Shown here in pieces: positions 1-64,000 of a DNA stretch of 64,000 bases. Position 1 is the stretch's first letter. Each line of letters begins with the position of its first letter. This DNA is from Amyloporia xantha. Lineage: Eukaryota > Basidiomycota > Agaricomycetes > Polyporales > Adustoporiaceae. The stretch lies in contig JAYKKR010000005.1 of assembly GCA_036971615.1 (NCBI GenBank), positions 372,001 to 436,000 of the forward strand. The letters are read 5' to 3'. Below the pieces are notes generated by a model, which was not told the DNA's origin, did not search any database, and saw only the letters and a program-made list of their open reading frames with translations. Made by a program: the position numbers and the translations under genes.

Positions 1-1390
1 ATGTTACACGGTCTTGCATGTGGTAGTCGTATTATCGTCTACGACGGCTCGCCGTTCTATCCGGATGTCCAGCACTTCCTACGATTCCTCAGTGCCGAAG
101 GGTGAGTAGTTTCCCATGTGACTCGTTATACGGGCCTGTAACGTTCCTCAGAGTAACCGTCTTCGGCACGAGCGCCCGTTTCCTCAGCGAAGTGCAAGGA
201 CAAGGCATTCAACCTTGTATGCATCCGTATCGGGCAAATTTCTGGCCCCGCGCTAACTGTTATTGCAGCCCAAATAGCATCATTTGATGCACTGAGAGTC
301 ATATCCTCAACGGGATCTGTCTTGACACCACCCATGTTCGAGTGGACTCAGCAAGCTTTCAATCCGGATATTCACCTTCTATCTGTGTCCGGTGGCACTG
401 ATATCTGCGGTGCATGTGAGTCGCGTTGCCTTTCCGTTCTATCCCAATGAGTGTCCTCATCGTTGCTACTCATGTAGTCGTAGGAGGGGTTTCCACCCTG
501 CCTGTTTATGCGGGAGGTATGTGATACGCCTGCCTATAATATGACGTATCTAGTTGACCATGGCTGTTCACACCTTCCCCAGAAATTCAGGGCAAACTCC
601 TGGGCATGAAAGTTGAGATATTTGACCCGGATGGTAAAAATGTTGAAGATGCGGGCATGCCCGGTGAGCTGGTTTGCACCAGACCCCATCCATCGCTCCC
701 GCTCGGATTCTGGGGCGACGAGTCGGGCGCGAAAGTGAGAAAGGCATATTTCGAGCGATACCCGGGCGTTTGGCAGCAGGGCGATTTTATCGTGAAGAAT
801 ACCGCGACCCGTGGTCTCATGATACTGGGACGCAGGTACGTGCGGTAACGTCGGTCGTATTCTCGCGTTGACGTATTCGGCTTAGTGATGGCGTGCTGAA
901 CCCGAGCGGTGTCCGGTTCGGTTCTGCCGAAATCTACTCCGTGCTCGAGGCTTTCTCTGACGCTATTGATGACTCGCTTTGTATCGGTCAACGCCGCCCA
1001 GAAGACCGGGATGAGCGCGTGCTCTTGTTTCTCAAGATGCGCCCAGGACATGCTTTCACGGAGGTCTTAGTTGATAACATACGATCTTCCATTCGAAAAG
1101 CTCTCAGTCCAAGGCATGTACCGGCACATATATTCGAAGTCGAAGAGATTCCTGTCCGTCCCCTTTCGTTATGTTGCACCGCCTAGCTCATTGATCATTT
1201 GACTGCGGTTTAGTACACCGTCAACGGCAAGAAAATCGAAATTGCCGTGAAGCAAATCGTATCTGGCTCGAATCTCAAGCCAAGTGGAACGGTTGCAAAT
1301 CCTGATTCTCTCAAGTTGTATTACAAGTTCCGAGACCTCGAAAAGCTTGTCAATACAAAGGGCAAAGGAATGACTAGGGCCAAACTATGA
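1..1390 (+). CDS. acetoacetyl-CoA synthetase, C-terminal part (5' end outside window)
   Basis: Acyl-adenylate-forming enzyme that activates acetoacetate to acetoacetyl-CoA in the cytosol. The window opens inside the gene. Readable exons are 1-101, 152-216, 269-415, 478-516, 583-835, 886-1153 and 1214-1390, all with GT-AG introns. The spliced reading contains VFGTSARFL, a SGGTDICGA segment (adenylate-binding core), the GFWGDESG and WQQGDFI blocks, and near the C-terminus the TVNGKKIEIAVK motif with the lysine used for adenylation. This order and the long C-terminal tail match acetoacetyl-CoA synthetases better than acetyl-CoA synthetases. The N-terminal part lies upstream of base 1. Family identity is from recognition; substrate is inferred from the family. 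Confidence 0.85.
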
Positions 1391-1638
1391 CACCTGTGCG
1401 TGGTTGCGTACCGATACTAGATGGGTACTGGTTTTGACTGCAGGTTTCAGTATCTTTGTAGCATGTACAGATCGATACGGTCTAGAATTCAACCAAATGT
1501 TCATGATTGCCAGATAAGTGGAGTATATACAACGAGCCTTGCACACGAGTGCATAAATGAGCCTCAACAGTGTGTTCGCATTTCTCGTATATATACGACC
1601 GTACACAGGTAAGGTCTTGCATGAAAATCAGAAGACCT

Positions 1639-2671
1639 CTACAATCCCAGATCGAGCTCCACCTGAACCGGGGGTCAGCTAGCTGTCGTATGACGAATGT
1701 TGTGCCCCACTCACCTTGTCGACAGCATCCTTGATCATTAGTGCTAGACGATCACTGAACTCCGTTAACTGATCAACCACTACTGGACCGCAGGTAGGGC
1801 AGCTACCGGCCGTGCGTAATGCGGGTAGCTGGATGGTATGTTTATTTACGTTCATCCCTAAGGGCTCGTTCTCGAGGGCTGCAGTCGCCTGCTGCATGTA
1901 GTCCGTCCACCAGCGTGCTGGAAACCGTTGACGTGGTCCCTTCTTCGACTGTTCCATAACGCAGACCGTGCCTCTATCACACTTACACTCTCTCATCCAC
2001 GTCCAATGAGAAATAGTAAGTGACCCCCAGTCGGAGGTCTGTCTACGTATTGGGTTGGGAATGTCCTTCATGACATTTGACAAATCACTGGTAGTATCGA
2101 TCGCAGTCTGTCTGCATCGTTCCAGATACTGCAGGAGTCGATACAGTGTCGAAGATGATATGAGACCAATCTCCGAAGGCACTGGTGGAAGTGGCCGCAT
2201 CGAATATGCCAGACAGCGCTTTGCTTCCACCAACGCTTCGTCAAGAAAGCCGAAATGAACTGCAATGCAAAATACGCGGAGAGGCTCCGAGTTCCATTGT
2301 GAAAACAAGGCCTCCTTGAAGAAATCCATCAACTCGAACATCTCGTATTTGCGGCTCGCTTCTATGAGCGCGGTGCGTGCTTCAAGGGTGCCACAGTCCA
2401 TGGTGGATGGATGGACGCCGGGGTAGATGAAGCGTAGCAGGGTTTCCAATGTATCGCTGTTCTCGCTGATGTCGATGATGGGTAGCTCGTCGACGTCTGT
2501 CGAGCTATCGTTCGGCTTGCTTTCTGCGGGGATGTTTTGAGATGTAGGAAGACGGAAGATGTCTTTGAAGATGGGTGATGCTTTGGCGAGCATGACCTTA
2601 TACAGGCGATAGCTGACGCCATCTGAGGTCCGGATGCAGACGTCCGCGTCCGGATCGTTGTATGGATGCAT
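1639..2671 (-). CDS. BTB/POZ domain protein, paralogue 1
   Basis: Predicted 326-residue protein from two exons, 2671-1715 and 1662-1639, with a 52-nt phase-0 intron. Residues ~8-95 form a BTB/POZ domain (DADVCIRTSDGVSYRLYKVMLA, then SPIFKDIF), a fold for protein-protein pairing often found in cullin-3 adaptors. The rest is alpha-helical with a Cys pair near the end (SCPTCGP). The last exon adds only VELDLGL, which closely matches the last exon of the neighbouring paralogue, supporting the splice model. Without splicing the frame would run on to position 1679. Agaricomycetes carry large expanded families of such BTB proteins of unknown role; no substrate can be assigned here. Confidence 0.8.
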
Positions 2672-3207
2672 CGTCTCGGTTTGATGTAGTGTCGTGGCGT
2701 GACTGCGGTCTGGGGAGCTGTGACTTGTAGGTCAGTGTGGCGACGCTATGTGTCCCTGATAAATACGATTCCAATTGGACGTGCACGGGACGTACACGAG
2801 GCGGACTCCTGGCGGAGAAGGAGCGAGATATCAAGAACCCGCACCGAAATGGGCGTCCTTATCTCTCACCTTACGTAGCTGCAATCACGTACGGTTCATC
2901 GCCAGTGACTCTCGGATCGGACAGTCTGAAACGGCCTCGCACTGGCACTGACAGCGGCTGCAAGTCGCGCTGCACGTCATCTATAGGATCCTAGTGGCGT
3001 GCAAACTATCGAATCAGTATCACAGCGGCAGTGGTGCTAAAAACATTGCATGATTTGATCATCTTTACCCAAAAAATAACAACGGCTTACATCTGAGAGT
3101 TTCCCGGAATGCAGGATACGGACGCGACTAGTGTACAACTATAAGGACATGAGATCGAGAGCAATTCAAACGGATACACAGTCCTCGTGAGCAACGCACA
3201 ATGCTAG
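2672..3207. other. intergenic region between the two BTB genes
   Basis: Holds the presumed promoter of BTB paralogue 1 and the 3' flank of paralogue 2. Open frames here are short and have no recognisable domain. No repeat or RNA gene was seen. Confidence 0.5.
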
Positions 3208-4295
3208 CTACAAGCGCAGATCAAGTTGTGCCTAGACAATGTAATATGCTTGTCAGATGAATTCTGGTTCGGGCGCCAATAGCTTGGACTGACCTGAGCA
3301 GTAGCACGATCGATTCTATCAGCAAGGATATCGCTGAACTCTGTGAGCTGTGCGAAGGCCTCTGGGCCGCAAGTTGAACAGGCGATAGCCTTCCGTAAGG
3401 ATGGATCTAGTGCTTCTTTCTCCTTTGCCACGAAGCCCACTGGTCGAAGCCTCAATTTCGACGCTGCGCGATCTATGTATTCTTTCCACCACGCGCGAGG
3501 CTCGAATGAGCGTGTGAATGAACGAACAGTGGCCTGGACTACGGATTTGCCGCCGTCGCAATCTGCGCATGTAAACCACACCCATGACCTGGAGATACAG
3601 AAGGTGGCAGTGTGGAATTCGTCTTCAATGAGAGAGAGAGAGCGGTGCTCGATGTCCGTCAAGACCCACGTTATTTCTGTGACGACAGCCAAGGCAAGCT
3701 CCATGCATTTGCCATAGTGCCGTAAATATTCCAAAACAGGAGCGGCGGGAAAGGATTGCAACTCTGCGTGCAAGACTGGCAAATGCCAGACCTGGTTGCG
3801 TAATGTCATTCTCGCCGCTGCTCGCGCTTCCTTTTTAAACCCCATAAGGTATGCCAAGACGAAGACTCGCAACGGTTGCGACTCTACGAACGTCATAAGA
3901 GTGGTTTTGAGTCGCCCCGTAGCAGCATCCAACTGATATTTCCGGCTGACTTCCAACAGGCGAGCCACGTCCTCCAAAGGAAGGGTGTATGTCGAGTATA
4001 TGGGATAGACGAGATGGAGCAGCCTGTTCATCGTCCGCCCATCTTCAGTAACGGGGATGACGGGCATTCCATTCATGTAGTCTGCGGCTGGTGTGGCACC
4101 TCGCGTTCCAACTGCCTGATCCACCGTCGGCTCTGGTGGGGCAGGCAGCAAGAACATGTCCCTGAAGACCGGCGATGCCTTTGCAAGTATGATACGATGG
4201 AGGCGAAAGTTTACCCCATCTGAAGATCGAACGATCAAGTCGGCGTCGTCGTCTTTGAAAGGATGGATTATTGGAGGTCTTGCCAGTGGGGCCAT
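3208..4295 (-). CDS. BTB/POZ domain protein, paralogue 2
   Basis: Predicted 341-residue protein from exons 4295-3294 and 3231-3208, with a 62-nt phase-0 intron (donor gtcagt, acceptor tag). The BTB/POZ domain lies at residues ~15-110 (DADLIVRSSDGVNFRLHRII, SPVFRDMF), followed by a helical region ending in an ACSTCGPEAFAQLTEFSD segment shared with paralogue 1. The methionine at 4295 is preferred over an in-frame one 24 codons upstream because the upstream peptide has no counterpart in the paralogue. The two genes are tandem, same strand, about 540 bp apart, and share the unusual tiny last exon (AQLDLRL here), so they arose by local duplication. Function unknown. Confidence 0.8.
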
Positions 4296-5236
4296 ACTAT
4301 GAATCTCGAACGGTTGGGATATCCTAGATGACCAGTTCAGGTAGAAGTACTTGTGCTTGTGCAACAAGGGAGAAGAATGAATGTATACTGTGTATAAGTA
4401 AGCGCAAGATAAGAGCCCATTTTGGCTTGGTTAGATCCGAAGGCGAGGAGCGTAGCCCACTAGCCTTGATGCTTATTGTAGTAAGTGTCATCTGCAAATG
4501 TTATCTGCAAAGCAACTGTCGGGAATCTCGTCACACTGATGTACATGGCGCAGACACAGCATCAGGATAAAGACAGTTCGTCATCGAGCTATTAACGGTA
4601 CCGAATCAAAGGTCGACGGAGTCAAGAGATTGTCGGACGAGCGCTGGACGCTCGACGGCTTACATGAGCTCTTGGTTCTGTGTCGTAAGTCTTAGTTTCT
4701 CGGCATCGTTAACGTGTGATTGTTAATTCGTTTTTATACTTGCAGCACTTTATCACGATCACGTTTCCTCATATCTCTTTTACTCTGTGACTTCTTTTGT
4801 TCAAGGATTGCGTGTCTCTTTATCGCGTGTCTTCTTATCATTATTCTCTTGTCTGTGGTTTCACTTCATATTCATATCTGGAGACATCGGTTGCCTGCAG
4901 CTATCTGCAGCGAGTATCCGGAACTCGATGTAGATAGCTGTAGCCATCGTGCTCTGGGGTTTCGCCTTTACTTTATTATATTCAGAGTAAAGTTCCATTC
5001 TTTTGTCATGTATTAAATTGTAGCCTCAAATCTGGCCCCTGTAGTCTTATTTCAGTTATTCTCACCTTATTTCTATAGCAGATAGTCATGTATCGAGCAC
5101 TGGGGTACTTTCTGACAAGAGTCATGTGGAAATGCACAGACAAGAGAGATTCAGACGCAAAAGCCCTGGCAAGTAACAGTGGCAGAATGCCAGACCCAGC
5201 AAAGTTTCAACAATTCACCCGTACAATGTCCCTTCA
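4296..5236. other. intergenic region, no supported gene
   Basis: About 940 bp between the BTB pair and the secreted pair. It contains pyrimidine-rich stretches near 4740-4870 and an intron-like gtaagt...cag stretch near 4686-4745, but no exon chain with a recognisable product could be built on either strand. Confidence 0.4.
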
Positions 5237-6045
5237 TCAAGCGAGAACCGCATACATAATTGAAAAGCCCACGATCGCGAGGGAAAGAAAAGGTAGGGAT
5301 TTCGTCTCCATGGCTCCGTTCGCGTTGGTGGCCGCTGCAGTACCAGTCGACGACGGACTTGGGGAACCAGCGGGTACAGAGCTGGTTGAAGATCCTGACG
5401 GAACAGGGAGCGAAGTGACTGAAGACCCTGACGGACCAGGTATCGAGGTGACTGAGGATCCTGCCGCCACGGAAGTCGAGGGAGAGTCAGGCGCATACGA
5501 CGTAGGGGAGGGCGTGGCCACGGAACCATCGGCCTGCACCGCGAATGACGGAACGGCCTCGGTCGTGATCACAGTCACGGTGAACCCACCGGCCGCATCA
5601 ACAACAGTGCAAGCGGCTAGACCGTCGGCGATGCCGCAATTCTCGTTGATCGCCATCCCCGAGTTGGGGTCGACGTATGAGAGGCCAAGTGTGGAGGCGC
5701 CGAGGACGAGGGTGGCTATGGGAGGTGGTTGCGGTGAGTACGTGCACGCTGGTGACGGAGTCGACGTGCGGAAAATTCAGCTTACCGGGTGCATCCAATC
5801 CGGATGCTCCTGAGGCAAGCAACCAAGTGGTGGCACCGTCGGGTCCGACGCCAAGCTCCGATGCAGGTTCTCCCTCGAAGTTTGCAGACGTGAGCGCCGC
5901 ACTGGCAGCAACTGCAGGACAATATGAAACTGGCTGTGAACATTCTGTCGTTTGTGGGAAATAGCGGCGAGGGACACTCACAATGAGCACAGAGCAGAGA
6001 AGAAATGAGTATTTTCGAGAACACTTTTGCGATGAGTACGGTCAT
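5237..6045 (-). CDS. small secreted Ser/Thr/Pro-rich protein, GPI-anchor-like, paralogue A
   Basis: Predicted 222-residue protein from exons 6045-5982, 5911-5786 and 5715-5237; both introns are 70 nt and phase 1. An N-terminal signal peptide (ILISSLLCAHFAASAAL) is followed by a conserved module with FEG, GVGPDGATTWLLASG and LGASTLGLSYVDPNSGMAI, and a two-cysteine motif ENCGIADGLAACT. Next comes a low-complexity stretch of repeated PSGSS-type units, then a C-terminal hydrophobic tail (FLSLAIVGFSIMYAVLA) after small residues, as expected for a GPI attachment signal. It is probably a cell-wall or plasma-membrane surface protein. The paralogue downstream on the + axis has exactly the same first exon length (64 nt) and intron phases. 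No enzymatic motif is visible. Confidence 0.75.
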
Positions 6046-7087
6046 GGTGTCTTAACGAATGTGCGTTTTTTGAACGAGTGAACGAGACCTAAGTCGCAGA
6101 AAGTCTGAGGGAAGGGGAAGAGGGCGAGAGAGGTCACTACAAGGCGTTCTTTTTGCTGCTCGGTGTGCAAGCGCCTGAAATACAATGCAGCGTCGGTGCC
6201 TGAGGCCTGAGGCCTGGGGCCCTCATGGCATGCTGCACTGCCATCAAACGGCGCTCAGTGCTCACCGCCAAGTCCGCCGTCCGGGGCGGATCAAGACTGT
6301 AAACAGTCATGATGCACGATGACAAAGTTCCGAATTGCCGCCCCTGTGCCAGTGTCAATGCGAAACGCTCAGCCGCATGCGTCTTAGCCGAGCTTGAATT
6401 CGAGCTTGAAGTGGAGTTGATCTTCCAAATCAGATCGAACTTGAATTGGCCCCGAGGGCATCTGTGTGAGTACTAGACTGCCCTAGGCCTATGAGTTGAA
6501 CATACAACAACGGTCTTCGAACGCCGCGCTAGAGCTATGGAGACTGACATCAAATACCCAAGGCACATCTTGTGCATCCTGAGCTGTCAGACAGCGCGCT
6601 TCGAAAAAAGATTGAAATCGAGACAGCTCATTCTCAAACCTGACTACAATCAGAAATACAAGGGACAACCGATTGACCGCCTTAGAGCGTTCTCGTCCTA
6701 TTGTAATTTCTGACTGTGATTATGCACGTACGATTGTACGGCGCGAAGACTGTGCCAGCCCTTTCCTGTCTATAGGTGAGTCAAATGACTCCTTATCCTA
6801 ATCACCCGTACCGTGAAGAGTCAAGACCCATGACTACAACGCAGCAGATGGCCTCTTCCCTCCAAGCAGTATATCGGCCTCACGCCAGTATATATATTAG
6901 CCCCTGGATGTACATTTGTCGCAAAGTTAACACGGTAATTAGCACTTCTGCTCGTCAAGACTGCTCACACGATAGCAAAGGCAGATAGACATAAAAACGA
7001 TAGCCGATCGAAAGCCCAGTGAAACGACGAGACCCCGTCACAAACCCAGGAGAAATATTCACGACGTCCGTATGTAATGTCTCTTTC
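6046..7087. other. intergenic region between the secreted paralogues
   Basis: About 1 kb holding the 5' flank of paralogue A and the 3' flank of paralogue B. Short open frames lack domains or codon patterns that would support a gene; no repeats were recognised. Confidence 0.4.
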
Positions 7088-7758
7088 TCAACCGAGAATC
7101 ACATACGCGGTCAACGAGACCACAGCCGCAAAGGACAGGAATGGCATGGACTTCAGCTCCATCGCTCCGCTACTCTTCGTCGCGGACGCCGACGCGGTAC
7201 TCTCGCCTGGAAGTCCGAATTGGGCACCAGTCACGCTTGCGGTCACCGTTTGAGACGAAGTGTACCCGCCGCTACCCGAGACGACTTCGACTTGGGTGCA
7301 GACGGCTTTTCCACCGTCGATGCCACAGTTCTCGTATGCCGCCACTCCCTGGGTGGGGTTGTTGTACGTGAAATGAACCTCGGAAGCGCCGATAACGAGC
7401 GTGGCTGCAGAAAAGAAACAGTCCTGGCGATCAGCATGGCGGTGTCATTGCGAATGTCCTGCGAACAGGCTTACCGGGTCCATCAAATCCGAGTCCGGTA
7501 CCAGTGGGCGTTCCTGGAGCGAGTGACCATGTAGTGCCGTCGGCCCCGACGCCCTCTTGAACCGCCTTCACAGGTCCAGGCGCATAACCGGGGAAGTTGA
7601 TCGACGTCACGGTCTCCGCGACAGCGTCTGCCACCCGACCCCAAAGGCCAGTCGATATTTTGATCGCCTTAAATCAGTATACAGGAGCACTCACAATGCG
7701 CACATAGCACAAGGGCAATGAGAATTTTGGAATATCCCTTGAGATTGAGCGCGCTCAT
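7088..7758 (-). CDS. small secreted protein, GPI-anchor-like, paralogue B
   Basis: Predicted 177-residue protein from exons 7758-7695, 7627-7475 and 7404-7088, introns 67 and 70 nt, both phase 1. It starts with a signal peptide (KILIALVLCAHYAVA), then a module with INFPGYAPG, GVGADGTTWSLAPG, a glycine-rich segment and TLVIGASEVHFTYNNP, the two-cysteine motif ENCGIDGGKAVCT, a Ser/Thr-rich linker shorter than in paralogue A, and a hydrophobic tail (FLSFAAVVSLTAYVILG) typical of GPI signals. The match to paralogue A in exon sizes, phases and motif order shows tandem duplication; the Ser/Pro repeats of A were gained or lost afterwards. Likely surface-exposed; function unknown. Confidence 0.75.
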
Positions 7759-8425
7759 GGTGCTTAAGGAACCGGATTTCTGAAGTGGTAGAAAGAGACG
7801 CGATTCGAGTCATGATGTGGCAGGGAGGGTGGGGATTTATACAACCAGATGTCCAGCCACGACCGAAGCGCCAACTCGGGACCGCTCGAACTTGACAGAT
7901 CTATATATGACCATCATTCGAGTCACTGGTTGCAGAGCACAATGCCAGGGCGTGCCTGTGAGTGGGAACACAAAATGCCTAGAACTTAGTTACGTGCTGC
8001 GGGATAATATTCGTGACGTTCGCGGGAAATTCTTCGCCGGGCCAGCGGCGACTGTGGAAGACTGATCGCGAGGAACAACAAACCTAATATGCGCGCGCTC
8101 GGAGCAAGGAACAAACCTACTGGGCGCGCTTCGGGCAAGGTCACACGAAGCCGCCTGGAAACGAGGAACGCGTTGTCCGTCGCAGCTGGGGCTTGTCCCC
8201 CTTAGGCAGACTCCAAATTGTTACCTTGCAGAGAAGGGAAGGTCGTAACAACATAGGGACAAGGTCCACTTGAGCTTGTAGCTTGCCAACCGACCATTGC
8301 GAGGAGTGATGCGTTGATGCAAGCCCATCAATTGCATATTCTCTACACAAAAAATGTGATGTTCGAAACTGAGTTACAATCTCTTCTAACGACGCGTGGC
8401 ATGCATTAGAGCCTACCATTCCTCA
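7759..8425. other. intergenic region
   Basis: About 670 bp between paralogue B and the 3' end of the ABC transporter. No coding signal or repeat was seen apart from two similar short stretches around 8095-8135 (gcgcgc-containing, with repeated ggaacaaac). Confidence 0.4.
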
Positions 8426-11400
8426 TCACGAGGTAGAGAAACTTGCTCGAATACGCAGGATGTCCTGCCTCGACAAGCCTGCTTCGCTGCAGAGAGACCG
8501 AAATATGGAGTCCTCTCTATCGAATAAGTTTAAAGGGGTGTCGAACTCCGCCACTTTTCCAGCCTCCATCACGATGATCCTATCGTAGTAGACTGTCGTA
8601 TAGAGCAAAGTGTGAGTTCGAGTACGAATGGCCAGAAATGGGATACTCGCCAACTGTATTCAAACGGTGAGCAATACACAACAATGTAGACGACGCAAAC
8701 TCAGTCTGAATTGTCTTTTGCAGTTTGGCATCCATCTCGACATCGACGTTGCTCGTTGCTTCGTCCTGCATCACAAGAATTAGTTGAGATGAAGAGAATG
8801 CAGGAAGCAGGCTAGCTGTACGGACCAGAACAATGATGCGACTGTTCTTGACGAGAGCACGACATAGAGCAAGCAGCTGCTTCTCGCCTGCACTGTAGTT
8901 GGAACCTATGTGAACAGATACTGAGCTAACAAAATATACGAAAGAAACGGCTATCTACCTTCATCACTGACGGCGGCGTCCAGACTGAACTTCGCTTCCG
9001 CGGCAGGGTCATGGGAGCCATCTCTAGGCAGCAACCAGGACCTCTTTAGGGCAGAAATCAACTCTGCATCGGTACGAGTTGTCTCCGGGTCACTGCACTC
9101 ATCAGTAGATGAAACCAGATCTACAAACAGGAACATACAGGTTTTCTCGCAATGTGCCCTTGAATAGCAAGGCGTCCTGAGGGACCAAGGCCAGCCGCCC
9201 TCGAAGGGTGTCAAGCCCGATGTTTCGAATGTTGTGCCCATCTATTTCTATCGTTCCGCTCGTGACATTCACAGTTCTAACAGCAATGAAGAGCACATCA
9301 GTCATCCACATCCACCTCAGACTGGCAATCCGCATCCTACCTAAAGAGGGCTTGCAATAAGGAACTTTTTCCTGTACAAGACATTATGCAAACAATAAGG
9401 CAGGAGAGCCAATCTTAGGCAGGAGTACAACTCGCCTGCACCCGTTCTGCCTACGATACCGACCTAGGTGAAATGTAAGCCATCATGTTGAATATCCTCG
9501 CTACATGAACTCGCTTACTTTCTCTCCGGGCCGCACAGTGAATGTGACGCCTTTGAGAACCAGGGGTAGGCCTTCACGGTATGCAAGTTCAGCTTCCTTG
9601 AATTCGACCTGTCCTCTTTCCGGCCATGAGTGTGGAGGATCTTCGGACGTCGTCCTCTCGCCTTCAGAGGGTAGTTCAGTGTAATGCAGCACACGCTCCA
9701 CGGCATTGAAGTTCTGCTCATTTTGGGCATATGTCTGTACCAAACTCGCTAACAGTGGAGGATGCACATTAGTTGACGATATGTATATCAAGAATAAACC
9801 ACCAACAGAAAACCGACGTCACTGGAGGATACGTGTATTCAGCTTTCAGCAAGTAAGTCCCGCCTGCTCCATGGCTTACCACTCAATGTATACGACAGCA
9901 CTACGCCGATCTTGCTTGGACTTACAGTGTACCGAAATCCGGTAGCGAACAACGCAATTCCGAGGACCAGAAGATTGCCCAAAGTATTGAGACGGATGCC
10001 AAGCCATTGTTGAATGGCAATTGTCATATAGTAAGCTCTATTCTCCATGTCTAGCCCATGTTCAGATTTCGTGATGAACCGGCGCTATATTTGGTGAATA
10101 CATGAAGTTCAACGACATATACTAATCACGACTCACTTGTGCGGCATAGGCTCTGACAGTGCTCAGTCCAGTCAATGACTCTGAGCTATGAGGTCAGCGA
10201 CAAGTGGCTAGAGACAACCAGCAGATGCTACCTGAATATGAGGCATACAGAGCGGATCGCATGATGGAGTCCAGGCGTTTGGTTTCCACGGAAGTCCGAC
10301 GATAGAAGACAGCAGCGAGGTAATAGAAGATGAGCAATGGGACGAAAAGGATGCCTAGATATGGGAATGTGTAGAACACCAATGCAATCGTTCCTATGAC
10401 AGAACTTAATAGCGGGTTTCAGCAGCGAAGTCATATGGAAGGCTGGCATTATGCACCTGAATGTTGACAGGAGCTGTGTGCGGATGATATCACGAATCAG
10501 GGATAATTAACGAGTATAAAGGATAAACACTCTACCTGGAACGCAATCATGGAGACTGCCGTATCGAGCGTGTCCTGATCACTGGACAAACGAGACATTA
10601 CTCGGCCTGGTTCAATTCATTTCAGCTACAGCGTTGCAAATCACGTTCTGTGCATCCGCACCCATTGGCGTCGTGTCAAAGAATGACGTTGGTGAGTGTA
10701 GGACAGCGCTCAACGCGTCTCTGAACATGCGTGACCCAGCGAACAAAGTCGAGAGACTACATTTTGGATCGTCAGTGGTTCGAGCTTTAGCGATGTAGAA
10801 TGTACTCACGTCAAGGACAAACTCAGTGAGAACGAGAACAGTGCGCTAGCTACACCAAGAGCAGCGTAGGTGCCCATGTATTCCCCTTGAGTAAAGCCAT
10901 GGATACTTTCCGCCGTCCAGAACCCAAGAAACAAGTTGTTCGCCACTGAAAGTAAAGTTGGATAGGTATGCATAAAAATACGTATATGAAGGTCCGGGGC
11001 TTGACTGCTGTAACGTACCTGATGCGCCTTGATACAACGAGAGGAGCATGACAATAATAAATGCCCAAAAGAGACCACCGGCATAGCGTAGATACTTTGC
11101 ATACGTCTGCATGGTCACTGCGCCAATGTTTCGCTCCTCTTTTTGCATGAGAGGTCGGGAGTCCTTGGAGTCGGGCTTATCCGCCGCGGAAACTGTCTTG
11201 TCCTGCTTCACTACGGAAGTGACTTCTTCCTGTTCCTTCTCGAGGTTACCATACTCTTCCATCAACCGAGAAAAAATGTTACTAGAACTCATTAGATCCT
11301 AGACAACCGATTTAGCCCGAGTGGACTAAAATCAGTGCGACAGCATTCTGGCTATCGACTTACCAGATAAGTACCCTGTTCTGCGATGACTCCATTGTCC

Positions 11401-14400
11401 ATGACATAGATGTAGTCGGCTTTGTCCAAGACATGCAGCGCATGGGTCACCAGCACCCGCGTCTTCCCGGACAATGGGCCGCTTAAAAGACAATTATCGA
11501 GAATCGCCTTACCGACATGAGCATCGACGGCGCTCAGTGAGTCGTCCATCAAGACGATATCCGCGTCTGAGTAGGCAGCTCTAGCTAGCGAAACTCTGGC
11601 CTACAAAGTGATGGCGCAGTGAGGTTACTACACTGACTGAAGCAGGGTGTCCCAATCATACCTTCTGTCCACCTGACAGGATGAATGGCATCGTCAATCG
11701 AGGATGAAATTAGCGGCCATTATCCGTGAGCACATACCACTTAAGTTGATCCCTCTTTCGCCAATCTCCGTATCTTCCCCATCCGGCAACATCTTAAGGT
11801 CCGAACGCAGACAGCATGCATCAACAATATCTTGGAATCTGTTTTCTCATTGTAAGAATCACTGCATTGGGTAAGCTGTCACGCACTTACTTGGTCTCAT
11901 CATCAGCTTGTCCGAAAGTGATGTTTTCGCGTAGAGTGGCATTCATGATCCAAGCGGACTGCGGCACGTACGCAACAGGCGACGAAAAGACAGTCTGCGG
12001 GAAGGAATGAGTCATGACATCAGCACGAATCTCAGAAGTTGAAAGTATGCCGAGCCTACCTTGCCCTTAACTCTCCTCATCTCTCCGATTAAGGCTTGCA
12101 ACAGGGAGCTCTAGAATACAGTCTTGAGAGTCGACTATTAGATGTACTCAAGCATAAACGCATACCTTTCCCGAGCCAATTGTTCCCACTATAACAACAA
12201 AGGAACCTCTCGGTACCTTAAAGACAAGGTCATGCAGAGCGAATGGTTTCTCATCGGGCTTCTTCACATCGTCCTGCCCAGCGGCAGCGCTATCCAGAGC
12301 CGCGACCGGAAGAATGGCGCCCCCCTTCTCCTTCCGACGACTGAAAAATTCACCAAACTTTCTCTCGCCAGCCTTTCTACCTCCAGGGCCATCCCGTCCG
12401 CCGCCCGGCCCACCAACCTTCCCACCTCGCCCTCCGGAACCACGGCCACGACCGCCCCGTCCGAGTTTCGTAGGCTCGGGTTTGCCTACCGTCTCCCACG
12501 AGAACTCGCCCTCGGTATCGATAGCGAGTTCACTGGCAGGCTCGATGAGGTACGGCTCTGCGAGCTCCTCCGCGACGAGGTACTTAGAAATGCGCCCTAG
12601 GGCAACAACTGCGTCGGAGGAGACTGTGAAGACCATCGGCAAGTTCCTGAGTGGCGTGCCGAGGATCTGGTGTAAAGCGGACAATATTAGCATATATCCA
12701 AATGCGCAGGAATCATAGCTGGATTGCGTACGTTGAAGAATTGGAGCGCGGTAAAGATGACGGCGATGCTGAGATTGTGTCCGCTGAGCGCGTATGTGAT
12801 CTGATGGGGCGTTCGAAGGTCGCATGAATATCACAAGTACATAGTCACATTCGGACAGACAACTTACAAATGACAATATGGCAGCAAGGACCGGAACCAT
12901 CGTGACGATACTGATTAGACCCGCTCGCGCGACACTATGAGTTGACCAACGTGTCAGCGACAAGCAAACAGTATTAAGCCATACCCCCTGCACTCACCCA
13001 AGCCTTCGAATATGGCTAAGCTCACGCTTGCGCACATTCCAGATCTGCTGCGCATAGAAGCTCTCCCACACGTAGTGCTTGATGAGCCGGATGCCTTGCA
13101 ACACCTAAGCCCCGTACACCTAACGTCAGCCCATGGCCAGGGAAAACAGCTTATCAGCGTACCTCGGTGACAAGCCGCACACGCTGGTCAGTGACGACCA
13201 CGCCCTGCTTGCGCTGCCTGAACATGGTGCGCACGAAGAGGGTCTGGAGAGGGAACCCGAAGACGAGGACCTGTTCCAAGAGAGGTTAGGCGGCGACAGG
13301 CGACTGAAAGTCACTCGTTCGATACGTACAGCCAACCCGACGAGCGCAGAGTACCCGAGCTGTAAATCCCCACATCGTCAGACGTCAGAAAGGACGCAGA
13401 CACGATACGCACCTGCCCGATCAGCAGCCCGATACCGATCGCAATCTGCGTCGGTGCGACCCACAGACTGCGCGCATCAAGAGGTTTTGATCAATCAACC
13501 AGAATGATGTACGAGGCAGAAGGGACGTACTTATGCGCGAATGCGGTGACTCGCTCGAGACGCATCGCGTCCGTCGAGATCATCGTCGTAATCTGGCCGA
13601 CGCTATGATCGAGTCGTGCCCGTCCGCTCAGACGGAGCGACTTGCGGAAGATGCATCCGATCACCTGCGGAGAGGACAGTTAGTATCGAACGGTCTTTGT
13701 AGATCTGTCGTGAGGAGACTGCTGGATCGGGACACGTACACTGGTGCGCACTTGAAGTCCGGTGGTCATTGTCACTGAAGACACGGTCAATACGCCTTGC
13801 CCCTACCAGTAAGTGTAGGAGACATACTAAGGGAATAGTGGCTAGTGATCTTGCATCATGCCAAAAGATCAACAGTCAGAATAATCCGTATTCGCCCTTA
13901 AATTAATCTTACCACACTAGATGCCTCTAAACGTTGCAGTGTCACCACAAGATGGTCCCATCTAGTAAGAATGCGTGAAACATACCCTGCATGATGAATA
14001 TGGCAAATGCCAGCCCAACCCCATACCCAATCCCCTTCGGCGGTTCCGCACCAGAAGCCTCGCGTTCTTCCGCTGACATGCGATGCCAAGAATACGAAGC
14101 GGTGAGCCACGTAAGGAACAGCTTGTTCACCAGCGGCGAGGTCGTGTTCAGTGTATCTGCACATTGCAAGCAGTCATATCTTGGTCAGTACCAAGATCTC
14201 TGACTCATTAGTAGCATCAGGAGATGACATACTAGCTGTGAATGTCAGAATGCCCGCCCCCCACCAGCGCCAGAAAAACGTAGCGTGGAGTGCCTTCAGT
14301 AAGGAGCCATCGTACTTCTTCGGTTCACTTCCAGCCGCTGTTTTCGGCTTGGTCTCGCTCTTCTCTGGCGCGCCAGATGTCATTTCTTGGATAGGCTGTT

Positions 14401-15034
14401 CCTCAATGTCCACAACCCCCTTCTTCTCGTCGTCAAGTGGATGCTTCACGTCGGCTTCCGCACTCGAATCTGCAGAAGACGAAGGGTTGTCCGCAGAGCT
14501 GCCCGCGCGCTCGGGGCCTTCGAGGTCGCGTAGGAAGAGAGGGCGCTGCTCCGGCGGACATCGAGCATAGAATGCGCTCTCAACTCTGTCGCTTAGGTTC
14601 CCTGTGAGGCGCTTCGAGGGAAGCTGCCAGAGATCTTACATAACACTGAATTTGAGACGGCCGTGCGCAGGGTAGATGAAAGGATGTCCTTACCTTCTTT
14701 CTGGAGTGGACGCGAGAAGCCCACCATGAGGAAAGGATCGAGCCATGAAAAAATCAGCCTGGAATAGTATCTACGCAGGAAATGTTACAGTGTCAGTCCG
14801 TTTCTAACGCCGTGGGTGGACGAAAACGACGCCATGAGCTGCGTTGCGCTGACTCTTTCCAGACAATCGGCACATAGCGAGCTTGTATTTTACCTCGAGC
14901 TCAGATGCTACGGCGTACGTCTTGTTCAATCGACAGCGTCGAAAATGAGACACTTACGGGGCCTGTTCCTCTGGTACGACTGTGCGTTCTCCAAACGCCG
15001 GAGGCTTCGGAGGGGGGTGGAACGGATTGTACAT
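8426..15034 (-). CDS. ABCC (MRP/YOR1-type) multidrug ABC transporter, many exons
   Basis: Full ABC exporter with order TMD1-NBD1-TMD2-NBD2 on the minus strand. It starts at 15034 ([20 protein letters not shown]); the second exon gives [20 protein letters not shown], the typical ABCC entry. TMD1 lies at about 14.2-12.7 kb. NBD1 has Walker A GTIGSGKSSLL split by an intron near 12.1-12.2 kb, an [14 protein letters not shown] signature (~11.6-11.7 kb, also split) and Walker B IVLMDD with [14 protein letters not shown]2 is at about 11.1-9.8 kb. NBD2 has Walker [15 protein letters not shown] (~9.4 kb), [15 protein letters not shown] and LDEATSNVD (~8.7-8.9 kb). Both ATP sites look intact. Fungal members pump out drugs and peptides or conjugates at the plasma membrane. 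Exon borders beyond those quoted were not all fixed. It is the nearest exporter to the putative RiPP genes. Confidence 0.88.
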
Positions 15035-15215
15035 AACTTCGAGCAGGGAGGAAGATCCTCAACTTGAAGCTCTACGCGGTCAGACTCCAATAAGGAGAGT
15101 ACTCAGAAGGCACGGATATGTTATCCGAGCGTTTTGTATGGTCGATGGCATGTGAGACAGCTGCGCACGGAGCCATGATAAGCTTCGGCGCTGTAAGGAG
15201 TAAATCAGCGGGGAG

Positions 15216-15729
15216 GATCCGACAGGACCCCGGCGAACCCCCACAGAGCTTTGATCCCTAAAGTCCGAAAATGTGGGTCCCAGACCCAAAATGTTTGATC
15301 CAAAAGTCCGAAAATGGGGGTCCATGGGCCGACAAGTCCAATCCAAAGTGGTCCGAAAATGCACCTCTCAGCGCTATGTCCGATCTCCAAAGTCCGAAAG
15401 GACCACCTAATTTGGGGCCTGTCCGGTACTGTAGTCCCCAAAAATTTTCCAATCAGGCGTGAGTACTCAGACCATGTTGCTACCAGATGCCTCTACTATC
15501 TAGGCGACGCCGCGGCACCTGCACATATTAGGCAGTCGCTCGGGTCAATATGGAGATTATGGAGACCGGTTGAATAATTGATGTAGGTCCGATCCCATTT
15601 TGGACCGAATTTGGCCCCCTTCGCGCGAGGTTTGATTTTTTTGGTCCGAAAAGGGTATGTTCGCCAGGTCCGAAAATGGCTTTTTCGGGATCAAAGCTCC
15701 TGGGGGGTTCGCCGGGGTCCTGATCCGAC
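15216..15729. mobile_element. hAT-like MITE with TIRs and 8-bp target duplication
   Basis: A 498-bp element (15224-15721) has terminal inverted repeats beginning AGGACCCCGGCGAACCCCC at both ends and continuing with a few mismatches through a GAGCTTTGATCCC block. It is flanked by the perfect 8-bp direct repeat GATCCGAC (15216-15223 and 15722-15729), the duplication length of hAT transposons. The interior carries many copies of a GTCCGAAAATG-type motif in direct orientation and no coding capacity. It sits about 190 bp upstream of the ABC transporter start codon. Confidence 0.8.
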
Positions 15730-16425
15730 CAACCTAGATTAGAGTTTGTTTGGCTGCACCAAACAACGCGCTACGCGACGCGACGTGTACGTATCGTCTT
15801 TGCAACCGTCAATCACTCTATTTCCTGTCCTTGTCTCTCCATACCCGCAAGCTTAAGCCTGATCATCACACTATTCTTTACCTCCACGCAGGTCGCGTGC
15901 ACCCATATCACTCCTTCAAAGCTTCAGCTTCATCTCTTGCGCTCCTGTAATGAGAATGCCAGAACTCGCGAGGGATCTCAATCTCTTGCGCCTCCAACTC
16001 AGGATAAACGAACTTCCTCCTGTACCTCCAGACCGATTATTCACCTTAGGCTAGCCATGTGGGGTCTTCTCGTATGTACTCCCTCATGCCTCGCGGCTGC
16101 ACACTTTGTGGCTGGATTTCTCTTCTCTATGCCACTCCCGTTCCATGGTTGACGAACGGAGTGTGTGAAGCTGTGGCAGTGGTGTTTGATGTGGTATTGT
16201 ACCATGCTGTCGACGATCATCGGTCAGGGCAAACCAAGGATTTGGTGTCACATAAGTTGAAATGCTTTGTGGGATACCTCTGTACGAGGAGGTTCTACTC
16301 TGCCAATATGTTCACTTGTCAATTTCGCGTCTGTATACCCCTCTTCAGCCATAATTTGCAATGAACGAGAGACCGCTCGCTATCAAACGCAGCCAGAGAG
16401 CTAACTCGTGCTCGGAGCTCGGAGT
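15730..16425. other. intergenic region
   Basis: About 700 bp between the MITE and the 3' end of the first UstYa-like gene. It has pyrimidine-rich tracts and some open frames, but no recognisable protein or RNA. Confidence 0.4.
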
Positions 16426-17356
16426 CTACAGGTCACTCTGAATATGTATCGTTCTGTCGTAATCCCTGGTCATGCGGTGGTCCATCGCCCAGTCCTGTAT
16501 CTTCTTGAAATCGCGACAGGTATGCAGACCGTCCAGCCGTGGAAGGTTGATTTGCCTAGTCTCGTCCCACTCCCATCCCATCGGGTTCGTGTCGACGGTG
16601 CACATGACGGACTGCCGGAGGATGTCGATGCAATGATCTGTGTGATCCATAGGTGGGGGAATTGGCGGCGGCGGCGGATAGTGCTCCGGATGGAGGCGCT
16701 TGCGGAACATGTTCTACAGGCATGAACGGATGAACGGAATACTCTAGAGGAGCGCGATGGCTGTACGAACCAAGCAGTGCAACTGATGGAAGATCTCGAC
16801 ACTGATCACGTAGTTGTCTTCGTCTCCAGGAATCGGCGACGTCGGATCGGCCAGAAGACGGGCTTGCTCTTTCGGTATCTGCAGCATGCCCGCTACGCAA
16901 AATCGGTGCGCAAGTCAGTAAGAATGGCATGTAGTGATGGGCGCGATTCACATTGGAACAAGGCCTCCCACCGCGCATCGACCTCGTCACCGACGCCCAT
17001 GTACTCTGTCTCATACCCTCCCAGAGAGTTGTTGAAGCGAACGACAGTGTACTCCACCGCCTCTTGCAAAGGTGCTTCATCCTCGCCGTGTCAATACGTC
17101 TTTCGGTGAGGCGAGTATGCAGTAACTCACAATATACAAGACCTGGGGATTTGAGAGGCCTGAAGGCAGGACGGGGACGGTTGGACCAGTCAACTGCGAG
17201 AAGAACGATATTGAACAACGCCTGCAATACGATGATCCCGACGAATAGACGGCGGCGACGGTGGTCTGACTTCCCAGCAGCTTCTGCGAAACTTTGGGTC
17301 TCCGAGTCGCCGTCTTCTACGGATAAAGGCTCATACTTCGCGTCGTCTTGAATCAT
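16426..17356 (-). CDS. UstYa/DUF3328 family oxidase-like protein A
   Basis: Predicted 252-residue protein from four exons: 17356-17131, 17074-16952, 16892-16771 and 16713-16426 (intron phases 1, 1, 0). A short cytosolic N-terminus is followed by one membrane segment (LFVGIIVLQALFNIVLLAVDW, ~residues 37-57) and a lumenal domain. The lumenal part has YSPLQEAVEY, the first HxxHC motif (HQLHC), RLHPEHYPPP and the second HxxHC motif (HTDHC, followed by IDILRQSVMC). These two motifs are the hallmark of UstYa-type proteins, which in ascomycetes cross-link Tyr-containing core peptides of kexin-processed RiPPs; both are intact here. It is divergently paired with protein B, with identical internal exon lengths (123 and 122 nt). 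The role in this organism is inferred. Confidence 0.85.
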
Positions 17357-17969
17357 GTTGACAGTGACTCGTCAGGAGGGAGCGAGAGATGTGTGGGGAG
17401 GGGCGGGAGGTTCAAATTACCTGACCTTGCTACCTGGGCCTGGCCGCAACACTATGCCCGATCAGCGCTCAGCGCTGAGCATCGAACTCGTATCATCAAT
17501 AGGTGATAAGCGTGGCTACTTCCCGAGTTGCGACAAGCTTACTAGAATTCCAGCTGTGGGCGCCCCGTGATCCGAGGAGGCCAACTTAAACGCTGCGGTC
17601 GGGGATACACCGACATCAAGGCGCCCTACTTGTCCGATGATAAATTCTCCGCATTGATCAGATGGTGGAGCCGATTTAGCAGGTGTTGTACTTCCGTCGC
17701 ACCGCGTGGTGCCATGCGCGGCGTCCTGCCAAGGTACTATTCCTGCAGCGTTACATTGTCTTACTGAGGTGCGTCAGTGTGACGATGAAAAGGAATTAAT
17801 TTAGCGAAAGACTGTCAAGGGTCCAAGCATCAGATAAATTAGCTTTCGCCGTCCGTCCTACCCGCCGATGATTTCGGATTGATGGTGTAGATCAAGCGCC
17901 GAGGCAGGCGGACAATAATTCAAGGTACCATTTCAAACACACCTCCTGTTCGTGTTTCTTTCCTGGACA
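17357..17969. promoter_or_regulatory. shared 613-bp divergent promoter region of the UstYa-like pair
   Basis: The two UstYa-like genes start at 17356 (-) and 17970 (+), so their promoters must lie in this interval, which suggests co-regulation. No transcription-factor site could be assigned with confidence and no open frame here is supported as a gene. Confidence 0.5.
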
Positions 17970-18897
17970 ATGGACAATCACCCTGTGGAGCACAAACAGC
18001 CTCTCCTCGAAGACAATGAGGACAATGGGCAGCGGCTCGGATTTCCTCCTGCGAGCACTCAGGCGAAGCCGCAAGGACAGAAGCTCTTCGTCGGTATAAT
18101 CGTTCTTCAAGCTCTGCTCAGCGTCATCTTACTCGGAGTTGGGTGGTCTAACCATGGGCATCGCACTTCGCTCCAACTTCCGTATTGTAACGTTCACCAT
18201 CCGACTTACCTTCTGTTATACTGACATTGACAACGCGTCGTCAGCTCCAATGGAAAGCGATATTCCTTTTGTAGCGCGTCGGTGGAACACGTCCATAATG
18301 GATGGGAAAACAGAATTCATGGGCCAGTCAAGCGAGGTCGACGAGAGATGGGAAATGTTATTCAAATGTAAGCTTCACATGTTGTCAATTCGTCTGAGAA
18401 CATGTCGCTGATTTGGAACTTCAAACAGTCGGCGTACAGCAGGCTCCGAAGGACGTCGCCCGACTCCTGGCAGACCCGACGGCCCCCATTCCTGGTGATC
18501 TCGACAACTACATCTTCAGCTACGAGGTCTTTCACTTGTTACACTGCGTGGTAGGCATATTCAAAGGACAACTTGTGTGGACATACGCCTCACCAGTCGC
18601 GTTCAGAATCTGCTGCGCAAGAGGTTCCACCCAGAGTACTACCCGCCCCCTGCGCCGGAAGACGCTATCGCTCACCAGCATGGCGATCACTGCGTCGACT
18701 TCCTCAGGCAGTCTTTGATGTGCACGGTAGACATCAACCCTATGGTGTGGCAGTGGGATGACGAGAAGCAAATGACACTGCCGAAGTTGGACGCGCTGCA
18801 CGAGTGCCGCAGCTGGGACGATGTGTGGAACTGGTCGGTGGACCATCGTCTTCGCACTCCATTTGACAAGCACCTGCACCTCGACACTGGGTTGTAG
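17970..18897 (+). CDS. UstYa/DUF3328 family oxidase-like protein B
   Basis: Predicted 250-residue protein from exons 17970-18186, 18245-18367, 18429-18550 and 18607-18897 (phases 1, 1, 0). One membrane segment (LFVGIIVLQALLSVILLGVGW) is followed by YSPMESDIPFVARRWNTS, then GVQQAPKDVARLLADPTAPI, the first HxxHC motif (HLLHC), RFHPEYYPPP and the second motif (HGDHC, then VDFLRQSLMC). It ends with HLHLDTGL. Both motifs that define the family are intact. The exon-intron architecture equals that of protein A, so the pair comes from an inverted local duplication. Known relatives act in the secretory pathway on peptide substrates or on other natural products. The nearby Tyr-repeat precursor is the obvious candidate substrate, by inference. 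Confidence 0.85.
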
Positions 18898-20123
18898 ACG
18901 CATTTTGATGTCTACGAGACGGTGTAGATCAACGGTAGATATTCAACGGACACTGTAACTGACCAGTAGACATTGGATGTCCATTTTTCAATGAGATGCA
19001 ACGAGAATTGAATCAAATCCATGGAGTCTCCAGCCTCCCTTGGCTTACTACTCTAATCAGATAGCTTTGTCCTTGACCCATCCGAAGTATGTTTCCGAGA
19101 ACCCCACGTAGCTGCATTGAGAAATGTACTTTCATGTTTCATAGCTTCTCTCCTGTTCGTTCTAGCTATTCGATGAATGTAATTTTAGTCATGTTTTACT
19201 CCGGGAGAGGGCTTCTGTATTGTGCAAGATGAGGACATATGGTCATTCTGCGAAGTCGGCGGCGCGCTCGGCCATCGAAACGCACCGCATGCTCTCCTCG
19301 TACCTCAAAACGAATTGCGAGGGCCTGGTGACCACGCAGGAGGCCAGGAATTTGGCGGTTCCGGCCTCCGCTGTGATGTGCAGCAGGGCGTGTGATGGAA
19401 GCTCTCGGACATGGCGTCTCGCCCAACTACAATTTCAACCCCTCGACGGGGATATCACATATGGCGGAGACTGCAAGCGCTGATTTTACATACCTTCAAG
19501 GCATAGATCGCCAACGGCCCACCTTTCTGATGGTGTCATGACCAATTCTAAACCATATGACTCGGAGCCCGTATAGGAGGGGAATTTAGGGATGACAATG
19601 CGGATCCGGTGTCCATATGACATTCATTGACTCGGAGCTAATCAACTAAGGAATGTCAGCAGCATTTCCAATCAAACTCTCTCCTCGGACCACTGTAGAT
19701 CTGCAGTTGTCTGAAATTGACCAACAGAGTCAGCATTATCTACCACATTAAGCAGTAGTTGGCCATGGATGAGCAAGAACAGGTTCCGTTACTGATCGGA
19801 GAATAGTAGACCGCGTTATGTGGGGATCCGGCCCAGCTTGAAGGAAGTCTCTTGTACGAACTAACACAATAAACCTGCGGCCCGGAGTACTGTGTTACTA
19901 TGAATGGTGTGATAGTATGGCGAATGATGCGATACCATAAGACGTACTAAACAAAGTAAGCTATGACGGGCGTTTGACGGCGCATCATTATGGTGCATCA
20001 ACGCTGGATCGCAGTGCACTACTAAGTAGTAGGCGAGCGGCTCGAGCTTTGAGGTGGGCCGCTCGTGCCTCGTGATCGCCGACAGAATCGGCCAAGCTCG
20101 GGCGACGAATGTACGTACTAGAT
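18898..20123. other. gene-free region downstream of UstYa-like B
   Basis: No exon chain could be supported. An open stretch near 19220-19510 (+) and one at 19861-20412 (-) lack recognisable domains, and the latter runs through the inverted-repeat element at 20124-20305. Confidence 0.4.
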
Positions 20124-20305
20124 ATACAGTAGACAATCTCATAATGCATGAGCTCATAATGCATAAAATCTCGTAATGCATAGGCCGGGTCGGGAACCAA
20201 CCTGGGGTCAGCCACCTATTTGTCAATATGCTCATGCATAAAATCTCATAATGCATACGCCAGGTGGGGGACCAACGTGATGCATTATGAGATTGTCTAC
20301 TGTAT
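20124..20305. mobile_element. 182-bp inverted-repeat (MITE-like) element
   Basis: Perfect 26-bp terminal inverted repeats: 20124-20149 begins atacagtagacaatctcata, and 20280-20305 is its exact reverse complement. Inside are further copies of a cataaaatctc(a/g)taatgcata motif in direct orientation and two similar gggaccaac-type blocks. No clear target duplication was found (ta on the left, tt on the right). It is non-coding and looks like a short TIR element or a fold-back repeat. Confidence 0.65.
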
Positions 20306-20945
20306 TTCCAAATACTTAGGCCCCATCCGCATGGGCGGTGAGTCCACATCGGACTCCGAAGCGGCTGGATCCACAGTGCATCCACTTCAGTAGGAGGTAG
20401 CGCTCGAACCAACTACATAGGAAGAGACAGAGGTAAGGACATTAAAAGGATATCTCGACTACAAAAGGATTAGCAGCCCGGCTTTCCTGCTCAGACAGAT
20501 CCGCCGATTCAGACGAGATGTGGAGACTGCCCTGCAGGTACCGGTGCAAGATCGCTTTTGAAATGCACACTGCACGTTGCAAAAATGAGCAGCGCCCACG
20601 CTTGCCCACGTCCTGATGAGGAAAGTATCGTGAGATCAGGTCTAATTACTTATACTACTGAATGACTTCCTTCGGTGTTATTGGTCAAGCAACGGAGACT
20701 TTCTTCCTCCGTTTGTGTTTGAAGGTCAGCCCGGGCGCTTCCCCAAAGCAATGGTTCGCCGCGTCACGCATCACGACCTCTGCGCCTCGATTACTATACT
20801 CTTGATTGCTTATTTGTTCTCGTACTCAGCCTGTCGCATGACAAGAAGTAGCACTCACTGCTTGCTTCCAGTCATCACCCAAACAGATCCTTTTCAATTC
20901 GAGTTGGCTGTACTTTGCTCTCAGAGGTGTAAATTACCGTAAATC

Positions 20946-21518
20946 AATAGGGGAGTTCAGAGTAGGGTTTTCGAGGCGGTTTTCGCGCAGGTTTTCCGCT
21001 CAGCTTTCAGCCTCGGTGGAGACCGAAAACCGCGGTCAGCTTTGATCGTGGTGCGGAAAACCGCTTTCAGCTTTCGGCATGCGGACGCGGCACCGTTGTC
21101 GGAGTCCGAAATATACTGGGAAAGGACGGGGAAAGCCGCGCGTCTGTGCACTGTACCATACTTATAACACTGTGTACTCACTCCCCTAGGGCTAAACTTA
21201 TGAGTGTAAACATGGCACATTATCTCTGACTGACTAGATATAACCTGCTGGAAGGAATCTTGTTTTATTTTAATGGGAGCCAAGGTTGAATAATAGTCGT
21301 GCTTAAACTGAGGACACTAGCTGCCTAGTATGGAACATTACATAAAGCCCTATTTTGAACTCCGACCACAATGCCGCGTCCGCATGCCGGAAGCTGAAAG
21401 CAGTTTTCCGCACTACGATCAAAGCTGACCGCGGTTTTCGGTTTCCACCGAGGCTGAAAGCTGAGCGGAAAACCTGCGCGAAAACCGCCTCGAAAACTCT
21501 ACTCTGAACTCCCCTAAT
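20946..21518. mobile_element. 567-bp fold-back element with ~150-bp inverted repeats
   Basis: The two ends (starting 20949 and ending 21515) are near-identical inverted repeats of roughly 150 bp, beginning AGGGGAGTTCAGAGTAG and running through GGTTTTCGAGGCGGTTTTCG to GCATGCGGACGCGGCA with only a few mismatches. The middle ~250 bp is single copy. A 3-bp direct repeat AAT abuts both ends (20946-20948, 21516-21518). No coding capacity. The high arm identity suggests recent origin or gene conversion. The element ends about 600 bp upstream of the peptide-precursor start. Confidence 0.8.
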
Positions 21519-22050
21519 GCACAGCCGGCGTTTGTTGACACCAAGCAGCCGCGGTGGATCATGATACTAAGAATAGGGTGAGAAGAACAGGACCATGAAA
21601 AATAGGCCCAAACTTCGGAATTTCGAGAAATGCGGTCGTCTAGCTCGCCATAGCTCACCATGCGCGCGTCCGCTGACAGCGATCCGTACTGATCTTCGCC
21701 GCACGTTTAATGCTTGGGAGGGTTTAGGTTCCACCGAGGAGGAGCTATGAGGTAAGCTCACTCATCGTGCATCAAATGATGAAACCCAATTGACAGGTCA
21801 CTTGGGATTTGGTATCTTCCTTGCTGATGGAAATCATCGACATCGAGGTCGACTAAACCGGATACGAATAATCCGATCTCGGAATGAAGAGCCTGATTCT
21901 GATTCTGTGATGGGATATCGAAATGATTGGACGAACCTGACGGTGTATTCACCCCGCCGCATTCAATCGGAGATCTGCTACTGTACCTCTCCGCCAAGGT
22001 GTGAGCTCTGGTAATCGAATGCGGCCGACTCGGGGGCCACTCCTGTACAG

Positions 22051-22059
22051 TATATAAGG
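22051..22059 (+). promoter_or_regulatory. TATA box of the peptide-precursor gene
   Basis: The sequence tatataagg lies 58-66 bp upstream of the precursor start codon (22117). Its placement just before the start, with a presumed short leader (atggcagaaacttcagtctg...), is typical of highly expressed fungal genes. No other gene starts nearby on this strand. Confidence 0.65.
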
Positions 22060-22116
22060 GGTACAGGGGGATGGCAGAAACTTCAGTCTGCACCGCCTGT
22101 ACTCTCCCAAGCTGCA

Positions 22117-23522
22117 ATGAAGTTCTCCGTCATCCTCGCTTTCTGCACCATTGCGGTGTCCTCAACTGCGGCTCTTCCCACCGCGGTGAGTAATTTTGTT
22201 GATGTTCAACTGCTGCCTTTCCTCACGTGGGATGTACTACTTCAGAAGCGCGATGTGGCAGCGGGTTTCGAGAAATCTTACTCAGACTACTACAAGGTAT
22301 GTATTAATTTACTGCGGACCGTGATGCACATTCTTACTGGGCCTCAAAGCGGGAGGCAGAGGCCGAGGTAGAGGCTGACTTTGAGAAATCTTACTCGGAC
22401 TACTACAAGGTATGAGTCGTTCAGTGTGGCCTATGATGCAATATTTTACCGACCCTCCATAGCGCGAGGTAGAGGCCGATTTCGAGAAGTCCTACTCGGA
22501 CTACTACAAGGTATGTATCCATTACTGCGGCCTATGACACACATTCTTACTGAGCCTCAAAGCGCGAGCCAGAGGTAGAGGCTGACTTCGAGAAATCTTA
22601 CTCGGACTACTACAAGGTATGCGTTGATTACTACCGTCTATGATGCAATCTCTTACTAAGCCTTCATAGCGCGAGCCTGAGGTAGAGGCCGATTTCGAGA
22701 AGTCTTACTCGGACTATTACAAGGTATGGGTTGGCTAGTGCGGCCTATGATGCAATCTTTTACCAAGCTCCCATAGCGCGAGCCCGAAGTAGAGGCTGAT
22801 TTTGAGAAGTCTTACTCGGACTACTACAAGGTATGCATTGATTACTGTGGCATATGATGCAATCTTTGACCAAGCTCCCATAGCGCGAGCCCGAAGTAGA
22901 GGCCGATTTTGAGAAGTCTTACTCGGACTACTACAAGGTACATGTTGCTCAGTGCGGCCTATGATGCAATGTTCACTGAGCCTCCGTAGCGCGACGTAGA
23001 GGGAGATTTCGAGAAGTCTTACTCGGACTACTACAAGGTATGGGTTGTCTAGTGCGGCTTATGATGCATATTCTTACCGAGCCTCAAAAGCGCGAGGTAG
23101 AGGCTGATTTCGAGAAATCTTACTCGGACTACTACAAGGTACATGTTGCTCAGTGTGACCTATGATGCAATCTTTTACCGAGCCTCCATAGCGTGACGTA
23201 GAGGCCGATTTCGAGAAGTCGTACTCCGACTACTACAAGGTATGGGTTGTTTAGTGCGGCCTATGATGCAATCTCTAACCAAGCTCCCATAGCGCGAGCC
23301 TGAGGTAGAGGCCGATTTCGAGAAGTCTTACTCGGACTACTACAAGGTATGTGTTCCTTGCTGCAGTCTATCATGCAGCCACTTACCAAGTCTCAGAAGC
23401 GCGAGCCTGAGGTAGAGGCCGACTTCGAGAAGTCTTACTCGGACTACTACAAGGTATGTCACACTTCCTTGCTGCAGTCTATCATGCAGCCACTTACCAA
23501 GTCTCAAAAGCGCTCCTTGTGA
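22117..23522 (+). CDS. secreted kexin-type repeat precursor (12 Tyr-rich peptides), candidate RiPP precursor
   Basis: Predicted 235-residue protein from 14 exons: 22117-22185, 22246-22296, 22350-22409, 22463-22510, 22563-22616, 22670-22723, 22777-22830, 22884-22937, 22990-23037, 23091-23138, 23192-23239, 23293-23346, 23400-23453 and 23511-23522. All introns are phase 0, 52-60 nt, GT-AG. Exon 1 is a signal peptide (MKFSVILAFCTIAVSSTAAL). Exons 2-13 each encode one repeat, typically REPEVEADFEKSYSDYYK; FEKSYSDYYK is invariant in all twelve while codons vary. Exon 14 encodes RSL and stop. Lys ends each repeat exon and Arg starts the next, so splicing creates the Lys-Arg (Kex2) sites. Exon 3 carries an EAEAE spacer like dipeptidyl-aminopeptidase targets. 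Kex2 plus carboxypeptidase trimming would release peptides ending SYSDYY. The two UstYa-like genes nearby suggest a Tyr-cross-linked RiPP; a surface-active repellent-type peptide is the main alternative. Activity is unknown. Confidence 0.85.
22246..23453 (+). repeat. tandem exon-intron repeat array, ~101-107 bp period, 12 units
   Basis: Each unit is one 48-60 nt exon plus one ~53 nt intron, and introns are as clearly homologous as exons (shared gcggcctatgatgcaatct core and ...ccatag or ...tcaaag ends). Higher-order copies are visible: introns 8 and 10 both start gtacatgttgctcagtg, introns 9 and 11 both start gtatgggttgt, and the exons between them share the DVE variant, showing duplication of a two-unit block. 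Introns 12 and 13 form another recent pair. Confidence 0.9.
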
Positions 23523-24681
23523 TGGTCTTCGACTCGTCCTCTCATCGCAATTTGCCTTGGCGAGCTGAGCGCACATATCCGGTACAGATTCTTTCATTGA
23601 GGATAGTGTTCAATTGTATCGGTGCAGATGTTAGACTCCAGGGTAGCATCACAGAGGGTTGTACAATGTATCGTGTTTCACTGTAACACATGATATGATA
23701 ACGAAATTTGAATTGAGAAATCGCAGAGTGGCTTCATTTCTATGAAAGCCTGAGTGAATCGCACAAACCTCGCTGTATTGATAGATGGTTATGATCCGCA
23801 CATTTACTACTCAACGGTATGCAAGTGGATGTGCGGGATGGCAATACTGTAGCTCATCTGCGAATGAAATGTATATAATTGACTCGTTACAAGCAATCAG
23901 AATGGACGAATTTGATGTTCATATACCACCATGATGATCTGCCAGAGCTTTCTTTCGATGGAGTTTTCGTATCGTTATAACAATTACTAGTAGGTTACCA
24001 CAAATTCTCCTGGACCCGCGTAACGGAATTCCAGCATCTCAGAGCAGGAAGGGGACAGGTCTACGTGGAAGAGTTGCCGGCAGTGGTGGCGCCCAGGTCC
24101 TGGGAGCCGTTGATAACGCGTAGGAAGAGGAAACGTCGTGACGGTTGATACCGAACCTGCTTGACTCTGTGGCTCGACTTTAAGACGCTTCAATGAGTGT
24201 CGCCAGAGATCTGCAATGAGCGAGGTAATAATGCAGATAAGACGCTGATGAGTGTAGGTGCTCAAGTGCGGAAGGGCACGGGCTAAGAGAAATTAGATGG
24301 CAGTCCCTCAGGCTGCAGGGGCCGCATATTATCCGTACACTGTGCATCCAGCCTGAGGCGGACTGAAGTAATAAGATCTTACTATCAAAGGCAGGAAGGT
24401 GGGCATCTGGAGGGAGCTGATGACTCCTTCTGGAGTGGCGGTTGTAGATGGGCACGTCGTGTATTGCTATCACTCTACGTGCGTCGCCTGCCAGCGGGAG
24501 TATAACCCGTGGAATTGGAGAAGATGGGCCAAGCCAGGCCAAGCCTATTTCCGATCGGCGATCGTGCAAGCTTGTTACATTGTCACGATATTTAAGCGTT
24601 GTGGGTCACGACACGTCACGCGTTCTTAGGCACGAGCCAATACTCAAGTGAAACCATTGAACACCGTTATAGTGATGTCCG
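23523..24681. other. intergenic region
   Basis: About 1.15 kb between the precursor gene and COG2. No supported exon chain, RNA gene or repeat element was seen. Confidence 0.4.
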
Positions 24682-27600
24682 ATGTCCTCAGCAAGGTCTC
24701 CTGAGGCGGGTAGCACCAGGGATCCATTCGAACTACAGCGACTTGCAGAAGAGCTCGCCCAGCGGGAGGCAACGTCCCTGTCTCCGCGTGGAAATGCCAG
24801 CTTCGACGAGCTCTCCAAGGCCGAACGCGACCTGCCCGTCTACGTACCCTTGTCGCATGACAATCCCCACCTCCGCGCCGAAACGTTCAACGTGGAAGAG
24901 TTCCTTCTCTCGCGCGCGTATACCTCTCTTCCGGATTTACGCTCCGAGCTGCGAGACTATCTGGCAACCTTGAAGGAGGAACTGGTGAAGCTCATCAACG
25001 ATGACTATGAGGCATTCATTAGCCTCAGCACAGACCTCAGAGGAGAGGGCGCCAGGTTGGAGAGGATGAAAGCACCGCTGAAAGACCTGAAGGCTCAAGT
25101 ACTTGTACGTCGCAGCCTGTGGGACATTGTGGGTGATGTAGTAACACGAGTTGTGTGTATGCAAATAGGAAGCGAGGCAGACTTTGCAAACTCTCCAAGA
25201 TGCTACTGAACAGAAACTGAAAGAACGGTCTGAGATCCGAGAGCAGAAGGTACGTGGCCAGAGCCATTTATGCAGGCTCTGCAGATTATAAGGACGGATC
25301 ACCAGGCATTTCTACATCTTCTACTCAAAATATCGGAGTCCATTACGCGCTTGGAGTCCCTTCTCCTCATATCATCACCGGCAGACGAGGAAAAAGTCTC
25401 CTCCGAGATCAATGGTATGAGGACGTCGAATCGAGCTGACGACGGCGGCGGCGCGGAAGACAGGTGAGTAGTACATGTAAATGATGCACCAACCCTTCAG
25501 TGATCATAAGTAGGACTCGAGGAAACCGTGCCAAACATCTTGCCCGCGTGGCATCAGAGTACACCCAACTTCTCTATCACGTCTCAAGAGCGCGCGAACG
25601 CGGAAGCGCATTTATAGATGAGTCGCAATGGGTCTGTGCTCTTGTCCCTTTTCCCCTTAGACGAAGTCTAACACGTCTCCGCAGCGCATTGATCGAATCA
25701 AATACACCCTGTCTTCCGACCTCGATCACCTGTTCTCCGCTACGATTGCGGCGCTGGCGTCCGGCAAGGAGCGCGGCAGAGAAACTAAAGCGACGGAGAT
25801 CGAACGGTCTAAATGGCTCGCGGATGCGACCGAGTGCTTGAGGACGTACGACGTCCTTGGGCTTTGGCGCGACGCGGAGGAGGTCCTCAGGAAAGAGGTA
25901 GTTCGTGAATTTGTCAAAAAAGTGCATACCCTCGCGTTTTCGTCCTGCTTCTATCTCTGACCCTGTGCTGGCCGCAGACAATCTACCCCGGTGCCCTTGC
26001 GTCCCCACATTCCCCGATTCTCCCCCATACGCCCTTTGCTCCAAGCATCCGCTCTCCCACCCCCGTCCCACCTCCGACCGGATCTCATCCTCCACGCACA
26101 CCCTACACGCCCTTCACCGCCTTCGCGTCGAAACAGAACCCATTTGAGTTTAGTCTCCAGCAGGGCAGCGCGCTCTCAGCACTCGCTGCGCACGCTCTGG
26201 ATGACCGCGACGACCCGCTCGCGGCCCTCTACAACACCGTGCTGCGTTTCGTGGACCGCGATCTGAAGCGGCTCATGGAGATCGCGGAGGGCGTGTGTGT
26301 GAAGAGTGGCTCGCATGCCGCTGATGGTGGAGTTACGCCAAAGGAGAAGTCGAGCGCGGATGGCCCTGGCTTCGAGGTGATGGCAAACGTAGTGTGGGCC
26401 GAGATTGGGCGGGCGATCATGGACGAGCTGGGGAGTGTGGTGTTTGCGGCCGGCAAGCCAGATGAGTTCCGTAAGGTATGTGGAGTGCTTGCAGATGCAG
26501 ACGCCTCTTCAAGGAAGATGCTGACATCGTGTCTGTGCGCAGCATCATGAAACGACGCAGGCATTCATTCGCGCACTCGAATTCCTTGCACCCTCTGTGC
26601 ACTCTATCGAGGTCATGCGGGCCCACCCGGTGTACGCTGCGTTCGAGCGAAGGTGGCAGCTGCCTGTGTACTTTCAGCTGCGCTGGAAGGAAATCGTGAC
26701 GAAAGTAGAGGAGTCGTTAGCCATCACGCGCATTGAACGATCGAGCAGTAGATGTACGTCGAGCACAAAGTTTCTACCGAAAACAGGTCGGACCACTGAT
26801 GAATTCATCTACCTAGCGGCGCAGCCCTTCAATACTCAGCAAGCTGCAGCGGTTTGGGAAGCAATTACTAGCTGCTGGAGCTCACAGGTTTATATACCGG
26901 AACTCAGTCATCGCTTCTGGAAGCTTACACTACAGGCTCGTGACCATCTCACTCTTTACATTCTTTGTTAACGTAGAAAGTATAGCTTTTGAGCAGGTAT
27001 AAAACATGGCTGGATAGCAGCCTTCCAGCGTTTGAGCCGCCACCCAAGGTTGCTGCAGCTGTAGCAGCTGAGAAGCATGGATCAGTTCGTGGGCCTTCCA
27101 TCGTCCACCTCCACATAAGTATTGATTTCGTATCAGATACCCGGCTCTTCCGCTACGCATCCGCGTGCTGTGACTCCGAATCCTCCCACAGAAGCGGCGT
27201 CTCCGGAGTCTACCGCAGCGGACGAAGCGCTGCTGCTGCAGTTCTCGACGGCCATGGTCGACATCAAGGCAATGGAAGCTCAAACCGTCAAACTCTGGCA
27301 GGACGAATTGAAGTTGATGTTACCAGAGCTCGACGAAAGTAGCCCTCACAACGCTGTTGATCCAGAAGGTGAGGCTTCTTGGAACGGATAATTTCACCGC
27401 TAATTAACAGAGTTAGACGCGCTCAAGCATGCACTATCAATGCTCGATTCTCTGGTGCCACCATTGTCTGGCCAGATCATCTCTATACTTTCTAGACGTG
27501 CTTGCGACGCCCTCCTGTCAATGCGTTCCATACCCTCGCAATTCCGAGCGATGTCTTCGAGCAAACGAATGCCGACAGAACCGAGCTACTTCGTCTCTTT

Positions 27601-28107
27601 AATCTTCCGCCCCGTGAAGGCGTACTTCGGAATCGGTGCTGCAGACGGTCCAGGAACAGCTTTGAAGGAAGAATTTATGCAGTCATTTTCCGAGGAGATT
27701 TTCGAGATCGTCACGCAAAGGTGGGTTGTGTTGTGGGATGCTTTCCATTTTTGCGCCCGTTGATATCGTCTAGATATATTCACTTCTTGTCGGCCATGAA
27801 GAAAACTGAGGAGTCCCTGCGGCGACTCAAAAAGGGCAAGAAATCGACATTCTCTCTGTTCGGGAACTCCACCGCGGCCAAGGAAGACGACGGACGTGCG
27901 GATGAGGAGAAGATTCGCGCACAAATGATCTTAGATGTCGATGCGTTTGGAAAGGACGCAGAGTCTCTCGGAGTCAGTGTGGAACACAGCGATTCGTTCA
28001 AGATCCTCAGGGACCTGGCAGGTAGCGGCCTGACTGACGGTACGCTTGTGGTCCAGTCTGTCGCCATAGAACAAGGGCTTACTCTCGGTCTTCCGATTTC
28101 TCTTTAG
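24682..28107 (+). CDS. COG2: conserved oligomeric Golgi complex subunit 2
   Basis: Subunit of the COG tether that captures retrograde vesicles at the Golgi. The N-terminal exon has the COG2 signature region (DNPHLRAETFNVEEFLLSR, then DLRSELRDYLATLKEELVKLINDDYEAFISLSTDL). This is followed by a long coiled-coil split over small exons (EARQTLQTLQDATEQKL, ITRLESLL), a Pro-rich linker near 25.98-26.15 kb and a helical C-terminal domain with FVDRDLKRLMEIAEGV and HPVYAAFERRWQLPVYFQLR. The end, with MKKTEESLRRLKKGKKS and a DVDAFGKDAESLGVSV block, is also typical. About ten exons. The stop at 28105-28107 is 70 bp from the convergent VPS8 stop. The last ~20 residues after LAGSGLTD could instead be intronic. 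Confidence 0.82.
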
Positions 28108-28177
28108 ATTCATGACCCATGTGGTCGACGACGCAATACAATAAAAATAGTCTCCGAGGGGAAATATAGACGAAAGA

Positions 28178-31100
28178 TTAGTGTACGTTACGAGAATTAG
28201 CGTGATGATCAGGCGGAAAACATCTACTATGGTATATAGTACCAGTCCGTAATACGACGATGGGAGTACCGCTACTTGAATCTGGGTTTGTAGCAGTGGA
28301 CTTTTTGTTTTCGAGGAACGATTCCCCACATCCGCGGCATCTTCCTTGTGACGGCGCCCAGCCCCGAATTCGCTCCTCCGAGAGCTCAGCGATCGCAGCA
28401 AACAGGTCGTCATCCACGAGATGTTTCGTCATGATCAACATATCGCTGTCCGAGCGATACGATTCCAGCATTCCCGTGAATAATGTCCTGAATTCTGCGT
28501 ATAACGTGGGTTTCGAAACCCGGTTGGCTGAAGCTGATGTAAGAAGTCGTTTGAACAACCGTGGTAGTGAAACGGCCCTGGTGGCGCTGATCGTCATTAG
28601 CGAAGTGAACGTCTCTTGGACATGTGAACGCAGATCGAGTATTGCTTGCAGCTGGACCTGTAGGTGCTTGTCATTGGTAAGACTGGCATCAGAAGGTGTG
28701 GCGCCTTCCAATGAGCAACAACCTGCGACTCGCTGTACAGTATCGATCTGGCATCTGAGCAGGTCATACCACATGTCCTCCAAAGGCACTTCAATGGTGG
28801 ATGTTGATTGCGAGTATTCAAGACACATTGAAACTGCATTTCGCCCTATAGCCTCCAATGTCGCCAATACTGTTCTGGTGGAATCTTCCACATCAGGCCC
28901 AGAACGCGTGAGGCTTTCACCGAGTTGGGCGGAGAGCAGAGTTTCAAATCCGTCAAGTTTAGAAAGTGCTACCAGCGGCTGCCCGGCACGATTCAAAACC
29001 CAAATTACAGCATCGAAGACGCGATGCTCTTCGCAGATTTGCACAATGTCGCCTGCTTCCATGAAATCCGAGGGTAGGTAGCGCAGCGCGGGGATGACTC
29101 CAGGTGGATCAAAGCGGCAAGACAATGAGATATAATTTCTGCGCAGAGAAGAGGGTATATTGGGGGATGGCCCACCCTGACGGGAAGAGACAGACCCGTA
29201 TTCCTCACCTTCAGATGGTGGTCCGAGCAAATAGCGCAAATATGCAAATTGATCATGTTCAGTGTGGTGTTCGAGCGTTCCGAATGCACGTTCATGGAGA
29301 GCAGGAAGGTGTTTTTCGAGAAGAGCAGCGGTGCCGATTACACTGATATCCAGGAGCGACGACAACGACTCGACAAGTGTGGATTGTACTTCCCGAGGTA
29401 AAGCGCCTTTGTTAGCACGTTCCGCAGTATCCAGGACATCATTCATGAAGTAAAAGACGTCCGACCTCGACTGGCTTGCATCGTCCAGGTAAGTGAGAAG
29501 TAAAGGTGACCACTTGTGATCATGTTGGTACCACGTTCGCAAGATTCGATAGAATCCGGCGTTCTCGAAGAGAGCGATGATGCGATCACTTTCGTGCGGT
29601 GTATAGCTAGAAAGTAGATATTCCGCTGCTAGCTGACGGTCCTCGCGTGTCTCAAGGTCCGGGTCTTGTGCCAAACTGATCAGGATGTTGTGAAGAGCGC
29701 TTGGAGGTATTTGAATGAATTGAGGATATTTTGGCACGTTACGTGCGATGAAGATGTTCACAAAAGTCACTTCGGCATGCGAAAGATCCGGGGAGGACAA
29801 TATCTCGAGTAGTATCTTGACAATGACCAACCTGCTGATACCCCGAGTCTCATCATTCAAATAAGCATCTTCGAAGGCCAAGTCGAGGATATGTAGGAAA
29901 GCTTCTGGATCGAAGCGTAATAGAAGGCGCGCGTACGGATATGTCGGTTCAACTCCGTTTTCCTCGTCGGCTGTGAGGATAAGTTTGCCACCTTCTAAAG
30001 GCCACACGCTAGATCGTCCTGAGAACAGGAAGGCGTAGACATCGTCCTTTGCCTGGACAGCCTCTTCCTTTGGGAGAGATTCAGCAGAAGGGTACGAAAC
30101 TCCCATCAGGGTGTTTGCAAGATAAGGGTAGATCTTGTATGCATTGAGCACGTCGGGACCGATAGCCTCATGGGAGTCGTACGTAGTGGGCAATGAATGC
30201 TCTCTGAGCGCTCTTCGGTACTGCTGAACTTTCCGGATCAACCTGAGAAGCTCGACCATGGGTGCCACAAAGTCTTTCATAGCCCGGGTGAAGACATATA
30301 TCAGTGCATCGTATAGCCGATGTCTTTGGCACAGTGTGACGGCCTGATTGACATCTAAGCAGTCAGGATCGATGTGCCATATTATCCGTTCGGCCAGTTC
30401 AGGATGGTCATCGCTTTCGTGCAGAGCGATCAACTTCTGTGTTATCCGAGGTGGAACATGGCAAACAGTGCCATCGAGCACGAACGGCTCGAGTTGAGAC
30501 AGGAAGATACGCGTGATACCGTTGTCTTCATAGAACTGGAAGAGATCCTCGAAGAGAAAGTCGTAGTCCTGGAGCGTGACACACGCTCGTGTACAGGTCC
30601 TCACTAGACCTTCAAACAGAGACGTGCGATCGACGCCGCGACCATCAGGAGTGACATGGGTACCATCGGTCAGACGATCTTCGGAGAAAGCGTAGCGGGC
30701 CGAGGCAGACATCAGCTCTTGCATCTTGTCGCCTACGACCTTCTTGAGCTTCTCGGGAGATTCCGGGAGTCCGTTCCTGTTGCCCGAGATGTCCCCAATA
30801 TAATATGAGCGAGTGAGCTCAATGGCACTGAGGAAGTCGCCCTCCTGCACAAACGACAGGATACGATCAGCCCAGGTCAAAAGGGTACCGACTCGAAGTT
30901 CAGTTTGACCCTTTAAAGCTCATGAGATACGCCCACATCTACGCTAAAATAACACCTACCAGGGTAAAAATCTTGCCTTTGTAGACTCGCACACTATGTG
31001 CAACCTCCATGACTGCGTCGGAGTAAGATACAGTGCCGTTGGTCGTATGACTGAGCATCGGAGAGACAAGCAACCATGCGTCATACGGGACCTGTTCCAC

Positions 31101-33152
31101 TAGCTTTGATGAACGCACGTCGTACACTTCCAATGCAGCGGCAGTGAGAATTAACACTTGCTAGAGTGACCTCAGTATATGAGAATATGAACATAAGCAT
31201 ACTAAGATTGAGGCAAACGAACCCACATTGACATTTAACCATTGAAGTGCCAACACGTCGCCACCGGCATGCCATTGTCTACTTTCCTCAAAAACGACCC
31301 GGCCGATCTCGACTTCGGTTGTCTTACCGGTTCGAGAATTGCGGGTTGATTGGACAAACTTGTCTTCTGACACTCGGATCAGAAAGAGGTTGTCACCCCA
31401 TGAGTAAACCAGCATCGGCATATTTGAAGACGAATGGCCATGTCCGTTGACTTGATGTTTCAGGTTGGTGACCTCTACACTAGAGCTACCTGAGACCACG
31501 GAAGGATACCAAGCAAGGGTACCCTTGAATTTCGATTTCGGCCCTCTTTCGTCACCCTCCCGATGTCGTCTATACCATGTCCGCGGGGATGGCTTCAAAC
31601 CAACAATTACCAGTTTCACGGGTGTGAGAAGGGCAATGAGATTGTATTGGTCCGTCGGATGTGCAGCAGTACCCAGTGGGAGAGGGCTCATTGCCAATAT
31701 CGTACTGGCTTTGCGCGGCTTCCGACGACGGAAGTGATGAGCGCTGGACAAAGGGACGGGTACCGAAGACACAGGATCATCATCAGGATATTTCCCAAGT
31801 AAACGGAGGGTGTCGGACGCTTCCATGAAAAATACCTTGCCCAAGCTATGGTAAAATGCCATTCCATTGTCGTCCGCTGAGACAACCGCGGTGTGCCTTC
31901 CTGCAACAAATCCAATGCTGACAATTCTAGAGCCAGCCAGGTGCCCTTCCTGACGGCCTGATGCAACCTCTGACAATGAAGTTGGAGCGACGAACCGCGC
32001 CGGGACCTTCGGCGACTTAAGGTCAAATAGCTGAATGTGCCCGGATGCATGCCCAGAAGCTACAAATGTGTGGTCAAAGGACAAGGCAACAGCGGTGACC
32101 GGGCCGACGGCTCTGTCTATAGGGGAGCCATCAAGAAAAGTACATCACCAAGGAGGTATGCGCACCTTGAGTGTCACTGCCACATATGCATTTCAGGTCT
32201 TGCTGGAAGTCAAATACGAGGACTCTACCGGTGTCGGTGCCGACGCAGATGAAGCCATTGGCAGTGAGAACAGTGGGTGAGCCTGCATTCTCAGTACCTA
32301 GCAGCGACGTCGCTTTCTGCGACAGCTTGCTATATATGTGTTCTCCGATGGTATGTAGTGTTGTCCACCGGAAGACCTCTCGCACTAAGTGAGGACGGTC
32401 ATTCATATCGTCTGTCCTGCTCGAGCCGACAGCTGGGTCCGTCACAGATGATGTTCGAGACAGAGCAGAGAAATGCGAGCGTGGGGCTGACGCGTCTTCG
32501 TGTACATGAGAAAATATAGTGGTTGCGCTTCGTGCACTTCCGGATGAAGACACCCGGGGCGTCTGAGGAGTTGATGATCGAAGACGAGAGATTGTTGGAT
32601 GCAGAAATGGCTGTGAGACTCTGGACTGGATGTAAACTCCATTTGGGATGGACGCTACGGGCGCAAGGATAGCACCAGGCTCAGATGGCGTTGAAGGCAA
32701 TGATTGCGTGTGATCAGACAGTATCTCAATCTGCTACATTCCATGCGTAAATAATCAGGACAAGAGCCGTGAAGAATACTTGCCTTGGCGGCATCTTGCA
32801 TCAACGCGGCCGTTTGACCCTTTACTTCCGCCTCATGTAGCAGTGAATGCTCTACCTCCCGCTCGTCGAGCTCATCATCTTCGTGGTCGGTGCCCAGAAC
32901 GTCCCGTAATTGCTCTCGATAGTTTCCAGCAGGTTGCGCATCCGTGCCGCTGTACAGGAAGCTTTCCTCCTGCTCATCGTCTTCGTCACGAGTATATTCG
33001 TCAGAGCCACCTTCCGTGTCGCTCATCAACTCTTCGAATCGCGCAGAATAGTCACCGCCATGCGTATCATGCGTGTCCTCTCCTTCAGTGTCTGAAAGGT
33101 CGAGAGACCCGTGTGACCCTGTGCGTATATGGTCCTCCCGTGTTCCATTCAT
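28178..33152 (-). CDS. VPS8: vacuolar protein sorting-associated protein 8 (CORVET subunit)
   Basis: CORVET tethering subunit acting with Rab5/Vps21 on early endosomes. The acidic, low-complexity N-terminus (33152 down to ~32784) precedes a beta-propeller with repeats such as NGFICVGTDTGRVLVFDF and DHTFVASGHASGHIQLFDLKS, and then YSWGDNLFLIRV. A ~900-residue helical region follows in one long exon (from ~30880), starting LTWADRILSFVQEGDFLSAIELTRSYYIGD, the Vps8 clathrin-repeat signature. The C-terminus has a RING-like zinc motif, CRGCGESF with YHSRCF. An intron at 32783-32731 has a GC donor (aag|gcaagt). The start at 33152 is the first in-frame ATG; an upstream exon cannot be excluded. The 3' end converges on COG2. 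Confidence 0.87.
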
Positions 33153-33504
33153 GAACAGGTCCGTCGTCAGAGCGAGCGAGCGTAGGTAGCGTTGGTGCAA
33201 GGACAAGCCAGCTTAATGACAATCGACAGTGAGGACGTAAGAGCGCAGAGGTCAACGGCTGTCGGTTATCCGCAGCTGGCAATTCCTTACCTAGAAACAT
33301 ATATTCCTCGTTAGGACTAATTTCGATATGTTTTACAAAAAAGTATGCCTTAATTTGTCCTGCAATTACTTGCATGGTGAAAATTCCAAGAGCACTCCGA
33401 AATCCGCCCTCGAATATCCCTATCTCCTTTCATTGTGAGGGAATCAGCACCTCAGGGCTATTGCAGTCATCCGCCCTCTCTGCGCCTGTGTTCAGCTGTG
33501 AACC
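33153..33504. promoter_or_regulatory. divergent promoter region between VPS8 and the PHD-finger gene
   Basis: About 350 bp separate the two divergent start codons (33152 - and 33505 +). It contains the presumed promoters and leaders. No additional coding feature is supported. Confidence 0.45.
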
Positions 33505-35712
33505 ATGGCCAATGCCAGTGTAGCAACCATGGGTCCTCCTCCCTCTCCCAAGGAGCCCCGACGCTCCGGAAGACGTTCCGCCCCCTCAGCTTCTACTAGT
33601 AAATCTCCAGCAGGGTCACCTACGTCCGACTCCGCCCCCAAAGCCAAGGAGACTTCACACCGACCTTCTCTGTCGACATCCTCCTCCTCAAGCAAGAACA
33701 AACGTAGCAAGCAAGAAGATCACGACGAAGCCCTCGAAGAGGTGCGCAAACACGGTGTCAACGGGAACGGGAATGGCCACGGCAACTGGAACGCGCGAAC
33801 GAAGCGCAAGGGCAAGGAGAAGGCACCAGCAGCTGTGGAATTCCTGGATGGCGAGGGTGACGGACAGGTGCTGCAGCCCGACGCGCAGGAAAGTGCAGCG
33901 AACCCTGATGAGGATGACGAGGAGGCGGGCATTACTCGATGCATATGCGGTGAGCATTGCGCGTCGTAAAGGGTCCCCTCCTTACTCAACTGTTCGCCCA
34001 AGGCGATGAAGAGCCGGAGGCTGCTGGAGAGTTTATGGCTCAGTGCGAGATGTGTAAGGCCTGGCAGCACGGTCAGTGCATGGGCTTTGAGAACATTGCG
34101 GCCCTGCCCCAGCATTATTACTGCGAGCAATGTCGACCCGATCTATATGTCGAGCTTCTCAAGTGCGTATGTTTTTCATCTTCGTGGCGTCTGCTTCATA
34201 CGCGTTTTGTGCAGAAAACATGCCAAGAGAGCGCGCCAGTCGTCAACCCACTCACATCATACTGCCACTGCCGCCAGACACACTTCTCGCTCATCTCGAT
34301 CACGCTCCCCAGCACACCTTCCCAAACCCACTAAACGACGGAACACGATGAACAGCAGGGATGCCGCGTACGAAGAGAGTTTCCAGGCCTTGATCGAGGC
34401 TACCGCTGCTGAGGCGGCGGCTGCAGAAGCAAAACCCACCACACCTATCGCTAGTGGTTCAAATGGTGAAGTCAACGCGCATGTCGAAACTGAGGAACTG
34501 GAGGTGGCTTCCAATGGGAGGCGAAAACGAAAACGTTCTGAAGATGAAGGGTAAGTCATATTTACAAGGCCTTTGTTCCATGTTTAATCGCCGTATCCAC
34601 GGAAAGTGTGGCCACCAAACGAACGAGATCCGCGTCTATAGCTTCCGATCGTACTGGTGTGGCTCATGCAATTGTGGCCCGCGATACCACGCCGATAAAT
34701 AGCCTCAACGGCAATCCGAAAACAATACAGGCTCCCCCATCAATGGCGAAGACAAACACTCGCAACAGGCGTACGGCAGCTCGTAAGTCCCAGGTGCAGG
34801 ACTTGGTCGCGGTCGACGGAGATGAAGGTCCGTGCCGTCGCCTATTTCTGTGACGTAACTCACGTGACTCCATATCTTGCCTGCAGCAGGCAGCACTGCT
34901 TCTGCACGCCGACAAGCCAACAGCCGTTCAAAAGGTATGCACTGTTTACTGAGGTCGATACCAATATCCAACACACTTTCTCTTTAGCAAACACGGGCAA
35001 CGATACGGGCAGTCGAAGGCCACAAGGCAACACAGCGGGTGGTCACGGCGCGAGTTCAAGTGGACACGCGAACAGCTCCGCCGCCTTGCGCGCCTACCAT
35101 CACTCGCATGCATACGCCGTGTCCCAACAACCCCTGTTCACCTCATGGAACTTACCAGACTACCTTGCACATCTAGAGCCGATGTTGCCCACGGATATTC
35201 CACGCCCCTTGGAAGTGCGCGGATCAGGCATCGACTCTGCTGGCCGAGAATCATTAGAACGTACGACGGAAAGAGGAGTAAAGGTGAAGTGGCCCAGCAA
35301 GAGGATGAGTGTTGGGGACATGAATAAGCGTGTGCGATCACTAGTCGAGTGGGTTGGGAGGGAGCAAGCGAGTGCTCTAGAGAGAACCAGGAGAAGGGAT
35401 GCTCTTGAGAAGGCGTTCAGAGATGCGCACGGTTCCAGTCTGCCCAGCCATGTGGGTACACACAACCACCATGCGAACGAGAACGGGGATGTAATGGTTG
35501 TGGATACCGACGATACCGCCGAGTCTCCCCTCCAAGAGAAGAGGCTGAATGGGGTTGACGGACTGGCTCTGTCAAATCCGAGTCACGCAGACTCGGGGCA
35601 AACCACGATGAAGTTGATGGAGGAGTTGATGGAGGAGCTTATCAGCTTCCAGGAGCGGTTTGGGCCTGGTGCGAAGACAAAGGAACGAGAACGGAGAACT
35701 ATCGCGGTTTGA
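33505..35712 (+). CDS. PHD-finger protein, CTI6-like (Rpd3L complex)
   Basis: Nuclear chromatin reader candidate. It begins MANASVATMGPPPSPKEPRR, with a Ser/Pro/Lys-rich disordered N-terminus. The PHD finger is split by an intron: RCICG at the end of exon 1 (~33950), then AQCEMCKAWQHGQCMGF and HYYCEQCRPDLY in exon 2 (34010-34160), giving the C4HC3 ligand spacing. Downstream are basic, low-complexity segments with many nuclear-localisation-like clusters (RRKRKRSEDEG). A C-terminal exon (to 35712) carries SWNLPDYLAHLEPMLPTD and a VKWPSKRMSVGDMNKRVRSLVEWVGREQ segment seen in fungal Cti6-type proteins. Five or six exons. The Cti6 assignment is from domain order; the PHD itself is certain. Confidence 0.75.
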
Positions 35713-36542
35713 TGGATCCTTGCTTCCCCACTCTTATTTCGAGTCGGTACTTATGTATTGTTGTGTTATTCCCGGCTTCATCTTCTTTGTTGGTTCCAAC
35801 TCTTCTCGCTCTGCACAGTCTGTATTGCTCTCATGTCCTACAGTACAGCATCTATAAGTACCCTGACATACCCAGTTGTATCGCGATGCGTGCTTGATAA
35901 GTATCACTATCGATTGATGAAACGTGGAGGCCGCTCAGAATCCCTGGCGCTTACAATAAGTTACACTCATTGGCCATGAACTGAACACGTTTGCCATGGT
36001 GCACACATATACAGTATATGCGTACGAGTGACCACTCAATGGAGATGGTCATGGTTTACTTACACGGCGTGCCTGTGATCATGACGGACATTTGTATAGC
36101 ATGTTTTCATACGGATTTGAATATTACTTTCGGTTTAAAACGCAACTCTAGATGTTCCATTGAAGCTGCGCACAACAGTCAGCTTATCCCTGCTATCTGA
36201 CTCAGGAATTATCTGTCCAAATGCCTGAGAAAGTGGATGTGAATTTGCGATAGATCCAGCATGTAGAGCTGCCGACTGGATACCCGCAGCACCGCAACAC
36301 ACAAAATACAAGATTATAGTACTAGTGGCGATCTTTGCTTGTAAAAGTCGGGCCATGTTGATTTTTCATAGTAAGTTTGAGTGTTGAAGAGAAACATGCT
36401 GTCCGAGTACTTACAAGACCGTCAACCGTTCGAATGCCATCAGGGACATACGGTACTCACCGGAGGCGCCGGTGTGATCGAGTCACGGACACCCTGATCT
36501 AAAGTGATCGACGCCAAAATATCCTCCTCGCCATCGCCCAGC
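35713..36542. other. intergenic region with one possible small secreted ORF
   Basis: About 830 bp between the PHD gene and threonine dehydratase. A 73-codon minus-strand frame (36356-36135) begins MARLLQAKIATSTIILYFVCC and resembles a signal peptide, but nothing else supports it as a gene. Otherwise no feature. Confidence 0.3.
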
Positions 36543-38463
36543 ATGTCTGCCTCAGCCACGCTTGAATACTCTTCGCATGCACCAGAGCCCATCCCTTATC
36601 CTCGACTGTCAGACCACCACTTACTACCATCCAAAACGCCCGACTACCTGAGACTTATTCTGACGTCTAAAGTCTACGAAATACTCAAAGAGACACCGCT
36701 GTTTTTCTGCCCTAATCTGAGCGCAAGGTTCGGAAACCAGATATGGCTCAAGCGAGAGGACCTTCAGGAAGTATTCAGCTTCAAGATAAGGGGAGCGTAC
36801 AACTTCATGGCCAATCTGACCGAGGAAGAGCGTTGGAAGGGTGTCGTTACTTGTAGTGCGGGTTAGTGTGCGTATTTATCTGACCTCTCCTGTATCCATA
36901 TGACAGGTTGTGCGGTCATGTTGAACGCATCTCTTAGGCAATCATGCACAAGGCGTTGCTCTTTCAGGCTCTAAGTTAGGCATCCCCTGCACCATAGTCA
37001 TGCCGAAGGGAACTCCATCCATCAAAGTTCGTAACGTCTCACGACTTGGCGCCAAAGTAGTCCTCTACGGCCAGGACTTCGACGAAGCAAAGGCGGAATG
37101 TGCTCGTTTAGCATCCACTTATGGTCTCATATTTGTTCCGCCCTATGACGATCCCCTCGTCGTGGCTGGTCAGGGCACCATCGGAATGGAAGTCCTGAAA
37201 CAGATGTCGGACGCAGAAAACCTGGATGGAATCTTCGCGGCTGTTGGCGGGGGCGGTCTCGTGGCTGGGATCTGCGAATATGTCAAGAGGATTGGTTCTC
37301 CGAAAACAAAAGTATTTGGTGTCGAGACCGTCGACGGAGACGCGATGGCCCGAAGTCTTGAGAAGGGACAGAGAGTGACGCTGGATGAGGTTGGGCCGTT
37401 CAGCGATGGCACGGCCGTCAAGATCGTCGGCGCAGAACCATTCAGGATTTGCCAACAACTCCTGGATGGCATCGTGAAAGCCGACAACGATGAGATATGT
37501 GCGGCGATTAAGGATATTTTCGAAGGTGAATCTCCTTCTCTAATCTTTCACGACAGCTTGCTGATTAAATCCCAGAGACTCGGTCGATCACCGAACCGGC
37601 AGGAGCACTCGCCCTAGCAGGACTCAAAAAATACATCATTGATAATCAGCTCGTTGGTGCTGAAAAGAAATTTGTCGCCGTCGTGAGCGGCGCAAACATG
37701 AATTTCGACCGTCTTCGATTTGTCTCGGAGCGCGCTGAGCTTGGTGAAAAGCGAGAGGCGCTGCTCAGCGTCGAGATGCCAGAGAAACCTGGAAGGTATG
37801 CACATATCCATCTCCTCACACATGCACTCACCATTCTGACTTGACCAGCTTCATCAAACTCCACACTGTGATCCACCCACGAGCCACCACCGAATTCATC
37901 TACCGCTACAGTAACCCTGAACGCGCGCACATATTCATCTCTTTTAAGCTCGAAACAAAATCGCGTTCGAAGGAAGTGGCAGATGTCGTCACTGCCCTGG
38001 AGCGGCAAGATATGAAAGGATTCGATATCAGCGACGACGAGATGGCCAAGACGCACGCTCGCTACATGATTGGTGGGTGCCAGGACGTACCTAACGAGCG
38101 TATCTTCCGATTCGGTGAGCTTATCGCCCCCGTCTTGGACTACACCCTCCAACTGAACGTGACTTCTAGAATTCCCCGAAAGGCCGGGTGCACTGCGTAA
38201 ATTCCTACTTGGTTTACAGACGGGATGGAACATCTCGTTGTTCCACTACCGCAATCATGGCGCAGGTATGCCTCTTTATTGTCTCCTAAAGCTTGAAGCT
38301 CATTGCTTGATTGTGCGCACAAATAGATCTGGGCAAAGTCCTCGCTGGTATTCAGGTTCCTCCTAATGAGGCAAGCGAATTTGACGCCTTCCTGAGTAAT
38401 CTGGGATACCCTTATGTCGAGGAGACGGAAAACGAGGTCTACAAACGGTATTTGAGGTGCTGA
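36543..38463 (+). CDS. ILV1: threonine dehydratase (threonine ammonia-lyase), mitochondrial
   Basis: PLP enzyme converting threonine to 2-oxobutanoate, the first step of isoleucine synthesis. The start at 36543 ([11 protein letters not shown]) is the first ATG. The catalytic domain has the PLP-lysine motif [13 protein letters not shown], then [14 protein letters not shown] across an intron, [12 protein letters not shown] for phosphate binding, and [16 protein letters not shown]-terminal regulatory part has two ACT-like segments ([21 protein letters not shown] and [16 protein letters not shown]), as in feedback-regulated biosynthetic enzymes. About seven exons; it ends YLRC with the stop at 38461-38463. 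No lesion seen. Confidence 0.92.
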
Positions 38464-39186
38464 GGTGGTGTCGAGGCGGTGACAGTGTCAGGAAGATTTG
38501 CTTTATATCATTTCATCTAAGGCAGTAAACAACTGCTCTTTGCCTGGTTCAGTTGAGTTACATGTGGGACATCGCAGTCTGTTGACAATGCTCTTGTTCA
38601 GTCGCGAGAAATCTAGCTAGAAGGTGAATGCGTGAGGCGCCGCACGGGCCGTGGAAGCATGGTGGAAGCACGAAGACGACTAAATTGCATTAGACTCTAG
38701 TCGGTGCACAGCAGACTCTCCGGCATTTAGCAACGTCGACGACTTCGCAGATGACCTTTCCATAACCGCGTACGGATTATATAGCGGAGGCGTGCGATTC
38801 TTCCGGCAACCACACTTGGATATCAATTTCATGTCTTGGGAGATACGAGCCGAGATGCAGGAAGACACGGCGACAGGATGGTATCGAGAGAAACGCCTTG
38901 CTATTCCGACCAAATCTAGTACTTCAAGGTGGCAACAACTGCGACCGGTGTGGCTGGAATTATGTTGATACATGGCGAAACACAACCGAAGGACAGTGGT
39001 GGGCAGCGTCCACACGAGAAGACCGTACCCCTTCACCAGAGTATCCCTCTTCCCAAATCGTTGCTTGATACCGTATCGCGGTGGGAATAAGACGCGAGGC
39101 CTGCATAACAAACGCTAATTGTGAATATCACATTTGTCATCAAGATGGCAGTGTGGATGACACACCCGTGATACGCAGGAGCCTGC
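38464..39186. other. intergenic region
   Basis: About 720 bp between threonine dehydratase and the complex I gene. A 143-codon minus frame (39111-38680) lacks any recognisable motif and is probably fortuitous. Confidence 0.4.
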
Positions 39187-39384
39187 CTAGTGAGAGTCGC
39201 CCTTTGCCTTCAAGAACATGTTGTCCACTATAACGTACGTGGTGAAGGCTACGACAGCCACGCCAAAGCCCGGAAAGAGGCTGCTGAACATTACGCGTCT
39301 GGAGAAGACCGGGTGTCTCCTCCAAGCTTCCCTCTTGGCCCAAGGGTCGCGAAAAAGAGGTGGTGAAGGCGGAGGGTTGGCCAT
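39187..39384 (-). CDS. NADH dehydrogenase (complex I) B12/NDUFB3-like subunit
   Basis: Predicted 65-residue protein in one coding exon, starting MANPPPSPPLFRDPWAKREA. The DPWAKREAWRRHPVFS motif followed by one membrane segment (LFPGFGVAVVAFTTYVIVDNMF) matches the small accessory membrane-arm subunit B12 of mitochondrial complex I, which has the same length and layout in fungi. An acceptor-like atgcag directly before the ATG hints at a 5'UTR intron. It is transcribed divergently from TOP1, whose start is about 270 bp away. Confidence 0.7.
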   Translation of the reverse strand: MANPPPSPPLFRDPWAKREAWRRHPVFSRRVMFSSLFPGFGVAVVAFTTYVIVDNMFLKAKGDSH

Positions 39385-39656
39385 CTGCATGTGGTCGTCA
39401 GCGGTGGGCAACAATGTAACACAGTATAGACAAGGACAATTACATGGACGTGAATTGAGCACACTCGATATGGGTCGCACTGAGTGACAACGCTTTGCCG
39501 CCACAGCGCGGGTTTAGGGCAGGCCATCTGTCACTTCAACTTTGGGGCCGACCGGGGCTATATACTGTCCTGGATCAGTGTGGCAGGTCCCAACTCTTCT
39601 TCATCTTTCCCTCTTCTCTGTGCTTCCCGCAGACCGTGTTATTGACTCCACTCATC

Positions 39657-42600
39657 ATGTCTGGCGACGTCGCTATGTCTTCTGACGACGACAAACCGCT
39701 TGGAGCCAAGGCGGGTCCGAGTAGTCAGAATGGCCACACTCAGAACGGCCACGTCGTGTCTAACGGCAACGGACGGGTAGCCGAAGACTCGTCGATGAGT
39801 GAAGACGACGACATGCCCCTTGTATGTTGTATTACGAAACCTCGTTGACTCGGTGTGGCTCATCACATGCGTAGTCCCAGATCTCTCGAGTAAAATCCGA
39901 GCCCATGACTCCAGTGCGCGCCATGAAGCGCAAGAAGATTCCGTCTAATTACTCCTCTAGTGATGAGGAAACGCCTCTAGCATCGTCCCCCGCCAAGCGC
40001 ACCGCATCGGGTGCTGTTCGCATGAACGGCGCACTCGCGGCGACCACCACGTTAGTCACCAATGGGAAAAGCAAGGCGATTAAGCAGCGTATAGATTCGG
40101 ATGACGACGACGCTCCCATAGCGAAACGGAAGCCTGCTGCCAACGGGGCAAAGTCGCGTCAGCCACCAAAGAAGAAGGTGAAGCAGGAGCCAGAAGGCGA
40201 CGGCTCGGACGACGACAAGCCGATTGGGAGGAAGGCGCCATCTAGAGTGAAGCGCAAGATCAAGGACGAAAGTGACGCTGATGACGAGAGCTTCTCAGAT
40301 GATGATAAACCACTGAAGAAAGCTCCAGCGAAGAAGGGGCCGGTCAAGAAGGCCAAGAAGGAGAAAGATGGGTCCGAAACGCCAGCTGAAAAGAAGAGGA
40401 AAGGAAAGATGAAGAGTGAAGAGGTGGACGATACTCCGAAGAAGGGGAGGAAGAAAAAGGAGGAAGGAGGAGGAGGAAATCTTCCGGTGGTGGGAGCAGC
40501 AGGGCGATCCCAACGGCGAAGACGGCACGCAGAAGTGGCAGACTCTTGAGCACAACGGAGTGTACTTTCCTCCACCTTACGAACCTTTGCCGGCTAACGT
40601 GAAGATGAAGTATAACGGTGCGTTGACTTTCTCTGACCCGATCGCTCGTACCTAAAATCTGTGTGGTGTCTTCGTCAAACTAGGAAAACCTGTTGATCTT
40701 CCTCCTGCGACTGAGGAGGTTGCCGGCTTTTACGCTGCTCTTCTGGAAACGGATCATGCGCAGGATAAGACTTTCAACAAGAACTTCTTCAATGACTGGC
40801 GCGAGGTGCTCAAGCGAAACCCACCCGTTCGTGGACAGTCTTGCGCATATTGGGGAGAGTTCTAACGTTCTTCTGACAGCGCGATGGCACGCAGATCACG
40901 GAGTTCAACCTATGTGACTTCAGACCTATGTATGAGTACTTCGAAGCGGAAAAGGCAAAGAAGAAAGCCATGTCCACGGCAGAGAAAAAGGAGGCCAAGG
41001 CAGCGAAAGATGCGCTCGAGGCACCTTACACCCACTGTACCCTCGATGGCCGCAAAGAAAAAGTGGGCAACTTTCGCGTAGAGCCTCCCGGTCTGTTCAG
41101 AGGCCGTGGTGACCACCCTAAGAAGGGTGCTCTGAAGGTAGTATGTCATGGTGTGTCGGAGTGGCGAATGTTGATGTATGCGGGTCATGCAGCTTCGCGT
41201 CCGACCTGAGGATATCACAATCAATATTGGTGAGGGCGTGCCTACTCCGAAGCCGAATGTTCCAGGGAAGTGGAAGAACGTTCTGCACGACAACACTGTG
41301 ACCTGGCTTGCTACTTGGACTGAAAACGTCAACGGTAACCACAAATACGTGTTCTTGGCCGCCGGTAGCTCTATCAAGGGGCAGAGCGATATGCAGAAGT
41401 TCGAAAAAGCTAGAGAGCTGAAGGTCGGCATCGAATTCCTATCTTCCCAACGCAAACCTGTCTCACGTCTCTGGGCTTTGAACAGGATTACGTTGATCGC
41501 ATCCGGCAAGACTACACCGCTGATCTCAAGAGTAAAGTAATGGCGGACAGACAAAGAGCTACGGCGATGTACTTCATCGATCGTCTAGCCCTTCGTGCCG
41601 GCAACGAGAAAGGCGAGGATGAAGCCGATACCGTCGGCTGTTGTTCACTTCGCTGTGAACACGTTACGCTGCAACAGCCAAACCAGCTCGTGTTCGATTT
41701 TCTCGGTAAAGACTCGATCCGCTACTTCAACCAGGTTGTTGTCGACGATCAAGTATTCAAGAATGTACGGATATTCAAGTCGAACAAGAACGACGAGGAC
41801 AACCTGTTTGATCGTGTGCATGTGAGTTCCATAGTCATGCTTATTTTCAGACGTGAAGGTTTTAATGCCGTGGTGGATAGACTACCGGTCTCAACAAGCA
41901 TTTGGCTTCATACATGAAGGGCCTAACTGCGAAGGTATTCCGTACGTACAACGCTTCGATAACATTCCAGCAGCAGCTGGATCAGGGAACGCCTGAGAAG
42001 GGAACTGTTCAAGAGAAGTTGAACGCGTACAATCATGCCAACCGTATGGTAGCGATCCTGTGCAACCATCAACGGGCTGTCCCGAAGACACATGAGCAGT
42101 CGATGGGCAAAATGCGAGACAAAGTGGGTTCACTGTTTATGGGAGTATGCAATGCATTCACCCGTGATGCGCATTAGCTGCGTGGCCTCAAATACGAGCG
42201 GATGAAGCTGCGTCACACTCTATTTGCCATTGATCCAAAGTACAAGAAGAAGAAGTTATACGCGGAGGATGAGTCTGATTTAGATGACGACGCGATAGCT
42301 GAGCATGAGGAGCAGCAGAAGGCGAAAGAGATCGAGAGGATCGAGAAGAAATTTGCCAAGGACAATGAAAAGCTCATCGAAGAGGGTAAGGACCCACAGG
42401 AGGACTCAGTTCTGAAGGAGAAACGTAAGGAAATCGAAGAAGAGTTCAAGAGACTCAAGAAAGAGCGCGGCACCGGAAAGGCAGTACTCAAGAGAGAACG
42501 TCCGACAGAGAAGATTGAAGAGGCGATAGAAAAGCTAGATGAGAGGATCAAGACATTCAAGTTGCAGATGGAAGATCGGGAGGCTGGGAAGGAAGTCGCG

Positions 42601-42907
42601 CTGGGCACGAGGTATGGATAACGGAGCTCGCGGGAATGAGTGGCACTTGCTGATCACGCCGTCGACAGTAAAATCAACTATCTCGATCCAAGGTATATTC
42701 GCCGTTCTTAAAGTTGCCTTCTCACAGCTCACCACTACACAGGATTACTGCGGCATGGTGCAAGACACATGGCGTTCCCATAGAGAAGATTTTTTCCAAG
42801 ACGCTGCTCACGAAATGTAAGTAGTGTCCTTGCGTTCGCATTCACCGACGCTTATGGTCTACTTAGTCCCCTGGGCCATGGAGGTTGAATTGGACTGGAA
42901 GTTTTGA
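39657..42907 (+). CDS. TOP1: DNA topoisomerase I
   Basis: Type IB topoisomerase that relaxes supercoils in the nucleus. The N-terminus is Lys/Glu/Asp-rich with repeated DDDKP and DDDMPL-type acidic patches. The core begins [28 protein letters not shown], then [27 protein letters not shown] and [19 protein letters not shown]. Catalytic parts include [29 protein letters not shown] and NHQRAVPK. The active-site tyrosine ([11 protein letters not shown]) sits on a 24-nt microexon, 42669-42692. The linker (42.2-42.6 kb) is a charged coiled coil. The end, VELDWKF, is canonical. Near 40424-40466 the frame changes; a 43-nt GT-AG intron would explain it, otherwise there is a one-base frameshift. Confidence 0.9.
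42669..42692 (+). other. 24-nt TOP1 microexon carrying the catalytic tyrosine
   Basis: Between introns 42612-42668 and 42693-42742, the 24 bases encode the part of SKINYLDPR that contains the DNA-linking tyrosine. Skipping it would keep the frame but remove the nucleophile. Confidence 0.8.
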
Positions 42908-43295
42908 ACAAGGGCACCAAGGATTATACTCGCACATCGCATTGACAGTTATCACATTTTTATTCAGGTCACCCACGGACGTGTTCCAGTAGCCATTAAT
43001 ATCTTGCATTGCCCCACCGCGTCCTGCATCGTTTGCATGTGATTCCATGTATCTGTTGTCCTCGATATCGTATTTCTGTGCTCAGCTACCAATAGAATGC
43101 TATGTCTTTCTCAGTGTATTCATGCCAACGTGTGAGCGGTAGTATTTCAACGGGCACGAAACGCAGTCGCGTCAGTCGCGATGGGGTCGGAAGAAGTTTC
43201 ACGTGCACCGTGTACCCCAGGCGCAGTGCCAGTAATTGTAAAGGCCGTCACAGCTCCTCTCTTCGCTTGTGCCAGCTCATTCATTCCTGCCAGCC
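42908..43295. other. intergenic region TOP1-CDS1
   Basis: About 390 bp with the TOP1 3' flank and the CDS1 promoter. No further feature seen. Confidence 0.4.
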
Positions 43296-45465
43296 ATGAG
43301 TTTGAAAAGTCAGACGAATCGTCCAGCTTGGGCATCCGGGACGGCCTTTGACGCATTGGGAGTTGAGCCCGTTGAGAGCGAGGACGAGGCGGTTGAGGAG
43401 CCTGCTCAATCATCTGCCCCGGAAAGGTCTGCGACCTAATTTATTACCCATGTAATTGACTCTCAACTTCATCCTTGCAGTGGCTCCGAGTCAACGTCCA
43501 AACCATCGAAGTCTGCGCTGAAGAAAGCCAAGGAGGCAGCTCGTCTCGAGCGACAACAGTTGCGCAAGGCAGCGGCACGCGCGTCGAAAGCGCAAAGCGC
43601 TGGGCCTTCGGCAGCGTCAGCGGCCGCGCCCACAGAACGTCCTCCGAAATCTGTGGGTACAGGCTCAAAACCTGTAGACCATGACGATGAAGCGGGAGAC
43701 GGCAACGACACGCCCCCAGTGACGTCGCAAGTGGAGGAGGATTTCGACAAACCTTCACAACTGGAAGATCCACCAGTGCCGATACGGGGGCCTGTTGGAC
43801 CTTCTGAACTGCCAGTAGCGCATTCACCCTCTGTGTCGAACGGGAAGCCGCCGCATGTAGTTGGCGCTCCCGAGGAGAAGCCCAATCCAGGGAACGCAGT
43901 TGCTCCGAAGACAATCAATGGTGATACGACCAAAGCCGCCAATGGCGATATCGGCGGGGCGCTCGAGAAGCAGCTTAGTACACAAGACGGGGAACAAGGA
44001 AAGAAGCGTCGCAATTTACTGACGAGGACGTTATGGACGTTCATTATGATTGGTGGATTCATTAGTGCGAATATTTCAACGCTACATTTACGAGCTTATG
44101 GACTGATACTTGTCGCTTTTCTAGCACTGCTCCTCATGGGGCACGCGTACATGGTCGTACTTGTTATGATATGCCAAACGTTGGTGTACCGAGAGGTCAC
44201 TGCGCTATTCTCCCTGAAGAAGAAAGACGTCGATGACTCGGAGTCCAGAGGACGGGATCCTTGGAGCAAGACTCTCAATTGGTACTTCTTCGCCATCACC
44301 AACTATTTCTTGTACGGTGAAAGTATCATTTACTACTTCAAGGTAAGCGACATTCCCTGATGTCGGCATTGAGGTTCATATGAATAACTCCTCTTCCTAG
44401 CATGTCGTTTTCGCAGACGCACAGCTGACTCTCTTTGCGACTAACCATCGAATCATCAGTTTTACTCTCTACACGATTGGGTTTGTTGGATTTGTGATGT
44501 CCTTGAAGCGCGGTTATCTGAAGCAGCAATTCGGCTTGTTCTGTTGGGTGCACATGTCCCTGATGATGATTGTTGTCTCCAGGTGCGTTTGTATCACGCG
44601 CTGTACACCGTATGCCAATTGAAGGAACGACAGCCACTTCATCGTGAACAACATTCTTGAAGGTATGATCTGGTTCTGGGTGCCCGCATCGCTCGTCATC
44701 TGCAACGATGTCTTCGCTTACATCTGGGGCATCTCGATCGGGCGTACGCCGCTTATCAAGCTTTCGCCCAAGAAGACCGTTGAAGGTTTTGTCGGCGCGT
44801 TCTTCAGCACGGTCCTCTTCGGTGTGCTGTGGGGGACGTACTTCATGCGCTTCGACTACATGATATGCCCTGTGCACGACCTAGGCGTGAGCGCCTGGAG
44901 CGGAACGGTGAATTGCATCCCAAACCCAGTATTTGTATGGAGAGATTGGGATCTCCCGGCGCCGATGAGGTTGTTCCTTTCTACTATGGTAAGTCTCGTT
45001 ACGTATGCGTTCTCCCTTGATCTCATTCTCGCTTGTGTCGATAGCTTGGCCGGGATGTCACGTCGATCGCATACGCACCATATCAGTACCACCTACTCTT
45101 CATGTCCTGCTTCGCATCTCTCGTCGCACCCTTTGGTGGCTTCTTTGCATCCGGATTCAAGCGTGCATTTAATATCAAGGACTTCGGCCACAGCATACCC
45201 GGCCATGGCGGAATGACGGATCGCATGGACTGCCAGTGCGTAGATCACTCCTGTGCCGAATATCTTGTGCTGATATAGCTACTGCAGGTTCCTAATGGGC
45301 GTATTCACCTACGTCTACTACAGCAGCCTCATCCGACAGCACAATGTCTCAGTCGGCTCGCTGCTCCAGATGATCGTCAGCGGATTGACTCCCGCTCAAC
45401 AACTAGAGCTTATGGCGGATCTGAAACGATATTTGGAAGGACAGGGTATTATGGTCAATATCTAG
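43296..45465 (+). CDS. CDS1: phosphatidate cytidylyltransferase (CDP-diacylglycerol synthase)
   Basis: Integral ER enzyme making CDP-diacylglycerol from phosphatidate and CTP, the precursor of phosphatidylinositol and cardiolipin. It starts [20 protein letters not shown]; the disordered N-terminus (~240 residues) is rich in Ala, Lys and Pro. Eight or so membrane segments follow, including [37 protein letters not shown] and [18 protein letters not shown]. The family signature is complete: [14 protein letters not shown], then [20 protein letters not shown] and DRMDCQ. Last exon ends [10 protein letters not shown]. About seven exons. It converges on RPS23, with about 430 bp between stop codons. 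No abnormality. Confidence 0.92.
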
Positions 45466-45896
45466 CTTCCCGCCAGATTGGCTCAAAACGAGTGCCGCTG
45501 TGAAGACCGATTACGCAGAGACAGTCTCTTGTTTCGATATTCGTATGCAGCTTTACGATGTTTCGATGTTACGATCTGCTACGATACCTAACCTCTAATA
45601 TGCGTTGTGACTATGCTCAACACTACTTTATGGATTTTGTAATCTCATATCTCAAGGCCCCAATGCGGGGAAAACATGTAGTGGGGGATTACAGGATAAT
45701 TGAACGATTGACATGATCAACTCATCCCAGAACGGTGTTTGAAAAGAATTTAGGGAGGCAGCGGAGGCGCGAGCAACGTTCCGTTTTGGGCATATGATTT
45801 CATGAGCGGAAACATAGCTTCGCATACAGAGTACAAGCATGTGATACCAGCCAAGCAGACACGGGAAGTCAGATAAAAATGGTTCGGGCGACAGGC
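45466..45896. other. intergenic region between convergent CDS1 and RPS23
   Basis: 3' flanks of both genes; no other feature seen. Confidence 0.4.
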
Positions 45897-46643
45897 TTAT
45901 GACCTGGGCTTCTCCTGTGATACATGATATCAGCGGGCATCCCACGATCTGACAGCAAGTGTTTACAGACCTTCTTCTCCTTCCACAGTGCGAGCAGGCC
46001 AACGCCAGAAACCTTGACGACCTTGAAGCGAACACCGGGAATATCACCCTTGGCTTTTCCGCGACGACCGAAACCAGAGATGAGGACTTCGTCGTTGTCA
46101 TCGACAAAGTTCAAGCAACCGTCATTCTGCAGAAGTAGGTTTAGTACAGATTGCGGCGTTCCCGGGAAGGGCCTGGACCATCTGGGCCGTACAAGACCAT
46201 GCCAGGCCCGCCATCGAGAGATTATCGCAGGAGAGAGGAACGTACCGGCACGAACGCGGTCACCTTCTTTCCATTCTTGATCAGCTGCACCCGAACACAC
46301 TTCCGGATGGCTGAATTGGGCTGCTTGGCCTCAACACCAATCTTCTCAAGCACGATGCCCTTCGCGTGCGACGACCCTCCCGTAGGCGAGGTCTTGTAGA
46401 TGTTGCCCAAGGCACGTTTTTTGTACGCCTTGTCCGCCTGTCGGTTTCACAGCATAGACATAGGAGCAATATTTGATTAAGACGACATGCAGTGAAACGG
46501 GTCAATCACATACCCAGCGATTTTCGCGGCGGTCGTTGCGCAGCTTGCGTGCGGCTTGCAATCCACGGGGTTTGTTGGCTAATAAACAGCATGAGACACT
46601 TGATTTCAGCGACAGATGCAACGAAAATCGACGTACAGCCCAT
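45897..46643 (-). CDS. RPS23: 40S ribosomal protein S23 (uS12)
   Basis: Decoding-centre protein of the small ribosomal subunit. The first exon is only 7 nt (46643-46637, ATGGGCT), then an intron to 46579, giving [20 protein letters not shown]. Further exons contain [20 protein letters not shown], then [20 protein letters not shown] and [15 protein letters not shown]; the KQPNSA loop holds the proline that is hydroxylated in eukaryotes. The last two exons encode [20 protein letters not shown] and [15 protein letters not shown], ending KEKPRS. Small 5' exons are common in fungal ribosomal protein genes. Complete and normal in length. Confidence 0.93.
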
Positions 46644-47021
46644 TCTTGAGGATGTAGTCGTCGATGGAGGGAGAGCGAGCCTATGGCGGAGATCGAAACC
46701 TAAGATCAAAACTGTAGTAGTACCTGCTCGATTCCCAGCACGTGATTAAACGCGCTCAATTAGCGTCGCGTCTCGGTCTCCATATCTTCGTGCAGATCGG
46801 CGCCTCCTCGATCTGGCTCTACTGACCCTCGCGTTCATAATTGAGTGATATTTCTTGTACAGAGTTGTATCCGTGTCTCAGGGCAGACGGTTCAAGAAGC
46901 TGTTTTGTATCATGTGTGGCATCCACTTTCCCACTCACACGCCGGACGTTATCTCTGTTATCGGCTGTCTGAAGTCCAGGGGTAGCGACGAACGCAGTTG
47001 CTACTCATTGTTACTCTCATC
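46644..47021. promoter_or_regulatory. divergent promoter region RPS23 / acetyltransferase-like gene
   Basis: About 380 bp between divergent start codons. Presumed promoters only; no specific site assigned. Confidence 0.4.
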
Positions 47022-48722
47022 ATGTCTCAAGGCTCTGGAGTGCAAGTATATCGACACGGGCGCTTTCGTGTGGCGGGCGGCGTCCTTCCTGACGCTTTCA
47101 CCGCGTATCAGACTTACGGCGATGTGAAGAACCCATGCATCGTATTTCCCACTTGCTATGGCGGACGTCTGGACAGTAAGTCTTACACATAGTGACTCCA
47201 TCACAGTGCTGTAATAGAACTGAAACATAGACGTGGGTTTGCTAGGCCAGGACTACATGATAGGCGAAAATAAGGTCCGCTACCCCTAAAAATGCAGGGT
47301 CAACTTATTATAATCGATCGTATGAAGGCATTGGACCCGACTAAATACTACATTGTTACCCTTGCATTGTTTTCGAACGGAGAAGTATGATCTTGCGCTA
47401 AGATGATCAAGCAGGCACTAATGAAGATTTGTACAGTCTTCATCTCCATCCAACACGGTGAGTGTGTCATACAGACAGATATGTAATTTTCAAGCTCATT
47501 ATGCCTGAAAGCCCGTCCCTTATAATGGCCCATACTTCCCTGAAGTAACCTACGAGGACAACATGTGAGCTTCGCATGAAATCATGCCCGATCACTCAAC
47601 CATTCACCACTGCATCTGCTATAGCCGTGCTCAATACAACGTGCTGACAAAGCACCTTGGGATATCTAAGGTCTTCTGCGTTATCGGATTTTCTATGGGT
47701 GGGCAGCAGGTAACCAACTACGCTGTTGACAGTTGCACTATTCCTCATGTCCGCTTTGATGATAGGCGTATTATTGGCCGGTCATGTATCCAGAATATGT
47801 GGAGAGGTATGATCCTTCTGCAGATGTTGAGACACTGCTACTGATAAATTCTTTCAAGGTTCATCTCGATTTGCGGCTCTGCACGTACCAGCCCACACAA
47901 CTATTGGTCCGATGCTCATTCACAGTTGGCTTGTACGGCTAATTGATATTTCTTCCCATAGTTTCCTCGAGGGGCCGAAGGCCGCATTAGTAGCCTCCCA
48001 GGGCTTTGATCATGGTCATTACAAGATTAATCCTGACTCCGGCCTCCGCGCATTCGGCCGTGCTTATTGCGCGTGGGCATACGGGCAAGCAGTACGTAGT
48101 CATCGATCTTACACTAGAATCTGCTCGCTCGCTATCTACCTTTATGGTGTCAGAGGGGTCCGCTGATTGTTCCCATTTCATGGCATTGTATCTTCGCAGT
48201 GGTTTCGGCAATACGGCCATCTGTACGACGGGAAGTACTCTTCAATGGAAGATTTCATTCGTGCCGATTGGGAGGGCGGCTTCCTGGATTGGGATGCGAA
48301 TGATGTACTTACGTTGCTCCGGACATGGCAAACTGGAGACGTCACTCTCGTCAGCGGTGCAGGTGTGGGCAACTTCGCGGGGTCCCTCGCGAGCATCAAG
48401 GCCAAAGGCCTTATTATGCCCTGTAAGACGGATCTGTACTTCCCCGTGAGTCCACTGCCGACAAGATAACTACGTGATGGCTGTAGAAGTACCGGACTGA
48501 CGATCATCTAACAGCCCGAGGACAGCGAAATTGAAATTTCGCACATGACGAACGGTTCCAACCTGGTCGTGATCGACTCTGTTTGGGGACATATGGGTGC
48601 GTAAAGATCTCGCTCGCCTCTGCAGCAGGCATAGCTGAGCAATATATTTAGCCGGCGGGGGAGCCAATGACAAGGATGATGCATTCATCAAGGCAGAAGT
48701 GAGGAAATTCTTGGAAGTTTGA
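47022..48722 (+). CDS. homoserine O-acetyltransferase-like alpha/beta hydrolase
   Basis: Multi-exon alpha/beta-hydrolase-fold protein of the MetX/MET2-like group. It starts MSQGSGVQVYRHGRFRVAGG, followed by TAYQTYGDVKNPCIVFPTCYGG. The nucleophile elbow GFSMGGQQ (~47.69 kb) has the serine; further exons give AYYWPVMYPEYVER and ICGSARTSPHNY. Later exons include FLEGPKAALVAS, then YSSMEDFIRADWEGGFLDWD and DVTLVSGAGVGNFAGSLA. The catalytic Asp is likely in MPCKTDLYFP, and the His in IDSVWGHMAGGG. Fungal genomes often hold several such paralogues; whether this one makes O-acetylhomoserine for methionine synthesis or acts on another substrate cannot be told. About nine exons; not all junctions were fixed. 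Confidence 0.75.
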
Positions 48723-49041
48723 ATGGGATTATACTCTTGTCAGTCGGGCGCGTACTTCACAGTCAGAGAGCACTGCAGAATGAATTCAACAAGCTATGCC
48801 CCGTGTCAGTATCCGATTGATCGCTTCATGTAGTACTCCGCACCGCAAGTATTGATCAATACGAATTGATGCGTCATAACAAGCCACGATTCTTGATCAT
48901 ACAAAAAAGTGAATACATACAATCATTACAAATGACGATACAGCTGCACCACATGAACAAACTGTCGATACAAACTAAACCTACAAATTTCTCTTCGATC
49001 ATACACGCGTCTCTGAGCGCCGGATGTCGTATCTTGCTAAC
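48723..49041. other. intergenic region between convergent genes
   Basis: 3' flanks of the acetyltransferase-like and BRO1 genes; nothing else seen. Confidence 0.4.
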
Positions 49042-50736
49042 TCAGAAGTAGGATCCTGCTCCTGCGTACGAACCCCCAGATCGAGGACTCACCGCATCTA
49101 CGAGAGTCTCGGCCTCACTTTGATCATCATCTCCCTTAACAGCTAACTCCAATTCCTCTGCTTGACGTCGAACATACTCCACTGAACCGGGACCAAACGC
49201 AGGAGTCGGTCTGGTAAAAGGCTTCACCGCCACAGCCAACCGCCCGGCAGGTATGGACGCCTGTAACTCAGACTGCGGGGGAACGGGTTGGAATGAGACC
49301 TGTTATGACCATCAAGAGTTAGACCTATTCTTAGAAGCCGGTTGTACATAAAACTCACAGTATCGTTCATCTTCTTATAGCCCTTGAAGAAGACATTTAC
49401 GCTCTCCAGCTCTTCAACGATCTTTTCCCGCCTGCGCTCCCGCATCTCCTTCTCTCTGTCTGTTCCTATCACACCCGTCCCCGACTTCAACTCCTCCAAA
49501 TCTTTCTTGGCCCACGCCAAAAATGCCACGGCGATACCGCCCTTTGTCGTCCCTGCATTCTCGCCCGCGTCCACTCCCAGCCATTTCCGTCCTAGCGCCG
49601 CATGGAACGCCGCTTCTTCCGCGAGATATCGTCGCAACTCAGGGGAGACTTCTTCGCCGCCTTCATCCTTTGGCCCTTGGTTCTTCTCCTTCCCGAGCGA
49701 TAGCTTCATCTTGGGCTTCGAGAAAGGACGATAGTCACCGGGTGTCTTCACAAGCGATCGCGCTGACGAGTAAAGCGCCGCACACTCCAAATGCAATTTC
49801 GCAATTAGGATCGGAGAGGGGTGCGACTTGGGAAGCGGCGGGCCGGGCCTCAGCGTGCTGTCAAACGCGGCTTTGGAGAGCAGTTTGCGGATGGCGAGTG
49901 TTTGGGCATCTGCAAGTGCCATTCTATAGGTGTATATCGGTCAACCGGCGCATGTGGAAGGACCATTGAAGGGCCACATACTTGCTCAACCCAATGGCGA
50001 CTTCCCTGCTGAGGTCTGGTGGACGCGGACAAGACAGTCCGGCCGCCACCACCCTATCACGCTCCTGCTCCCATTCTCGGAGACCATCTTTTCCTACATA
50101 CTCGAATACGCCTGCCGCTTTGGACAGGAGTATCACCGCAAAGCTAAGACGTTCATCCTTTGCTTTGCGATCCGTGTCAGAGATTGCACGATCTGTTTCA
50201 TAGGTTCCGAGCGAATGCACTACTGCACGAGCGAGGTTGGACAAAGCAAATCCATAAGTCAGGAGGGTGAAGCAAAGCTCGGTCCAGAGTGTAGGAATTG
50301 ATAGACGGGGGGAGTTATGGAACAAAGAAGAGGAGAGCGTAGTACGCCAGCTAAAAACTGGGCAGTTATATCGTTGGTGGTAGTCAAAGTGACGATAAGA
50401 AGGCGTACTGGGTTCGGTTTTGAGTGCGAGTTCTCCGAGCTCGACACAATTCAATATCCCGTATATGTGAGGCAAGTAGTCATCCAATATCTAGCGTAGT
50501 ATACGGCTATCTGAGAAACTATGCGCACGTTGCACGGTACGACCTACCTTGACGAGTTTCAGATAATCCTTGCCTCCATCATCTGCGCGCTTACTCTCCT
50601 TCAATGCAGCACGCAGATTTGCCCGAGCCTCTGTCGCCTCCGCAATCTCAGAAATATAGGAGGCGGTGCTGTCTTCACAAATGCCCGCAAAGAATATGGC
50701 ACCTGTGGTTGGCAGCTCATACAGGTAGGTAGACAT
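49042..50736 (-). CDS. BRO1-domain protein, PalC/Rim23-like
   Basis: Candidate component of the ambient-pH (Pal/Rim) ESCRT-linked pathway. It starts at 50736 (MSTYLYELPTTGAIFFAGIC). The BRO1 fold covers most of the protein: YLPHIYGILNCVELGELALK, then WTELCFTLLTYGFALSNLARAV, AAGVFEYV and LADAQTLAIRKLL, with AKLHLECAALYSSA and FLAWAKKDLEEL later. The C-terminal part is short and lacks the long Pro-rich tail of Bro1/PalA, which suits PalC. The last junction is ambiguous: either the frame runs to SYAGAGSYF at 49042 or an intron (gtgagt...cag) leads to a short alternative end. The LINE insertion begins about 115 bp upstream of the start codon and must have displaced much of its promoter. Confidence 0.72.
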
Positions 50737-50866
50737 GGACTAGATTAATGAGAGTGCAGAGTAAGCAGTTTGTGACTATGTCTACGCACGTCGCAAACCC
50801 CCGAGGTTATCTTATCGCACAGCCTTACACAGCGTGACTTTAGATGAAAGTAACATGTGCCCGTTC

Positions 50867-50891
50867 TTTTTTTTTTTTTTTTTTTTTTTTT
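50867..50891 (-). repeat. 25-nt poly(A) tail of the LINE (T run on + strand)
   Basis: An uninterrupted run of 25 T sits at the edge of the target-site duplication, the expected 3' terminus of a target-primed retrotransposon. Confidence 0.9.
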
Positions 50892-50915
50892 GGAATAGCA
50901 CTGGGGTGCGGCCGC

Positions 50916-51190
50916 CACTGGATGCGGTTTAGAATATTTTCCAGTGAGATATGGTGAAAATATTGTAAAGTAAGTCAAAATACTTTTAGCATAATCGACT
51001 CTTGAGTATTTGGAAAATATGGAAAATATATTGTATAGGCTAGAAGATATTGTAAATGTGCTCAAAAGATTAGGATATCAATTGAAAAATATTAGGATTT
51101 TGTTTGCTGTAAAGGGCAAAACTTATTCTGACTATGTTTAGAATATCTTTAGAATATACTTGTCAGAAGTATTCTAAACCGCATCCAGTG
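50916..51190. mobile_element. 275-bp AT-rich TIR element nested in the LINE 3' region
   Basis: Perfect terminal inverted repeats of about 21 bp: CACTGGATGCGGTTTAGAAT at 50916 and its reverse complement ending at 51190. The interior is AT-rich with many copies of gaatatt/aaaatatt-like motifs, unlike the GC-rich LINE around it. A clean target duplication could not be identified. Non-coding MITE. Confidence 0.75.
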
Positions 51191-51315
51191 CGCGGCGGAC
51201 AGGCAGACAAGGTCAGCTTCCGCGGGTCATGTGCTGAGCGGCGGGCTTATCGCCCGCTGCTTATCCGAGAAAAAATGCAATTTAGGCACGACCGCGGTAG
51301 CGGCCAGTGTGGGAC

Positions 51316-54300
51316 TCAAGGGGGTTGTCCGCCGGGCTGCCAAGGCGGCAGCTCCGGGGCCCTAATACCCACTAAAAACTCTGGGGGGAGCCAGTCATCT
51401 GGCAGGCTGTGTTCGTCTTGCAGGATCCCGCTCCACGTGGACAGGACGAGGGTAGGGTGGATTGCTTTCCTACCGAGTTGGCGTCTGGTCATCGCTCGGT
51501 CTAGGGTCAGGCGGGTGTTGATTGCCCGTGCCCATTTCGATCTTATTGTGTTCGGGGGGTGCCAGCGGTTTGTTTCCGTCCCGAATTCTATGACCCGTTC
51601 GCATCGTAACGTCCATATTAGGTACGCCGCCTCCGATATTAGGATCCTGAAGAGGCGGCCTGCGCCTTCCCTAGGGGCGCCTCTTTTGTTAGGGAAGACC
51701 GCCAGTCCGCAGCTGAGTATGGTGCCGAGGGACAGGGTCGGCCAGTGGTGGTGCTTGAGGAGCCACAGACGGCGTGTGAGGTCCCACACTTCGCGTTGTC
51801 CCGGGGCCTCACATTCGGTGAGGATGTGGGTCATCGATTCCTCCGTGCCGCACTTAGCGCAGACACCCCGGTGCTCGTAGTTCGGGATATGGTCCCAGTA
51901 CGCGCCGACTCTGTGCGCATCGTGCATGGTCTTCCAGAGAAAGTCCGATATGGGTCGGGCGATGTCTTTAGAGCGTAGGGCCAGCCACAGTGCTTCATCC
52001 GACGGGAGGCGGCCGGTTGTATCGCGGTCCGCATGGTGCGCGATGTCCAGGTGGATCAGGGTGGAGCGGCGTTGTGGTTTCTTGGATGATTCTCTTATGC
52101 CCTTGTATGCTAGGGCCTGCGTGAGCGTTGTCAGTCTGATCCCAGTGAGGTTATACTGTGGCGCGACCGACAGGGATAGGGGTGGGCTTGTGTTCGGTTG
52201 GGCATTTGCCCCCTGTTTTGCGAGCAGTCGTGCACGGCCAAGGTCTGGTGGGGCTTGTTCTCGGTTCGCCCAGCGTAGTATGGTGGGAGCGGAGCGTTTC
52301 CTGAGGTTGTATGCCAGGGCTCGGAAGAGATGACTGTGGGGGACACCGATCCAACCTCGGTCCTCCCATTCGTTCAGTTTCTTGGTCAGGCCCCCGATCA
52401 CGTACCACGAGGTACTTATGATGCAGAGCGGTTTGAAGTTCGGCGTCAGCGAGGCCGCCAGGAGGAAACCCGTCAGATGTCCGGCCTGTGTTGATTGTGT
52501 AGGGCCCGGGGTGCGGGCGTAGTGGCCGGTTGAGGTTGCTGGGAACCAGATGCCGCCCCCGGCGCGTGCATCCTCATTCCCTGCGCGCGAGCAGGCCCCG
52601 TCCACAACCGCTAGTACGACTCGGGTGTCAGCTTGGATCCCTGGGGCGGGCCGGTGGGCTGGGAGGTCGGAGCGTGTCCCTTTTTCGACGAGCACTCGGA
52701 AGGCTTGGGTGATGTCATCCTTGGACGTTATGGACGGGTCAAAGAGGAGGTCTTCTTTACCGGCAAGGGCTTCCATGTTTCTGTCAAGTCTCAGGGGGGT
52801 GAGGGTCAGGCCATCAGCCGGGGGGAGGGTTTCCGGGTCCCATTTACCTTTGAGTTGGGTGAGGAGGCGTTGTGCGGTTTTGCAGCACGCGTCAGGGTTT
52901 TTGCAGCCCCCGGTGTTTCTATCCGATGAGCACGGTGCGCACTCGCAGTGTCTATTTGGCTGGTGAGGGGCGGCATCGGCGTTGGTCCTAACTCGGCGGG
53001 TGAGGTCGATTAGGTCTCCGACTGTTCTGACTCCATGCGAGTTCCGGAGACACTTGCTCAGCTTGGAGTTGTTCATGCGGTTTAGGGCGTCACCTGTGCC
53101 AATGTGGTACCAGATTGGCAGTCGGTTTTTCAGGGTGGGGGAGAGCTTGGTGGCCGTCAGGGATGTTTGGTATCGTTCCCCCGCCTTCACCATTGCAGAG
53201 AGGTCTTTTGGGAGTTTGGACCCGGGGTGGGTCCCCACTCTCCAGTTCTGCGTGAACAGGTTGTGTTGCGCTGACAGCTCGACTTGTCCGGACTTGTACG
53301 TGATATTGTGGCTGAAGAGGACGTCCGCGACTTCCGCCCAGGTTGGTCGATTGGGTCCTAGGTGTAGGAAGGCTTTGAGCCACATGAGTTGGATGGCGGC
53401 ATTGCGTGATTGAACATCGAGCAGGCCGATGCCGCCTTCGACTATTGGGAGGTAGAGGGTTTCCAGGCTGACTCTCGGATGCTTTTGTCCCTTCCATATA
53501 AAGGTCCGAATGGTCGTAATCAGGGTTTCTTCGATCGCCTTGGGCATCCCTTGAACCGTCGTCAGGTATTGTGTCATCCCACCCACTACCATCTGGATTA
53601 TCAGGCCGCGGCCCTTCAGTGTGGGGTTGCAGTGTTCCCATTGAGCGAGCGCTCTGTCTATTTTAGCGAGGACGGCTGCCCAGGGTGCTGCGGTGTCTGT
53701 GTGGTTCCCAATCCACGCGCCCAGGGAGCGTATTGCTGTACCATCGGGGACGATATGTATGTCTAGGGGAATGGGTTCCGATGTCGGTCGCATTTTGCGT
53801 GTCTCGAGCACTGTCTTCCGGAAGTCAGTCGTGCCTATGGGGATGACTTCCGTTTTGTCTACGTTGAATTTCGCCTTGGAGGCTATGCACCATGTGTCTA
53901 GGATCTGGCAGAGGTCGGAGAAGTCGTCCATTTCGGATAGAAAGGCTGTTGTGTCGTCCGCGAACAGCGATGTTATCACCCTGTGTTCAGAGCCGGGGAT
54001 GGTAAATCCCTTCAAGCTTGAGTCGCGGAGCATGCATGCGAGGGGTTCGATGGCCAGGTCAAAGAGTAGGCACGATAGTGGGTCACCCTGGCGTACTCCA
54101 CGCGTCACTCTAAAGGGGGAGCTGATCTCTCCGTTTATCACTACCACCGTTTCAGCGTTTTCGTAGAGGGATCTCACCGTCGTGATGAATTTGTCGGGTA
54201 TTTGGAAGGCGGCCAGCGTTTTCCACAGGTAGTCATGTGCAATTTTGTCGTACGCTTTCTCTTGATCGAGTGCCACTATGATTCCATTTTCCTCCACGGC

Positions 54301-56283
54301 TTCGGCATAGTCTATCATGAGTTTTGAGAGTTTTACTTGATTGAAGATACTTCTCCCTGGCACAAAGCCAGCTTGGTCTTCATGTATCATGGAGGGTGCT
54401 TGGGCAGCCAGCTTCATTGAGAGCGCTTTCGTGAAGATTTTATAATCCGAGTTCAGGAGAGTGATCGGTCTGTAGTTCGCTACGTCCCTTCGGTCCTTTT
54501 TCTTGTATATCGGGCACATCCAGCCTTCAGCAAAGCCGGTGTTTTCGGTTACGCCATAGTTCTCGATATCGTTATACACCCGGGTGAGGGTGCGGATGCA
54601 GTGGAAGGTCGGTATATCATCGTTTTCTCGGTTTCTATAGCGGTGTCTTAGGAGCTTCCATAGTTCATACGGGAGGCCGTTCAGACCAGCCGCCTTACCA
54701 TTTTCGGTTTTGTCCAGGGCGTCGTTGACATCCTGCTCTGTCAGGTTCCTGGCTAGGGATTCTTGTCCTCTGCTTCCCAAAGTTCGTCGGACGTGGTTGA
54801 GGACTGATGTGGTCGTTTCCTCGCAGGTTTCTGGGGGGGTTAACGGTCCCTGGTTTTGTAGGTCGTTGTGGTAGTCTCTCGCTAGTTCCGCCATTCGGTC
54901 CGAGCGGGATTCGTACGTAGGGGGGTCGTTGCCTGGGCGCGCTAGGGAGTAGATTATGTCTCTTGGTTTTTTGGCCTTCCCTATGTTGGACCAGTACTTG
55001 CTCATCGACTCGCCCTCTAGGCGGTATCTCGCGGCCGTGTTTGTGCGGGCGGTGGTGTAGCGCTCCTTCTCGAGTTGTAGGATACGTTCCTGGAGGAGTG
55101 CCGCGGTCTGTTGTAGGTCGGGGCGGGAGGATATCTCTGCGTCATTCAGGGTAAGCTCAAGGTTCACTTTTAAATTGTTGATTTTCCGTTCTGTCTTAGG
55201 CCCAGCTGTTCGCGCTCGCTTTCGGGCTGCTCGGATGACTTCGTCTTTAAAGGTCTTGAAATGGGTCTGGGGGTTGTCGGTCGGGGAGCGCTGGGTTGGG
55301 GCCTTCGCGATCCTGGCCTCCATTTTTCGGCCTAGGTTATCGACGTCGTGCATGAACTCTTTATTAGAGAGTAGGTACAGGGGTAGGGTCCATCGGCCCT
55401 TCCCGACGAAGGGCGTGTCCCGGTGGTTTATTCTGACAGAGATCATCCGGTGGTCAGACGTGAGGGGGGTGCCGTCGACACTCCAGTCTGTTGCAGTTTC
55501 CAGGATTTGTTCTGTGGTGTAGATTCTGTCGATTCGGGAGAAGCTTGGGTTTTCGGACGTGTGCTGGGTGTGCGTGTATGCTCTGGTGTCTGGGAAGGTC
55601 CTTCGCCAGCCATCGCACAGGTTTAGAGATCTCATGAGTGCAGATAGCGGGGTCGTCGCCGAGGTGTGGTCGGGATGAGCTGGTAGCCGGTCCAGGCTGT
55701 CTTCTACGACGTTGAAGTCGCCCAGTAGTACGTCTGGTTCCGGCAGGTTATCGGTGAGCCAGATGTCATTCAGTGCCGTCCAGAAAGCCCCGTTCTCCGT
55801 GGGGGGGTTTGGTGCGTATACGGTGAGGATCCTAAGGAGGTAATTTTGGTGCCATGGTATGGTTAGTAGGAGAGCTCTACCTGGTATTAGCTCCTGTTTC
55901 GAGACACCCTGCGTGTTCGTGATGTCTTTGTTTAGCACAATCGCTACTCCCTTGGAGTTAATTCTGTTGGGGCAGGAGGAGTAGTGGATTTCCATTCTTC
56001 GCCCATATATGTTATGCAGGCGTGTCACATATTCCTCCGTCAGATGTGTTTCTTGCAGCGCGAGGACTCCCACCTTGTTGTTGCGCAGTAGGGTGTTAAT
56101 GGCGTTCCACTTGTTGTTTTCGGCCATGGGGTCTAGTCCGCCGCGTCCACGCATGTTGAGCGAGGCTATTAGCAGGGACGCTCTGGTGTTTTTCTTAATT
56201 TTCTTTTTCTGGGTACGTCGTGTTGGTCTTCTAGCCGACGGGTTCTGTCGGGAGGGTGGGTCTCCCCTCGCGTCCGCCTCCAC
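51316..56283 (-). CDS. LINE ORF2: APE endonuclease, reverse transcriptase, RNase H-like domain, zinc knuckle
   Basis: Open for 1655 codons without a stop. An apurinic-type endonuclease domain comes first, with intact key residues (SLNMRG, LQETHL, LLGDFNVVED, IDRIYTT, SDHRMISVRI). The reverse transcriptase follows, with NGLPYELWK, PITLLNSDYKIFTK, AGFVPGRS, ALDQEKAYDKI, GVRQGDPLSCLLF and the catalytic FADD box. Next is an RNase H-like region (VVDGACSRAGNEDARAGGG) in which the later acidic residues appear replaced, and a C-terminal Cys/His knuckle (CAKCGTEESMTHILTEC). The frame opens with a GTG-started stretch and the first ATG is about 40 codons in, so translation may use reinitiation or a non-ATG start. 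Clade (Tad1- or I-like) not resolved. Confidence 0.9.
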   Translation of the reverse strand: MEADARGDPPSRQNPSARRPTRRTQKKKIKKNTRASLLIASLNMRGRGGLDPMAENNKWNAINTLLRNNKVGVLALQETHLTEEYVTRLHNIYGRRMEIHYSSCPNRINSKGVAIVLNKDITNTQGVSKQELIPGRALLLTIPWHQNYLLRILTVYAPNPPTENGAFWTALNDIWLTDNLPEPDVLLGDFNVVEDSLDRLPAHPDHTSATTPLSALMRSLNLCDGWRRTFPDTRAYTHTQHTSENPSFSRIDRIYTTEQILETATDWSVDGTPLTSDHRMISVRINHRDTPFVGKGRWTLPLYLLSNKEFMHDVDNLGRKMEARIAKAPTQRSPTDNPQTHFKTFKDEVIRAARKRARTAGPKTERKINNLKVNLELTLNDAEISSRPDLQQTAALLQERILQLEKERYTTARTNTAARYRLEGESMSKYWSNIGKAKKPRDIIYSLARPGNDPPTYESRSDRMAELARDYHNDLQNQGPLTPPETCEETTTSVLNHVRRTLGSRGQESLARNLTEQDVNDALDKTENGKAAGLNGLPYELWKLLRHRYRNRENDDIPTFHCIRTLTRVYNDIENYGVTENTGFAEGWMCPIYKKKDRRDVANYRPITLLNSDYKIFTKALSMKLAAQAPSMIHEDQAGFVPGRSIFNQVKLSKLMIDYAEAVEENGIIVALDQEKAYDKIAHDYLWKTLAAFQIPDKFITTVRSLYENAETVVVINGEISSPFRVTRGVRQGDPLSCLLFDLAIEPLACMLRDSSLKGFTIPGSEHRVITSLFADDTTAFLSEMDDFSDLCQILDTWCIASKAKFNVDKTEVIPIGTTDFRKTVLETRKMRPTSEPIPLDIHIVPDGTAIRSLGAWIGNHTDTAAPWAAVLAKIDRALAQWEHCNPTLKGRGLIIQMVVGGMTQYLTTVQGMPKAIEETLITTIRTFIWKGQKHPRVSLETLYLPIVEGGIGLLDVQSRNAAIQLMWLKAFLHLGPNRPTWAEVADVLFSHNITYKSGQVELSAQHNLFTQNWRVGTHPGSKLPKDLSAMVKAGERYQTSLTATKLSPTLKNRLPIWYHIGTGDALNRMNNSKLSKCLRNSHGVRTVGDLIDLTRRVRTNADAAPHQPNRHCECAPCSSDRNTGGCKNPDACCKTAQRLLTQLKGKWDPETLPPADGLTLTPLRLDRNMEALAGKEDLLFDPSITSKDDITQAFRVLVEKGTRSDLPAHRPAPGIQADTRVVLAVVDGACSRAGNEDARAGGGIWFPATSTGHYARTPGPTQSTQAGHLTGFLLAASLTPNFKPLCIISTSWYVIGGLTKKLNEWEDRGWIGVPHSHLFRALAYNLRKRSAPTILRWANREQAPPDLGRARLLAKQGANAQPNTSPPLSLSVAPQYNLTGIRLTTLTQALAYKGIRESSKKPQRRSTLIHLDIAHHADRDTTGRLPSDEALWLALRSKDIARPISDFLWKTMHDAHRVGAYWDHIPNYEHRGVCAKCGTEESMTHILTECEAPGQREVWDLTRRLWLLKHHHWPTLSLGTILSCGLAVFPNKRGAPREGAGRLFRILISEAAYLIWTLRCERVIEFGTETNRWHPPNTIRSKWARAINTRLTLDRAMTRRQLGRKAIHPTLVLSTWSGILQDEHSLPDDWLPPEFLVGIRAPELPPWQPGGQPP

Positions 56284-57062
56284 CGCCGTTGGTGTCCGTG
56301 GTGGGGCATTCGACGCCTGTGTATTCTCGCCTCCGTACTCGGTGTCTCCTTCCTCGGGGGTGGTTCCGGCGAGTGGGGTCCCACCACCTCTGGAGTCAGC
56401 GAGGCGCTGTCCATTACCGTGTGTATGAGCCTGAGTGGGGGGGGTTTCAGAGTATAGTGTGTTTGGCGTTGAGATTCCGTGTCTGGTTACAACGATCTAC
56501 CAGGACGGGGAGGCCGCCAGGCCTTCCACAGGTGACGATGCCAGTCGTACTATTCCTGAGTCCATTTGGGCGGGGGACTGCAGGTTGTTCGGGTGGCTTC
56601 AGCCTCTCGGCACGGCTAGTCATGGCCTCAATAGGCCTCCGTTTTTGGGCGCCGGGGGACGTCCGGGGGGGTTGGCATTCCGCTTTCCTGTCCCGTTCCA
56701 TTTGTTACGGTCAGTATATGTGGGCGGGATGTGGCGCGGTGGAGTAGATTCTAGGCCGGGGAGGTCTCCACCGCTATGGCCTCCTCTTACTCTGTCGTGT
56801 TTTTGCGTTTTTAGGCGGGTCCCATACCCGTCTTGCGCCTGACTTAGTAAGAGTTCCTCGTTCTTTCGTACTACTATGAGTGGGGGTGATCATATTCAAG
56901 GCCTGGTTAGGCGGGTCATTACAGGACATCACAGTCGTCTATCATCAATCAGGTCGTAAGGTGCGTGTCTACTCTGTGCTCATCCAGGGTTCGGTATGCT
57001 CATGGCTGTCGTAGGTGTCATTTTCGTGGTGCGTGCGTACGGTGGGGAAGGAGTCATTTCCA
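56284..57062 (-). other. LINE spacer between ORF1 and ORF2
   Basis: About 780 bp between the ORF1 stop and the open ORF2 frame. It contains overlapping short frames but no recognisable domain. It may include the true start of ORF2 translation. Confidence 0.5.
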
Positions 57063-57770
57063 TTAGAAGGGGTCCGCGTTTGCGGTCAGTCTGCCTTGGC
57101 CTCTGCCGGCCATTCCCCGTCCGCCGCGGTTTGAGCCTCTGGGACCTCCTCTACCGTGGCGGGAGCCTCCTCCTCCGCGGCCGCGTGGTTGGTCGTCGGG
57201 TCGGGTGACGACCCCATTACCGAAGAAGTGCGCGCTGTATACTGATACGGTGGGTCGGGAGGGTGCGCCGGGGTGAATTGTGGTTGGGGCCGGGCCGTTC
57301 CATCCAGGTAGGAGCGGGTAGGGGCAGAGGCCTCTCGGGTGGTCGGCCCCGTGGCAACCGTCGCAGTTTCGCGGAGGGGCTCCGTACGCGGGGCCTGGCT
57401 GCCCGTATCCCCAGTTGATGCGGAAGACGTGGTCTCGCCACTCTCTCCATGGAATCGGGTGGATGGCTGGCGGCGTCAGGTATATGTTTGTCGTGGGGAC
57501 CAGGACTCCGTGTTTGCCTTTTGTAGGGATGGTTTCGACGTGGAGGGAGCTCAGGACACGCAGGATAGCTTCTTCCGGGGTGATAAGGCGAAGTGTGGGG
57601 TGGTCTCGCGCCAGGCGGGTGATCAGGTCCCGGGTGTCCGGGGTGTCCAGTCGGCGGCTTATCGTTCGCACTAGGGTTCCTTTGTGGGTGTCATCGAGGC
57701 CTATTATGCCGCATACGAAGGTCGGTGCTTCCCACTCGAAGCGTGAGCAGAAGAACATCAGGAAAAACAC
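57063..57770 (-). pseudogene. LINE ORF1, 3' part (separated by nested insertion)
   Basis: C-terminal portion of the gag-like ORF1, continuing with FLMFFCSRFEWEAPTFVCGI after the nested element. It contains a small Cys/His cluster (NCDGCHGADHPRGLCP, a knuckle-like CxxC-H-C arrangement) and a Gly/Arg-rich tail (RGRGGGGSRHGRGG and further RGG repeats), both typical of nucleic-acid chaperones encoded by LINE ORF1. The N-terminal portion is at 60422-61396. Broken by insertion of the 57769-60445 element. Confidence 0.7.
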
Positions 57771-60445
57771 TTTTTCTCTGGGGTAACCTCAGGTACTCTG
57801 AGATAGTTGAGGTTTCTCAGGTTATCTCAGGTTATCTCAGAGCATCTTAAGTTGTCTTGTGTCGCTCTGAGATTCTTCAGAATTCTCAGAGCATCTCAGG
57901 CTAGCTTGTGTTTCTTTGGATCACTCTGATATATTTCCAAAAATACAACATATTATCATTGAATGCGAATGAATTCTATTACTACTCGATTGAATATGAG
58001 AGGCGTACATTCATACAAAAAGGTACAGAGAGCTGGTGAGCTACAAGAATCTAGTGGGAAGGGAAAGAAGCATGAGATAGATAAAGAAAGATGTAAAAAG
58101 AGCGCACTTCATCAGATAAACAGAGAGTGGTAGCAGGAGCATGATATGCGGACAGACCTCTGTACTGCTGCACTTCAATTCTTCCCTCCTCCCCTCATAG
58201 CTATACCATACATCCAGCAACTCTTTCTTCCACTAACAGTGGACAGTCAAAAGCCTGAGATCAAAGATCAAAGGTCTGAGGTCAAACAGGAGAAGACGAC
58301 TCACAGTATTGGAAATTCTGTCTCTGACCATGAAAAGAGGCTCCAAATGAATAAATAGGGGAATAAGGAAGTGTTATATACCTGAATAGTGTGAGGAATG
58401 AGTACAGGGATAGATAGAGAAGATGCACATGAAGAATGGGAGAATGAGGAGGAGGCCATTCAACATACGGCCACAGAATGGGAACCGCTATGTGCAGGCC
58501 CCTAAATGTATATATCTTCGGAAAGCCTATGATTAGGGCTTTCATTCTATCCAGGAATCAAAGGAAACCGTCCACAGTTTCCTGAGATATGGACATGACG
58601 ATGTTTTTGATGAAAAACAGCAATAGAAAAGGAAGGAGTGGACGGATTTGGATGGGCAAGGGCTCTACCGAACCGCCTCGACGATGCGAATCGAATGGTA
58701 TAAAAGCGAAAGGATAACTCACCTTGGATCCCCAGTTATCATCCAATCAAAACCTCGAAAAAGCGCCCATTCCTTCTCCAACCCTCCAAAACCTCCAAAC
58801 CCCCATCCAAACCCTATCCAGCATGCTTAAACAGTCCTGGTACTATTCCCCAAGGCTAGGGAATAAGGAATAGAGAAAGAATACTCACAGAAATCCCCAG
58901 AGCAGAGACAGTGCCACAACCGTCTGTGGTCACTCAAGTTCCAGTGGATAGAGATTCCCAGAAGCTATAGATAGTGAGCTACAGTCCCTAGTCACAGTGT
59001 GGTAGATACAAGCAAGTAGAGAGAACAGATACAGACATAGAACAGGAAGGAGGAATAACTGAGGAGAAGTGCAAATGCGTCTAAGTCCCTGCTGACCCTA
59101 ATCCAGGGTTCCCAAAACAGGTGTCAGTTTGACGCGACAAACTGACACCCAAATTAGGCACTCATGGTCGTTTCTCTCTCATCTTCCTCCACTACCATTC
59201 TGTGTCGTCTTCTTCCATGCTCCTCTACCACTTCTGTCTGTTTTTGTTCACTTATTTACTATCCTTCTGGTCTCTGGTCTATATCTAGTCTGTTGCTGTC
59301 TGTTGCTGAGTAATTCTGCCTCAGGTGAGACGATGTGCTGGCATCAGTACATGGAGTATATGGGTCGTTAACTATTGTGCACACTGGGTATATGTGAGTC
59401 TATCCTTTTTTTCTCTTTCTATCTGTATCTGGAATAACTAATGCTGCTTCTACCCTGCACTTTATTACTAGCCCTAATCTCCAACATCTGATGTTGGCTG
59501 TTGTCTTACGACAGCAAAGCAAAGTAAGTCTCTCCATGTCGTTCTTGTAGGCTGACAAGTCTATCATTGACATCAGATATTGCACGTACTGAGTACCATC
59601 TGTGCTTTCTTCTGACTTGTGACAAATGGTGAGTTGTTCTTGTAGTCTAAGATTTTAGTGAGAATACTCATGGTATGGTTGTCGTTCATTCACTCCTTCA
59701 TTTCTAAGCTGCAGGGAAGGCTATCCACCACTTTGAACAAATGGTGAGCTGACCTCTGTGGTGCTGGCTCTGATAATTCATGTAAGTCGCACATTTCTAA
59801 CTCCATTTCTGCAGTCTTCACTGACGTCTTGTAACTTTGTAGGTTCTGCTTGCTTAAACGCCACTCTAATAGTGCACTTCAAGTGAGTAGATTGTTATGC
59901 TAGTTTAGCTAATGATACTTAATCTGAATTCGTCTATCAGATACTCTTGCATTCTGGTCCATCTGCAAGATTGTCTTCATAGATACTATGTGCGTATCTA
60001 TGTTGTGTCTCATACTCATTATATTGAATATTCCATTAGAAGTTTGTCAACATTATCACTTGCATGTAAACATATCAATATGAGTGATTCGACAATGGGG
60101 AGTTTTTAAACTTGAGTCGTCTCACTGTAGATAATTATTTTGGCTGCTATTGTATTAGCTTTCTTGTATATTAGCTGTGAATATACTGCTATGTGTTGAT
60201 TACAAATAATGCGACCCTCAGAGTGCTTGAATACAAAGTATAAGAACATATGAGGGACAACAAAAGACTGCTCAGACTCATGTCAGAGCGCTCTCAGATC
60301 ACTCCAAGATTACTCTGGGTTACTCTGAGAAAAAAATCTCATGTCAACTAAGTTTAAGAGCACTCTGGCTACTCTGAGTACTTTGAATCCTCTGAAGTCT
60401 CTAGGATGCTCTTGGATGCTCTCAGAGCAGCCTGGGACTAATATG
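57769..60445. mobile_element. 2.7-kb non-autonomous element inserted into LINE ORF1
   Basis: The interval has a base composition (AT-rich, CT/GA tracts) clearly different from the GC-rich LINE. Both ends are packed with copies of CTCTGAG/CTCAGAG in either orientation, i.e. subterminal repeats, at 57.79-57.93 kb and 60.21-60.43 kb. No long open frame or transposase motif is present. The flanks catcaggaaaaac (57756-57768) and gtttttcctgatg (60446-60458) are exact inverted copies, either the outermost TIRs or a palindromic target. Superfamily unassigned. Confidence 0.65.
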
Positions 60446-61396
60446 GTTTTTCCTGATGAAGGTGATGTACTGTGTAGAGTAACAGTATTGTGCGATAAGT
60501 TGCTCTTGTACCCCTTCGTCGAAACCATGGGCAAGGAAGGTTCTTGGTTGGTCGCGGGCTGCCGTTGACAGGGTCGCGGGGATGGGCTGGGTGATGAAGA
60601 CTGTCGGTATACCACAGAGGTCCTTGATCGCCCACGCGAGAGTCTCGCGTAAGTAGTGGAGGTAGTCTGAGGGCGTGGCGGTGAAACCGTAGACTTGGAT
60701 CAGGACTTTACCGCACTTCATCGCTTTCCACAGGCGAACTTGGTTGGCCTCGATGTTTGCTAGTTTTGGGAGGACGCGATCTCCGTGGACTTTAGGGAAG
60801 CCATTCGGGGGGCGAGGGGTGAGCGTCGTCGTCGGGGATGAGTTCGAATCGTCTGGTAGCGGGGTGAAGGCGTGCATGCTCGCCAGGTGGGTATTGAAAT
60901 CGATGTCTAATTCGTCCTGCCGGAGCGGGACGGGGGGTCGTGTGGGGACGACCGGGCCCGCCGCCACTGGCTCCTGGGTGAAGAGGGACGTACTAGGTTC
61001 CCGAGGGATCATCGGGGCTTTGCCTTTTGTGGCGGTTGCGGGTGCAGTGTTCGCCCGCGAGCTGGCAGTTCTGGACGGGCTCTCATCGTCTGTGCGCTGT
61101 CTCTTCCTGTTGGAGTAGAGGGTCGTCGCGTTTTGGGTTCCTCCCTGGGTAGTGTCCTCGTTCGATTCTTCCTCTATGAACGCGCCTTGCGCCCAATTGG
61201 GGGGCGGGAGCGGTCCCATCGGGCTGTCGCCGTGGTTTGTCGTAGCCGCCGCGTAGTGCAGGGCTTCGCCGCCAAAGGGGTACGGGGTGCCCGGGTAGCG
61301 TTTCTTGGAGGCGTTGATCGGGGTCGAGGGGACTATGGAGTAGGTATTCGTCTGTTCGCTCCATCGTACGTTGCAGGGGTTGTGCGGGTTGTGCAT
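60422..61396 (-). pseudogene. LINE ORF1, 5' part (separated by nested insertion)
   Basis: N-terminal portion of ORF1: low-complexity Pro/Ser/Thr-rich start (MHNPHNPCNVRWSEQTNTYS), an NRKRQRTDDES basic cluster, and a folded segment (RVLPKLANIEANQVRLWKAM, then LIQVYGFTATPSDYLHYLRETLAWAIKDL) that resembles gag-like LINE proteins. It reads into the nested element and stops after NHISPRLL, which is element sequence. The rest of the frame is at 57063-57770. Confidence 0.65.
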
Positions 61397-61652
61397 CGAT
61401 GCCGCTACTCCTCCTGTCTCGTCTTGGTCGCTCTGCGTGACAACCTGCGAGTAGAGGAGATTCCTCTGGTCTCTTTCGCGTATTCCCTCCTAGTGGGGTG
61501 GTTAGTGGTTTTTTTGGGGGCGTTATGCGATCGGGCATACCTCTTCTCTCTCTAGGTCTGAGAGTCCGGGCTCGTAAGCCTCCTCCGGGGTTATGTCTGT
61601 GGGGCGTCGGGGAGGGTCATCTGCGAAGAGGCTTTCCCGGCCTGGGTGCATG

Positions 61653-62198
61653 TCAGGTGGGGACGTTTACTGTGTGTAGGTTCTGCTTACGGGATATGTA
61701 GTATCGCCTCATGTATTCCTCTTTGGGGAGTGCGTTAAGCTCCGCCAGGGACAGTGGCTGCATGGAGCTCGGGGGGGCCGCCAGCTGGGTCATTACCGTT
61801 TGTGTTAGCATCGCGGTCGGATCGAGGACGGCGGTGCTCTCCTGGATGGGCGGTTCTGGTGTTGTCGGCGTTGTTTTGGGGAGGATGTCCTCCATTGCAG
61901 AGGGCTCGGCCGGGGGCTGAGGCGTCATAGTGGTGTGGTTCGACTGGGGGGCAGGGGTAGACATTGGGCGGAAGCTTAGACTGGTGGCAGGACTTAGCGT
62001 GCAGGTTTTGGGGTTGTCGGTGAGGATACGACTGTCTTCGTTCTCTGTTGGCTCAGTTTTTAAGTCGTTTGGGGGGTTCAGGCGCTGGCGTCGGTCGTCG
62101 GTGTCGGGTGGTGTGATCGCCTCGTGTAGTTTTTCGTACACGTTCCTTCCGTTGTTTTGGTTGTGGTGCGCGTCAGTCGCAGTCTGTTGGGGTGTCAT
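61653..62198 (-). CDS. LINE 5'-region open frame b (unknown)
   Basis: 181 codons, Pro/Thr/Ser-rich (MTPQQTATDAHHNQNNGRNV), no recognised domain; ends LPKEEYMRRYYISRKQNLHT region then VPT. It lies upstream of ORF1 on the same strand inside the LINE. It could be an extra small ORF or part of a longer, spliced or frame-shifted ORF1. Confidence 0.45.
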   Translation of the reverse strand: MTPQQTATDAHHNQNNGRNVYEKLHEAITPPDTDDRRQRLNPPNDLKTEPTENEDSRILTDNPKTCTLSPATSLSFRPMSTPAPQSNHTTMTPQPPAEPSAMEDILPKTTPTTPEPPIQESTAVLDPTAMLTQTVMTQLAAPPSSMQPLSLAELNALPKEEYMRRYYISRKQNLHTVNVPT

Positions 62199-62421
62199 TT
62201 ACACATATGGGGTATGTATTCAGAGGAAAATTTTGGGCGCCGTTACATATACGCGAGTACGGCGGGGCGTGGGCGCTCGTGGTACACGCTGTCGGGGAGG
62301 TCTATACTAGGGTACATTACTCTCGTTATGGTCGTGCTCGGCGGCATCGCTTCACCATCCATTTCTCCTGTCTAACTGAGGTGGGGTTAGGCTCGGAGGT
62401 CTCGTTTTGCGTTCCTGGTAC

Positions 62422-63093
62422 TCACACGCTGTCCGAGTCTTGCGCGTCGTCGCCCAGCCATAGGAATTGGATGATGTACCAGATGTATTCCATCATGGAA
62501 AGCGTCACCCACTTCCTCGGTACCGCCAGGTAGTGCTTGATCGGAATGAGGTTCTCGGTTATCTTGAAGACAACCCAGCCTTTTGTTTGGCGCGTCACTT
62601 CTGTCACCGTGGCTTGGATGTGGTCGATTTGGATGTGTGCTCCGGTTTTGACGGTCGAGTTCGGGGGGTTGACGACGAGCCAGGGGAAGGTCTGGGTCGA
62701 CTGCACCCGTGGGTTGAGGACGTCTATTTTGATTGTGGCTGGCGGGGCCTGGGTCCTGTCGGGTTCGGGTCCGGCGTGGCTTTCCGGTTCATCGGTCCAC
62801 TCTTCCGCGGGCTGGCACGGTCCGATGATGATCACGGGGGAGCGGTCGGTCTGGACTGCTCTCTGCGCCGTCTTGCGTCTTTCGGTCACGGGGTCCGTCA
62901 GTGTGGCATTGGGGGTCGGTGAGACGAAGAGGTCGGGGGGGAATATTTGGCGACTTATTTCGCTTAGCGTTTTTGGCGACTGGGGGGGGGAGCTGTCCTG
63001 CGAGAAGCGTGAGGGTGCTTCTTGAGCGACCTGGGTCGGTTGGTGTATGGGTTGCATGGGAGGTTGTGGGGGTTTTTCTGTATTGCGGGTCAA
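62422..63093 (-). CDS. LINE 5'-region open frame a (unknown)
   Basis: 223 codons starting MTRNTEKPPQPPMQPIHQPT. The Pro/Gln-rich N-terminus is followed by a compact, apparently folded C-terminal part (FPWLVVNPPNSTVKTGAHIQ, then VTEVTRQTKGWVVFKIT and a hydrophobic WYIIQFLWLG). No family recognised. Same strand as the other LINE frames; its frame end is followed by a gtgagt that could be a splice donor. Confidence 0.45.
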   Translation of the reverse strand: MTRNTEKPPQPPMQPIHQPTQVAQEAPSRFSQDSSPPQSPKTLSEISRQIFPPDLFVSPTPNATLTDPVTERRKTAQRAVQTDRSPVIIIGPCQPAEEWTDEPESHAGPEPDRTQAPPATIKIDVLNPRVQSTQTFPWLVVNPPNSTVKTGAHIQIDHIQATVTEVTRQTKGWVVFKITENLIPIKHYLAVPRKWVTLSMMEYIWYIIQFLWLGDDAQDSDSV

Positions 63094-63510
63094 CGTTGTC
63101 GTCTGTGTTCTTTTTAAGTTTTTTTATGGGCGCTCTTTATTGGGCGCTGGTGGGACAGTGTCGTATCATTGTATTTTTGACCATGTCGGCTATCGGGCGG
63201 CATGGTCTGGACTTCGGTTATTGGTACATTGGTGTGTGTGGCGGTGGCAAGGATAGGGGGGTGCGAAGATTCTATTTTTCAGGGGTATTTACGTGTAGTT
63301 TCCCTTACGTCATTGGGCCAGTCTGGGAGCTTCCAAGGTGTTCAGGGAGGTTCGATAAGGGAGTGGTCTTTATCGTCGTATGTTAGTTGGCAGGGGGTTG
63401 CATTTCGCAGTTGATTTTAGTTCAGATAGTTATCAGTGTTGGCCGACTTTTAATTTATTTATTTATTATGGTTACGTTTCCTGGTTAGGTGCTACTTGGC
63501 GAGGTAATTA

Positions 63511-63813
63511 TTATGGTGTGCCGACGGTGTGGTCGGCGGGTGAAGGACGAGGGGGGGGGTATGGTAGGGGTGGTTCGCCGTTACAGCTTGCCGGGTAGGC
63601 ATTCGACCATAGGTTCTGTTCGGTCTCTATTCGGGGGGCTGTTTGTTCTGGCATCGAGGTGGATCGTCTCGGTTCTGCGCTGCTTGGTGTAGCGGTCATC
63701 AATGGTTGGTTGAGGGTGTGGTGTACCCGTCTCGACTGTGGTCGTTCGTCTTGGTGTAGCCTGGAAGGGGTGGAAGGCTGCGACATATTCCTGGCGTGCC
63801 CTGGGCTCGCCAT
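63511..63813 (-). CDS. LINE 5'-proximal small open frame (unknown)
   Basis: 100 codons of low complexity (MASPGHARNMSQPSTPSRLH start), Pro/Ser/Arg-rich, overlapped by another short frame at 63938-63699. Probably leader sequence of the LINE; coding status is doubtful. Confidence 0.25.
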   Translation of the reverse strand: MASPGHARNMSQPSTPSRLHQDERPQSRRVHHTLNQPLMTATPSSAEPRRSTSMPEQTAPRIETEQNLWSNAYPASCNGEPPLPYPPPRPSPADHTVGTP

Positions 63814-64000
63814 GGATTTGCCCAGCGGTTGCGACCGGTAGGAATCGTCATCGGGTCAGAGGACGCACCGTTTATCCTTCCCCTCTCCTTCCGCGCATGT
63901 TGGCTTCCCCGTTTCCGAGTACTAGTCCCCTGAGCCACGTAGAGGCCTGCGCCGGGTCGTTTGTGACGATCCCTTTACCAGGGGAACATGTGCCCGTTCT

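Follow-up and report, generated by a model that had tools for sequence, protein, structure and literature searches.

A Kex2-repeat precursor gene and a divergent pair of UstYa/DUF3328 genes in the basidiomycete Amyloporia xantha probably form one RiPP-type biosynthetic module of the UstY type, the products of which would be cross-linked peptides. The window analysed is a 64,000-nt stretch of this genome (GCA_036971615.1, contig JAYKKR010000005.1, 372,001–436,000, forward strand), and positions refer to it (Table 1). The one-module reading is drawn from the gene models and their PF11807 matches, the splice anatomy of the precursor and core conservation by codon position, and also from co-duplication of the genes on a second contig (C18), the dN/dS of the UstYa paralogues, recurrent precursor–UstYa neighbours and the decay of a leader copy that lacks UstYa genes. 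A P-domain locus of the Kex2 type also exists in the genome, as does one of the DPPIV/Ste13 type; both fit the same reading, and so does the published description of DUF3328 enzymes as dicopper oxidases, with Tyr-O to Phe-Cβ links in asperipin-2a.

Table 1. Features of the window around the putative module
Feature	Position	Strand	Remarks
ABCC/MRP-like transporter gene	8420..14640	-	Limits approximate, frames read by eye; adjoins UstYa pair
UstYa/DUF3328 gene UstYa(-)	17356-17131, 17074-16952, 16892-16771, 16713-16426	-	Four exons, 252 aa (script-spliced)
UstYa/DUF3328 gene UstYa(+)	17970-18186, 18245-18367, 18429-18550, 18607-18897	+	Four exons, 250 aa (script-spliced)
MITE-like insertion between UstYa(+) and precursor	20945..21519	.	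169-nt inverted repeats 20945-21113 / 21351-21519, 93% complementary
Precursor upstream region	21841..22116	+	Conserved at C18 paralogous locus; TATATAA-like stretch by eye
Kex2-repeat precursor gene	22117..23522	+	ATG at 22117, stop ends 23522; 14 exons, 13 introns, 235 aa
Precursor leader exon, MKFSVILAFCTIAVSSTAALPTA	22117..22185	+	Signal-peptide-like by eye; kept at C18
Twelve one-repeat exons of precursor	22246..23453	+	Phase 0; every length a multiple of 3
Precursor repeat exons 1-6	22246-22296, 22350-22409, 22463-22510, 22563-22616, 22670-22723, 22777-22830	+	
Precursor repeat exons 7-12	22884-22937, 22990-23037, 23091-23138, 23192-23239, 23293-23346, 23400-23453	+	
Last precursor exon, RSL-stop	23511..23522	+	Gives R of last K|R site

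Both UstYa genes are intact and belong to the DUF3328 family, matching PF11807 at 164.8 bits for UstYa(-) and 138.5 bits for UstYa(+) against a cut-off of 25. Each protein carries two HxxHC motifs (HQLHC and HTDHC in the former, HLLHC and HGDHC in the latter), the signature of the UstYa/DUF3328 family, to which a copper-dependent halogenase belongs as well. Across five aligned sequences, each motif keeps its H, H and C without exception. The stop codon of UstYa(+) lies 3219 nt from the precursor ATG; the first-pass annotation had described the pair, its motifs and its distance of 3.2 kb correctly. Three homologues of UstYa(+) were recovered in the protein search, all on JGI contigs of 1.0–1.4 kb, too short to show synteny. 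A sequence search of solved structures with UstYa(-) gave no credible match (best E 0.079), and an AlphaFold model of the nearest relative, P0001, made with three sequences, has a mean pLDDT of 43.8. In the adjoining transporter gene, the piece 11600-11355 has its best matches among solved structures in ABCC2, ABCC3 and MRP1 (from E 1.7e-27), with YCF1 at about 1e-20; single-frame pieces of this gene match no Pfam family at E <= 0.001.

The precursor, spliced by script, consists of the leader MKFSVILAFCTIAVSSTAALPTA, 12 units ending in FEKSYSDYY and a tail, RSL; the 12 repeats, SYSDYY ends and Lys-Arg boundaries proposed from first inspection are all present in this model. Its N-terminus is hydrophobic, judged by eye alone, and the same leader is conserved at C18. 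The repeats lie in a tandem array at 22266-23459 with a period of 107 (TRF). Each seems to occupy a small exon of its own (48–60 nt), and the Lys-Arg sites between repeats would therefore arise only on splicing. A phase-0 intron splits each of the 12 K-R junctions that follow a unit (11 between units, the last ahead of the tail) as K|R. The spliced model thus has 13 KR sites, of which 12 form only through splicing; the thirteenth, at the start of exon 2, is unsplit. The introns that split these sites are 52–57 nt long, and all 12 are bounded by GT..AG and have a branch-site-like YTNAC 17–18 nt upstream of the 3' end. Retention of any of the eleven introns of 52–53 nt would generate a premature stop, while the first (60-nt) and last (57-nt) introns of the gene are in frame. 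The unspliced DNA presents 12 stop-to-stop ORFs with one core in each, and a continuous reading frame is predicted only after splicing.

Searching the 46.8 Mb genome with a degenerate DNA pattern that encodes SYSDYYK gave 12 matches, all at the precursor (reversed control, 0). No precursor homologue at E <= 1 was found among 8000 candidates scored from 5.8 billion proteins. A DUF1068 match of 25.5 bits, in which no single stretch passes alone, was judged spurious. At codon positions 1, 2 and 3 the mean pairwise divergence of the core segments of the 12 units is 0, 0.015 and 0.191, compared with 0.295 for the introns, and core conservation is therefore greater than chance. An exon-per-repeat precursor gene is an unusual feature of this cluster; the design was not found reported in literature searches covering mainly open-access papers.

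The first-pass annotation had also treated the precursor and the UstYa pair as one RiPP-type unit, a proposal that gains support from the duplication of all three genes together. Copies of UstYa(-), UstYa(+) and the precursor lie colinearly on C18 in the same genome, their orientation unchanged, at 83, 82 and 76% DNA identity. Comparison of the 64 kb window with 24 kb of C18 gave no further match at E 1e-10 beyond these genes, and the ABCC transporter region, with no match to the C18 region, is outside the duplicated module. Homology of the precursor covers the upstream region and leader (window 21841-22256 against C18:315272-314848, 76% identity). In the C18 precursor there are only two units, their cores YSDLY and YNDYY, and a K|R intron again separates them. 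An F-x3-Y-x3-Y spacing is present in all 12 window units and in one of the two C18 units. Between the paralogues, dN/dS is 0.15 for UstYa(+) (dS 0.53) and 0.24 for UstYa(-) (dS 0.40). Both UstYa paralogues are thus under purifying selection, and selection has acted on both the enzymes and the cores. The UstYa(+) and precursor homology blocks are about 2.9 kb apart in the window and 0.8 kb apart at C18. The contig of the window locus also carries a third copy of the leader; this one is degenerate, and the surrounding 24 kb or so contain no UstYa match. With related enzyme pairs and diverged cores, the window and C18 modules constitute a natural experiment.

Across the genome, 32 matches were merged into 23 UstYa gene loci. 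Ten neighbourhoods were examined, covering in full all of these loci but seven (two on C13, one on C42, two on C26 and two on C52). Repeat precursors are present in six of the ten, and in five of these six the Kex2 sites are splice-built, the exception being C19, in which they are not split. At C32b, two KR junctions were hand-read from the exon list and the first small exon is ambiguous. The six precursors lie 1.1–3.2 kb from a UstYa gene, although such distances take in only 31.6% of the 250 kb covered, given approximate UstYa limits. This proximity figure assumes independence of related loci; with three families as the unit, p is only 0.03, and the regions had themselves been picked around UstYa genes. 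A word scan of 261 kb yielded six repeat arrays; precursors account for four (window, C32a, C32c and C19), and those of C18 and C32b were missed. A 20-nt array at C45:453.9 kb, a repeat within an unrelated ORF at C18:327.6 kb and a 54-nt repeat at C4:635.9 kb, with no coding design seen, were rejected as precursors. No precursor was found at the C45b pair, C34, C4 or C35; UstYa genes may not always have one beside them, or the scans may have missed some. At C45b, visual reading of the frames in 446150-449500 and 440800-443900 revealed none; a scan of 10 kb at C35 for repeated words gave nothing, and stretches of 3.2–3.4 kb scanned at the two C26 loci gave nothing.

If the three genes do act as one module, the leader would direct the precursor into the secretory pathway once pre-mRNA splicing had joined one peptide unit per exon and completed a Lys-Arg site at each exon junction. 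Kex2 and a carboxypeptidase would then free units composed of an E/D-rich spacer and FEKSYSDYY. The two membrane-anchored UstY proteins, which are copper-dependent oxidases in characterized family members, may cross-link the Tyr side chains of F-x3-Y-x3-Y to neighbouring residues, and trimming of the spacer would give a secreted metabolite that might serve in defence or signalling. The exon–intron unit would also be the unit of duplication, and repeats could therefore grow in number, shrink or be splice-skipped with frame and cut sites kept. Weighing against the module reading are the four of ten UstYa neighbourhoods without a precursor, the C19 precursor without split sites, the p of only 0.03 by three families and the absence of the exact spacing from one of the two C18 units.

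UstY proteins also do other chemistry, which weighs against cross-linking in particular: UstYa-family proteins reportedly form the dehydroamino acids of phomopsin, and there is also a copper-dependent halogenase. The UstYa pair might then act on the precursor peptides by dehydrogenation, hydroxylation or halogenation, with no macrocycle formed. The C18 co-duplication would suit any chemistry on the peptide, but the recurrent F-x3-Y-x3-Y spacing suits side-chain cross-linking, and we regard this alternative as unlikely. Less probable again is an alpha-pheromone-like precursor of linear signalling peptides, beside which a UstYa pair serving another metabolite lies by coincidence. In its favour, the spacers that follow KR are E-P/E-A/E-V-rich and resemble the STE13-type spacers known from certain KEPs of basidiomycetes (PMC6339444). 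The KEP peptides so far identified, from four mushrooms, are linear or minimally modified (PMC9769878), which also tells against the module reading, and DUF3328 genes are near only 17 of 76 pheromone-like-type KEPs (Umemura 2020). Co-duplication of the three genes without their surroundings, and precursors in six of the ten UstYa neighbourhoods, argue against a coincidence. A decaying or silent locus, in which unequal crossing-over had generated the exon–intron repeats incidentally and expression of the gene had ceased or never occurred, would accord with the degenerate third leader, the two-unit C18 precursor and the MITE-like element in the UstYa(+)–precursor gap, but is very improbable given 14 of 14 exons in frame, GT..AG introns, cores with no variation at codon position 1 and almost none at position 2, and UstYa genes under purifying selection.

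Umemura 2020 reports DUF3328 genes, predicted in silico, near 103 of 1680 basidiomycete KEPs, a share of 6.1% in Basidiomycota against 30.1% in Ascomycota, and asks whether KEP peptide cyclization hardly occurs in Basidiomycota; the words intron and exon are absent from its text. The present genome offers a concrete test case for this question, with six UstYa-linked precursors, five of them splice-assembled. A plain ORF scan would not recognize such precursors, as the window gene demonstrates. It is possible, and we suggest it only tentatively, that mushroom-type fungi have an exon-modular class of UstY precursor in which inter-unit Kex2 sites are spelled only by splicing and ORF surveys see isolated single cores; that this hidden class explains part of the apparent rarity; and that ring number follows enzyme number, the cores of two-UstYa loci having two chained hydrophobic/aromatic-x3-Tyr steps (F-x3-Y-x3-Y) and those of one-UstYa loci mostly one (L/F/V-x3-Y). 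If the class is common, cyclic-peptide clusters have been overlooked in basidiomycete genomes and precursor mining needs splice-aware models.

Coprinopsis cinerea and further Agaricomycetes have KEPs that are secreted Kex2 repeat precursors of mushrooms, as the window precursor would be; their peptides are linear and minimally modified, unlike those proposed here (Vogt 2022), and UstY, DUF3328, exon and splic- do not occur in its text. The basidiomycete KEPs with DUF3328 genes (Umemura 2020) share with the window locus the same in silico combination in the same phylum, and Pleurotus UstYa genes have been called probably involved in dikaritin production (PMC8893723). Literature searches found no cross-linked product from a basidiomycete. 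With these precedents, the suggestion in the first-pass annotation of a new branch was too strong, and its term dikaritin-type holds in a loose sense only, that of a Kex2 repeat precursor with UstYa proteins. As in the ustiloxin and phomopsin dikaritins (UstA/UstQ/UstYa/UstYb; PhomA, PhomQ), UstYa-family genes lie beside a Kex2 repeat precursor with Tyr in the core, and as in ustiloxin they form a pair. Tyrosinase and an S41 family peptidase are listed as components of phomopsin-like clusters (PMC6514808). In contrast, there is no tyrosinase near the window locus, PF00264 matches in the genome being confined to three exons of one locus on contig C11, and PF03572 (S41 peptidase) has 0 genome matches at E <= 0.001 in a six-frame search that disregarded introns. 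The cores YSDYY, YSDLY and YNDYY also lack the Tyr-x-Ile of YAIG and YVIP.

The asperipin type, with UstY and no tyrosinase, is a closer model than a strict dikaritin. In the wide sense of a UstY-type (asperipin-like) RiPP cluster, a precursor linked to UstY genes as a unit, the window locus qualifies through its co-duplication. In the asperipin-2a cluster of Aspergillus flavus (AprA, AprY, AprT and AprR), a UstY-family oxidase likewise accompanies a repeat precursor, and none of the four genes encodes a tyrosinase; the cluster has an aromatic-rich core, FYYTGY, and includes a transporter (PMC6514808). The window locus differs in its two UstYa proteins, FEKSYSDYY core, one exon per repeat and basidiomycete host, and in an adjoining ABCC transporter that stands outside the duplicated module.

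In the window precursor gene, the repeat exons end in FEKSYSDYYK and the following exon starts with R. Twelve Lys-Arg sites, 11 between units and one before the tail, are present only in the predicted spliced message; the thirteenth KR opens exon 2 and is unsplit. The 12 introns splitting these sites are 52–57 nt long and GT..AG-bounded, with a YTNAC motif 17–18 nt from the 3' end in every case. Retention of any of the 11 introns of 52 or 53 nt generates a premature stop, the first (60-nt) and last (57-nt) introns of the gene being in frame, and the unspliced DNA reads as 12 stop-to-stop frame pieces, each with one core. Among the 12 core segments, divergence is 0 at codon position 1, 0.015 at position 2 and 0.191 at position 3, as against a mean difference of 0.295 among the introns; the peptide itself has thus been kept, beyond the DNA.

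Features of the window and of related loci in the same genome (window positions unless a contig is named)
Feature	Position	Strand	Details
Kex2-repeat precursor gene	22117–23522	+	ATG to end of stop; 14 exons
Precursor exon 1			hydrophobic leader MKFSVILAFCTIAVSSTAALPTA
Precursor exons 2–13			12 exons, one repeat apiece; 48, 51, 54 or 60 nt, divisible by three, phase 0
Precursor exon 14			RSL
UstYa(-)	17356–16426	minus	four exons; complete, 252 aa; 164.8 bits, Pfam UstYa (cut-off 25)
UstYa(+)	17970–18897	plus	four exons; complete, 250 aa; 138.5 bits, Pfam UstYa (cut-off 25)
Block 1	16367–17472 = C18:318450–317348		83%
Block 2	17834–18957 = C18:317219–316089		82%
Block 3	21841–22256 = C18:315272–314848		76%
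MITE-like element	20945–21519		169-nt inverted repeats
C19 UstYa-linked precursor	G000:C19:376470–377427		RR/KR-bounded DDLFIKYD units

The two UstYa (DUF3328, PF11807) genes match in exon placement and are 48% identical; each has two HxxHC motifs and, by eye, an N-terminal-proximal hydrophobic stretch. The spliced gene model, its 12 units and two intact UstYa genes confirm the repeat precursor and UstYa pair noticed in the first-pass annotation.

A second divergent UstYa pair is present on contig C18 of the same genome. When the entire 64 kb window was compared by blastn (E <= 1e-10) against 24 kb from C18, three blocks aligned and none beyond them; these are colinear and alike in relative orientation, and the third takes in the first intron of the precursor, with the leader exon and upstream region before it and the start of exon 2 after it. 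After its leader, the C18 precursor continues as KRDVGAALERSDYSDLYDHENK/RDVPTAFEELYNDYYTVVR-stop, with two units whose cores are altered but related to those of the window, and K and R are again separated by an intron. Both C18 UstYa genes are intact, with dN/dS against the window of 0.15 (dS 0.53) for UstYa(+) and 0.24 (dS 0.40) for UstYa(-). The colinear blocks and these ratios indicate joint ancient copying of the three genes, with the enzymes under selection and the cores changed. That the window precursor and both UstYa genes constitute one module is strongly supported, at the sequence level, by this co-duplication. The synteny that the first-pass annotation proposed to seek in related genomes is thus seen between paralogues within one genome.

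Blocks 2 and 3 are about 0.8 kb apart at C18 and 2.9 kb apart in the window, a difference explained in part by the MITE-like element. The same gap holds a small inverted-repeat element (20121–20308, 29-nt arms), likely a second MITE type between UstYa(+) and the precursor; a 142-bp relative, 95% identical, lies at C34:1268914–1269055. Elsewhere in the window, a 1726-aa open frame (51316–56496, minus strand), endonuclease- and reverse-transcriptase-like by eye, is probably a non-LTR retrotransposon. There is a poly-T at 50867–50891, with more ORFs to about 63 kb, and 276 bp near the frame (50916–51191) are 96% identical to C34:1286541–1286816. Two adjacent related ORFs (1679–2731 and 3204–4430, minus strand) have openings that look BTB-like by eye (DADVCIRTSDGVSYRLYK... 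and DADLIVRSSDGVNFRLHR...).

The genome (46.8 Mb, 60 contigs, the window on C45) contains 32 PF11807 matches, merging to 23 gene loci, and one locus each for a Kex2-type P domain and a DPPIV-type (Ste13-like) protein. The UstYa loci of C26 and C52 have identical scores and similar positions on the two contigs, as if haplotype or duplicate copies of each other. There are 126 matches to DUF6533, a family not known outside Basidiomycota and plentiful in Agaricomycetes; this number suits a mushroom-type fungus.

Ten neighbourhoods covering 16 of the 23 UstYa loci were examined: the window, a second UstYa pair on its contig (C45b), C18, C34 (four genes), three on C32 (C32a, C32b and C32c), C4, C19 and C35. 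Six contain a repeat precursor (window, C18, C32a, C32b, C32c and C19), separated from a UstYa gene by roughly 1.1–3.2 kb. None was found at C45b, C34, C4 or C35, where misses are possible because the first word scan overlooked C18 and C32b. Of the 250 kb examined, 31.6% lies no more than 3.2 kb away from a UstYa gene; the location of all six precursors there gives p 0.001 if they are independent and 0.03 with three families counted once each, as a within-region test only, since the regions were picked around UstYa genes.

A genome search with the C32c leader region returned C32a, C32b and C32c only, and the C32 repeat-exon pattern occurs at ten genome sites, four in C32a and six in C32c, the C32b sequence being changed; judged by sequence, the three are one family. 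In C32c, exons of 45 and 18 nt alternate to give spliced, repeated SDLVTAGALDDFYTLDENL-KR units, the Lys codon being intron-split at all six KR sites. C32a encodes SDLVTAGALNDHYGLNAEF-KR units whose four junctions, three of them KR and the fourth KP, all span an intron, and the shorter C32b has RLY-KR and DENF-KR junctions (by hand from the exon list). The C19 precursor is a counter-example, with DDLFIKYD-RR units repeated within one open stretch; its pattern has no second occurrence anywhere in the genome. The KR after units is therefore intron-split in five of six precursors (window 12/12, C18 1/1, C32c 6/6, C32a 3/3, C32b 2/2); the dibasic sites that precede the first unit in the window, C18 and C32a carry no intron. 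Skipping of the 18-nt exon in C32c (G000:C32:104824–103461, minus strand) would place K-R straight after Tyr (ALDDFY-KR), in frame; alternative splicing could switch these units between two peptide forms.

A third copy of the window leader region (C45:469952–470093) is degenerate, with a broken leader frame and core-like stretches ELYSDYR and ESYSDYYDK in the 1.8 kb read. On this contig no UstYa match comes closer than the C45b pair, at a distance of about 24 kb. This single case is in line with a precursor being useful only next to its enzymes.

In the proposed mechanism, splicing would join the precursor exons and complete the Kex2 sites, Kex2 and a carboxypeptidase would set free units of (E/D)-rich spacer plus FEKSYSDYY, the two UstY proteins would oxidise the core, as family knowledge suggests, and the spacer would be trimmed. 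DUF3328 enzymes are described as dicopper and oxygen-dependent, forming Tyr-O to Phe-Cbeta links in asperipin-2a. The aromatic spacing F-x3-Y-x3-Y is present in 12/12 window units and 1/2 C18 units. Among the units listed from loci with one UstYa gene, most show a single hydrophobic-x3-Tyr step (LDDFY, LNDHY, FIDIY, LFIKY); the exception, the first C32c unit, has two separate steps. One idea, post hoc and drawn from three families, is that the number of rings would match the number of UstYa enzymes, two for two and one for one. At least one hydrophobic residue lies four before a Tyr in all 25 listed units (distinct and hand-picked, including five from C19 and two from the degenerate leader copy), a weak pattern because such residues are common. 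Cross-linking chemistry is likely at the window module. Of the dikaritin-type cluster first proposed, the module of precursor and UstYa pair stands, through the C18 co-duplication, but not as a strict dikaritin.

One-exon-per-repeat precursors, or Kex2 sites made by splicing, were not reported in the literature searched, which mostly excludes subscription journals. If gene callers skip 48-nt exons, protein-catalogue pipelines would struggle with genes of this kind. In published work, dikaritins are placed under ascomycetes (PMC9233826; PMC6514808), Pleurotus has 16 UstYa-like genes (PMC8893723), and peptides from KEX2-processed repeat proteins (KEPs) of four mushrooms are linear and minimally modified (Vogt 2022, PMC9769878). 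A survey of 1461 strains found 7878 KEPs (Umemura 2020, PMC7329392). DUF3328 genes lie close to 1647 of the 5372 KEPs from Ascomycota and to 103 of the 1680 from Basidiomycota, and its author asks if cyclisation is very rare in the latter phylum or depends there on a different enzyme motif. Through such surveys, the gene combination was already predicted for the phylum.
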